From Terebella lapidaria (Eukaryota > Annelida > Polychaeta > Terebellida > Terebellidae), in NCBI GenBank assembly GCA_949152475.1, contig OX424562.1, forward strand, positions 3,596,001 through 3,660,000: DNA of 64,000 bases. Direction: 5' to 3'. Each line of letters begins with the position of its first letter. Position 1 is the stretch's first letter. The notes beneath the pieces were generated by a model, which ran no database searches, was not told where the DNA came from, and saw only the letters and a program-made list of their open reading frames with translations. The translations under genes and the position numbers were made by a program. Below, piece after piece: positions 1 through 64,000 of the stretch.

Positions 1-530
1 ACAAATTTCAAGCCGATGTGTGGTCTGCCATGTCTCTTTAAGAAGTTTCAAGTCAAGCTTCAGTCTGACTGGTCTCCCTGACAAGTTTCAAGCCGATGTG
101 TGGTCTGACATGTCTCGAAGTTTCAAGTCAAGCTTCATCAGTCTGACTGGTCTCCCTGACAAGTTTCAAGCCGATGTGTGGTCTGACATGTCTGTTTAAG
201 AAGTTTCAAGTCAAGCTTCAGTCTGACTGGTCTCCCTGACAAGTTTCAAGCCAATATGTGGTATGACATGTCTCTTTAAGAAGTTTCAAGTCAAGCTTCA
301 GTCTGACTGGTCTCCCTGACAAGTTCAAGTCAATGTTTGGCCTGACATGTCTCTCTGACAAGCTTTTAGTCAAGGTTAGGTCTGACATGTCTGTCTGACA
401 AGTTTCCACTCAAGGTTTGGTATGAAGTGTCTCCCTGACAAGTTCCAATTCAATGTTTGGTCGGAAATGTCTATATGAAGAACTTCAAATGAAGCTTTGG
501 TTTGACAAGTCTCCCTGACAAGTTTCTGAT
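1..530. repeat. minisatellite, unit about 80 bp
   Basis: About six degenerate units. Each unit joins a segment around AAGTTTCAAGCCGATGTG with a related one around AAGTTTCAAGTCAAGCTT, so the unit looks like a diverged 40-bp dimer. Units become more diverged toward 530. The array continues past the left edge of the window. Short reading frames through it are by-products of the repeat. Confidence 0.9.
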
Positions 531-1731
531 CATGTCCAGTTTAAAATGCATACTGATACATTGTCGGTGGTGCTGTCGCACTATAAATATTTGTCGTCGT
601 GTATGTTTGTCATTTCAACTCAGCGAGGTTAAACGCAGCTATGATTATACGTAGCTTTGAGTGAGCGCATTGTGCACTTTACTTTATGATGAATTTTTAT
701 GATACAATACCATTTATGATTCATTAAGGGGCAGGGGGCTTTTTTATCATGAAGTGTCTCGAAATATGAGTACAATCATTTCTTTATATCATGGTGAATG
801 TATTATATGTGCACTAGTGGGAACATATTGGCATTGGTGCACCGTATACATCATTTCTGGTAAAGTTATAAGTATTATTCATAACTGCCAATAAATAATT
901 GTTCCTGCTACGTATGTTAACAGATTGTACAGTCATGCTCGATATGCTTGCAACGACTTCATGAAGCTGGTTCTCAGTCGTAGCCTCATTTCGGGACATT
1001 GTGGTCACATGCACACTGTAACACACAAAACGAATATAGCGTTTGTGGCAAATTTTGATGGGCATCATTTGAGACAATCACTATTCGTGTACTTTTCTAC
1101 ATACTGTCAAATCTGGTTTATTTTTTACGGCTGGAATCACCCAAAGAGATCCCAAACTGGTAGTGAAAAGGGATCACGATTTGATTTTGTTTTTTGTGTT
1201 CCCATTGTTTCCATCAAGCGAGATTCACGCTACAAATAAAACCTTCAAGATATTGATGATATCAAACCTCATAACAACTTGTAAGTACTCACCAGTGGAA
1301 ATTGATATTTGTTGACAGTTTTCATGAGTGTAAAATTGGTTCATCAAGTGCTTGAGGAGCTGTCTGAAAATATGTTGTGTTGGTTGTTTGGCTGATTAGT
1401 GGATTCTGCTTTTGAAATTCTTTGACAGACTTCATGACATTTCCGTTTTGCAGTGGTGGAGTAATGATCTTGGTATATGATGTCATTCATATTATTTGCA
1501 TCTTCAACTTCCAAGCTACTGGTATCTGCGGCTTCGAAGTGGTGATTAATTTAATATGTTAGCAATATAAATTCACAGTATGCCACACACGGACTTTGCT
1601 GTTAATGATGGATTAACACCAGCTGCAAACTTTCAGCTTTACCTTTCTTCCGATCTCATACAGTCCCTCATCCAAGTCCATATGACAGCTACAGACAGTG
1701 ACGAATGACTGGGATCATACGAGGATGGCAT
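531..1731. other. no recognisable feature
   Basis: AT-rich unique sequence. No reading frame with family resemblance, no RNA gene and no repeat was recognised. Confidence 0.5.
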
Positions 1732-1740
1732 GTTATTCCA

Positions 1741-2964
1741 TAGCCACGCTTGCGACGGTTCATTCGATCATGACCGTCGCGAACAATGGACGTCTCTCTC
1801 GGGACGACACCAATGCTCACAAACAATCTCTGATATAAACGTAAATACCTTGAACTGTGCTCCCAGAATCTTCCTTTTGTGTTACACTCGCGTGCAGCGA
1901 CCACGCCGCACTAAAACTGAGAGCTGTCGTGCATTTCTTATAGTTTTAGGAAATTTGACAGATCCGCGTGGTTTTTCTGTTGTTCTTTTCAAACGCCATC
2001 GATGTCCGCAATACTGCGCATGCGCGAAGGTGCACACGCTCGTGCAGGCAAATGATACATTTTAACTAGACGGTTCGGTTGTTGGACAGGGCAAGTACAA
2101 GTAACCTCTCTGATGCTGTGCTACTCTGCCTATATTATTCGTGTTGACATTATTGCTTTATAGTGATCATATGTATACCAAGGTCACGAATCACATAACA
2201 CACACAATAAAATACACATTTTGTCTTTGCCCTCTTTGAGAACGAATGCAATATAAACCTAAATTCTTTAAAATGACAAATCTGTTAACTATGTTTTTTT
2301 CTGTGTGATGACTGTTACCTTGTTCGTTTAAGCGATCTTTTGGCTTGCTCATATGTATGTTGATTTACTTTTGTACCTTTGTTTTTGTTTTGTTAAAAAA
2401 AATTTTTGTATCTCTGTACAAATTTATTCTCAAGTTGTTAATTGTTTCAGCACACAGGAATGTCACTCGTAAGACTTAGTCTTCTTACATTCTCCTTTTC
2501 AACAGTATTGTTTCTATTTTGCATAGGTATCATGTATTTTTGCATGTTGTTGGGAATAAGATATTTTGATTTTGAGTTTGACCTACGTCGCACAGTATCA
2601 GGGGCTAAACTTGCCCGGTCCAACAACCGAACTGTCTAGTTAAGATGAACCAGTTGCCTGCACGAGCGCGTGCACCTTCGCGCATGCGCAGTATTGCGGA
2701 CATCGATGGCGTTTGAAAAGAACAACAGAAATACCACGCGGATCTGTCAAATTTCCTAAAACTATAAGAAATGCACGACAGCTCTCAGTTTTAGTGCGGC
2801 GTGGTCGCTGCACGCGAGTGTAACACAAAAGGAAGATTCTGGGAGCACAGTTCAAGGTATTTACGTTTATATCAGAGATTGTTTGTGAGCATTGGTGTCG
2901 TCCCGAGAGAGACGTCCATTGTTCGCGACGGTCATGATCGAATGAACCGTCGCAAGCGTGGCTA
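1741..2964. mobile_element. MULE-like non-autonomous element with long TIRs
   Basis: Two arms of about 355 bp (1741-2095 and 2610-2964) are near-perfect reverse complements. They begin TAGCCACGCTTGCGACGG and end with its complement. The element is flanked by an identical 9-bp direct repeat, GTTATTCCA, at 1732-1740 and 2965-2973. Long TIRs plus a 9-bp target duplication are typical of Mutator-like elements; the class is inferred from these two traits. The 514-bp centre has no transposase frame. The arms' high identity to each other and the intact duplication suggest a young insertion or arm homogenisation. Confidence 0.85.
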
Positions 2965-2973
2965 GTTATTCCA

Positions 2974-3513
2974 TTATGATCGTTTTCAACTCTGTCGCCA
3001 ACTAGCTCCCAGCTGCAATGATTATAGACATAAAACCTACTAGGTCTTTGGGCGCTAATTGCATGATGATAAAATGTGAGGTATTTTGTGATCGCACGAT
3101 GGTGAATGGGAACATATTGTCTGATTCATTTGTTGTTTCATGCCGGTTTATTGCCCTCGTTACTTAAAAACATTTCCCCACATATTGTATGGCACAGCAC
3201 TGAGATGACCAATGATACTGGCGAAATTGACCACAATATAAACACAGCTTGAATATATACGGTTTTACCAATTGTTATCCTTTGTATTTGTAACACATCG
3301 AAATGTTACTAAGCAGTTCAAAGCACAACTTTTCCTAGGTTTTTATTTGACGCAGCACCAACGATAGCTGCACGAAAATTTTTGCTCAAGTGCTGAGAAA
3401 CGTTAGCGGAGATATGTACATTGTTGAGCCAACGAATTCAAAATGGTCGTTTTCAGCGAAAATGTGCTGATCATTGAAGGTTTATTTCGAGGTCACCACG
3501 CATATCATCGTAT
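2974..3513. other. no recognisable feature
   Basis: Unique sequence without a supportable gene. The last 100 bp or so weakly resemble the repeat family described at 3840-5731. Confidence 0.4.
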
Positions 3514-3802
3514 TACGGAAGACCGTTAGTGCCAGGTGTGAATATATATTTAAGTGGCGGCCGCCACATAATTATGTGGCGGCCGCCACTTAATTATCTG
3601 GCGGCCGCCATATGATACGGAAGGCCGTTGAGGCCAGATTCTGCAAGGTGTGAAAATATATTTATCTGGTGACCGCCACATAATTATATGGCGGCCGCCA
3701 CTTAATTATATGGCGGCCTCCACTTAATTATCTGGCGGCCGCCACTTAATTATATGGCGGCCGCCAGATAAATATAGTATCTGGCCTCAACGGGCTTCCG
3801 TA
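3514..3802. mobile_element. TAYGGAA-ended array element 1, NotI-palindrome array
   Basis: Ends are TACGGAAGACCGTT at 3514 and the complement of TACGGAAGCCCGTT at 3802. Flanks are TCGTAT (3508-3513) and TCATAT (3803-3808), a 5/6 match to a 6-bp target duplication. The interior holds eight boxes of the palindrome TGGCGGCCGCCA separated by TTAATTAT-like spacers; six keep a full GCGGCCGC. A second internal TACGGAAG end near 3617 suggests internal duplication. No coding capacity. Confidence 0.7.
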
Positions 3803-3839
3803 TCATATGGCATGCTATTGAATGTGCTGATAACTCTGA

Positions 3840-5731
3840 TATATCTCCAAGCATTCTAGTAACTTGGGTAACTTGATTTCGGATCGAAAAACATTATTTT
3901 TCACTGACTCCTCCAAAACTTTGAATGAACGCCTACAGACCTACACACCTACAGACCGGCGATACAAGGCAACGAACCTTATACACATCATCAAAGTACA
4001 AATGGGAAGTCAGCAACTAGAGATATATTTTACCGAACAGATTTTAAGAACGAAAAACAACCCCACGAAAATCAGAAATTAGAAAATAGAAAATACTGGC
4101 CTCTTGAGTTATTCTCAGGTGTTTGTGTAGGCCTACAGAAGAAAAGATGCCACTATACCCTTCAAATATAAATTTAGACAAATGGCGATGACAGAATGTT
4201 GACAGACAAAGACGAGACGGACACCACGCCATTCCAGTAGGTTATCTATGGAATTCCGGTGCGGCCACAACTTGCGAGTGGCGACATGCGACTTGCGTGA
4301 TGTGACTTGCGTGAAGCGCCACGACTTGCGACATGCGTCTTACAAGTTGCGATATGCGTGCTGTGACCATCGTGACATGCGTTATACGACATGCGTGTTG
4401 CGAATTGCCTGTTGCGAGTTCCGAGTGAGCGAGTTGTGGGCTGGGTGTTGAAATTTAAGATTTCTAGCAAAGAAATATCTTTTTTTTTCTGGCGTCCACG
4501 ATCGGAACAGACCGAGGAACAGACGTTGTTGGCTTTGAACAAACTAGACTCGGATCTCCCAGTGTGTATGGAATTCCGGTGCATTGACGACTTGCGAGTG
4601 GCGACTTGTGTGTTGCGAGTTGCGTCTTGCGACTTGCGTGGCGCCTCTTGTGAGTTGCGTGTTGTGAGTTGTGAGTTGCGTGTTGTGAGTTGCGTATTGT
4701 AATCGGCGGTGTTGAGGCTTCTGTGCTATTTCGATATTAGATGCATGCTGTCTACAGTATGCTTGGTGAAAGCTAAAATCTGCATTGCCGGTAATTGAAT
4801 TGTTTTTTATATAATTTATATTGTATTATATAAATGTATTGTAATTGTGATACAGTCTGTGACACTGCTACAATGATTCACTAAAATCACCTCAGATATC
4901 TCTTTATAACTTGATTCGGGCCAATTAATTTCAATTTTGAGCATTGAAATATAGTTACAAGTGTCTGAGTTATGTGGAGAAAATTTAATATATATGGGGT
5001 CTGGGCCAAATATGGGTTTTTATACCACCGCATTCGCTATAATCATTGTAGGCCTACTATATTACAATAACTGCAATATATTCCCAAGTCGAGATTGATG
5101 CATTGGCAAAGGCCTATGTCCCACATTTTCCAAGATCGCATCAGAAAAGCATTTCAGCATATAGTCATCATTGCAACCATCGGCATGAATTTCTTCACAA
5201 GAATGTTCTTAACATCGATCAAGTTCTTCCATATCAAAATGTACCCCCATATTTTCCACCCCAAAGTAATCGGGAAACTCATGATCAGGTTAACCCGAAG
5301 GCATTGCAGAATTTTCGGAATTTTCGTATCACGCAAGTCGCAACACACAACTCGCAACACGCAAGTCGCCACTTGCAAGTCGTGGCAGCACCGGAATTCC
5401 ATAGTTCAAAGCCAACAACGTTTGTTCCTCGGTCTGTTCCAATCGCGGACGCCAGAAAAAGAAAATCTTTTCTGAAACCGCTAAAAATCTTAAATTTCAA
5501 CACCCAGCCCACAACAGGCAACTCGCATCACGCATGTCGTATAACGCATGCCACCATGGTCACAGGACGCATATCGCAACTTGTAAGACACATGTCGCAA
5601 GTCGTGGCGCATCACGCAAATCACATCACGCAAGTCGCGACACATAACTCGCAACTGGCATGTCGCCACTCGCAAGTCGTGGCCGCACCGGAATTCCATA
5701 GTTATCGGATTATAGGTCCGGTAACCTAAAA
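3840..5731 (+). repeat. diverged copy of the GGTTACCGGAC repeat family, interrupted
   Basis: The stretch 3870-4240 is recognisably related to 45540-46420: a GGATCGAAAAA block, a run about products near ACTTATACAC, then a GACGGAC tract and CCATTCCAGTAGGTTATC. The family's right end, GGTCCGGTAACCTAA, is at 5715-5730. The end is split by the 4247-5700 insertion. No left terminus was found. Confidence 0.6.
4247..5700. mobile_element. TAYGGAA-ended array element 2
   Basis: Ends are TATGGAATTCCGGTGC and its exact complement. The target duplication GTTATC is identical at 4241-4246 and 5701-5706. Arms of about 400 bp each are inverted copies of short repeats of the form CGACTTGCGTG/CGACATGCG, roughly 10-14 bp apart. 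The 4700-5300 centre is AT-rich and unique. No transposase frame; the peptides read from the arms are repeat by-products. Confidence 0.85.
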
Positions 5732-6234
5732 CCATGGCTCACATTTAGCTGGAACACTAGCACACAATCCCTAGTGCACCGGTAAATAGATAAATTTGAT
5801 TGAATCAAGAAGAACAAAGCAGCACATCTGGAATTTGTCCATTTGATTGTATTTATTCCACTGTAATACAATATTTTGATATTTCCATATTTTACTTGTT
5901 ATTCGTCTCTGATGAATGATTCATAGAAAACATATGTTGGGATTTCTACTCACTGTAGTTTATCCGCCACGACAGTCTCGTTCATCGTTCCGGCAAATCT
6001 GCATACATTCATAATTACAAGCGCTGTACAACTGTAGCATCAATACATTGCTGCTTGGGCTACTCTAATGGTGCAGTCAATAATGCTTAAATTCTTTGGT
6101 GGGCGTCCGACAGAAATTTCTAGTATGCAATGACTAATTAAGGGCATAGTGTAGTAATTCGTTCAGCCAATCAGCGAGCGTTCACCTCACTTAGGCAAAT
6201 TAAAGGGAAACTATTGTGCAACATCACCTCATAT
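5732..6234. other. no recognisable feature
   Basis: Unique sequence; nothing supportable on either strand. Confidence 0.5.
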
Positions 6235-7262
6235 ATTTTTTATGCCAGATTTATGGACGAGTGTTCAAGTTCAAGTTCAAGTTCAAATAGTTTATTTCAC
6301 CACCAATCAAAGTACATGTAACAATTTAGGTAGAATGGCAAAATACAAATGGTGAAAAGGGGAAGGCTGGAAGCTTAAAGCTTATAACGCAAACCCCCGT
6401 TGACAAAATAACAAATAAAGTAAACAAATACAATGAGTAACAACATAATACTGTGTGGATACCAATTCAATATAGTAACATAAAGAAATGTAACAGATAC
6501 ATTAAAGAAAATATATATATATACTGCTGGTGTAATACTGATATTACTTACATATATGAACACTGCAGGTATACCCACTCAATAATATTAAACTGATACA
6601 ATACGAGATTAATTGTGACTAAATAGATAGATTCTAAACGATACAGGTTGAGTATTAACTGTAACTCAATAACTCAATAACTGTCTATAAAAAACTTTTT
6701 TACGTTTGTGCGGAATAGGGAAGTTGACTTAGCATCACGTAGTTTTACATCCAACTGATTCCACAACTTGACACCACTTATGCTGATACGCATAGATTTT
6801 GACTTAGTTTTACAAAACTTTATACTGAAATTGTTTCGGGAATTAGACCTTGTGTTATAAGTATGTACATCTGTAACTTTAGAGAACATATTTTGGATGT
6901 TACTAGGTAAATTTTCATGTTTGGCTCTATATACAATGACAAGTGTTTTTAATTTGACTATATCAAGAAACTTGAGACACTTGAATCTTGAAAATAAAGG
7001 AGATGTATGTTCCAGATAACTTGTATATTGTTTTGAAAGAACACACTGCTGGGAAATAATAACCCGGATAATAACCCGAAAATAATAACCCGGATTTATG
7101 CCAGATTCATGGACGAGTGTATATTCTTTTGGAAGAACACACTGCTGGGAAATAATAACCTGGATAATAACCCGAAAATGATAACCCGGATTTATTCCAG
7201 ATTCATGGACGAGTGTATATTCTTTTGAAAGAACACACTGCTGGGAAATAATAACCCGTTTT
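6235..7262. repeat. 96-bp tandem array split by a LINE
   Basis: Units run through GAAAGAACACACTGCTGGG, AATAATAACCCGGAT and CCAGATTCATGGACGAGTG. AAGAACAC recurs near 7038, 7133 and 7229 (spacing 95-96). A further half unit, ending GGACGAGTG, sits at 6242-6262 on the far side of the LINE fragment, so the LINE landed within the array. Confidence 0.8.
6262..7018 (-). mobile_element. 5'-truncated non-LTR retrotransposon (LINE), C-terminal tail and 3' end
   Basis: On the minus strand, a frame from about 7018 to the stop at 6674 encodes roughly 114 residues. They match the usual carboxy end of animal LINE pol proteins: EHTSPLF, then a hydrophobic stretch, then YNTRSNSRNN, then VKLWNQL and a final short basic segment. 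This is followed by about 410 bp of AT-rich 3' sequence ending in AATAAACTATTTGAAC and a (TTGAAC)n tail at 6262-6284, typical of CR1/L2-group LINEs. Endonuclease and RT core are missing by 5' truncation. The open frame continues upstream into the flanking 96-bp array by chance. Confidence 0.8.
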
Positions 7263-7581
7263 TCAAGGCAGTATCTTGTTACCGTTTTCTCAGGAGCTGT
7301 GGAAGCAAAGGGGTTTTGCATGGCCATCAACACCCACAAATTTGGGTATTTTCACCCCGGGTCCATTCAAGGCAGAATAATCAAAAATCGTATGTGTCGT
7401 CAAATATATTCATGCTTATCACGCGATGTCCAATATACGTCAATTGACAAAACTAGCATAGTGGTTAGGCTGGGATTTTTTTAGGAAGGTGATATGGACC
7501 GTCAAAGTAAGATCATTTAACATTGAGTTGAATGGCCAATATGATTAATACTATGTAGCCCAAAGACACACTGAAATCTAC
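7263..7581. other. no recognisable feature
   Basis: Unique spacer between the 96-bp array and the next inverted-repeat element. Confidence 0.4.
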
Positions 7582-8274
7582 GATGGCTGATAAGTGACAT
7601 TGTAAAGAAAACTTATTCATTCTTCGGAGTAATCCTGACTTGTTCATAATTGACCTAATTTGTGCAGAAATTACGCATAACTTTATTTATGCGTAAATAA
7701 CTTTTTGTATGCAGAAATAACGTTCTTTAGTTGGAAATAACGTTATTTACCCGCAACGACCAACGGAAAGCACGTGCAGGCAGTATTTGGTTAATACATG
7801 TATATCTCACACGGCAGGAGTAAATAATGTTATTTCCATGTAAATAACGTTATTTTTGCGTGAAAATCTTAATTCATGCAGAAAAAAAACGTTACTTACG
7901 CAGAAATAACTTTATTTACGAGTAAATAACATTATTTATGCAGAAATAACATTATTCACGCGGAAATATCGTTATTTACCTCCTAACGACCAAGAGAAAG
8001 ACAAAAGCATGTGTAGGCAAGCTTTTGGTAAGTATATCACACACGGCAGGAGTAAATAATGTTATTTCCGTGGGCATAATGTTATTTCCATGTAAATAAT
8101 GTTATTTACGCAGAAAAAAGGTTATTTCCGTGTGAAAAAAAAATATTTTCGCGTAAGAAATGTTATTTCCGCATGAAAGAAAAAGAAATTTCCCGTAAAT
8201 TATGTTAATTATTTATCAGTCAGGATTACTTCGAGAGATAAATAAGTTTCTTTACAATGTCACCTATCAGCTAC
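7582..8274. mobile_element. inverted-repeat element with ATAACGTTATTT arrays
   Basis: Arms of about 65 bp (7582-7645 and 8210-8274) are reverse complements, sharing GCTGATAAGTGACATTGT and AGTAATCCTGACT. Between them lie many near-palindromic 15-25-bp units containing AAATAACGTTATTT and GCAGAAATAAC, and two copies of a segment around CACACGGCAGGAGTAAATAA (7809 and 8040). No clear target duplication and no coding frame. Probably a non-autonomous foldback element. Confidence 0.6.
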
Positions 8275-9075
8275 AAAAGAAGTCACCTTTTTCACTTAAA
8301 TATATTTGTCGTATTTGCATTACTTAAGTTAGTGGACCGAACACCGAGGTATGGATCATTCAACAGGCAAAATAAATCGCCAGCACATAGTTGCTAAATT
8401 TAACCGTTCCTTTGTGTTATAATTTTTGATAAGATCGACTAAAGGAGAGACTAAATGGTTGTTTTTTGCTACTGATATTGTTGTCACCCAAGTCACACAT
8501 TATATTTCACTCATGGGGATGTACTGACATTAAGGTGTACAGACGCTAATTCATCAATGATGCACATGTATTGTGAAATATCAGGCTCTTCCTTGTTTGA
8601 ATCCAAGCAGATCGACTGTTCTTGATCAAACTGCCACAAATAAGTAGTCTATGAACATCACTGTGATATTTTGTATAGCTCAATTCTTCATAAAAGCCAG
8701 CGTTTTCCTCTGCTAATGTCAATGTTAGTCCATTACATTTGTAAAGTAAAAAACGGCACTTATAACTATTACTATCTGGAAACAACATTTTGTGCAAGGA
8801 AAGGTTGTTGGCCTCCACAAAAATTTTTTTCGCACACTAAGTTTTCCCCAAGAAATGTTAATTGCTTGCACGTAAAAATATTTATTGAGCGAAAGCAATA
8901 CATATATTATATTTGTTAAAAGCCCGTCCCAGAAATGAAGCCTGTCAGATTTTACCGCTCTGTAAAAAATGTGAGAAGTACAACCATATGTAAAACATTA
9001 TATTCATGATGCGTGGATGACGCTAAGGTTGGAATCAATTTTAAAATCAGCCAAATTTAGCGTTCTTGTTTGTTA
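8275..9075. other. no recognisable feature
   Basis: AT-rich. A 90-codon minus-strand frame at 8546-8818 shows no family resemblance and no splice context, so it was not called. Confidence 0.4.
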
Positions 9076-9275
9076 NNNNNNNNNNNNNNNNNNNNNNNNN
9101 NNNNNNNNNNNNNNNNNNNNNNNNNNNNNNNNNNNNNNNNNNNNNNNNNNNNNNNNNNNNNNNNNNNNNNNNNNNNNNNNNNNNNNNNNNNNNNNNNNNN
9201 NNNNNNNNNNNNNNNNNNNNNNNNNNNNNNNNNNNNNNNNNNNNNNNNNNNNNNNNNNNNNNNNNNNNNNNNNNN
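9076..9275. other. assembly gap of 200 N
   Basis: Exactly 200 consecutive N, a conventional placeholder; true length unknown. Confidence 1.
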
Positions 9276-10185
9276 AAGTATCTTCTGCTTCACATTTAAC
9301 TATTATATCTCACATGAAAATGCCACTCAAAAAGAACATTTCTGTTCTGAGACCTTAGGCGGTCACAGTCAGTTCTTAGTACAAAAGTAACACAAACTCA
9401 AAATACCTTTTGGATTTTCGGATCGAGGGCCCCAGACCCCACTCCCAACGGTCATTTCTTTTCGTCCTCAAATTTCATCTTGCCATTATGGATGCATGAG
9501 TTTCTAATCGTGAGATTGAGTATAGAATGTAATACAACACTCAAGACAGCATTTGGCTTCTGAGGCCCTATGTGGACCCCAAACCCCACGCCGCAAGTAG
9601 CTATTGATTCACATTTCTTCACATTAAGTTACACTATTTCTCTTTGGTCTCAATTATCTTCATGGAATTATGGGGAGACTGAATTTACTGCAAAACCCAA
9701 GAACCATTTTAGTTGCTCAGTTCTCTCATTATCCGTTTGTTTGGGTAGGTTGAGGTAAGACGATAGCCCGTGAAGCTCAATTGCCTACCATCACCTCCCT
9801 ATATTCTGCCATAGCCCTAAATTCTGCCATAGCCATAAAATTGCTCTGGAAGTAGTATGACTTATGGGTCCTGTTCGCTCCCCTATATCCTTGATCTGCC
9901 CCTGTTACAAGTATGGTGTATCATATGGCCAAAAAATCACATTGTTCAAATGTGTCGGGTATAATGCAGTAAAAATATGTTAGTTATTTTTCACTTCATA
10001 ATGAATGTTCAAAATTGTTGAAATTTTCGAGGAGTGGCCATGAAGCTTTCTCTGAACATAAAAATGGCTATGGCAGTAATATGGCATACATGTCCGGGCC
10101 TGCTCCCTCCCCTAAGTCCTGGATTCACCCCTGTTACATGTATAGTGTATTATATGGCAAAAAAAATCACACATTACAAGCACAA
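9276..10185. other. no gene; diverged duplicated segment
   Basis: A segment around 9870-9930 (CCCCTGTTACAAGTATGG) recurs in diverged form at 10090-10160 (CCCCTGTTACATGTATAG), which points to a local duplication or a dispersed repeat. No coding region recognised. Confidence 0.5.
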
Positions 10186-10801
10186 AGTCTGCCTGTATTG
10201 CCGCCAATGTATTCTCGGGGGAAGGCACAACGTCTGCCTGTAATGACACTAATGTATTGTCTGGGGAAGGCACAACGTCTGTCTGTAATGACACCAATGT
10301 ATTTTCTGGGGAAGGCACAACGTCTGTCTGTTATGCCGCCAATGTATTCTCAGGAGAAGCCACAATGTCTGCCTATAATGCTACCAATGTATTCTCAGGG
10401 GAAGCCACGTCTGCCGCTAATGCCGCCAATTTATATTCGGGCAAAGGCACAACGTCTGCCTGTAATGCCACCAATATAATGCCATAACTTCTGCCTATAA
10501 TGACACTAATGTATTCTCGAGGGAAGTCACAAAGTCTGCCTGTAATGCCGCCAATGTTTTCTCGGGAGGAGGCACAACGTCTGCCTTTAATGCCGCCAAT
10601 TTATATTCGGGCAAAGGCACAACGACTGCCTGCAATGCTGCCAATGTTTTTTTTTTTTGGGGGGGGGGAAGCACAACGTCTGCCTGTAATGCCGCCAATG
10701 TATTCTCAGGAGAAGCCACAATGTCTGCCTGTAATGCTACCAATGTATTCTCAGGGGAGGCCACAACGTGTGCCTGTATTGCCGCCCATGTATTCTCGGA
10801 G
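10186..10801. repeat. 45-bp minisatellite, about 14 units
   Basis: Consensus contains GCCAATGTATTCTCAGGGG and AAGGCACAACGTCTGCC; spacing is 45 bp, e.g. AATGT at 10206, 10251, 10296. Because 45 is a multiple of three, long open frames appear on both strands, with 15-residue repeats such as MYSQGKAQRLPVMPP. A frame-breaking deletion near 10480 and a T10G10 run at 10650-10668 interrupt them. No start, splice or codon evidence for a real protein. Confidence 0.9.
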
Positions 10802-10973
10802 GGAGGTCAAGAATTGAAAAAAGGAAAGAACCGAATGCTGTTTTTCGTGGAATTCGGGCATTCTAATATTCATGGGTTTTTACATTTTCCCCCGATCTTC
10901 TCATTACCGTATGTCTGCGAATGCTCGTCGCACAGATGCATATTGTATATCAAATTACCAAACGGTTAGTATA

Positions 10974-12129
10974 GGGGAGACAGGGGCACGTTGAAACACG
11001 GAGTAAGTTGAAACACCCGGTGGCGCCATCTACTGGTTGATTGAAACCTTTTTTTTTTTTTTAGTTCGTAATTCAAAAACATGCACTGCCATTTTCAGTT
11101 TCAGTCCCATAATCGACGAATGATTGCATATTAGGTCATTGGGTTCAATACGAACTAATAGGCATGATGCATTTTATCTGATATAGACGACGTAGAGAGA
11201 CTCTACGTCTATGAACTGAAGTAGCTGTGTCCATGCATGACTTTTATATGGTGAACAAATGACGTCATATATTACCCTCGGGGTAAGTTGAAACATACAA
11301 CTCGGGGGCAAGTTGAAACATACCTCGCCCATGTATTCGTGAGCCACCATCAACAATCCTACACTCGAATATATATATTGACACTTAGTTTATCAATACT
11401 CACTCTGGATATAGTGTGTTTAAATAAATATCATAATTATAGGCGCTGGTTTGATTAATAATAGGCCTAATATGACTAGGACCCAGCAATCTCATATTAT
11501 ATAAATACTGCCCTGTGTGAATATTGGTAAAGCGGATTATTCCCCGAGGGAAAGATTACTGCCCGAGGCGTAAGCCGTTGGTTCATAATATTTGATACAA
11601 ACAAGCTGATGCAAACATTGTTTTGAACTTCTGGTTGCCAATGCAAAATTCAAATTGGAATTGATCAGATGACGAATGAACTATATATATCAGAAAACTC
11701 GTATACGGGTTTCTGCCCATAACATGTCATTGGTAAAAGTGTTTTCGATGTTCTTACATTTATGCCTGAATTTTCGTGGATTGTTCAATAATTTTCCACA
11801 AAGATTTTTTTTTCAATTGACATGTAGCGTCACGAAATGTATTTTGTCTGACATGAGCCGTCAAATCGTGTTTCTATGGTGATATAAGCTTCTCTACCAT
11901 ACAGAGAAGGAGTGTTTCAACTTACCCCGGTGCCGGTAAATTGAAACAATCTGGGGACGATTATTATGATTTATAAGAATACTTATTCTTTCATTAGCCA
12001 TACCATTGACTTAAAGTGTAGTGCTCGGGGAGACATGTTATTCCATATGAACCTTTTAATAATATTATCAAACTACACTTTTCCATGACGAGACAAAACA
12101 ATTGTGTTTCAATCTGCCCCGGTCTCTCC
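10974..12129. mobile_element. TA-flanked non-autonomous DNA transposon
   Basis: TIRs GGGGAGACAGGGGCAC and (reverse complement of the right end) GGAGAGACCGGGGCAG, each continuing into TTGAAACAC. TA flanks at 10972-10973 and 12130-12131. TA duplication suggests a Tc1/mariner-type mover. The motif AAGTTGAAACA is repeated inside near both ends (about 10989, 11003, 11284, 11310; complement at 11914, 11937, 12102). No transposase frame. Confidence 0.75.
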
Positions 12130-12131
12130 TA

Positions 12132-12732
12132 TCGTTTATTGCGGTCTGCTCCAGCAGAGCGTATCACTTGTACTGGCCAATCACAGAGCGTGATTCTTAC
12201 ATGAGGTATAATGTAACGCCATATAAGCTCTCGTGGGATAACAAGACGGGAAAACCAAACCCTCCCATGAGTTGTTGTGACCTTCGTGTACTGATGGAAA
12301 TAAATAGTAAATGAAACTGCCGGACGTGGGCCTACATTGCAACAAAAGCAATTGTATCAAGGTGCTGGGTCTTGACGGACTTGCGGCAATTGATTTTTCA
12401 TGCAATATTTATGTATAAAGAAGGCTGTGAGGGTTGTAGACAAAACTATGTACTGTCAAACTTGGAAAGTTTATCTTATCCTGATGTTGGAATTTATGGC
12501 CAGTGCTCCACATGGTGCGAGTGTTGATTTGACATGGATGTCTGCTTCTGAAATCTCGAGGAAAGTCTTCACAATCCAGGGGTTGACAAGATCCTGAAAA
12601 GTTGCTGAAATGTTTGTTAACAGATGTAATTCCCCTTGAAACACAGCAATAGAACCAGGATCTGGAGGGGTACGCCATACTAGTAGTTCACGGTGGAGTA
12701 GAGTTGGAGGTGCAGTGGAACGTTCGGTAGAG
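12132..12732. other. no confident gene
   Basis: On the minus strand at about 12485-12597 a frame reads DLVNPWIVKTFLEISEAD and onward behind an acceptor-like TTTTCAG, but no donor or partner exon was found, so it is not called. Confidence 0.3.
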
Positions 12733-12888
12733 TGGTATCCATAGTGCCATGATGACGATACCTGGCGGACATTGTGGTATCCATGGTTACATGATGATGA
12801 TACCTGTCAGACAACGGTATCCATGGTGACATGATGATGATACCTGTCGGGACAAGGTGGTTTCCATGGTGACATGATGATGATACCA
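12733..12888. repeat. 42-43-bp minisatellite, 3.7 units
   Basis: Four copies of GGTATCCATGGTGACATGA followed by TGATGATACCTGTC, the first the most diverged. Confidence 0.85.
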
Positions 12889-13277
12889 GTACATGGTCGT
12901 TCACATGGTAGGCCTACTCCTACTCTATGTCAGCTTTCGTCATTTTGGTTGTGATTTGGACGTGATTTTAATATGATTTGGTTTGCACGCTTGGTGATTT
13001 ACAGACTGTGAGTTGTGGCGAGCAGAGCTGGTCCTCGTATTATTAGCTTTTATTGAGTAGCGCCATATTTGACGATCCACTTTTCAGAGAAAAACTTTTC
13101 CTTCCTGTTTTTAATTGACATGTACATGTCCGACTTGGTAGTATCAATTGTTACAGGCTGATATATATCACAGTTTGTGTTGTTTGTTGCATGATGTGTG
13201 TAGCCATACATATGACTATTCATTTGGTACCGTCATCCCTTCGGGTCCGCCGCTCTTGACATGCTCAGGCAAAAAAA
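12889..13277. other. no recognisable feature
   Basis: Unique spacer sequence; nothing supportable. Confidence 0.4.
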
Positions 13278-14037
13278 AATTCACCTAAGATGAGGAGGGT
13301 TAGGTGGATGAAAGATATTTTTGAGGCTGGCCCTACTTGTCTGATGCAGTGACACGATCAAATTCGATTAGGGACAAACCATTCAACACATTTTTATTTC
13401 TGAAAGCTGGATTACATCTTTCACAATTCAAAGTTTAAGATTTAAAACTTTTCAGTTGAAGCCCCCAATTTCGTGTACATGTATGTAAAGCTTCACGAAT
13501 ACACCATGGATTCCACTCGCTACGTGAGATTACTAATAAATATAAAACAACACCAAAAATTCACCTAAGATGAGGAGGGTTAGGTGGATCAAAGATATTT
13601 TTGAGGCTGGCCCTACTTGTCTGATGCAGTGACACGTTTAAGATTTAAAACTTTTCAGTTGAAGCCCCCAATTTCGTGTACATGTATGTAAAGCTTCACG
13701 AATACACCATGGATTCCACTCGCTACGTGAGATTACTAATAAATATAAAACAACACCAAAAATTCACCTAAGATGAGGAGGGTTGGGTGGATCAAAGATA
13801 TTTTTGAGGCTGGCCCTACTTGTCTGATGCAGTGACACGATCAAATTCGATTAGGGACAAACCATTCAACACATTTTTATTTCTGAAAGCTGGATTACAT
13901 CTTTCACAATTCAAAGTTTAAGATTTAAAACTTTTCAGTTGAAGCCCCCAATTTCGTGTACATGTATGTAAAGCTTCACGAATACACCATGGATTCCACT
14001 CGCTACGTGAGATTACTAATAAATATAAAACAACACC
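13278..14037. repeat. 280-bp direct triplication, middle copy deleted by 77 bp
   Basis: Copies start at 13278, 13558 and 13761 with AATTCACCTAAGATGAGG and end with AATATAAAACAACACC. Copies 1 and 3 are almost identical; copy 2 lacks 77 bp between CAGTGACACG and TTTAAGATTT. The near identity means the duplication is recent. It lies just beyond the 3' end of the lyase gene, and each full copy carries TTTATT, a minus-strand AATAAA. Confidence 0.95.
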
Positions 14038-14473
14038 AGTTGATAATGCATCAACAACATTGATATATTTCAAGTGTGACAGCTGTATATTATATACGCA
14101 CACGAAGTTGTATTCTGCTGACGAATTAATGTGGCGGGAAAACAAAAGGTGATTATTATCTGTATGTACAATCTGGGATTAATCAAAGTCTGATTGAGAT
14201 CGATTGTGGATCATGGAATCATACTCGTGCATGAGAAACAACTATCACAGACATTTGTGTAAATACACGTACACACAACACAACAACATCCCGGACCCCG
14301 GACCCCTTCCCATCAACCCATGTCCCCCGGCCGGCCGTCCAATAATTAGAGTCTACGCTATTTACGACTTATACAATTCAAGACAAAATTCCGTCCCTTC
14401 TGACGATGTGATATGAACGATGAGGTACTATACAGCTAGCTATGTACAAGCGTGACTGATGCGGTGACTGGAG
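14038..14473. other. 3' flank of the lyase gene
   Basis: Probably the start of the 3' UTR of the minus-strand gene. No AATAAA complement was seen between 14050 and 14473; the nearest is at about 13878, inside the triplicated repeat. Confidence 0.4.
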
Positions 14474-17400
14474 CTAGGGTCGCCCGTCGACTGGGCTCTG
14501 TGCCGCCGCCTCGTCCTCGGTCTCAGAGGTCTCCATCTCCTGTCCTGTGCCCTGGGTGAACTTCCAGACCGGCCCGCCAGCCAGCTCTGCCACGTACAGC
14601 TGCTTGCCATCCTCCGTCACTGCTAAGTCGTGGGGCACGCGGAACTCCTGAAACAGTCACGTAACAAAGACGTGACACGGTGCATCCAATAGGTGAGACA
14701 CAAGACTCAACCCTGGCCGCGCTCAAACTCACCTGGTCGGGGGGACCCCACATCGCCACGAGATCGGCATTGCTATCCTGTTCGTACATGTCAATGGAGA
14801 ATCCGGCCCCGGGAAGCCCATCCGTCGGCGCCGTCACCGCGTACAGCAGCCCGTCTGTGGGAGATAACACACGTGGTATCACGTCTCATGTGTTCATTAC
14901 AGAGAGAAGACGAGAGAAAGAGTTCATGGATATATGTGCAGACCTACCCTTGGGGCTATAGTCGATTGCGTAAACACGACCCATCAACTGGTTGTCCAGG
15001 TAGACGCGGTCGAGTTCCCCCAAGACAGATTCGTCCTCCAGTCCGGCCCGGTAACACATCACCCTGCACATGCACACGGCCAAAAACAAATCCATCAGAC
15101 CAGTGTCTCCAGTCATTCAAAAACTAATTCACATGAGTTCCTCGACACGTCCGTAATGTAATGTTAGCCTCTGACCTGTCGTCCTCTCTGTCGGCGACAC
15201 AGATCAAGTCCAGGTCCTCGGCCAGCGCCAGGCTGTGAGGCACCCAGAGGTCTCCCTCGGCCAGAACACCTGCCAGCGAGCCGTCCGCGTGGTACTTCAA
15301 CACCCGGCTGTTACAGTACCTGTCAACCACAACACACATGCACCTTGCACTGGGGTTACGCACCAAGGGTTACGAACTGTATCACAGGAACTGGTAAGAC
15401 CTACCCGTCAGCCACAAAGAATTCTCCATTGGTTGCCACGGCCACGTCTGTGGGTTTACAGAACCTATCAGTGTCCTTGTTGCTGGAGGCCGGCTCGAAG
15501 GCTTTACCCAGGGTCAGCAGTGGCTCAGTCTTGTTGTCACCGAACTTGAACACCTGTGTGGTGGTGATCAGGAATATGTTTAGAATCACCTAGGCATGCC
15601 TCATCAAAAAGTAGTCATATAGCATGCTTGACATCACGTCTTAAATACCTCGCATCGGTATACTATAACCATGCTGGCGACTTCCCATTTTTTTTAATTT
15701 ATCAATATCACGTATTACATTTCATTTCCTTTAGCTTAGCTTAGCGTTTTTATGTTTTCTTCCATTTTATTGGCTTTTCCTTTCATGAATAGCATTAGTT
15801 TTATATATACGTGTAGCCCAAGGGAATATGCCTAAAAGAGAAAATGAACCAGAAACTAACAAGATCTATACTTTTTTATAGAGATATTGCATGTTTTTCA
15901 AGGGGCGACGATGGAAAATAAGCCTATATACTATGACTGTTTCATTTCTGAAGTTGGTTTCATCAACGGGGTCGGGTTTTACTGAAACCGACACCAAGCT
16001 GAGAAATTCTCTGCCAATTTTGCAGACACATACATGTTCAAGAAGTGCATACAGTCAAATTCGTTCAGATTCATTCCAGGTTTAGGATCTATACCCTACA
16101 TATAATAACGATATCACATTATAAAGTGTTGATGATACATGTTGAATGTAAATGATATACCAACATGATCAATTTGTAGTTTCAAAAGTCACTGACAAAA
16201 TATTCATGAAAAACAACCCATGCCGTTACCGTTCGATACCGTTCAAAATATGGAGGAAAGTGTTCTCCACTTATGTCTGGCCTGCGACAGCTGATTATTC
16301 CAAGCAGACCAATACGTATTGAGGAGAGGGTGCCAAATTGTATATATGACTGTATATGTCCAAGTAACCAAATGACTCCCAACACAACAAAAAGTCAAAA
16401 CCGCCACCATTTACATATACGTGTAGGAAAGTAAACTATCAAAATACGCTAGCGGCTTACTGCTCAAAACTTCGCGACTCTGATCAACAAGTATCTGGAA
16501 TAGTTGTTGCAATAAGCACATTCAATCTATCATTTCAGAGTGATTACATATTCACAATCATAGTTTTATCATAAATCATATATTATGCTACTTGACTGCT
16601 TTAGGATAGATTTGTGGGGTATCTGGACATGTGTCCACATAGCCCCCTGGTACAGGTATACATGTGTATAAGCCCTGGTACAGGACATGACTACATCTAA
16701 CCTGGTGTAGCGCCACGTCCGTCACCCACACGCTCCCGTCATGGGCGATCTCCAGTCCGTGTGGCAAGTAAAACCTGAAATTATAAACAGTCTTCCAAAC
16801 TTCATATATACCTGGTTCAACTCAGTCCCTGATGTTGTTCAATCTTGCGTCACGATAAACCCAGATAGCTCAATTTGAGCTTCAGTTACCTATAGACTGT
16901 CACTGAGGGGTGTCTTCAGTGTTCTGTGGTGATACCGATACTATTGCTTTCTGTTTTGTTGGAACCATCCGATGGGTGTTATACTGCTGTTAAATGTACC
17001 TGTTTAATGCACCCGTCACTAAGGGGCTATAATTACCATAATTACCTGTTTTTGCCCCAGCCCCCAGAGGGTTTCCCACTTTTGCTGTCGAGTGTAACGA
17101 TTGTGTCCTGTGCTATGGGCTCCTGAGGCCCCGTGTATACATTATCTTCGCCAAACGTCCTGTAAAACGGGGCAAATCACCAAAGAGAGTCGACAGAACT
17201 TGTATCGGCATAGTCTTTCACGGTCAGAGAATTTGTTTTTTTCGGGGCAGTATACTCACTCTCTGGTCCAGTGGCGGTCGCCGCGGTGGAAGACGACTAC
17301 CCCACCCAGTCCGTCCGCCGCCACCCCGCCGATCTGTCCCAGAGACACGGAGCTCTGGGGCCAGTCAGGGTCCGGCGTCCAGTCCCCGTCAAACGCCTCG

Positions 17401-18200
17401 CCACCCGCCTGGTCAAAAACAGTGCATGACATCAAATTGTCAAACACATTACCTGGCATATAACTATCAAACATACATGTACAGTACATGACATCAAATT
17501 GTCATACACATTACATGACATATAACTATCAAACATACATGTACAGTACATGACATCAAATTGTCATACACATTACATGACATATAACTATCAAACATAC
17601 ATGTACAGTACATGCCATCAAATTGTCAAACACATGACATATAACTATCAAACATACATGTGCAGTACATGACATCTAATTGTCACATGACATCAAGCTA
17701 TCAAACATACAGTCAGGTGCAGTACATGACATCAAATTGCCAAACGTATTTAGATGTCTGAATCACACATTTCCATATATCTGCATTGTACTGTACACGC
17801 AATGAATATTAACGTGACACGGTGGAGCACAGAGTACGCCTAGCATGTACAGTCGTAATTGCGCTAATGGACTATATGCGACCTGTGTCTTCTCAAACTT
17901 ATTTTTACCCACTAAACACTTTTGTTGAGACGGATCCGCCTATGTCAGTACCAGCACGAATGGAGCCTATGGACATTACGATAAGCAATGTAGCCTATTA
18001 TTGTGCGACATAGCTATGGAGACATATGATGGCTGTGTGATACATGTATGTACTCAGCTCACCTGAGAGTTCTGGAGCCACTGTTGGAAGGAGTTCATGA
18101 AGTCCCTGGTGTCGGCCTGGACTCGGTCCGGGGCCGGCAGCTGCTCGGATACGGTCAGGACGCCCAGGAGCATCAGGGCAGAGAGGCTGCGGGCCCACAT
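14474..18200 (-). CDS. PAL: peptidyl-alpha-hydroxyglycine alpha-amidating lyase, secreted, 392 aa
   Basis: Cleaves peptidyl-alpha-hydroxyglycine to the alpha-amidated peptide and glyoxylate, the second step of neuropeptide amidation, in the secretory pathway. Nine coding exons (minus strand): 18063-18200, 17260-17408, 17046-17159, 16702-16774, 15405-15553, 15176-15319, 14948-15063, 14733-14854, 14474-14647; all introns are GT-AG and phases agree. Residues 1-20, MWARSLSALMLLGVLTV and on, form a signal peptide, which supports this start. The three zinc-ligand histidines are present as PHGL (H139), PHSL (H236) and PHDL (H341). Catalytic Tyr is Y209 in GYCNSR; the active-site arginines are R88 (FHRG) and R252 (VADRE). 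Cysteine pairs C190/C210 and C248/C259 match the family's two disulfides. No PHM domain precedes it and no membrane segment follows, so it is a monofunctional soluble enzyme. The C-terminal 25 residues are acidic and unique. Confidence 0.96.
17410..17745. repeat. 62-bp minisatellite in lyase intron 1
   Basis: About 5.5 units containing ACATGACATCAAATTGTCA and ATAACTATCAAACATACATG. The array starts two bases from the exon 2 acceptor, so the 3' end of intron 1 is itself repeat unit sequence. Confidence 0.9.
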
Positions 18201-21155
18201 CCCGACGGTCTGATCCGTGACTACCTCACCCCTCCGATATCCCAGCCTTGTGTCTCGGAGCCTCCGATGACAGGTATTGAAGACTATGTACTCTACCAGG
18301 AGTCAGAATGTGGGCGATCCAGGGAGATTGGTGACACAAACAGTGTGTATCTGGTCTCCTTATGTCAGCTTACATGTACAGTCTGTTGTTGTTCCGAGTC
18401 TGGCCTCGTCTATTGACGTTCTCTTTCTCATTCGTCACTCAGCATAATATATTCAGGGGTGCGGGCTCGAGGAGACAGAGCTTCACCCGGCTCAGGGCCG
18501 TCGTCATGGCAATCGAGTGGGAGGCGGTGTGAACTGTAGAGGCACCGTGTGACGTCAGAGATCACAGCTTACCTCCACTGGTGACAATGAGCTAGGGTGC
18601 TGCCACCAACCCCCCCCCCCCCCCCTCGTCCAATTCTCCACACGCGCGTTATGCGCTGCTGGCTATAGCTATAGCAATGTGCAATACAAGCCAACATATA
18701 CGGCAGAATTGGGTATTCCACGATACTCCTTGGTTAGCTCCGAACGTACGATTACACGAACCAAAGACTGTGATTTTGAAATTATCTGGAATGGACAATT
18801 GGAAAAATTAGGCAAAAATTAGCCCTATACACACATATAATTGAGTCGAATGTTGTTATGTGAAGATGACTTTGACTTGACCGATGATTCAAATTTTTAA
18901 TTTCATTAATTCTATTCTTTATGATGATATGGTTAAAATGATATTACAATTTATGCATGGTGTTTTAGGCCCACTTCAAAATAATAACCAATGTATAGGC
19001 ATGCTTGAGTATAGGGCTGATACATATACATATTTGGAATACCACTATGTATTTATTATTCCTGTCTTGTGGTGTTTGGATGAAATACATGTATGCATTA
19101 CCATCCGCATAGGCCTATTCAAAACCTAAATTAATTCACGGGAAACTGAAGTTTAGTTTACGGTAGCATGAATTATTTGAATTATATGATCATGATGATA
19201 TAAGCCAGACAGTGGCCCGGGGGAGCGAAACTGATCCCTTCACTCTAACATTAGGTAATAGGTTAGAAAAAAATTGTATACACGCCTATAACCTAGGCCT
19301 ACTTATAGGCTATCACTACACGGTATTTAGACTTCTACATGTGAATGCCTCGATAACTAAATTTGATCCTATAGCTTAGCCAGTGCATGGGTGCTATGGT
19401 CATATCAACGGTATGTAGATATATAATGCCTAGAATTATACGGTATCATACTTCACAGGAATTTGTCTCAGGACACCGAATGTCATATGTCTCGAGACAA
19501 AAGCCTGAGCAATATATTTGAGTGGGTATGGTAGGTAGGCTGATGCAATTGCATGGTAGTAGCGCCACGGAATCTTCCGGTCGTACTTACCGTACTGATG
19601 CGCATGTGACATCTCTTCGAAATGTTTTTTTTTGTTTTCAGTAATGATATTTGGCCACACGTAAAACAGCATGAAAACAAATTATTACACAGGCTGGCAA
19701 TGCCATCTAGTAGTAGTAAAATGACTGATTTCCATTCCCCCAGACTACATTAAAAACATCTTTTGACTTTTTGATTATTCAGTGATTTCCGAGGGCGGAT
19801 GGGGGGGGGACTAAACCCATATCAATCTTACATGTATAATATAATTTTGCGTGACCGAGTAACCGAGTATCAGAATTGAGATGTATGTAGGCTACCTCAA
19901 GAAAGAAGAGATGCTACTCTATCTGGTGGTATAGAATTCAAATTTCTATCATGACTAGGGGTGAAACTATGCTATCACTGATTTATTGTTTCTGAGAAAA
20001 TGGTGTCAAAAGATGGATGTCAATTTCCCGCCACGAAATTTATATCTTAGTAATATTTTGACTACAAGTTCTCCTTATCACCAATCATAATTTTTAAAAA
20101 CTTATAATAATATTGTTATCACACGAAAGAGCAGGACATTTACCATTCAGCTCTGCAACAATCATATTTGTTTGTATAAAATTATTTCTCTTGACACACA
20201 GGAAGTATGATGTAAATATACATTTTCGATAATATCGCCAATCAATGTAATCTTATGATTACAATTTGAAATATCAACTGAAATTTAAGAAATTTATGTG
20301 TAAAATCCAATAACTTAATGTTCATTCCAAAGTAGACCCTTCTCCCAACAAAATAATAACATAAAAATTATAGATCTATTTGCCAAAATGATTAATTTTA
20401 GGTGTTTGCCCCAGTACTATAAAATCAATATTTTATGTCTGAATTTGTCATGCTGGATCAAATTGTAAACGACATTAAACATTTTAACCGCCCCGGAGAG
20501 GGGTGGGGCTAGGCCTATCTCCCCGACAGGCTGTTAATTGAACTTCACAAAACTGTGCTATTTGAAAATATAATTTTAGGTTTTGCAGATATCTCTTTCT
20601 ATATACATATGTAGCCTATTAACATTTGAATAAACAATGCATGAAGTCAGAAACCCATATTACAGTTTCTGATAAAATCAAATGACGTCCGGCAACAAAA
20701 ACATGCATACAGGCCTATCCAAGGTGTAGACTATAATATTTTATAAATGTATATTATGAAGTAATAGCTTGAATTCAACATTGAACATTTCATATTTTTG
20801 AAAACATATTAACAGTGTAAGTCCTATTTACAATCAATCCGTCACATTCACAACGTCCGAATTACAACATTAAATATCAGTTTGAACAGGTACGCGCTCA
20901 GCACTAACGACGTTCCGCGTTTTACCAAAACTTCCGATGTTGACAAAAATGGACTGTACCAGAAAAATGTCAACAACGGATTAGCCAGATTTTTTTATGC
21001 AGATTGTGCGTTGTTAAGTTTATGTCAGTTGTTCGTGTCCATGTAAGTTTTCAATGTAGGCAGTATATATGTGTTTAGCATTCTTTGGATGATTGATTTG
21101 AATATATTTGTCTGTCTAGATCCAATCTGCCTAGGCTAGGCTAAGCTGCTAAGTA
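18201..21155. other. upstream flank of lyase gene and AT-rich spacer
   Basis: 18201-18600 is GC-richer and probably holds the promoter and 5' UTR of the lyase gene, though no specific element was identified. A C-run lies at 18609-18626. 18650-20880 is AT-rich with no supportable gene, RNA or repeat. Confidence 0.4.
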
Positions 21156-21386
21156 CGAGCCATCCGTCATGTCCGTCCTAAATTCGCCGCATCCCAAAAT
21201 TCGCCAACTCAATATTATTATCAGAGCTCAGAAACTTGTTTTATGGAAAACAAACTGCTGGTACAAAGATTGAATATTAGAATCTCGATTGATGATAGAA
21301 TTGGTTGGTTTCATTTGCATTACAACGTCTGAAAACGCTGTTGGCGAATTTGGGAATGCGGCGAATTTAGGACAGATCATGGCTCG
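21156..21386. mobile_element. 231-bp MITE sharing ends with the 47.5-kb giant element
   Basis: TIRs of about 50 bp start CGAGCCAT and contain CCTAAATTCGCCGCAT and AAATTCGCCAAC. TA flanks at 21154-21155 and 21387-21388. The same terminal sequence opens the satellite element at 47546, so this is a minimal member of that family. Confidence 0.8.
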
Positions 21387-21390
21387 TAAA

Positions 21391-24300
21391 CAGGTAGAGG
21401 CTAGTCCCTGTTTGAGGTGTTTCACCTCGTCTAAGGGGTGTCACCTCGATCGAGGTGAAAGTAGTCTCCGATTAGTGTGAGTGATGCAGAATTGTCAGAC
21501 TAGCATTGTAAATGACTAATTAATGAATATTCATGAGTAAAGTGCCTTGTTGTTCTTTTAGTAATCACAGGGGGCACTGTTGGCTACAATATATTCGCTA
21601 GGTGGCTGCACATATCAGATTTCGTTGATTTCTTCCAACTAAAAAACGGCGTCCTGCTTGATATAGTTAGAAAAAATGATGTTCAACTGCCCACGCAAAT
21701 GCTATCTCATCGAATGCGATCATGATGAATGTTTTAGATGGAAGTACAATGTTTAAACTGAAACTTTGTCAATCGATTTCCATATCTGTCGATCGATTCT
21801 TTCACAAATCAAATTTTAAGACAGGGCCTAGTGAAAATGCATTGAGCTGTCACCTCAATCGAGGTGCTTCACCTCGATCGAGGGGAAGAAATACACCACA
21901 CAAAAAAGGCAAATAATTAGTATCCTACAAAAATATCTGATCTTGAAAAAAGAGTAAGGAGCATAACACCAATTCCCTTTGGGCTTGGGTCTGGAATAAT
22001 AATATATTTATAATAATGATTTAATAATAATGGATTTATTGCTTGCATGTTCAATTTAGTTGGCTGTTTACATGTACATGTATGTTGTCATTTATTTTTG
22101 ACCAACATTGTATTTTTTCACGCTTTATTTCTAAGATATGAATGCGAATACAATCTATTCAACACCCATATATGAAGTATTTCGTGACTAGATGTCAATA
22201 TCCAGTGTTATTTGGCTGTTTTTGTGACGATAATTACAAACTAGACGTCAAGGCCTGAAGATGCCTTGGGGCATTTCGTGTGAGTTCTATTCCTAGCTAA
22301 CATATACCTAAGAGACCGTGTCTAGAACCATGATGACTCTGAAACTGTCCGTGGTCAAAGTTTAAGTGACATACCCCACCCTAAGGCATCTTTGCGTTTC
22401 GCTCTACGACGCACCGTTTCCGAGATACGGCAAACAGGAAGTGCTGAGTCGGTGAAAAAAAATTCGACACCAGAAGTCGTCTCGACCCAAGATACCCTCT
22501 AGACTAGTTAGTCTAGTGCCAGGTGGCTGAAATTAAGCTCCGTTTCGCTGTACGACGCATCGTTTCCGACATACAACCAAACAGAAAGTGCCGAGTCGGT
22601 GAAAAAACAAATTTGACACCAGAAGACGTCTCAGCCCAAGATACTCCCTAGACTAGTTTGAATAGTGCCAGGAGGCCGAAATTGAGCTCCGTTTCGCTCT
22701 ACGACGCACCGTTTCCGAGATACGGCCGAACAGGAAGTGCCGAGTCGGCAAAAAAAATTGACACCAGGTGTCGTCTCGACCCAAAATACCCACTAGACTA
22801 GTTTCTCTAGTGCCAGAAGGCCGGAATTGAGCTCCGTTTCGCTCTACGACGCACCCTTTCCGAGATACGGCCCAACAGGAAGTGCCGAGTCGGCGAAAAT
22901 AAATTCGACACCAGGGGTCGTCTCGACCCAAAATACCCCCTAGACTTGTATGTCTAGTGCCAGAAGGCCGGAATTGAGCTCCGTTTCGCTCTACGACGCA
23001 CCGTTTCCGAGATACGGCCAAACAGGAAGTTCCGAGTCGGCGAAAAAAAAATTGACACCAGGTGTCGTCTCGACCCAAAATACCCACTAGACTAGTTTGT
23101 CTAGTGCCAGAAGGCCGGAATTGAGCTCCGTTTCGCTCTACGACGCACCGTCTCCGAGATACGGTCGAACAGGAAGTGCCGAGTCGGCGAAAATAAATTC
23201 GACACCAAGTGTCGTCTCGACCCATAATACCCACTAGACTAGTTTGTCTAGTGCCAGAAGTCCGGAATTGAGCTCCGTTTCGCTCTACGACGCACCGTTT
23301 CCGAGATACGGTCGAACAGGAAGTGCCGAGTCGGCGAAAATAAATTCGACACCAGGGGTTGTCTCGACCCATAATACCCACTAGACTAGTTTGTCTAGTG
23401 CCAGAAGTCCGGAATTGAGCTCCGTTTCGCTCTACGACGCACCGTTTCCGAGATACGGCCGAACAGGAAGTGCCGAGTCGGCAAAAAAAAATTCGACACC
23501 AGGGGTCGTTTCGACACAAGATACCCTCTAGACTAGTTTGTCTAGTGCCAGCAGGCCGAAATTGAGCTCCGTTTCGCTCTACGACGCACCGTCTCCGAGA
23601 TACGGTCGAACAGGAAGTGCCGAGTCGGCGAAAATAAATTCGACACCAAGTGTCGTCTCGACCCATAATACCCACTAGACTAGTTTGTCTAGTGCCAGAA
23701 GTCCGGAATTGAGCTACGTTTCGCTCTACGACGCACCGTTTCCGAGATACGGTCGAACAGGAAGTGCCGAGTCGGCGAAAATAAATTCGACACCAGGGGT
23801 CGTCTCGACCCATAATACCCACTAGACTAGTTTGTCTAGTGCCAGAAGTCCGGAATTGAGCTCCGTTTCGCTCTACGATGCACCGTTTCCGAGATACGGT
23901 CGAACAGGAAGTGCCGAGTCGGCGAAAATAAATTCGACACCAGGGGTCGTCTCGACCCGAAATACCCCCTAGACAAGTTGTCTAGTGCCAGGAGGCCGAA
24001 ATTGAGCTCCGTTTCGCTCTACGACGCACCGTTTCCGAGATACGGTCGAACAGGAAGTGACGAGTCGGCGAACATAAATTCGACACCAGGGGTCGTCTCG
24101 ACCCATAATACCCACTAGACTAGTTTGTCTAGTGCCAGAAGGCCGGAATTGAGCTCCGTTTCGCTCTACGACGCACCCTTTCCGAGATACGGCCAAACAG
24201 GAAGTTCCGAGTCGGCGAAAAAAAAATTGACACCAGGTGTCATCTCGACCCAAAATACCCACTAGACTAGTTTGTCTAGTGCCAGAAGGCCGGAATTGAG

Positions 24301-26662
24301 CTCCGTTTCGCTCTACGACGCACCCTTTCCGAGATACGGTCGAACAGGAAGTGCCGAGTCGGCGAAAATAAATTCGACACCAAGTGTCGTCTCGACCCAT
24401 AATACCCACTAGACTAGTTTGTCTAGTGCCAGAAGTCCGGAATTGAGCTCCGTTTCGCTCTACGACGCACCGTTTCCGAGATACGGTCGAACAGGAAGTG
24501 CCGAGTCGGCGAAAATAAATTCGACATCAGGGGTCGTCTCGACCCATAATACCCACTAGACTAGTTTGTCTAGTGCCAGAAGTCCGGAATTGAGCTCCGT
24601 TTCGCTCTACGACGCACCGTTTCCGAGATACGGTCGAACAGGAAGTGCCGAGTCGGCGAAAATAAATTCGACACCAGGGGTCGTCTCGACCCGAAATACC
24701 CCCTAGACTAGTTGTCTAGTGCCAGGAGGCCGAAATTGAGCTCCGTTTCGCTCTACGACGCACCGTTTCCGAGATACGGTCGAACAGGAAGTTATGAGTC
24801 GGCGAACATAAATTCGACACCAGGGGGTCGTCTCGACCCATAATACCCACTAGACTAGTTTGTCTAGTGCCAGAAGTCCGGAATTGAGCTCCGTTTCGCT
24901 CTACGACGCACCGTTTCCGAGATACGGCCAAACAGGAAGTTCCGAGTCGGCGAAAAAAAAATTGACACCAGGTGTCGTCTCGACCCAAAATACCCACTAG
25001 ACTAGTTTGTCTAGTGCCAGAAGGCCGGAATTGAGCTCCGTTTCGCTCTACGACGCACCGTCTCTGAGATACGGTCGAACAGGAAGTGCCGAGTCGGCGA
25101 AAATTAATTCGACACCAGGGGTCGTCTCGACCCATAATACCCACTAGACTAGTTTGTCTAGTGCCAGAAGTCCGGAATTGAGCTCCGTTTCGCTCTACGA
25201 CGAACCGTTTCCGAGATACGGTCGAACAGGAAGTGCCGAGTGGGCGAAAAAATAAATTCGACACCAGGGGTCGTCTCGACCCAAAATACCCCCTAGACTA
25301 GTTGTCTAGGGCCAGGAGGCCGAAATTGAGCTCCGTTTCGCTCTACGACGCACCGTTTCCGAGATACGGTCGAACAGGAAGTGCCGAGTCGGCGAAAATA
25401 TAAATTCGACACCAGGGGTCGTCTCGACCCAAAATACCCCCTAGACTAGTTGTCTAGTGCCAGGAGGCCGAAATTGAGCTCCGTTTCGCTCTACGACGCA
25501 CCGTTTCCGAGATACGGCCAAACAGGAAGTGCCGAGTCGGCGAAAATAAATTCGACACCAGGGGTCGTCTCGACCCAAAATACCCACTGGACTAGTTTGT
25601 CTAGTGCCAGAAGGCCGGAATTGAGCTCCGTTTCGCTCTACGACGCACCCTTTCCGAGATACGGCCCAACAGGAAGTGCCGAGTCGGCGAAAATAAATTC
25701 GACACCAGGGGTCGTCTCGACCCAAAATACCCCCTAGACTTGTTTGTCTAGTACCAGAAGGCCGGAATTGAGCTCCGTTTCGCTCTACGACGCACCGTTT
25801 CCGAGATACGGCCAAACAGGAAGTTCCGAGTCGGCGAAAAAAAAATTGACACCAGGTGTCGTCTCGACCCAAAATACCCACTAGACTAGTTTGTCTAGTG
25901 CCAGGAGGCCGAAATTGAGCTCCGTTCCGCTCTACGACGCACCGTTTCCGAGATACGGCCGAACAGGAAGTGCCGACTCGGCAAAAAAAAATTTGACACC
26001 AGGGGTCGTTTCGACCCAAGATACCCCCTAGACTAGTTTGTCTAGTGCCAGTAGGCCGAAATTGAGCTCCGTTTTGCTCTACGACGCACCGTTTCCGAGA
26101 TATGCATGAAAGCCTCAAGGATGAATCAGCAAAAATTCTTCCGAGCTCTAGGTCAGAGGTCGTTCGACGGATTGATCCCAAAATCAATAGGGTTCTTCCC
26201 TGGTGGTATATGAACTCCCATGCATAGAATACTTGCCATTGCATGAATACTTTTTGAGTTATCGATCGGAAACCAAGTCTCAAAATAAACCTTGATTTCA
26301 TCCTCACGGACCTCACGGACCCCGGAGCCGCCTCCAAAACAATAGGGGTCTTCCATGTAATATTTCTGACCAGTGGTGTAAATTTGGACAAGATCCATTC
26401 AGGCGTTCCCGAGTTATTGATCGGAAACCAAAACGGCGGAAAGTAAAAAAAAAAAGAAGAAAAAAAAAAAAAAAAAAAAAAAAACCAGACAAAACCATAA
26501 GGGCATTTCGGGCCGAAATGCCCTAATTACCACTATAAAAATTCTCTCAAAAATTATGCAAAACAGCTGGTCACATGAGGAATGATCTCACATTACACCT
26601 CGATCGAGGTGACACCCCTCAATCGAGGTGAAGCACCTGAAACAGGGACTAGCCTCTACCTG
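21391..26662. mobile_element. 5.3-kb TIR element carrying a 147-bp tandem array
   Basis: TIRs of about 70 bp begin CAGGTAGAGGCTAGTCCC and include the palindrome CACCTCGATCGAGGTG; they occupy 21391-21461 and 26592-26662. Identical 5-bp flanks GTAAA lie at 21386-21390 and 26663-26667. A third subterminal copy of the palindrome is at 21848-21882. Interior: unique AT-rich 21500-22370, the tandem array 22373-26105, then 26106-26440 unique sequence and an A-rich run 26443-26484. No transposase recognised. A 5-bp duplication is reported for Transib among others, but the end sequence does not identify a superfamily. Confidence 0.8.
22373..26105. repeat. 147-bp tandem array, about 25 units
   Basis: Consensus runs through GAGCTCCGTTTCGCTCTACG, CACCGTTTCCGAGATACGG, AACAGGAAGTGCCGAGTCGG and CGTCTCGACCC. 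Unit starts near 22681, 22826, 22973, 23120 give a 145-147-bp period. Each unit carries a small hairpin, ACTAGAC-TAGTTT-GTCTAGT. Where units are exactly 147 bp (49 codons), the minus strand stays open for up to 389 codons (22653-23822, also 25441-26391), giving repeats such as CVVERNGAQFRPSGTRQTS. One-base unit-length changes break these frames, and nothing suggests expression. Confidence 0.95.
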
Positions 26663-26667
26663 GTAAA

Positions 26668-26868
26668 TACTGTACCGAGTTAATGTTGCCTAACAGTCAG
26701 GATCAATGACTTATCAGCCAAGTTCTGGTATGTTTCATTTGGGCCATATCTCTGCAGTTTGACAATGAGTTTGGCTGAAAATTGATCCGTAGGTTCTGTA
26801 CATGACTATGTACAAGACTTGTCCAATGGCCAAACTGAACACCCACACCCAGTCGAATAGGGGTACAG
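26668..26868. other. no recognisable feature
   Basis: Short unique spacer between the 5.3-kb element and the next hairpin. Confidence 0.4.
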
Positions 26869-27000
26869 GTGATAAGGCCGCCAAAGTGATCAGGCCGCCA
26901 TCAAACTACAGGTTAAGTGATGGATGACGAGTATTATGACACTCGTGCATACGGGTATGATAATATGCGGCCTGATCGCTTTGGCGACCTTATCGCTTGG
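26869..27000. repeat. 132-bp inverted repeat (hairpin MITE)
   Basis: Arms of about 30 bp, GATAAGGCCGCCAAAGTGAT and its near complement, separated by about 70 bp. No target duplication identified. Confidence 0.65.
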
Positions 27001-27779
27001 TAACCGTCGAATATCATACGGATCTTGAACGTTGGGCTAGGATGTACAATAACGTGGGCAATTTTATTACTAACTAATTTCCCATACGTAGGATCCGGAA
27101 CAACAATTGGTTATGATAGAAAAGTGTTTTTTATTAAACACCAGATGTTCTTTTTATTCTGTATTCATCATTTTGTGTCACTGATTAACTCCCTCATTAT
27201 TGTCATTGATTATCATAGAGAAACAGGATTGCCCACTAAATTGTACATGTGCTCCGAATGTTGTACACCGCCAATTAAATGTAACTTACATAGGAAGCAC
27301 ACAGCGTTTTAGTATGCAGTTTCTTGACTATGGTTAGATTACTTATCATAGAACAATAACCTACTGCCTGTTTTGGGGTTTACCTCGACACTAGATGGTA
27401 ATTTGATGTTCAAAATAGCATGTTCATCATCATCTGCATGGAAAATACACTGAGCTAAAGAAATTGATTGTCAGTCGCATTGATAACGTGTATATCCGTT
27501 GGCATTGTAAACTCAACCGCAAACTTTATCAAGAATTCAGCGACTCTATTAATTTCTAAGAGTAGTATAGAACAAAATTCACAACAACATCTACCACCTG
27601 AGTACAAAGCTCTCGATAGCTGAGCATTGACAGTATTTCCCACATGAATAATCCGCTGATCTGTACTTGTCAGAAGCTGCAGTTCGCTCGATGTTTACGG
27701 GTACGATGTTTGTTATACAATGTACTACATGTATCAATGTGTATAAAATCATTTTGCTCTTCCATACTTCAGTGTTGAA
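27001..27779. other. 5' flank of the CCPG1-like gene
   Basis: AT-rich. TTCTCTTCCATACTTCAG-like sequence ends about seven bases before the start codon and looks like a splice acceptor, so a 5' UTR exon probably lies upstream, but it was not located. A 95-codon frame at 27025-27312 has no family resemblance. Confidence 0.4.
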
Positions 27780-30700
27780 ATGGAGCAGAGCAGTTCATGT
27801 GAAGGCTCATCATTAAGAGTAGATGGACAGGGGCTGAAGATGGAGCCAACCGAGAAAGCTGGATCAGACAGAATCAGTGCTGACTCTCCACCAATTGATG
27901 TAAGCACCTTCAAAGTATTGCTAATAGTTTTCGCAGTCTCGCAAACCCTGCTTACTGTATTCACCGTATCACAAGCGTGCGTTGGTTTGACTTTGCTAGG
28001 GTGAGAGCAGTGACAGCAGTGGTGGGTTTGTTCACGTCAGACATCGACATGTCCATGGCCTTCCAACATCATCTCCGCACCAGACACGAGGTACAGTAAC
28101 CATGGCAACAGTACAGAAACAGAGTCTCTGGTCCCAGGGACACAACTGATGATGGTTTTCTCCAGGCCTGTCATCGTGACGATGTATTGTCATGCATATG
28201 AGCTGTCGTAGAAAATTATTGATGCATACACATACATGTACATGTACACAGCTTCAATTGTTCATTGTGTCAATTTTAGATGCTAACATTCTGAAAAAGA
28301 AATTTACATTAATCCATATTGGCCAAAGAGGGCTTGCACAAAATGATGAGAACTCTAAATTTGATTTCACACAGATTCAGATTCTGGCTCAGGTGTGATG
28401 CAGGGCTCGACAGAGTCTGAAGGAAGTTTCTTCATTTACAAATACCATAAGCCTAACCAGCCTTCCAGGTCTGTGCAGCTCTCTCACAGTTATTTCTATA
28501 ACTTCACAACAAACCATAATATGTTTGGGAATTACTAAATTGTACTTGCATGAGAGTCTTGGTCCTGGAATTGTTTCAGACCGGATGACTTGGGAAGCAG
28601 GGAGGGTTCTCCAGCATCCACTGACTCCGGTATGACATTTCGATCACTCTGTGTTTAGCTATACGATTGTGATCGTGATTGAGGTCTGACTTTGTAGTGC
28701 GGCATGCTTTTGTTGTTACAGAGTCCTCTGATGTGGTGAGACTGAGCGGAAGCGATGGGGATGAAGGCTGGGCTCTGGCAGGTGGGTCGTGCTTACATGG
28801 CCCCGAGAGGCCCTCGCCCCTGGACCGCCGCCCGTCACCTGCCTCCTCAGATCTCCTGCACGTGTCAGTGTCGTCCTCGTCCAGCCTCGGCCACAGCTTC
28901 CACTTTAGACACCCGCTGGATGGACTCCTACCCCCGGACCGCCAGCACCCCGCCATGCATGAAGCTCAGCACAGATATGTGTACCACCCTGAGCCAGGTC
29001 AGACCTCCCAGCATTCAACAGGGTGTGATTAACCTGTGTGTGTGTGTTCATGTGTTCATCAGTCCGGTTCCCGATGTATTTCAGAAGAGGAGCCAGCAGC
29101 GTGTGATGCGGATGCGGCGAGCGCGGTGGATGACCGGTGTGAGAGCGACATTTCTGGGGTGGCTAGTGATGATAATGACCCAGACCTGTCCTCTGTGTCA
29201 TACAATGTTGATGACCTTGATGTGGACGGTGAAGCGCCGCGCTCTTACCGACACCTGCCAAACTCAGACCTGAACCTGGCACTGACTTCGCTCGCTGTGC
29301 TCGTGCTCTGTACAGTCATTGGCATCGCTGTCGGTCACTACCTCGGTATGGCGCTGTGTCAGGCCTACTGTGTACATCAGTCAGTGGTCTCTGCACCAAT
29401 CATGATTGACGTATATTTAAAACATACTATGATCGTTTGGAATCGACATTGTATTCAGTTTGTCTGTGGTTGACGTTAATGGTATCGTGGTGGTTTAAGG
29501 TACGGGGCGGTGTGTGGGGCGCAGAGACCAGCAGACACAGCGACTCCGCGAGATACAGGACGATTACCTTCGCTGTGTTCACAGAACTGAGGAACTCCAG
29601 GCTCGTGTGACTAGCCTGGTAAGTCATTCAGTCATCAGGCAATCACTGAGTCACCAGTCTGGTACATCAGTCATCAGGCAAGTCACTGAGTCACCAACCT
29701 GGTAAATCAGTCATCAGGCAAGTCACTGAGTCAACAGCCTGGTAATTCAGTCGGTCTTACATCACTTAGTCAACAGTCTGGTTGGTCAGTCAGTGAGCAC
29801 ACTGAGCAACCTGGCAGGTCACAGGTTCAGTAGCCAGGAATTATATTGGCTGAGAAATCATCAATGTTTTGTTTTGTCTATTTCAGGACGTGGCCCGTGT
29901 TGCATCGGTGGCTGACGTTTGGAAGGAGAAGTATTCAAACCTTGTGGCAGAAAATGCCGAGCTGAGACTGCAACTGAGGGAGTGTCAAAAGCATCGCCAT
30001 GGCAACGTGTATCAGAGTGAAGACACAGGTCAGTAGTGTTACACTGTACTCAACACCGTGGCTCAGCGATACAGTGTACTTTTTTTTCTGACGGGGAAAC
30101 CTACACGTATTGTTAAAAATTTCTTGTTTTTCATTCGCAATTATTTCAACTACAAGACAAAACTTCCTATTCGCAGTTGCCAATGAGTGTGAGCTGTCAA
30201 AAGGAGAACCCACTTCCGACAGTTCATCAAGTTTGTATGAAGAACGAACTGCTGAAGCAGGTCCACCAGATGACGGATGTCTGGATGTGGAAAAGTCGCC
30301 GATCGTTACACAAGCTGACACAGTCAGGTTACAGCGAGATAATAACAACAAGCAAGATGACACACAGAATGTTGACAGTTACCGAGGCACACAACATGCT
30401 AATAATGATGATGCCACACAAATTACTAACAATAAAGATGTCACACAAAATATCAACAATAACAAAGCCACTCAAACTGCGGATGGTAATGATGTTCCAC
30501 AAAGTTACACCAATACCGAATACACCAAAAACATTGATGCTAAGAGTAGGGAACAAAATACTATCCATAAAGAAGAAGTAAACAATAACAACAAAGCAGC
30601 ACACCATCACAACATTGATGTAGCACAGATCATCAACAGTAACACAGAGACACAAGCTGAACTGAAACCTGACACCAGCACCAATAGTGAACAGGTGCCA

Positions 30701-31558
30701 ATACTTGCCAAGATCAACACCTTCACGCAGACGATGGAGGGAATTGTTCATCAGAATCAGGACCCGAGGCAGTCATCGACCGAGAGAAGTTCAAGGAAAC
30801 AAAAGACAGGGGGAGTTGAGCTCAATAGACAGAAGCCTATGTACAGTGAGTTGAGTGACAAGCGAGCAGTGGATCAGGTGACAGGTAATGAGATGCCAGA
30901 GCCGCTGGACGTGGTAGGTTTGTTCCAGGAGGCCAAAGGGCTATCAGAGAAGGACCAACGGCGTCTGACGCGACTACGGTGTCGACTGTCAAGACTGACA
31001 GAAGCAGAGTTCTCGGAGATGTCACGGGAGGACATTGATGACCTGTATGATGACCTCGATGACATTGTAGACGACTTGGAGGATGACCGTGTCTCTGGGC
31101 CGCTCGTCGACTGGCTCGCCTGCCACGCCCTGTGGTGGCGCTCCCGTCTGTTTCAGCGGCGAGGGGACGAGACTCGACTGGTGCGCTGTCTGCCAAGTCT
31201 GCTGGCCTGGCAGGCGGCCACGGTGTGTCGCAAGAGTCGTGCCGAGGCTTGCCGCAACCATCGAGGTCTGATCCCTCCGTCAGTCGCCCCGCTCGCTGAG
31301 GGTTGCCCGCAGACCACTCGCTATACCATCATACCAGTGTCTGAGCCAGACCCACCTCGGGACACACAGGAGAGTGACCATAACAGCACACACCCAACTG
31401 CGAGCTGGCTGTTTGAACGTGCTGAGGACCGAGAGTCCCACCATCACAGCGGTCTCTGGGCCTTCAAGCGCAGTCAGGGCCGCACCTTCGAGCGCAGCAA
31501 ACCTTGGTACTACAAGATGGCCGACCACAGAGCCAAGCGCAGGGTTGATCAGCGCTGA
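27780..31558 (+). CDS. CCPG1/PBXIP1-like single-pass membrane protein, about 844 aa
   Basis: Nine coding exons with matching GT-AG phases: 27780-27899, 28000-28090, 28375-28468, 28580-28629, 28722-28997, 29085-29345, 29500-29618, 29887-30028, 30177-31558. An acidic Ser-rich amino part (1-270) is followed by one membrane segment at about 274-297 (LTSLAVLVLCTVIGIAVGHY). The GHYLG exit and the basic-Gln stretch RRDQQTQRLREIQDDYLRC after it resemble the vertebrate CCPG1/PBXIP1 segment; a coiled coil continues to about 375. Residues 400-520 are Asn/Gln/Thr-rich with a loose TQ repeat. An acidic helix (EDIDDLYDDLDDIVDDLEDD) and a Trp-rich tail follow, with three W-hydrophobic-aromatic units: WLFERAEDR, WAFKRSQGR, WYYKMADHR. 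FVHV at 50-53, after ESSDSSGG, fits an LC3-interacting motif. In vertebrates CCPG1 is an ER-phagy receptor; transfer of that role is inference. The join at 28781/28850 could be an alternative 69-bp intron. Confidence 0.8.
29630..29800. repeat. 44-bp minisatellite in intron 7 of the CCPG1-like gene
   Basis: Units read CATCAGGCAAGTCACTGAGT then CACCAGCCTGGTAAATCAGT; about four copies begin right after the exon 7 donor, and the donor-like GTAAGTCA recurs in part within the units. Confidence 0.85.
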
Positions 31559-32601
31559 TCAAACATCCATGTCTTGTCTGTAGTCGTGATTTGTGTAACC
31601 CTTCTTGTGCATCATCGATTATTTGTGCTAATCTGTAAAAAAAACTTATGTATTTAGTGTATTCTAGTAATAATCCATAATGATCGGAGATTCGTAATGT
31701 GATATTTTAGTTTGAACTGTTTAGGAGATTTGTTGAATCTTGTTATAATGTGTATAATGTATGTCAATGTGGTGTTGGTTAATTGGATAAATAGGTGCTC
31801 TAATGGTTTTGTCCATGTTTTGTTTTGTTTTTGTATTGTTTTTCAGCTAGTTTTGTTTTTGATTTATCACTCATGAATTCCCAAATAGATCTTTATCAAA
31901 TTTTCATAACCACTTCAGCATACCATGTAGAAGACCACTATTGTTTTCAAGACAGATCCCTGGTCTGTGAGGTTTAACATGTTAAGGTATTATTCTCGCA
32001 TTTGCTGAAGTTTTGATGTTTGAAATTTTTTACTGTTATGACATTTACATTGTTGTGAAATTACAAATTTATTTTAAATATTCAAGGTCCGGATACGTTC
32101 ACATACCATGTATGTATTTGATATCGATGCCTCTTAACAATTATTTCCAATACTGAATTTATTCATTGTTTATGTTAGTTGGGTGTTGTGACATATTGGA
32201 CTACTGTATGTACATGTATCAGAATAATCTATTGGCTCAATATTTGACATCGAGGTCCTGGTATTCATATATTATTCTCAATATTCATCATACCTTGATC
32301 ATGTTGATAAATAGCAGATATTTCAGTTTGTCAAGTGAATACAATGTAAAATTCTGTTCATCACTACATTTAATCTGTACAGGTATCAATCAATTTGGTG
32401 CGATTACACGTGTGTGTTGTCTGATTAATTTATGTGGTGAGAAGACATGCAGTCCTTAGTGATAGTATAGATATACACAAGGAATGATTTCTGTAAATAA
32501 ATTGCCTACGCAGTCAGTGGCAATTTTATCCGTACTTAAGAAATGGTATCAAAACTGAAATAAACCATGAATAAAAACATGTACTTTGACATGATGCTTT
32601 C
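31559..32601. other. 3' UTR and downstream flank of the CCPG1-like gene
   Basis: AT-rich sequence without open frames, consistent with a long 3' UTR of about 0.95 kb ending near 32520. Confidence 0.5.
32496..32501 (+). promoter_or_regulatory. candidate poly(A) signal AATAAA
   Basis: AATAAA in the context CTGTAAATAAATTGCC, about 940 bp after the stop codon at 31556-31558. Other weaker signals could be used earlier. Confidence 0.5.
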
Positions 32602-33176
32602 AGGTTGCCGAACCTATGCAACCTGATATTGGCATAGTGTTGCGTCCTTGGCAAAGACTGTGGCCCGTCCGTCTGCATGTTAGAGAAGAAAAAGCCAAAA
32701 TTCCACTTTCTGACATGTTGTTCGAAATCTATTGAGTCACTTTTCAACTTCACACATGCATGACAAGCTTAACTTATATAAAGACGGAATCAATCTGTTT
32801 TTAGCCATTTACAATAAAAAATATACGAACAATTTCGCCATTGAAAACAATTTTCGAAGTGAAAAAAACCCACCCACCTTTTTATCTTTGAAGTTTACGA
32901 CGAATCTTTCTGAAATTTTGCACAAAAATGCCTGAAAATATTTTGAGAAGGAGGTATTTTTTTGTTCTTTGATTTTCGCATTTTTTTTCAAAATGGCGGC
33001 CGTTTTTGTCGGAAAACGCTCAATTTTGGACTTCGACGGCCATTTCAGTTCTGAGTTTTTGGTTTAAAAAGATTCCTCTTATATACCTCTGTGACGTGTA
33101 TAAGTTTGGTTGCCCTGAATTCGCCGGTTTTTGGCGGGTCGGCGAAAAAATTTTTTTTCGCCCCAAATCGCATTAC

Positions 33177-34891
33177 TACGGAAGCGTATTGCTATCAAGG
33201 GTGTAAAAAATATTATCTCGTACGTACGACTTATATCTCGTACGTACGACTTAATAACTCGTACGTATGACTTATTAACTCGTACGTACGACTTGTTAAC
33301 CCGTACGTACGACTTAGTATCTCGTACGTACGACTTAGTAACTCGTACATACGACTTATTAACTCCTACGTATGACTTATTAACTCATACATACGAGTTA
33401 GAAAGTCGTACTTATGAGATACTACGTCATTCGTATGAGTTATTAAGTCGTACATACGAGTTAATAAGTCGTACATACGACTTAATAAGTCGTATGTATG
33501 AGATATAACTCATACGTACGAGATGAGAAATTTTACGCACATGATAGCAATACGCTTCCGTAGTGAAACGTATTGCTATCAAGTGTGTAAAAAAATGTAT
33601 CTCGTACATATGACTTATATCTCGTATGTACGACTTATTAACTCGTACGTACGATTATTAACTCGTATGCAGTGGCGCCCACAGGGGTTCGCAGTATACG
33701 CACGTGCGTATACAAAAATTCCAGACGATAACCCCCCACCCCTCCAAATCCATCGTACAGGTTGTGGTATCGATTGTCTTAATATCAGACAATTGTACAT
33801 CATATTTTCCAATGGTCTTCTCCACATTCTCAAATTTCAGGCTCGATAAAAACTTTGATGCACAACCGCAATGACGCTATATACTATACACTGGATCAGG
33901 GATAGATATTAACTTCATGGCCTGTCCTGTGGAGCAGGTGAGGTCCAACTTCAACCTGCCTCACTTGGATGTTCATTCGCCTACTTTTTAACGAGTTCTT
34001 TACCAACCAGCGGCTAATTGATAAATATATGAACTACGAACTACTAACGAATACTAGTAACTGGGATACATTTACGCCAGATGACCAAAAGGAATACATA
34101 TACTGAATTCATATTAATTTATCTTGACATAATATATATCCTGCGATTGTTTGAGTATATTTCATATATAACCTGCTTTGTAGATGAGTTTGACACGAAA
34201 TGTTCGTGATTTCGCTGAAATATACTCTAGTGGCCAATTGGTATTCACAGAAAATTTTGTATCAACAGAAAGTACACCTGTCCTGTGGGGCAGGTTTGTT
34301 CAACATTCACCTGCCCTACCATTAGTTTCACCTGTCCACGGCATGCGGACAGTTCTTGATGTCGAGCCCTGTACTGGGTAGTATATACTCCACATAGCAT
34401 GTATTATCTTGAAACGTCATGTTGTTCATTGAAAATTTATTTTTCATCACAAAAAAAATCGGATCTAAGACTGTGTTGGGTACCCGCAAAGGCCTAGATT
34501 CAACCAGAGAGCATCGAGACCCCTTCAGCTTCTGGGGCCCTAGGCGGGCCCCAGACCCCACGCCTACTGGCTAGGACTTTCTCCTGCATGTGTGCGTCCT
34601 CTTTTCAAAAACCTGCGGGCGCCTTTGCTCGTATGTACGACTTAATAACTCGTACGTATGACTTAGTATCTCATAAGTACGACTTATTAACTCGTACGTA
34701 CGAGTTAACAAGTCGTACGTATGAGTTAATAAGTCGTACGTATGACTTAGTAAGTCGTACGTATGACTTAATAAGTCGTACATACGAGTTAATAAGTCGT
34801 GTGTATGAGTTAATAAGTCAAACGTACGAGTTAGTAAGTCGTACGTACGAGATACACATTATTACACACTTGATAGTAATACGCTTCCGTA
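33177..34891. mobile_element. TAYGGAA-ended array element 3, 21-bp palindromic array
   Basis: Ends are TACGGAAGCGTATTGCTATC and its near complement. A 6-bp duplication, CATTAC, lies at 33171-33176 and 34892-34897; removing the element restores the continuous sequence GCATTACTATCC seen in the uninterrupted copies at 45535 and 45985. The body is a 21-bp array of the type CTCGTACGTACGACTTATTAA (33220-33535, 33600-33669, 34628-34855). A complete inner pair of ends at 33177-33562 followed by a damaged end at 33561 suggests two copies in tandem. The hAT element at 33670-34627 is a later insertion. Seven-residue TYDL/TYEL peptides on either strand are by-products. Confidence 0.85.
33670..34627. mobile_element. 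non-autonomous hAT element, 958 bp
   Basis: Ends CAGTGGCGCCCACAGG and (right end, complemented) CAAAGGCGCCCGCAGG, flanked by an identical 8-bp duplication CTCGTATG at 33662-33669 and 34628-34635. Eight-bp duplication and a CAG...GGCGCC end are characteristic of hAT. No transposase frame. It sits inside the 21-bp array of the surrounding element. Confidence 0.9.
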
Positions 34892-35150
34892 CATTACTAT
34901 CCATTTTGGGCCATTTCTAGGCAAAAAAAAAATTTTACCCTTTGAAAAAAATTTTGGACTTGGAAAATTTTCCGCACTTTTTCCTTCATAATGGGAGCTG
35001 TCAGGACTGTACTCATAGAACGCTTGAAGATAGAGATTAGAAATTGGCACTTTCAAATGAGAAATCATATAGTGACTTGTGTGGTGACCTTGAATTTGAC
35101 CTTGGATGACCTTGAAAGGTCAAGACAGCCATTTTTGGGTCGGAAAATGC

Positions 35151-36289
35151 TGTAATTTGCACCTGTTCTGTTAGTTCCAACGAAAATGGGTTGCGATGTA
35201 ACTAGCTACTTCAGTATTTGGCAGCTGACACTACGCACTGCACACTGACACATGTAGTAGAAACATGATCGCATTGATGAAAAAAGCTTTCATGCATGTC
35301 ATGAATTATTGGGAATGCGGACAAGTTACTGAAAATGTCTCTGCAGTATAGATCAAAACACTGAAAAAAAATCCATAAAAAATTTAAATCTTAGACTAAA
35401 GCTAAAAAACATTGTGCCTCCTAAATAAGAAAAACATATTCAGAACTTGAAAATCTTACACATTGGTCCAAATAATAGTCGGGTGATTTTTAAACGTGTT
35501 CAACAAGGTAAAGCTTCTGACTTGTAGAGATTTCATGGCTGTAACGGAATAAGTAACATTAGTTTCATTACGTCTTATTGGCCACAATAATAATGAATGT
35601 GACAAGAAACATTTATTATTGGGCTCAACAATGTAAAGGTTCTGGGACCCAGACGAGTCGACAGCTAGGTACCCAAAATCGGGGGGGGGGGGACCATACA
35701 ATTACCTGGATCGGAATTTTGTTACCCGTATTTGAGAACAAATAAAGATATAATGTTTGAATATTTGTGATAAACACTAGTAAAATCACAAGAATGACAA
35801 GGAAATCATCAGGAAAAAAAACGATAGTTTTATGAGGTCATGAAATTGTGATCTTTCTCAAACTTGGAAATACCGGTAATTACTGACGAAACAAATAATA
35901 TGTGTCAAAGATCAATGTCTGGCGTTTACGTGTTACAAATTGCTTCAGTGAGTATCATTCAAATTTTGTTATATATTTGGACGGGTCGGGTCAGACGACA
36001 CAGGTACCCGGGTCGGAAATTTCCGACTCATCCGGGCCCTAGAAAGTTCTATCCAGTCATGACTAACCGAATAGGTTATCATTAGTTTTACTAGTTAAGT
36101 CTATTATTGACTACAATAAAAATACTTACATGACAAGGAAATAGTTACATGACAAATATATTGGCCCAACAAGGTATAGACTCTGCCCAGTAGAGTTACA
36201 ATATGGCCACAACATATATGTACCAAATCAAATACAGTATTCAAGGGTTTTTAAATAGTTCTGTGCAAACATTTTCGAAGCTTTTCCTT
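35151..36289. other. no gene recognised inside the composite repeat
   Basis: AT-rich, with a G-run at 35681-35691. Nothing matches the other repeats in the window except faint similarity at its edges. Confidence 0.4.
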
Positions 36290-37576
36290 TGGGGCCAGTG
36301 GCCCTTGTTTCAAAATGGCGGCCATTTTCGACGAAAAACGGCCAATTTCTGACTTTGGTGGCCATTTTCTCAAAAACTGTGTTTCAAAAAATTGCCCTTA
36401 TATACATACCTCTGTGACGTGTATAAGTTTCGTTGCCCCGGAATCGCCGGTCTGCGTCTGGCGGCCATTTTCATTTCCTCGACGGGTCCGAAATGGGACT
36501 TTCTCATGTTAAATTCTCCTGTGCTTTATAATGGGACACATTATGCCTAATATCTCACTTAATATTGAGATTAGAGATTAGGAATCAATTCTGGACACAT
36601 AGAAAATGATTCAAATTTTCAATTTGACACCTCATTTTCAAGGTCAGAGCACAAAATGGCTTATACCTCGCTTATTATCAACTTTACAGCTTAGGATTCA
36701 ATTGTGGACTTATAGGAAATGATATATGCCGAATATTCTGATGACCTTGAATTGACCTTTGACCTCATTTTCAAGGTCACAGGACAAAATGCCTAATATC
36801 TCGCTTGTAATCGACTTTACAGCTTAGGAATCAATTATGAACATGCAGATTATTGTCATGACCTTGAATTTCACCTTTGACCTCATTTTCAAGGTCAGGG
36901 ATAAAATGGCTAATATCACTTATTATCGATTTTACAGCTTTGGAATCAATTGTGGACATAGAGTGAGTAATATAATGCTGAATATATCCTCGTGACCTTG
37001 AATTTTACCTCTGACCCCATCTTCAAGGTCAAGAGCACAAAATGGCCAATATCTCGCTTTTGTCGACTTTACAGATTAGGAATCAATTGTGAACATATAG
37101 GAAATGTTATATTCTGAATATTGTCATGACCTTGAATTTGACCTTTGACCTAATTTTCAAGGTCACAGGACAAAATGGCTAATATCTCACGTATTATCGA
37201 TGTTACAGCTTAGGAATAAATTTTGGACATATAGGGAATGATATGTGCTGAATATTCCCGTGACCTTGAATTTGACCTCGGACCTCATTTTCAAGATCAG
37301 AGCACAAAATGGCTTATACCTCGCTTATTATCAACTTTACAGCTTAGGATTCAATTGTGGAAATATAGGAAATGATATATGCTGAATATTCTGATGACCT
37401 TGAATTGACCTTTGACCTAAGTTTCAAGGTCACAGGACAAAATGGCTAATATCTCACTTGTTATCGACTTTACAGCTTAGGAATCAATTAAGAACATATA
37501 GGTAATGATATATGCAGATTATTGCCTTTGACCTCATTTTCAAGGTCACCGGACAAAATGGCTAATATCTCACTTA

Positions 37577-38459
37577 CCGTATTGACGCGCATAGAGGCGC
37601 ATGCGCCTATAAGTGAGCATGCGCCTATATCTGGATAGAGGCGCATGCGCCAGTATGTGAAGCAGTTGACATTTTCGCCACCCAAAACCATTATCCAGTT
37701 AAAGGTGCATGCGCTTATATATGAGGTAGTCTAAACCATACAATGTGAGTTTTGTTCACTTTCTTGGAAGAAAATTGAAGCACACGCCGAATGGAACTCG
37801 AATTTGTCTGTTGCTATACTGCATAGTGCCGTAGAGGTGGGGGGTACATATCTATCCTAGAAGGCCCCCAGTACACACGTTTCACGTTATGAAAAAGCGC
37901 TGTATGCCTATACATGTAGGTGTGCGTAAAAAGGGTGGTGAAACAATTGTACTACATCAACAGAAGTAGGCCTACAACACCATCACCACCTCAACACAAG
38001 CCAGAAACCCGCCACAAATCCAGTCACATGTTCATTCAGTATACTGCAGGGTCGACCTCTCCCTCCACCTTAATGACTCCCAACACAACATGATGGGGCC
38101 CACGCAAAACCATCCACCTCATCCATCTCCGTAAAAACACCTTGTCCTCCATTGTTTTGAAGGGCAATACACGTGGTGATCTCGTGATACCTTTCAACTA
38201 AGGGTTTTCGTGAGATATGTACATCCGTGTCAGGAAATTTATTAACTAATAATATTTATATGCAAACACAGGATCAATTAATGAAACTTGAATGCGCCTG
38301 TACGTGAATATTGGGATATGCCTCTATGTGAATATTGGGGTGCGCCTATATCCGGATATAGGCGCATGCGCCTCTGTGTGAATAAAAATATTTTTCAAAA
38401 CCTCTCAAAATGCGAAAATCCGCTTATAGGCGCATGCGCCTCTATGCGCATCAAAACGG
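37577..38459. mobile_element. 883-bp TA-flanked MITE with GCGCATGCGC palindromes
   Basis: TIRs CCGTATTGACGCGCATAG and CCGTTTTGATGCGCATAG (right end complemented) continue into AGGCGCATGCGCCTATAAG. TA flanks at 37575-37576 and 38460-38461. Removing it restores the satellite sequence CTCACTTATTATCG. Further copies of the GCGCATGCGC motif lie just inside each end (37615-37650, 38340-38370). No transposase. Confidence 0.9.
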
Positions 38460-39317
38460 TATTATCGATTTTACAGCTTTGGAATCAATTGTGGACATAG
38501 AGTGAATAATATAATGCTGAATATATTCTCGTGACCTCGATTTTTACCTCTGACCTCATTTTCAAGGTAAAGAGCACAAAATGGCTAATATCTCGCTTAT
38601 TGTCGACTTTACAGATTAGGAATCAATTGTGAACATATAGGAAATGTTATATTCTGAATATTGTCATGACCTTGAATTCGACCTTTGACCTCATTTTCAA
38701 AGTCAAAGGACAAAATGGCTAATATCTTGCTCATCTATTGACTTTATGGCTTGGGAACCAATTGTGGACATATAGAAAATGATATACACTGATTATTTTG
38801 AGGACCTAGAATTTGACCTTGAACTTATTTTCAAGGTCAGAGCACAAAATGCCTAATATCTCGCTTATCGTCGACTTTACAGCTTAGGATTCGATAGTGA
38901 ACATATAAGGAATGATATATGCTGAATATTTTGGTGACCTAGATTTTGACCTATAACCTCATTTTCCAAGTGAGAGAACAAAATGGTTAATATCTCGTTT
39001 GTTATCGACTTACAGCTTAGGAATCAAGTGCAAACAGGAAATGATATATGCTAAATATTCTCATGACCTTGAACTTGATTTTTTACCTCATTTTCAAGGT
39101 CACATCACGAATGGCTAATATCTCACTTATTTTCAGCTTTACAGCTTAGGAATCAATTGTGGTCAAACTACAAATGATAAATGCTGAATATTCTCGTGAC
39201 CTCGACTTGACCAATGACATCGGTCCATAAGAATACGGAAACGGACCAGATTTGCAGAAACGGAGCGGATAATGTATAAATTCTCCTATGCTTTATAATG
39301 GGACACATTATGCCTAA

Positions 39318-40353
39318 ATTCAACCCAGGTTCAAGATGGAGTCGGCGCTTTCCGTTCAGAAAGCTCTGTCCAAGGGGAAGTGGGCAGTCAGTATCGACGT
39401 CAAGGACGCGTACTTACATGTGCCCATACACCCAGCCGATCGGCGATACCTCAAGTTCGCCTTCGAGGGTTCGGTGTATCAGTTCAGGGTACTTCCTTTT
39501 GGAGTAGCCACCGCCCCTTACGTGTTCACCCGTATCGTAAGGACGATGGCAGCCAGGTTTCGATCGGTTGGAATTCAGTTCCACCATTATATCGACGATT
39601 GGTTAATCATAGCCGACTCCCCGGTTGGCGACCAGCCTTGGCTGGATCCCCAATTGGGCGAAGTCTCATCTGTCCTCGACACAGAGGTTCGAGTATGTCG
39701 GGGTAGATTACGATCTAGATCGAGGAGTAGCTCTTCCTCCGCGGAAGAGAGTTCTCAAGGCGATTGCGGCGATGGAGGTCGCGCTGACGCAGTCGTCGAT
39801 CACAGCTCGACAGTTTCTGTCCATCATCGGTCTGTTGGCGTCGATGGAGAAACAGGTGCCGTTCGGCAGGTGCTTCCTCAGACCCATTCAATGGTGTCTA
39901 GCATTGCAATGGCGGATCCTCACCGATCGACTAGACCAAGTCGTATCGGTGGACGATCGTGCTCGGGAAGCAATGCATTGGTGGCGGGACCATCGGAATC
40001 TTTTCCGAGGGATGCCACTGGCGGAGTATCTGCCCGATCGGACCTTCTTCACCGATGCGTCAGAATTGGCTTGGGGAGCTCATATGGACGAGCACGAACT
40101 CTCTGCTGTGTGGAACACGAGCGAGAGGGCGTTGCACACCAAAATCCAAAGCTGCCAAGCAAAAATGGCGGTGGACAGAAAAGTGAAGCTTCTGCGCAGC
40201 TGCGCGCGCATATGCGCGGCGGTTTTGGGGCAAAAGGAGCGCTCGAGTCATGCAGGCAGACGATCGTGCCTTGCTTTCAGTACGCGAATTTCTATCCAGA
40301 ACGATCCAAAGGATCGAAAAGGAGCATGTAGTAGTTTAGATTGGTGATGTATA
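39318..40353 (+). pseudogene. DIRS/Ngaro-type retrotransposon pol fragment (RT and RNase H)
   Basis: From about 39336 one frame holds the RT core: motif A DVKDAYLHVPIHP, then FRVLPFGVATAPYVFT, then motif C HYIDDWLI. YIDDWL and the spacing resemble DIRS and Ngaro retroelements. Near 39625 the frame changes: LGWIPNWAKSHL and FEYVGVDYDL, then the RNase H start FFTDASELAWGAHMD near 40040, lie in another frame, with several residues lost at the junction. The amino end of pol, methyltransferase and tyrosine recombinase are absent. At 40150-40275 coding sequence gives way to a segment that reappears inverted at 53060-53200. The fragment sits within the 134-bp satellite; the leader of that satellite is present on both sides (39275-39317 and 40354-40397). 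Confidence 0.85.
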
Positions 40354-41495
40354 AAATAAACTCTCCTATGCTTTATAATGGGACACATTATGCCTAATAT
40401 CTCACTTAATATTGAGATTAGAGACTAGGAATCAATTGTGGACATATAGGAAATGATATATGCTGAATATCCTCGTGACCTTGAATTTGACCTCTGACCT
40501 CAATTCAAGGTCAGAGCTTAAAATGGCTGATATCTCGCTTATTATCGACTCTACCGCTTAGGAATCAATTGTGGACATATAGGAAATGATATATGCTGAA
40601 TATTTTGATGACCTTGAATTTGACCTTTGACCCCATTTTCAAGGTCATAGGACAAAATGGCTAATATCTCGCTTGTTATCGACTTTACAGCTTAGGAATC
40701 AGTTATGATAATATAGGAAATGATATATGCAGATTATTGTCATGACTTGAATTTGACCTTTGACCTCATTTTCAAGGTCACAGGACAAAATGGCTAATAT
40801 CTCACTTATTATCGACTCTACAGCTTAGGAATCAATTGTGGACATATAGGAAATGATATATGCTGAATATTCTGATGACCTTGAATTTGACATTCGACCG
40901 CATTTTCAAGGTCATAGGACAAAATGGCTAATATCTCGCTTGTTATCGACTTTACAGCTTAGGAATCAGTTATGAACATATAGGAAATGATATATGCAGA
41001 TTATTGTCATGACCTTGAATTTGACCTGTGACCTCATTTTCAAGGTCACAGGACAAAATGTCTAATATCTCACTTATTATCGATTTTACAGCTTAGGAAT
41101 CAATTGTGGACATGTAGGAAATGATATATGCTGAATATTCTCGTGACCTTGAATTTGACCTCTGACCTCATTTTCAAGGTCCAAGGACAAACTGACTCAT
41201 ATCTTGCTCCTCTATTGACTGTATGGCTTGGGAATCAATTGTGGACATGATATAGAAAATGATATACACTGAATATTTTGATGACCTTGAATTTGACCTT
41301 TGCCCCTTCATTTTCAAGGCCACAGCACAAAATTGCTAATATCTCGCTGATTATTGAATTTACAGCTTAGCAATCAACTGTGGACATGATATATGCTTAA
41401 TGTAATATATGCTGAATATTCTCTTGACCTTGAATTTAACCAGTGACCTGGCTAACATCTAAAATATTAAACATTGTCCGGTAACCTATCTTCGG

Positions 41496-43674
41496 CCCTT
41501 GGCCTAATTTTCCAACGTACAATCCCAATAGCACTTTATTCCAAGCACATGTATAGATGAACCTGTGAACATCTTGTCGAACATTTCGAAAATAGATGAA
41601 ACGGTGAACATTCGTCGAACATTTCGAACAGTATGCCATCAATGCATGCAGTATAAGCGTATTTACCGGTTTTCTCAATAACAAGAAAGACGAATGAACG
41701 CTCGAGATGAATACAGCACACGGTACCTGATTCAACATAAAAGTTTTGATATGATACCTTTATAAGGTGTTATTGTAGATTTTCGGACTTATACCTGTAC
41801 ATGTACAGGCCCTAGCAAAACTGCCTGGTCAAATATCACACATTAGAGAAGCTTATCAGGGACATTCAACTTTTTATATAGGATATAACCTTTTTCCGTA
41901 GGATTATTTACTCACTTTTTAAACTGGGAAGTGAATATTTCAAACCTGGAATTAAATATTCAAACCGGGGATTAATTATCAAAACCTGGAATTTAATGTT
42001 AGAACCGGAAATAAATATTTAAGTTAAGAAATAAATCTTCAAACCCAGATTTAATTATTTTAACCCGGAATTAAATATTCAAACCATCTTGCCCACACGC
42101 TCATTTTATATTAACGTCATACCACCCATGAATGCACACATAAATCATCTGCAAAAATACGGTAAATATTCATAGCAGGCCCATGTTTAATAAACAGACG
42201 ATATCGCGTGCACCGTGATATGACATTATCTTCAAAGTTTCCTTTGACCTGATTTTCACGGTGACAGGACAAAATAGCTAATATCTCACTTATTAACTTC
42301 AGAGTGTGGGAATCAATGAAAGACATATAGGAAATGTTATACGCCAAATATTCTAAGGACCTTGCATTTTGCTTTCATTTTCATGGCCACAGAGCAAAAT
42401 TGCTAATATCGCTCTGATTATTGAATTTACAGCTAATCAACTGTGGACATGATATATGTTTAATATTATATATGCTGAATATTCTCTTGACCTTGGATTT
42501 AACCAGTGAGATTTTAGATGGCAATCTAAAATGGCAATTTTAGATCTTTGGCCCTTGGCATAATTTTTCTATACATGTAGAATTACAATTTGCAAAGAAA
42601 TTTGTTGGGAAAAAAATGTGTTATGTGACACATAACATAATGTGTTATTTGACCACAAAATTCGAACTCGAACTGAACAATCTCCCATTAATTTTCCCCC
42701 TCAAAATGGCCCGTTATCTGGCTATTTCTACACACGTCCTCATGACGTCATTGGTATTTGTCTGGATACTGTCGCGACCGGTAATATTGGCCCCTGGATG
42801 TGACATTTCGGCAAACCAATAATTTGCTATCCAGTGTTTTGTTTGTGCAGTGCATATTGCATATATTCCGGAGATATACTCAATTACTGTAAGTTTTCAT
42901 GACAACCAAGAATGCAAAAACTTGGACCAATTCTAAAATTGGTTAGAACTTTAAATGGTCATATGTTACTAGATACATGGTTCTGAAACTGTCAAATTCA
43001 ATCACTAGCAAATAATGTATGAGTCACAATCACCAGAATTATTAGCTGTCAATATTTGTCTTTTTACAGTAATACCAGCTAGGCGACTGGTCCGAGACCG
43101 TTCCCATGATTTACATGAAAATGCACATATTTGTGACATATTCATGGTATTCGGGATAGACACGCCAGTACTGTTTATTATAAATAAAAACTAGTCTTTC
43201 GCTCATATAAATACAATCTTATACAATCTTTTTGTGTAAAGAATTTATTCAATATCCTAGCATTAGTAACATAATTGTGGTAAATGTTCTTCGGTGATGC
43301 CAGGTCATCTGGGATTGCGAGAACAACACCGGGAGAACCTGCAGAAAGAGAAGACATCGGTCAAACTGGCACAGTTATCACTCAAAACATTGGTTCTGAT
43401 GATCAAGACAGTGTGAAGTCGATTATGAGCCAAGCATCCCAAACTTGCCACCATCCAAAGTTTTGTTTTGTACATAAGACCAATGATCTAGTATTATCAT
43501 TTGAAAGAATACTATCCACTGAACATAAAAGGATTTTTTTTTTTGGCAAGAAAGTTAGTATTTTACCAAAACAAGTGCCTTGAGTATGCATGTGATGGAA
43601 ATGAGGATGTGGCGTATTCATGATGGAATCTAGCTGCTGAATAAAAAGGACTTACCCTAGGCCATAAGAGGCAG
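41496..43674. other. non-coding; short 20-23-bp array and satellite relic
   Basis: 41900-42085 holds about eight diverged units of the form AAACCCGGAATTAAATATTC. 42210-42510 is a degenerate relic of the 134-bp satellite. The rest is AT-rich; 43284-43583 has a 99-codon plus-strand frame without resemblance to any family. Part of 43200-43674 may be 3' UTR of the minus-strand gene that follows. Confidence 0.5.
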
Positions 43675-43801
43675 TCATCGAGGTGGCTCAATCTGGTATT
43701 TTCGGCCGTACCAAGGCACATATTCAAGCACTTGTTTCCACTCAGTGTAGTAGAGCAGAGCAGCGACGCCACAGGCTCCAAACGTGCCACCAGTCCCCAT
43801 C
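43675..43801 (-). CDS. UQCR11: cytochrome b-c1 complex subunit 10 (UQCR11), last coding exon
   Basis: Small single-helix subunit of mitochondrial complex III. Downstream of an acceptor (TGTTGGCAG at 43802-43810) the minus strand encodes 41 residues ending at the stop 43675-43677. The order of features matches the family: a glycine-rich helix (GTGGTFGACGVAALLYY), then TEWKQVLEYVPW, aligning with the TDW...LDWVP segment of vertebrate UQCR11 without gaps, then a short basic tail. The exon begins one base into a codon, and TG|G would supply the conserved Trp just before this segment. The first exon, with the amino-terminal 15-20 residues, was not found up to 47.5 kb. A donor-like GTAAGT just after the stop (43650-43655) may start a 3' UTR intron. 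The frame is intact, so a live gene is more likely than a relic. Confidence 0.72.
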
Positions 43802-43810
43802 CTGCCAACA

Positions 43811-44203
43811 CAGACCACACATAATGCGCTTATAGCTATTTTACATCGAACCAATATCCATCTCGATCAAAAGTCAAAGACTTTGCACTATTCCGTCACA
43901 TCTACCATTACTGATCAATAAAACTTTTCCACAAACTTAGATTTCGAGCTTTGCTGAGTGCACTTTGGATTTCATTCTGGACTGGTCATCACTGACCAAA
44001 GCCGGAATGTTCTGCAACAGTTCGCCGTTACCACATGCTTGCCATGAAATAACAATAATCCCCAATTCCATCCTGCAGCTCTACGGAACGTTTTCTTTGC
44101 TGAACGCACAAGTTCCGATCACATGGTGCAGATAGCAAGGCACTGATTGGTCATGCCTATATTTACCCGAACTGGCACTTCAACCTGAATGTGTTCGCTA
44201 CCT
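43811..44203. other. probable UQCR11 intron or 5' flank
   Basis: No matching first exon was recognised here. A minus-strand CCAAT-type sequence (ACCAATCAG, near 44143-44151) is present, which could be part of a promoter, but no initiating exon with the right sequence follows. Confidence 0.35.
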
Positions 44204-44905
44204 TTAAAGTACTAGGAACATGAAAATATGATATGAACTCAAATAAGATACCTGGTTTTGCTGAGTAAAATGCAGTTTACTGCATGCCAATATCTCTATT
44301 GGTTAAAAAGTTATGGCCATTTGAATGTCACATTTTGACAGTTTATGACATATGCTGGATTGAACACTTCTGGATTATAGGAGGAGCTAATTAGTATGCA
44401 AATGAGGTATTCGTGACATAGAAGGGGTAATATTTTTAATTAGGCAAGTTTGAGTCTTAATATAATTGATCTGGTCAGAATTATTGCAAACCTAAACTTC
44501 AAACATTGATAAGCATGGTCGATGATCAAAGTGTTACTGTTCCAATGGTTACTATTCACCTGCTGGAGTCCTTAGCAACCATTGGTTGCTATGGGTCCTA
44601 CCTGCCAGATATAGGGGTTTTGACAGAATTTGATTATTGTATATTATTTATGCATGTGGAGTCAATCCATTTTCACCTTTGGTTTTGTTTGCTTATCGAT
44701 ATGACTGTGGATTTGGGCCATAGCAACCCTGGTTGCTAGGAGCCTTATATCCATACTGGTGACCTTAGCAACTATCCGGATGTGAAATTCATTGACTATC
44801 AATTATGTTGATCATGTGGAGTAAGCTTTGTTGAATTATTGCAGTTTCTTAAGACTTCAATATGCCAATAAATCCATCTAATTAAAAATTAGCCCAAAGG
44901 CTAAG

Positions 44906-46431
44906 ATAGGTTACCGGACAATTTTGGTTTGGACATGGCAGCATTGGCAGCATTGGCAGGTAACAGACCTTGAGATTTACCAATCAAGGTTCGCAGTGTA
45001 AACATATGACCTTGGGATTTACCAATCAAGGTCATCCGTATGAACTTCGATGTAACCATTACATGTATGTGTGCAGCATTTGATATTCTATATGTTGGGT
45101 GGAATCGTTTAGGCCGCTCAGGTCAATTTACACATTCCAAGTCAGACATTTGGCACTCAAGGTCATCTGACGTCAAGTTCAAGGTCATCATTAGTTGTGC
45201 CATATATGTCTTCCTATATGTTCATAATGCAAACATGAGCTCTATCTGCAAGCATTTCATCTACAAAGGCAAATCTGGGCATTTTTTGACCCCAAAATGG
45301 CTGTTTTGACCTTTCAAGGTCATCGAAGGTCAAATTCAAGGTCACCACACAAGTCGTCATATATGACTTCCCATTTGAAAGTGCCAATTTCTAAGCTCTA
45401 TCTTCAAGCGTTCTATGAGTACAGTCCTGACAGCTCCCATTATGAAGGAAAAAAGTGCCAAAAATGTTCTAAGTCCAAAATTTTTTTCAAAGGGTGAAAA
45501 TTTTTTTTTGCCTAGAAATGGCCCAAAATGGATAGTAATGTTATTTGGGGCGAAAAAAATTTTTTTCGCCGACTCGTCAAAAATTCAAAATGGCCGCCAC
45601 ACTGAGATCGGCGATTCAAGGGCAACAAAACTTATACACGTCACAGAGGTATATAAGAGGAATCTTTTTAAGCAAAAATCTCAAAACTGATCAGACAGTT
45701 TTTGAGAAAATACAGACCAGGTGCAAATTTGAGCGTTTTTCGACCCAAAAATGGCTGTTTTGACCTTTCAAGGTCATCCAAGGTCAAATTCAAGGTCACC
45801 ACACAAGTCGCCATATATGACTTCCCATTTGAAAGTGCCAATTTCTAAGCTCTATCTTCAAGCGTTCTATGAGTACAGTCCGGACAGCTCCCATTATGAA
45901 GGGAAAAAGTACCGAAAATTTTCTAAGTCCAAAATTTTTTTCAAAGGGTGAAAATTTTTTTTTGCCCTAGAAATGGCCCAAAATGGATAGTAATGCGATT
46001 TGGGGCGAAAAAAAATTTTTTCGCCGACCCGCCAAAAATTCAAAATGGCCGCCACACGGAAACCGGCAGATTTAGGGCAACCAAACTTTTACATATCACA
46101 GAGGTATATGAGGGGAATCTTTTGAAACCAAAAACTCAAAACTGATCTGACAGTTTTTGAGAAAATGGCCGTCAAAGTCCAAAATTTAGCGTTTTTCGAC
46201 AAAAACGGCCGCCATTTTGAAAAAAATGCGAAAATCAAAAAACAAAAAAATACCTCCTTCTCAAAATATTTTTAGGCATTTTTGTGCAAAATTTCAGAAA
46301 GATTCGATCGTTAACTTTAAAGATAAAAATGTTAACGCCGGACGGACGGACGGACGGACGGACGGACGGACGGACGACGGACGCAACGCCATGCCAATAG
46401 GTTATCGGACCAAAGGTCCGGTAACCTAAAA
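44906..46431 (+). mobile_element. GGTTACCGGAC-family element, third copy
   Basis: Left end TAGGTTACCGGACAA at 44906, right end GGTCCGGTAACCTAA at 46417-46431. The right end is also a hairpin, GGTTATCGGACC-AAA-GGTCCGGTAACC. The body contains two 454-bp direct repeats (from 45297 and 45751) with CCAAAATGGCTGTTTTGACC and TCCCATTATGAAGG, which are the forward counterparts of 34898-35150 and 32810-33176. The sequence left of TAGG (AAATTAGCCCAAAGGC) is also shared with 41480-41517, so the true left terminus is uncertain. Confidence 0.65.
46335..46383. repeat. (GGAC)n microsatellite
   Basis: About eleven GGAC units, interrupted once, just before the right end of the surrounding element. A degenerate version stands at the same relative place at 4205-4225. 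Confidence 0.95.
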
Positions 46432-46622
46432 ATGTTCCCCCTGTGACGTCATGCATACAAATGTGCATGTTAATGAGCTATATAATTTTTCAAATTGTAC
46501 TTTGGGCAATTTGAACTTTTGAAGGAATCGAGATATTCACATTCTGTAAAAGCCATTCTGATCAGCTTACATGGTGCTTTAATCTGAGCTCACATCATAT
46601 TTTCATGTTCCTAGTACTTTAA

Positions 46623-47545
46623 TTAATTAAGTTGTCCAATTTTCATAAATTGCGTCGGCAAACTTCTCTTTGGCCAATAATAATGTTTTGCAGAATGCGT
46701 CGTAAATGGCGTAAAAAGACTCGGACAAACTGGTTCGGCGATAGGTTAATTATCTTCTGATTTCTTCTGACTTCTGATTTCGCCATTCCTGGGCGATAAA
46801 TGAGCTGAGTATGTGTCTGCACTTGTGCGGCCACATTGTTGAGCACTGCAAAAGAATATATATATATATTGTTCAGTTATTCTTTTGCAGTGCTCGTTAG
46901 TGTGGCCGCACATGTGCATACACGCCATCAGCTAATTTATATTTTATTGCCCAGGAATGGGGAAATCAGAAGTTGAGGACTATCATGTCGATTAGAAATG
47001 AAGCTATGATCGGATGACCAAGAAATCTGAGTATGCAAATTGTTTCACAAGATATTGGAGAAGATCGCAATAATGGGTAAATGTCTGGTCACGCAAGATG
47101 TGGCTTGGTCACGATCGCAATGTAGAATAGTTAGGGCCCCATGTCTGATACAATCTGTGTCCCACTTGACTCGCGCTTCTCGATGTCGATGAGTGGGGCA
47201 CTTGGGTCTAGGCCTAAAGGCTGGACCAGTGCTCGTACGGTCGATGAAACAGTAAAATTATGACAGACAAGTTTGTTATGATTCTCCAGACATAAGGACG
47301 AATGGGAGTAAATGTACATGGAAACAAATAATTCCAAATTCATACCATGTCAGCAGCTCATATGACACATTTCATTGTTTTGAATAGGGCTTCAACCAGT
47401 ACTCGGTTAACCGGTTACGGTTCAGTTACAGAGTGTAAGGGGTTTCAGATTTTGTAACCAGTTAATCATGAACGTATTTTGCAACCTCGTGATTCATGTA
47501 CACCAACAGATATTTAACGCGATGGAGCCCTGTCTTGCAGTACTA
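46623..47545. other. no confident gene; short inverted repeat
   Basis: 46800-46930 holds an inverted repeat around TATATATATATTG, with arms containing GTGCGGCCACA and AGCACTGCAAAAGAATA. A minus-strand frame at 47131-47230 reads VRALVQPLGLDPSAPLID, but no supporting splice sites were confirmed. Confidence 0.4.
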
Positions 47546-47710
47546 CGAGCCTTCTGTCCGAAATTCGCCGCATTCCCAAATTCGCCAACAGCATTTTTAG
47601 GCTCTTTTATGTCCTTCATAACACCCATTGAAATCGTTATTCGATAGTCCGGTATCAGGACTATTTACCATTATTTTTTCACAAAGACAGCTTCTATGTG
47701 TTGCTAATAT

Positions 47711-48084
47711 ACAGTTGGCACCGGCGTGAAGTTAGCTACTTGTTACTAGTTCCTTATTCAAATCGAATAAGTAACCAGGAGCTGGCTACTTATTCAGTCT
47801 GGCTACTTATTCAGACATAATTTCATGATGAATCAAGACTTGAGTGGCTCTGCTGAATGTATCACCATTCGACCTTGCAAAATATTTTTGGTATATCTAG
47901 ATCTGCTTATCATTACGCGAAATATACTTTTTTGCTTTATTGTAGGTGTGGTACCAACCCCCCCCCCCCTCCCTCACCCCACCCCCTGCTATGCCCCACG
48001 GAGGGTTGTGTGGCTGGTGATGCCTGTTAGCTTTACTGTATCAGCACCCAATGCTGGTTCAAAGCTGGCCATTTGTCCATTTTA
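47711..48084. repeat. left unique arm of the giant element
   Basis: Reverse complement of 63621-63985 with a few differences, including the C-run length at 47961-47970 against the G-run at 63730-63742. Contains short tandem TACTTATTC-type repeats at 47740-47820. The MMNQDLSGSAEC frame appears on both copies only because they are inverted duplicates. Confidence 0.9.
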
Positions 48085-51000
48085 ACATAACTTTTTTGAT
48101 ATTCTAATTCTTGAGCCACCTCAAATCCTATACTAGTTCGAAGATACATATTAAATATATGAATCAGCATTAGTCCAAGACTGGCTCAAAATTCTATTCT
48201 CGAGGTATGACCCATTGAAATAAAAACTTAAGGAAGTTCGTTTTTTTTTTTCGAATTCGACCAACTTTACGTATTTTCTGACAAAATCCTAATCCTTGAG
48301 CCACCCTAACTAATATATTACTTTGAAGAAACATATTAGAAGTATCAATCAGCATTAGTTCAAGACTGGCTCAAGATTTCGTTTCCGAGATATGACGCCT
48401 TGAAATAAAAACTTAGCAAAATTCACTTTTTGGATATTTTGACCAACTTTACATATTTTCTGACAAAATTCTAATCCTTGAGCCACCCTAACTAATATAT
48501 TTCTTTGAAGCAACATATTAGAAGTATCAATCAGCATTAGTTCAAGACTGGCTCAAGATTTCGTTTCCGAGATATGACGCATTGAAATAAAAACTTAGCA
48601 AAATTCACTTTTTGGGGATTTTGACCAACTTTACATATTTTCTGACAAAATCCTAATCCTTGAGCCACCCTAACTAATATATTTCTTTGAAGCAACATAT
48701 TAGGAGTATCAATCAGCATTAGTACAAGACTGGCTCAAGATTTCGTTTCCGAGATATGACGCATTGAAATAAAAACTTAGCAAAATTCACTTTTTGGGTA
48801 TTTTGACCAAATTTACATATTTTCTGACAAAATCCTAATTCTTGAGCCACCCTAACTAATGTACTACCTTAAACCAACATATTAGAAGTATCAATCAGCA
48901 TTAGTTCAAGACTGGCTCAAGATTTCATTTCCGAGATATGACGCATTGAAACAAAAACTTAGCAAAATTCACTTTTTGGGGATTTTGACCAACTTTACAT
49001 ATTTTCTGACAAAATCCTGATCCTTGAGCCACCCTAACTAATGTTCAACCTTAAACCAACATATTAGAAGTATCAATCAGCATTAGTTCAAGACTGGCTC
49101 AAGATTTCGTTTCCGAGATATGACGCATTGAATTAAAAACTTAGCAAAATTCACTTTTTGGATAGTTTGACCAACTTTACATATTTTCTGACAAAATCCT
49201 AATCCTTGAGCCACCCTAACTAATATATTTCTTTGAAGCAACATATTAGAAGTATCAATCAGCATTAGTTCAAGACTGGCTCAAGATTTCGTTTCCGAGA
49301 TATGACGCATTGAAATAAAAACTTGGCAAAATTCACTTTTTGGGGATTTTGACCAACTTTACATATTTTCTGACAAAATCCTAATCCTTGAGCCACCCTA
49401 ACTAATGTACTACCTTAAACCAACATATCAGAAGTATCAATCAGCATTAGTTCAAGACTGGCTCAAGATTTCGTTTCCGAGATATGACGCATTGAAATAA
49501 AAACTTAGCAAAATTCACTTTTTGGGTACGGTATTTTGACCAACTTTACATATTTTCTGACAAAATCCTAATCCTTGAGCCACCCTAACTAATGTACTAC
49601 CTTAAACCAACATATTAGAAGTATCAATCAGCATTAGTTCAAGACTGGCTCAAGATTTCATTTCCGAGATATGACGCATTGAAATAAAAACTTAGCAAAA
49701 TTAACTTTTTGGGGATTTTGACCAACTTTACATATTTTCTGACAAAATCCTAATCCTTGAGCCACCCTAACTAATATATTTCTTTGAAGCAACATATTAG
49801 AAGTATCAATCAGCATTAGTTCAAGACTGGCTCAAGATTTCGTTTCCGAGATATGACGCATTGAAATAAAAACTTAGCAAAATTCACTTTTTGGGTATTT
49901 TGACCAACTTCACATATTTTCTGACAAAATCCTAATCCTTGAGCCACCCTAACTAATATATTTCTTTGAAGCAACATATTAGAAGTATCAATCAGCATTA
50001 GTTCAAGACTGGCTCAAGATTTCATTTCCGAGATATGACACATTGGAATAAAAACTTAGCAAAATTCACTTTTTGGGGATTTTGACCAACTTTACATATT
50101 TTCTGACAAAATCCTAATCCTTGAGCCACCCTAACTAATATATTTCTTTGAAGCAACATATTAGAAGTATCAATCAGCATTAGTTCAAGACTGGCTCAAG
50201 ATTTCGTTTCCGAGATATGACGCATTGAAATAAAAACTTAGCAAAATTCACTTTTTGGGTATTTTGACCAACTTTACATATTTTCCGACAAATTCCTAAT
50301 CCTTGAGCCACCCTAACTAATATACTTCTTTGAAGCAACATATTAGAAGTATCAATCAGCATTAGTTCAAGACTGGCTCAAGTTTTTATTTCCGAGATAT
50401 GACCCTACGAAATAAAAACTTAGCAAAATTAACTTTTTGGGGATTTTGACCAACTTTACATATTTTCTGACAAAATCCTAATCCTTGAGCCACCCTAACT
50501 AATATATTTCTTTGAGGCAACATATTAGAAGTATCAATCAGCATTAGTACAAGACTGGCTCAAGATTTCGTTTCCGAGATATGACGCATTGAAATAGAAA
50601 CTTAGCAAAATTCACTTTTTGGGTATTTTGACCAAATTTACATATTTTCTGACAAAATCCTAATCCTTGAGCCACCCTAACTAATATATTTCTTTGAAGC
50701 AACATATTAGAAGTATCAATCAGCATCAGTTCAAGACTGGCTCAAGATTTCATTTCAGAGATATGACGCATTGAAATAAAAACTTAGCAGAATTCACTTT
50801 TTGGGGATTTTGACCAACTTTACATATTTTCTGACAAAATCCTAATCCTCGAGCCACCCTAACTAATGTACTACCTTAAACCAACATATCAGAAGTATCA
50901 ATCAGTATTAGTTCAATACTGGCTCAAGATTTCATTTCCGAGATATGACACATTGGAATAAAAACTTAGCAAAATTCACTTTTTGGGGATTTTGACAAAC

Positions 51001-53030
51001 TTTACATATTTTCTGACAAAATCCTAATCCTTGAGCCACCTTAACTAATGTACTACCTTGAAGCGATATAGTAGAAGTATCAATTAGCCCTTGTCCCAGG
51101 CTGGCTCAAGATTCTATTTTCAAACTATGAAGTACTGAAATAAGCATTTTTCATGAAATAGATTTTTCGTGTATTTGTCCATTTTAACGTAACTTTTCAA
51201 ATATTCTAATCCTTGAGCCACCTCAAATCCTATAGTATTTCGAAGATACATATCAGATGTATCAATCAGTATTAGTGCAAGACTGGCTCAAGATTCTATT
51301 CTAGAGATATGACCCATTGAAAGAAAAGCTTAGGGAAATTCGTTTTTTTTTTTTTTTTTTGAATTCAACCAACTTAACGTATTTTCTGATAAGATCCTAA
51401 TCCTTGAGCCACCCTAACTATGAAGCAACATGTTAGAGGTATCAATTAGCCCTGGTCTCAGACTGGCTCAGGATTCTTTTCTCCAACTACGGTGTACTGA
51501 ATTAAGTATTCTTCATAAAATTGATTTTTCATATATTTTTCCATTTTAACGTAACTTTTCAAATATTCTAATCCTTGAGCCACCTCAAATCCTATAATAT
51601 TTCGAAGATACATATTAGATGTATCAATCAGCATTAGTGCAAGACTGGATCAAGATTTCATCCTCGAGATCTGACCCATTGAAATAAAACTTTGGGAAAA
51701 TCACTTTTTGGGGGTTTTGACCAACTATACATATTTTTTGACAAAATCCTAATCCCTGAGCCACCCTAACTAATGTACTACCTTGAAGCAACAGAGTAGA
51801 AGTATCAATTAGCCTTTGTCCCAGGCTGGCTCAGGATTTTATTTTCAAACTATGATGTACTGAAATAAGCATTCTTCATGAAATAGATTTTTCGTGTATT
51901 TGTCCATTTTAACGTAACTTTTCAAATACTGTAAAAGTACTAATTTTCGCGCGGTACTTATTTCGCGTATTTCGCGGTAAGGGTAGATCCGCGAAATTAA
52001 ATACCTCGCTAAAATAAGTCTCCCGCGAAAATTAATTTTGAGGTTTGTGGCCGTCGATAGCACAATACGCTATTGCTAATCATAACGCGCAGAATTACGT
52101 TAGTTACAGTGCCCAGATACAGGTCGCTAGTGTCTGCATGGCACGTGCTTGAACTTGGTGCCGATGACATCTGCACCAAGTTCAAGCTTTTGCAGACTAA
52201 GCATGACTTGTTTGACGTTTGTGTTTAAAATTTCAAATAAAATCTGATTTGATTTCCTGTGACTTTCCATTTCTCACACCAATTGCATTGATATACTGTG
52301 ATGTCCATCAACTGCAAATTCTTTACACGATTACTGGCAATCACTGAACCGCGAAATTAAATCCCCGCGAAATTGCCTGGGGGTAAAAACCGCGAAATTT
52401 AATACCCGCGAAAAAAAGTGTTTTTACAGTATTCTAATCCTTGAGCCACCTCAAGTGCTATGATATTTCGAAGATACATAATTTAGATGTATCTATCAGC
52501 ATTAGTGCAAGACTGGCTCAAGATTCTACTCTCGAGATATGACCCATTGAAATAAAAACTTAGGGAAATTCTTTTTTTTTTTAAATCGACCAATTTTACA
52601 TATTTTCTGACCAAATCCTAATCCTTGAGCCACCCTATTCAATATACTACCTTTAAACAACTGTTACATATCAGAAGTATCAATTAGTCTTTATCCCAGG
52701 CCGGCACAGGATTCTATTCTCCAACTATGATGTACTGAAATAAGCATTCTTCATGATGTAGATTTTTCGTATATTTGTCCATTTCTACATAACTTTTTAA
52801 ATACTTTAATCCTTGAGGCACCTAAAATCCTATACTATTTCAAAGATACATATTAGATGTATCAATCAGCATTAGTGCAAGACTGGCTCAAGATTCTATT
52901 CTCGAGATATGACCCATTGAAATAAAAACTTAGGGAAATTCATTTTTTTGTTGAATTCAACCAACTTTACGTATTTTCTGACACAATCCTAATCCTTGAG
53001 CCACCCTAACTAATATACCACCTTGAAGCA
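48085..53030 (-). repeat. 182-bp satellite, left block, about 24 units
   Basis: Units read, on the minus strand, GGCTCAAGGATTAGGATTTT, GTCAGAAAATATGTAAAGTT, TGGTCAAAATCCCCAAAAAG and CATATCTCGGAAACGAAAT. Two variants alternate: one with GTTGCTTCAAAGAAATATATT and one with GTTGGTTTAAGGTAGTACAT-type sequence. Units between 51060 and 53030, and the outermost unit at 48085-48240, are clearly more diverged than the rest. Confidence 0.95.
51929..52429. mobile_element. 501-bp TA-flanked MITE inside the satellite
   Basis: TIRs CTGTAAAAGTACTAATTTTC and CTGTAAAAACACTTTTTTTC (right end complemented) followed by CGCG-rich sequence. TA flanks at 51927-51928 and 52430-52431; excision restores the satellite sequence CAAATATTCTAATCC. 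Several AAATTTCGCGG motifs repeat near both ends. No transposase. Confidence 0.85.
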
Positions 53031-55025
53031 AGAAATTCACGTGATTGAAACTAGACATGAACGTCTGCCTTATGACCTCTCTCCTTCCCACCAAAACTGC
53101 TTCGCACCTGTGCGCGCGAATGCGCAGCAACTTCACTTTTCTGTCCACCGCCATTTTTGCTTGGTAGCTTGGATTGTTTCTCCCAGTGTATTCGTGGAAT
53201 TTTGTCTGCAAACTAGTCATTTGCGATATATTCTGACGGAATTTCATCAGGGTTTCAATAGGCATTGTTTCTATTATAGATTTGTGTCTATTGTGAATAA
53301 GTATTGGGACGATCTTTTGTTACTGCACTTCCGTCAGTGGTCAGCCTGTCATCGGATATTGTACCTGTTGTTTACGTTCACATTTATCTGTCGTCTTTAC
53401 TTGGATTTATTTTATAGTTGGTACCTTGTTCTACTAGTTTACTCAGCCATATCCATTTCCCTGTGAGGGTTTTCTTTCAGCGCAGTACAGGTTTTTAAGT
53501 GCCCACCACTTGTTCCCTGTTACTGTCAGTTGTTTGTTTACCCTTTGTGATTGTGTAACCATGTCGTCTCAGTCTACTCTGGGCACCGGCTATGATTCAA
53601 GAAAGTGTTTCCAGTGCGGGATTAACACCCTTCGCCAAGGGGAGAAGCATGGTTTATGCTTTGATTGCTTGGATCATGGTCCGGTGTCCATGGGAGACCT
53701 GAGGTGCGACCTGAGTCGTTCGTGGTTCCCGTCAGACTTTGTTCGGGCAACGGAAGGCTATCCCCAGAGCTCGCAGGCTCAAAAAGATGCCTTGAGGCTG
53801 GCAGGCTCCGCTGGAGCGATGCCTGACCGTTCGTCGCTCATTGAGTCGGACCCTGCCCCATCACATAGGCCGTGTCGCGTGTCAACCCACCCCTGGGGTT
53901 GACGCAGGATATGGTTAACGTGGCTGTGCAGAGTTTCTTTGCACAGTCACTAGGTTCCCATCAGGGTCCCTTGATTCCGGGACTCTGCTCTGCTGGGACA
54001 GGGAGTTCTGGCTGGTTCTTCGACCGCTGCTTTGCCAGGGGAGCTTGCTCCACCTGTTGGCAAGAAGGTGAAGACTTCTCCTTCCAAGAAGAAGTCTTCT
54101 CGTCTTGCCAAGGCAAAGGCAGTCGAGAGTACGCCCTCCCCTCACCCTCGGTGGGTCAGGGGGAGACGTCCGTCCCCGTTCTCCTTGCCTCTGGCAAGTC
54201 AGGTAAGAGGAAGCGTCCTTCCTCGAAAGCTTTGGAGGTCGATCGCTCGTCACTTTTTGATGCCGATCAAGGCTTCTCCGTCGGAATCTCGTTGGCTGAT
54301 GGCTTTGCTTCGGGCATAGACCATGGAGCTTTGCTCGATGTGTCATTTGGTTCCTCAGTTTCGAGGCCCGAAGGGGCAGGGAACCCGGGCTCAAGATCAT
54401 TCCTTCGATCATGAGTCACAGCTCTCTGATTGTACTCTCGATCGTACACGATCGAGGGTCGACCGGGTGGGTTTTGTTGGGGTCATTCCCCAGCAGGACC
54501 CAAGTCCTGCATTCTCTGGTGTAAGTCGTTTGACGGGCGCTACCAGGAACCAGGAGGCCTCTCATCCCTCTCAGGCAGACTATGATATCCTCGGTCGGTC
54601 GATCTCCTCGTCTATGAGACCCTCGGTTGGATCTTACCAGAAACCCACTCTCTTATGGGTTTCTGATCTTACAGATGTAACGATCTTTGGTGGGGGCTGG
54701 TGGCGATGATCGGGACCATTCCTCATCGGAGAACGAGGTTAAAAATGGGGGGGGGGGGGATGCGAAGGTTCTATGTTGATGGCAAGGCATATGCCAATAT
54801 TGCCTATCGAGGCCTCAGAGTCTTCTAAGTTGACCGGATGGTTTGCGTCGGCGCCAGTTCGTCGACTGGTTTGGCTTCCTGTGGCTATCGCGTTGAACAA
54901 GGATATGACCAAGATCAATTCAGGGGTTACGGCGAGGAAGGACATGGCTTGCTCGAAGGTTGTGTTCCATACTCGCCAGGTTCAGCTGGAGTCTATTGAC
55001 ATGTACAGAGCGTTACAGACGTGGC
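53031..55025 (+). pseudogene. DIRS/Ngaro-type retroelement 5' part with gag-like ORF, degenerate
   Basis: The segment 53060-53200 matches the inverse of 40150-40275 (shared ACTTTTCTGTCCACCGCCAT), as expected of a terminal repeat that is inverted between the two ends. A gag-like frame starts at 53561 (MSSQSTLGTGYDSRKCFQC). It has the pattern CFQCGINTLRQGEKHGLCFDCL, a CxxC...HxxCxxC finger-like unit typical of this group's ORF1, and runs to a stop near 53900. Continuations lie in other frames: a Lys/Ser-rich stretch near 54060 (KKVKTSPSKKKSSRLAKAK) and a frame at 54773-55034. At least two frameshifts separate them. The insertion is bounded by satellite on both sides and no pol is attached. Confidence 0.75.
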
Positions 55026-58000
55026 TCGAGGATTAGGATTTTGTCAGAAACTATGTCAAGTTGGTCAAAATCCCCAAAAAATAAATTTCGATAAGTTTTT
55101 ATTTCAATGGATCATATCTCGGAAATGAAATCTTTAGCCAGTCTGGAACTAATGCTGATTGATACTTCTAATATGTTGCTTCAAGGTAATATATTAGTTA
55201 GGGTGGCTCAAGGATTAGGATTTTGTCAGAAAATATGTAAAGTTGGTCAAAATACCCAAAAAGTGAATTTTGCTAAGTTTTTATTTCAATGCGTCATATC
55301 TCGGAAACGAAATCTTGAGCCAGTCTCGAACTAATGCTGATTGATACTTCCAATATGTTGCTTCAAAGGAATATATTAGTTAGGGTGGCTCAAGGATTAG
55401 GATTTTGTCAGAAAATATGTAAAGTTGGTCAAAATCCCCAAAAAGTGAATTTTGCTAAGTTTTTATTTCAATGCGTCATATCTCGGAAACGAAATCTTGA
55501 GCCAGTCTTGAACTAATGCTGATTGATACTTCTAATATGTTGCTTCAAAGAAATATATTAGTTAGGGTGGCTCAAGGATTAGGATTTTGTCAGAAAATAT
55601 GTAAAGTTGGTCAAAATACCCAAAAAGTGAATTTTGCTAAGTTTTTATTTCAGTGCGTCATATCTCGGAAACGAAATCTTGAGCCAGTCTCGAACTAATG
55701 CTGATTGATACTTCTGATATGTTGGTTTAAGGTAGTACATTAGTTAGGGTGGCTCAAGGATCAGGATTTTGTCAGAAAATATGTAAAGTTGGTCAAAATA
55801 CCCAAAAAGTGAATTTTGCTAAGTTTTTATTTCAATGCGTCATATCTCGGAAACGAAATCTTGAGCCAGTCTTGAACTAATGCTGATTGATACTTCTAAT
55901 ATGTTGCTTCAACGAAATATATTAGTTAGGGTGGCTCAAGGATTAGGATTTTGTCAGAAAATATGTAAAGTTGGTCAAAATCCCCAAAAAGTGAATTTTG
56001 CTAAGTTTTTATTTCAATGCGTCATATCTCGGAAACAAAATCTTGAGCCAGTCTTGAACTAATGCTGATTGATACTTCTAATATGTTGGTTTAAGGTAGT
56101 ACATTAGTTATTGTGTCTCAAGGATTAGGATTTTGTCAGAAAATATGTAAAGTTGGTCAAAATCCCCAAAAAGTGAATTTTGCTAAGTTTTTATTCCAAT
56201 GTGTCATATCTCGGAAATGAAATCTTGAGCCAGTATTGAACTAATGCTGATTGATACTTCTAATATGTTGCTTCAAAGAAATATATTAGTTAGGGTGGCT
56301 CAAGGATTAGGATTTTGTCAGAAAATATGTAAAGTTGGTCAAAATACCCAAAAAGTGAATTTTGCTAAGTTTTTATTTCAATGCGTCATATCTCGGAAAC
56401 AAAATCTTGAGCCAGTCTTGAACTAATGCTGATTGATACTTCTAATATGTTGGTTTAAGGTAGTACATTAGTTATTGTTTCTCAAGGATTAGGATTTTGT
56501 CAGAAAATATGTAAAGTTGGTCAAAATCCCCAAAAAGTGAATTTTGCTAAGTTTTTATTCCAATGTGTCATATCTCGGAAATGAAATCTTGAGCCAGTAT
56601 TGAACTAATGCTGACTGATACTTCTAATATGTTGCTTCAAAGAAATATATTAGTTAGGGTGGCTCAAGGATTAGGATTTTGTCAGAAAATATGTAAAGTT
56701 GGTCAAAATCCCCAAAAAGTGAATTTTGCTAAGTTTTTATTTCAATGCGTCATATCTCGGAAACAAAATTTTGAGCCAGTCTTGAACTAATGCTGATTGA
56801 TACTTCTAATATGTTGGTTTAAGGTAGTACATTAGTTATTGTTTCTCAAGGATTAGGATTTTGTCAGAAAATATGTAAAGTTGGTCAAAATCCCCAAAAA
56901 GTGAATTTTGCTAAGTTTTTATTCCAATGTGTCATATCTCGGAAATGAAATCTTGAGCCAGTATTGAACTAATGCTGATTGATACTTCTAATATGTTGCT
57001 TCAAAGAAATATATTAGTTAGGGTGGCTCAAGGATTAGGATTTTGTCAGAAAATATGTAAAGTTGGTCAAAATCCCCAAAAAGTGAACTTTGCTAAATTT
57101 TTATTTCAATGCGTCATATCTCGGAAACGAAATCTTGAGCCAGTCTTGAACTAATGCTGATTGATACTTCTAATATGTTGCTTCAAAGAAATATATTAGT
57201 TAGGGTGGCTCAAGGATTAGGATTTTGTCAGAAAATATGTAAAGTTGGTCAAAATACCCAAAAAGTGAATTTTGCTAAGTTTTTATTTCAATGCATCATA
57301 TCTCGGAAAAGAAATCTTGAGCCAGTCTCGAACTAATGCTGATTGATACTTCTGATATGTTGGTTTAAGGTAGTACATTAGTTAGGGTGGCTCAAGGATT
57401 AGGATTTTGTCAGAAAATATGTAAAGTTGGTCAAAATCCCCAAAAAGTGAATTTTGCTAATTTTTTATTTCAATGCGTCATATCTCGGAAACGAAATCTT
57501 GAGCCAGTCTTGAACTAATGCTGATTGATACTTCTAATATGTTGCTTCAAAGAAATATATTAGTTAGGGTGGCTCAAGGATTAGGATTTTGTCAGAAAAT
57601 ATGTAAAATTGGTCAAACTATCCAAAAAGTGAATTTTGCTAAGTTTTTATTCCAATGCGTAATATCTCGGAAATGAAATCTTGAGCCAGTCTTGAACTAA
57701 TGCTGATTGATACTTCTAATATGTTGCTTCAAAGAAATATATTAGTTAGGGTGGCTCAAGGATTAGGATTTTGTCAGAAAATATGTAAAGTTGGTCAAAA
57801 TCCCCAAAAAGTGAATTTTGCTAAGTTTTTATTCCAATGCGTCATATCTCGGAAATGAAATCTTGAGCCAGTCTTGAACTAATGCTGATTGATACTTCTA
57901 ATATGTTGCTTCAAAGAAATATATTAGTTAGGGTGGCTCAAGGATTAGGATTTTGTCAGAAAATATGTAAAGTTGGTCAAAATACCCAAAAAGTGAATTT

Positions 58001-61000
58001 TGCTAAGTTTTTATTTCAATGCGTCATATCTCGGAAACGAAATCTTGAGCCAGTCTTGAACTAATGCTGATTGATACTTCTAATATGTTGCTTCAAAGAA
58101 ATATATTAGTTAGGGTGGCTCAAGGATTAGGATTTTGTCAGAAAATATGTAAAGTTGGTCAAAATCCCCAAAAAGTGAATTTTGCTAAGTTTTTATTTCA
58201 ATGCGTCATATCTCGGAAACAAAATCTTGAGCCAGTCTTGAACTAATGCTGATTGATACTTCTGATATGTTGGTTTAAGGTAGTACATTAGTTAGGGTGG
58301 CTCAAGGATTAGGATTTTGTCAGAAAATATGTAAAGTTGGTCAAAATCCCCAAAAAGTGAATTTTGCCAAGTTTTTATTTCAATGCCTCATATCTCGGAA
58401 ACGAAATCTTGAGCCACTCTTGAACTAATGCTGATTGATACTTCTAATATGTTGCTTCAAAGAAATATATTAGTTAGGGTGGCTCAAGGATTAGGATTTT
58501 GTCAGAAAATATGTAAAGTTGGTCAAACTATCCAAAAAGTGAATTTTGCTAAGTTTTTAATTCAATGCGTCATATCTCGGAAACGAAATCTTGAGCCAGT
58601 CTTGAACTAATGCTGATTGATACTTCTAATATGTTGGTTTAAGGTAGAACATTAGTTAGGGTGGCTCAAGGATCAGGATTTTGTCAGAAAATATGTAAAG
58701 TTGGTCAAAATCCCCAAAAAGTGAATTTTGCTAAGTTTTTGTTTCAATGCGTCATATCTCGGAAATGAAATCTTGAGCCAGTCTTGAACTAATGCTGATT
58801 GATACTTCTAATATGTTGGTTTAAGGTAGTACATTAGTTAGGGTGGCTCAAGAATTAGGATTTTGTCAGAAAATATGTAAATTTGGTCAAAATACCCAAA
58901 AAGTGAATTTTGCTAAGTTTTTATTTCAATGCGTCATATCTCGGAAACGAAATCTTGAGCCAGTCTTGTACTAATGCTGATTGATACTCCTAATATGTTG
59001 CTTCAAAGAAATATATTAGTTAGGGTGGCTCAAGGATTAGGATTTTGTCAGAAAATATGTAAAGTTGGTCAAAATCCCCAAAAAGTGAATTTTGCTAAGT
59101 TTTTATTTCAATGCGTCATATCTCGGAAACGAAATCTTGAGCCAGTCTTGAACTAATGCTGATTGATACTTCTAATATGTTGCTTCAAAGAAATATATTA
59201 GTTAGGGTGGCTCAAGGATTAGAATTTTGTCAGAAAATATGTAAAGTTGGTCAAAATATCCAAAAAGTGAATTTTGCTAAGTTTTTATTCCAATGTGTCA
59301 TATCTCGGAAATGAAATCTTGAGCCAGTCTTGAACTAATGCTGATTGATACTTCTAATATGTTGCTTCAAAGAAATATATTAGTTAGGGTGGCTCAAGGA
59401 TTAGAATTTTGTCAGAAAATATGTAAAGTTGGTCAAAATCCCCAAAAAGTGAATTTTGCTAAGTTTTTATTTCAATGCGTCATATCTCGGAAACAAAATT
59501 TTGAGCCAGTCTTGAACTAATGCTGATTGATACTTCTAATATGTTGGTTTAAGGTAGTACATTAGTTATTGTTTCTCAAGGATTAGGATTTTGTCAGAAA
59601 ATATGTAAAGTTGGTCAAAATCCCCAAAAAGTGAATTTTGCTAAGTTTTTATTCCAATGTGTCATATCTCGGAAATGAAATCTTGAGCCAGTATTGAACT
59701 AATGCTGATTGATACTTCTAATATGTTGCTTCAAAGAAATATATTAGTTAGGGTGGCTCAAGGATTAGGATTTTGTCAGAAAATATGTAAAGTTGGTCAA
59801 AATCCCCAAAAAGTGAACTTTGCTAAATTTTTATTTCAATGCGTCATATCTCGGAAACGAAATCTTGAGCCAGTCTTGAACTAATGCTGATTGATACTTC
59901 TAATATGTTGCTTCAAAGAAATATATTAGTTAGGGTGGCTCAAGGATTAGGATTTTGTCAGAAAATATGTAAAGTTGGTCAAAATACCCAAAAAGTGAAT
60001 TTTGCTAAGTTTTTATTTCAATGCATCATATCTCGGAAAAGAAATCTTGAGCCAGTCTCGAACTAATGCTGATTGATACTTCTGATATGTTGGTTTAAGG
60101 TAGTACATTAGTTAGGGTGGCTCAAGGATTAGGATTTTGTCAGAAAATATGTAAAGTTGGTCAAAATCCCCAAAAAGTGAATTTTGCTAATTTTTTATTT
60201 CAATGCGTCATATCTCGGAAACGAAATCTTGAGCCAGTCTTGAACTAATGCTGATTGATACTTCTAATATGTTGCTTCAAAGAAATATATTAGTTAGGGT
60301 GGCTCAAGGATTAGGATTTTGTCAGAAAATATGTAAAATTGGTCAAACTATCCAAAAAGTGAATTTTGCTAAGTTTTTATTCCAATGCGTAATATCTCGG
60401 AAATGAAATCTTGAGCCAGTCTTGAACTAATGCTGATTGATACTTCTAATATGTTGCTTCAAAGAAATATATTAGTTAGGGTGGCTCAAGGATTAGGATT
60501 TTGTCAGAAAATATGTAAAGTTGGTCAAAATCCCCAAAAAGTGAATTTTGCTAAGTTTTTATTCCAATGCGTCATATCTCGGAAATGAAATCTTGAGCCA
60601 GTCTTGAACTAATGCTGATTGATACTTCTAATATGTTGCTTCAAAGAAATATATTAGTTAGGGTGGCTCAAGGATTAGGATTTTGTCAGAAAATATGTAA
60701 AGTTGGTCAAAATACCCAAAAAGTGAATTTTGCTAAGTTTTTATTTCAATGCGTCATATCTCGGAAACGAAATCTTGAGCCAGTCTTGAACTAATGCTGA
60801 TTGATACTTCTAATATGTTGCTTCAAAGAAATATATTAGTTAGGGTGGCTCAAGGATTAGGATTTTGTCAGAAAATATGTAAAGTTGGTCAAAATCCCCA
60901 AAAAGTGAATTTTGCTAAGTTTTTATTTCAATGCGTCATATCTCGGAAACAAAATCTTGAGCCAGTCTTGAACTAATGCTGATTGATACTTCTGATATGT

Positions 61001-63620
61001 TGGTTTAAGGTAGTACATTAGTTAGGGTGGCTCAAGGATTAGGATTTTGTCAGAAAATATGTAAAGTTGGTCAAAATCCCCAAAAAGTGAATTTTGCCAA
61101 GTTTTTATTTCAATGCCTCATATCTCGGAAACGAAATCTTGAGCCACTCTTGAACTAATGCTGATTGATACTTCTAATATGTTGCTTCAAAGAAATATAT
61201 TAGTTAGGGTGGCTCAAGGATTAGGATTTTGTCAGAAAATATGTAAAGTTGGTCAAACTATCCAAAAAGTGAATTTTGCTAAGTTTTTAATTCAATGCGT
61301 CATATCTCGGAAACGAAATCTTGAGCCAGTCTTGAACTAATGCTGATTGATACTTCTAATATGTTGGTTTAAGGTAGAACATTAGTTAGGGTGGCTCAAG
61401 GATCAGGATTTTGTCAGAAAATATGTAAAGTTGGTCAAAATCCCCAAAAAGTGAATTTTGCTAAGTTTTTGTTTCAATGCGTCATATCTCGGAAATGAAA
61501 TCTTGAGCCAGTCTTGAACTAATGCTGATTGATACTTCTAATATGTTGGTTTAAGGTAGTACATTAGTTAGGGTGGCTCAAGAATTAGGATTTTGTCAGA
61601 AAATATGTAAATTTGGTCAAAATACCCAAAAAGTGAATTTTGCTAAGTTTTTATTTCAATGCGTCATATCTCGGAAACGAAATCTTGAGCCAGTCTTGTA
61701 CTAATGCTGATTGATACTCCTAATATGTTGCTTCAAAGAAATATATTAGTTAGGGTGGCTCAAGGATTAGGATTTTGTCAGAAAATATGTAAAGTTGGTC
61801 AAAATCCCCAAAAAGTGAATTTTGCTAAGTTTTTATTTCAATGCGTCATATCTCGGAAACGAAATCTTGAGCCAGTCTTGAACTAATGCTGATTGATACT
61901 TCTAATATGTTGCTTCAAAGAAATATATTAGTTAGGGTGGCTCAAGGATTAGAATTTTGTCAGAAAATATGTAAAGTTGGTCAAAATATCCAAAAAGTGA
62001 ATTTTGCTAAGTTTTTATTCCAATGTGTCATATCTCGGAAATGAAATCTTGAGCCAGTCTTGAACTAATGCTGATTGATACTTCTAATATGTTGCTTCAA
62101 AGAAATATATTAGTTAGGGTGGCTCAAGGATTAGGATTTTGTCAGAAAATATGTAAAGTTGGTCAAAATCCCCAAAAAGTGAATTTTGCTAAGTTTTTAT
62201 TTCAATGCGTCATATCTCGGAAACGAAATCTTGAGCCAGTCTTGAACTAATGCTGATTGATACTTCTGATATGTTGGTTTAAGGTAGTACATTAGTTAGG
62301 GTGGCTCAAGGATTAGGATTTTGTCAGAAAATATGTAAAGTTGGTCAAAATCCCCAAAAAGTGAATTTTGCCAAGTTTTTATTTCAATGCGTCATATCTC
62401 GGAAACGAAATCTTGAGCCAGTCTTGAACTAATGCTGATTGATACTTCTAATATGTTGCTTCAAAGAAATATATTAGTTAGGGTGGCTCAAGGATTAGGA
62501 TTTTGTCAGAAAATATGTAAAGTTGGTCAAACTATCCAAAAAGTGAATTTTGCTAAGTTTTTAATTCAATGCGTCATATCTCGGAAACGAAATCTTGAGC
62601 CAGTCTTGAACTAATGCTGATTGATACTTCTAATATGTTGGTTTAAGGTTGAACATTAGTTAGGGTGGCTCAAGGATCAGGATTTTGTCAGAAAATATGT
62701 AAAGTTGGTCAAAATCCCCAAAAAGTGAATTTTGCTAAGTTTTTGTTTCAATGCGTCATATCTCGGAAATGAAATCTTGAGCCAGTCTTGAACTAATGCT
62801 GATTGATACTTCTAATATGTTGGTTTAAGGTAGTACATTAGTTAGGGTGGCTCAAGAATTAGGATTTTGTCAGAAAATATGTAAATTTGGTCAAAATACC
62901 CAAAAAGTGAATTTTGCTAAGTTTTTATTTCAATGCGTCATATCTCGGAAACGAAATCTTGAGCCAGTCTTGTACTAATGCTGATTGATACTCCTAATAT
63001 GTTGCTTCAAAGAAATATATTAGTTAGGGTGGCTCAAGGATTAGGATTTTGTCAGAAAATATGTAAAGTTGGTCAAAATCCCCAAAAAGTGAATTTTGCT
63101 AAGTTTTTATTTCAATGCGTCATATCTCGGAAACGAAATCTTGAGTCAGTCTTGAACTAATGCTGATTGATACTTCTAATATGTTGCTTCAAAGAAATAT
63201 ATTAGTTAGGGTGGCTCAAGGATTAGAATTTTGTCAGAAAATATGTAAAGTTGGTCAAAATATCCAAAAAGTGAATTTTGCTAAGTTTTTATTTCAAGGC
63301 GTCATATCTCGGAAACGAAATCTTGAGCCAGTCTTGAACTAATGCTGATTGATACTTCTAATATGTTTCTTCAAAGTAATATATTAGTTAGGGTGGCTCA
63401 AGGATTAGGATTTTGTCAGAAAATACGTAAAGTTGGTCGAATTCGAAAAAAAAAAACGAACTTCCTTAAGTTTTTATTTCAATGGGTCATACCTCGAGAA
63501 TAGAATTTTGAGCCAGTCTTGGACTAATGCTGATTCATATATTTAATATGTATCTTCGAACTAGTATAGGATTTGAGGTGGCTCAAGAATTAGAATATCA
63601 AAAAAGTTATGTTAAAATGG
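55026..63620 (+). repeat. 182-bp satellite, right block, about 47 units
   Basis: Same unit as the left block in the opposite orientation. Within it a 2,730-bp block of 15 units is repeated (about 56660-59390 and 59390-62120), and a 1,274-bp block of 7 units is repeated (about 60960-62234 and 62234-63340). Each canonical unit contains a 60-codon frame (MLIDTSNMLLQRNILVRVAQ and on) whose stop overlaps the next start as TAATG. The outermost unit (63440-63620) is the diverged edge type also seen at 48085-48240. Confidence 0.95.
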
Positions 63621-63985
63621 ACAAATGGCCAGCTTTGAACCAGCATTGGGTGCTGATACAGTAAAGCTAACAGGCATCACCAGCCACACAACCCTCCGTG
63701 GGGCATAGCAGGGGGTGGGGTGAGGGAGGGGGGGGGGGGGGGGTTGGTACCACACCTACAATAAAGCAAAAAAGTATATTTCGCGTAATGATAAGCAGAT
63801 CTAGATATACCAAAAATATTTTGCAAGGTCGAATGGTGATACATTCAGCAGAGCCACTCAAGTCTTGATTCATCATGAAATTATGTCTGAATAAGTAGCC
63901 AGACTGAATAAGTAGCCAGCTCCTGGTTACTTATTCGATTTGAATAAGGAACTAGTAACAAGTAGCTAACTTCACGCCGGTACAG
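63621..63985. repeat. right unique arm of the giant element
   Basis: Reverse complement of 47711-48084. Compared with the left side, about 130 bp between the terminal repeat and this arm are missing here (or inserted on the left, 47597-47710). Confidence 0.9.
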
Positions 63986-64000
63986 TTGGCGAACTTAGGG

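Follow-up and report, generated by a model that had tools for sequence, protein, structure and literature searches.

Giant foldback transposons with 182-bp satellite arms, probably of the Rehavkus type, in the annelid Terebella lapidaria

The window, by which we mean the whole analysed stretch of 64,000 nucleotides from the genome of Terebella lapidaria, contains towards its right end two opposed arrays of one 182-bp unit, placed by TRF at 48104-51839 in the plus orientation and, the longer one, at 55021-63593 in the opposite orientation. The arrays belong to a satellite element that occupies positions 47720-63981, starts with ACCGGCGTGAAG at 47720, has the termini ACCGGCG...CGCCGGT and is bordered on both sides by the 9-bp target duplication ACAGTTGGC. 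The features of the locus are as follows:

21156..21386, plus strand: uninterrupted 231-bp MITE with a like TIR and TA on both sides, outside the satellite element
47546..47719, plus strand: left part of the host MITE, preceded by TA and ending in the left ACAGTTGGC copy (47711-47719)
47720..48103, plus strand: left head, the unique part of the terminal inverted repeat, beginning ACCGGCGTGAAGTTAGC
48104..51868, plus strand: left arm with 21 matches to the 182-bp unit
51925..52433, unstranded: insert of 509 bp within the left arm, bounded by AATACTGTAAAA...TTTTACAGTATT and probably representing a small nested transposon
52434..53037, plus strand: inner remnant of the left arm with 4 diverged unit matches
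53038..55036, plus strand: loop, a cargo of approximately 2 kb with broken gag-like reading frames
55037..63593, minus strand: right arm with 47 matches to the 182-bp unit in the opposite orientation
63594..63981, minus strand: right head, the inverted copy, ending ...GCTAACTTCACGCCGGT
63982..63990, plus strand: right target duplication ACAGTTGGC, 9 bp
63982..64000, plus strand: right part of the host MITE, running past the window to ...GACTCG followed by TA

An earlier note on this DNA had pointed out the opposed arrays, the inverted arms and the MITE-type ends, with TA beside them, that are common to the block and to 21156-21386, and all of these are indeed present. Aligned to the reverse-complemented right arm, the left arm shows in its outer 1.8 kb or so a single mismatch and a C-run of different length; further in, identity is approximately 88-98% in stretches of 200 columns, falling to approximately 70-80% past 3.4 kb. 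The 182-bp unit carries a 9-bp inverted repeat (CTTGAGCCA/TGGCTCAAG) that may be due to chance, and no higher-order repeat was seen in the right array at lags of 1-14 units.

The same note took the MITE ends for the ends of the satellite element, and here it was mistaken. A search of the genome (761.6 Mb in 438 contigs) with positions 47546-48100 yielded, among the best 40 of 971 candidates, 38 matches elsewhere whose first query base is 161-179, close to or at the end of the element, and the start of the element was therefore set at 47720; none of the 38 reached the MITE end. The sequence at 47546-47719 is MITE sequence and lies outside the element. Other loci with MITE ends around 182-bp units, which the note had proposed to look for, are likewise missing from these 38 matches, where the inner ends are found instead. 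The right TIR and the TA that it forecast beyond position 64000 do exist just past the window, but they belong to the host MITE. Taking out the element together with one ACAGTTGGC copy gives a predicted empty site that is a 212-bp MITE with both TIRs and a TA on each side, and with an interior unlike that of the MITE at 21156. The window copy was inserted into a pre-existing MITE, and the two elements are nested, the satellite element being the guest.

The host is short, has TIRs and a TA duplication and exists in many copies, as a MITE does. With the 231-bp MITE as query, the main matches among the best 40 of 1429 candidates are 195-231 bp long and uninterrupted; this ranking favours uninterrupted copies, and the interrupted MITE of the window is absent among the 40 scored. 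Three equal-scoring MITE copies lie approximately 4.73 kb apart (C4:2199153, 2203884 and 2208618), a pattern that suggests tandem duplication. Other repeats of the window include a second satellite-like array at 22395-26102 (147-bp unit, 25 copies, 92% matches) and three arrays of a 133-134-bp unit at 36629-37523, 38460-39202 and 40390-41449, which surround a reverse-transcriptase ORF at 39318-40331 (RVT_1, E 3e-17); a 152-bp stretch within 36629-41449 is 78% like the start of the loop of the satellite element. Elsewhere in the assembly, a second COX1-like stretch with an in-frame TGA (C417:44633-46450) stands beside the mitochondrial-looking contig C438 of 15,973 bp and is either a nuclear copy or a second mitochondrial type. 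COX1, translated with genetic code table 5, has 7 AGA codons at positions where serine is expected, and its ATA and AAA codons make sense as Met and Lys, as in an invertebrate bilaterian.

The satellite element is one of a family. Its first 30 bases, searched genome-wide with up to 3 mismatches, were found in 53 places (25 forward and 28 reverse, 47 of them perfect), the reversed control giving 0 and 0. Paired by position and strand, these termini form 24 inverted pairs and 5 single ends, and the pairs span from 5,563 to 41,754 bp (median 15.3 kb, 374.4 kb in sum). Target duplications were sought at all 24 pairs: 15 are perfect over 9 bp, 4 are perfect over 10 bp and 2 match at 8 of 9 positions. 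In addition, the pair at C11:37032263, whose right end deviates in its final bases, has a perfect 9-bp repeat if, in our reading, that end is trimmed by 4 nt. No duplication was found at C1:35830377 and C2:18250467 (2 of the 24 pairs), and the repeat at C1:94515678, being within a run of TA, counts as weak evidence. Comparison lengths of 7, 8 and 11 fit worse, except for that TA run and for 8 of 11 at C1:1569964. The duplications differ in sequence from site to site. Defined termini and a target-site duplication, both expected of a foldback element, are thus present, and the mobility of the satellite block, proposed by the earlier note, is supported by 24 inverted end pairs of which 22 have a target-site duplication. 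A lone 99-bp piece of the head was also noticed at C1:35671757 (L036:358-456), with no 182-bp unit in the 20 kb around it.

Eleven elements, the window copy and ten others, were read whole, and the remaining thirteen were covered by their ends. All 11 have the same plan of head, 182-bp array, inverted array and inverted head, that is, the long inverted tandem-repeat arms round a loop that characterize foldback elements. The block adjoining a head holds from 7 to 57 unit matches in these 11. The middle is between 27 bp (C1:35830377) and 21 kb long, two of the elements (C1:35830377 and C1:38936414) having no unit-free stretch above 300 bp. Arm lengths and loops vary between copies, and several arms are interrupted by other inserts; past its first 200 bp or so, the left head of C1:35830377 has diverged or been shortened. 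The median difference between heads is 1.04% within elements vs 3.36% between them, and an element's own heads differ at 12 of 386 positions in C12:32319933 and at 106 of 376 in C1:35830377. The elements C1:1569964 and C1:80818619 have arm-specific variants in common. That the arms within an element are universally homogenised was considered and is unsupported by the head tree, which makes the left head the sister of the right in 6 of 16 elements.

The loops fall into recurrent types. One, of 354-364 bp, is found in three elements and is matched by the 21-kb loop at its left edge. The window copy and four others of those read whole have in common the 2-kb piece in which gag-like frames are broken. 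When this cargo was searched for in the genome (best 40 of 889 candidates), six elements carried it at 97-100% identity, the window cargo being 97-98% identical to that of the five others. Outside the elements, the best near-full-length match among the same 40 is 80% identical, matches longer than 500 bp are 74-86% identical and all matches 65-94%. Since six elements stand at 97-100% and the best near-full-length match elsewhere at 80%, the cargo was probably captured once and then multiplied with the element. Pfam gave no name to two peptides of the cargo, which we take to resemble a DIRS gag. The family, then, has defined termini, inserts with a duplication of 9-10 bp, occupies independent sites and shares loops between copies.

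The distribution of the 182-bp unit was followed with a 39-bp pattern of the unit, again genome-wide and with up to 3 mismatches, which gave 1200 matches and 0 in the control. The 11 elements read whole hold 511 of the 1200 matches (43%) and account for 164.9 kb (44%) of the 374.4 kb that the paired elements sum to, and 63 unit matches lie in the 20 kb beside the single end at C1:83586107. The 100 unit matches listed, which are exact and lie on C1 below 38.94 Mb, are all within five elements. These numbers fit confinement of the unit to the family, the basis beyond the 11 elements and the 100 listed places being the proportion.

The largest copy spans 41.8 kb (C1:11678250-11720003). Its duplication is a perfect one of 10 bp, its left 30-bp terminus has 3 mismatches, and its loop measures 21 kb. 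In this loop lies an ORF of 1535 amino acids:

C1:11698305-11702912, minus strand: 1535-aa ORF in the loop of the 41.8-kb copy

The ORF encodes first a region of acidic repeats, in which one expression finds a 21-22-residue motif 14 times, followed by a PHD finger (PF00628, residues 712-757, E 9e-8, 32.5 bits vs a cut-off of 24) and then by the motifs LDAT, PVAEF, SDFSW, CSAH and VENYF in this order. A D-D-E triad with CxxH is a MULE motif, and candidate residues for it, picked by eye, are D1042, D1117 and E1358 together with C1164xxH1167. The ORF is the only long match of its kind in the genome (all seven candidates scored). Decayed relatives of the ORF are found in three stretches at C11:17.775-17.784 Mb, in one of which remnants of the 182-bp unit (E 3e-25) lie approximately 120 bp from the transposase remnant; the other two have weak unit matches only (E 0.001 and E 0.06), and 12 control loci gave no unit match at E up to 0.1.

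Sequence comparison of the ORF with MULE proteins was less telling. The Pfam MULE model did not match it even at E up to 10, and the PHD finger is its sole Pfam domain. A phmmer comparison with ORFs from ten MULE loci of the genome, the longest at each locus and not all of them MULE proteins, gave a best E of 0.052, and hhalign against MULE gave E 0.061 with a probability of only 0.9 out of 100. Of 2000 shuffles, 16 equalled or exceeded the score of the ORF with a first small MULE profile (1234 reported), and 497 did so with a second (1125 reported). Two matches to sequences of solved structures (E 0.7-0.8) were put down to chance, and of 12 pattern stretches in viral contigs none is a relative of the ORF. 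Matches to the MULE transposase model PF10551 occur at 39 places of the genome, several with open frames; by position none of them is inside the 24 pairs, and the one nearest the window is at C8:3669872, approximately 10 kb beyond the window's element.

The same 21-kb loop contains an LTR retroelement with LTRs of 1647 bp that are 99.8% identical and a gag ORF (PF03732, E 2.5e-8); a target duplication of this nested element was sought and not found. Its LTR covers the last 49 or so codons of the 1535-aa ORF, and the gene may therefore be interrupted at its end, so that even the 41.8-kb copy may be without a working enzyme.

Taken together, the elements probably represent a giant family of Rehavkus-type foldback transposons with a candidate PHD-finger transposase, the class of which rests on context and not on sequence comparison. 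If placed with the known Rehavkus kind, the family stands out by its very long satellite arms, and it includes a candidate source of the transposase. The earlier note had tied satellite DNA to a TIR element, and that link holds, with a different element, the Rehavkus-like foldback transposon, in the place of the MITE. Each copy consists of a head of approximately 380 bp, an arm of 182-bp units and a variable loop, followed by the same arm and head inverted. Because insertion makes the 9-bp, sometimes 10-bp, duplication, movement would be by cut-and-paste with a staggered cut. The transposase would most likely be the PHD-finger, Mutator-related, Rehavkus-type protein of the loop of the 41.8-kb copy, or alternatively a like protein from a copy outside the assembly, and it would act in trans on the copies lacking the ORF. 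Array length may change via unequal exchange, with some exchange between arms. Transposition would spread the arrays, and the 182-bp satellite would therefore disperse inside the element.

The alternative that survives best is that the foldback element is moved by another transposase, the PHD-finger ORF having been captured as a gene or belonging to an unrelated nested element. The loops do carry cargo, as the gag-like piece of six copies and the LTR retroelement in the ORF's own loop demonstrate, and the comparison of the ORF with MULE gave no clear match. However, duplications of 9-10 bp suit Mutator-type transposases, as has been argued for Tetris in the available part of its description (PMC4079207), Rehavkus elements combine the same features, and on C11 a separate decayed relative of the ORF adjoins decayed 182-bp units, which argues that the association of the ORF with the satellite is older than the 41.8-kb locus. 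We regard this alternative as unlikely. An ordinary, immobile satellite array inverted by rearrangement or by assembly error is very improbable: palindromic tandem arrays are hard to assemble and two pairs are without a duplication, but 24 pairs have near-identical termini, the 22 duplications vary in sequence by site, the copies differ in arm lengths and loops, and the two arms of an element fail to mirror each other in their inner parts. Just as improbable is the suggestion of the earlier note that the MITE is the mobile unit, having captured and amplified a repeat and moving via its TA-flanked TIRs; these do enclose the block at the window locus, but the 9-bp duplication sits inside the MITE, the predicted empty site is a whole MITE, the scored arm ends elsewhere stop short of the MITE end, and as a general explanation it is refuted by the inner ends at 23 further pairs.

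The Rehavkus-type reading can be extended further, albeit tentatively. In that extension, which we consider possible but doubtful, the whole satellite family would live only as the arms of one transposon, and the unit would be a putative platform for transposase binding or arm pairing, lengthened by selection on transposition; the element would then be an engine that makes and seeds satellite DNA, and a single PHD-finger master copy would drive giant copies, some two dozen in number and up to 42 kb long.

Foldback elements with repetitive arms have been described before. The FB/NOF foldbacks of Drosophila have long tandem-repeat inverted arms round a loop and make 9-bp duplications, their repeats and arms being shorter than the ones described here. 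To our knowledge, the Helentron-carried Cg170 satellites of oysters make no target duplication. They too are satellite-like units dispersed by a mobile element, but in the accessible portion of the source that element has a Helentron structure with subterminal inverted repeats (PMC7492417). The Tm1 Mutator/Foldback elements of root-knot nematodes are similar in having composite TIRs of variable length, mostly 9-bp duplications and copies with and without a transposase, as far as the available text describes them; they differ in that the copies are approximately 0.9 kb and 2.6 kb long and the FLYWCH-MULE transposase is recognised by Pfam (PMC3169594). The word PHD is absent from that text (PMC3169594). 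A search of the literature, mostly of titles and the openings of abstracts and as such weak evidence of absence, returned no report in which a giant family of this kind is recognised.

The closest parallel found for satellite-like foldback arms is Tetris of Drosophila virilis, whose TIR, in the part of the description at hand, comprises an outer domain, a variable number of tandem repeats of approximately 220 bp and an inner domain, with duplications of 8-10 bp (PMC4079207). The same portion mentions three structurally complete copies and no transposase found, whereas here there are 24 pairs and a candidate transposase (PMC4079207). Tetris repeats are also described there as occurring without the outer TIR domain, whereas no escaped arrays of the present unit are seen among the matches listed (PMC4079207).

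The Rehavkus DNA transposons of Repbase, in the summary available, have a 9-bp duplication, a TIR of 26-400 bp, a PHD finger and a minisatellite, and occur in arthropods and annelids (PMC6446971). In Rehavkus-1_TC of Tribolium castaneum the satellite TCsat23 (164 bp) forms mostly arrays of 5 and 8 monomers in the inverted termini, according to the available text (PMC10218199). Compared by described features, in so far as these sources give them, the present family shares with Rehavkus the 9-bp duplication (perfect over 9 bp in 15 and over 10 bp in 4 of 24 pairs), the PHD finger and the terminal tandem repeat. It differs from what is described there in its blocks of up to 57 units, in elements of up to 41.8 kb vs 9.5 kb, in its unit of 182 bp and in loops with retroelement cargo; as to the TIR of 26-400 bp, the unique head here is approximately 380 bp long but the inversion continues through arms of kilobases (PMC6446971). 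Satellite DNA is often thought to arise inside transposons, and the literature cases, as far as their available descriptions go, each miss a part, Tetris being without a known transposase and Rehavkus-1_TC having short arrays. The present family is a countable system: its blocks have 7-57 units, its loops are of two main types, and it has a single candidate transposase as well as a decayed copy of greater age. It would allow one to study at what point arrays grow longer and if they ever escape from the element.
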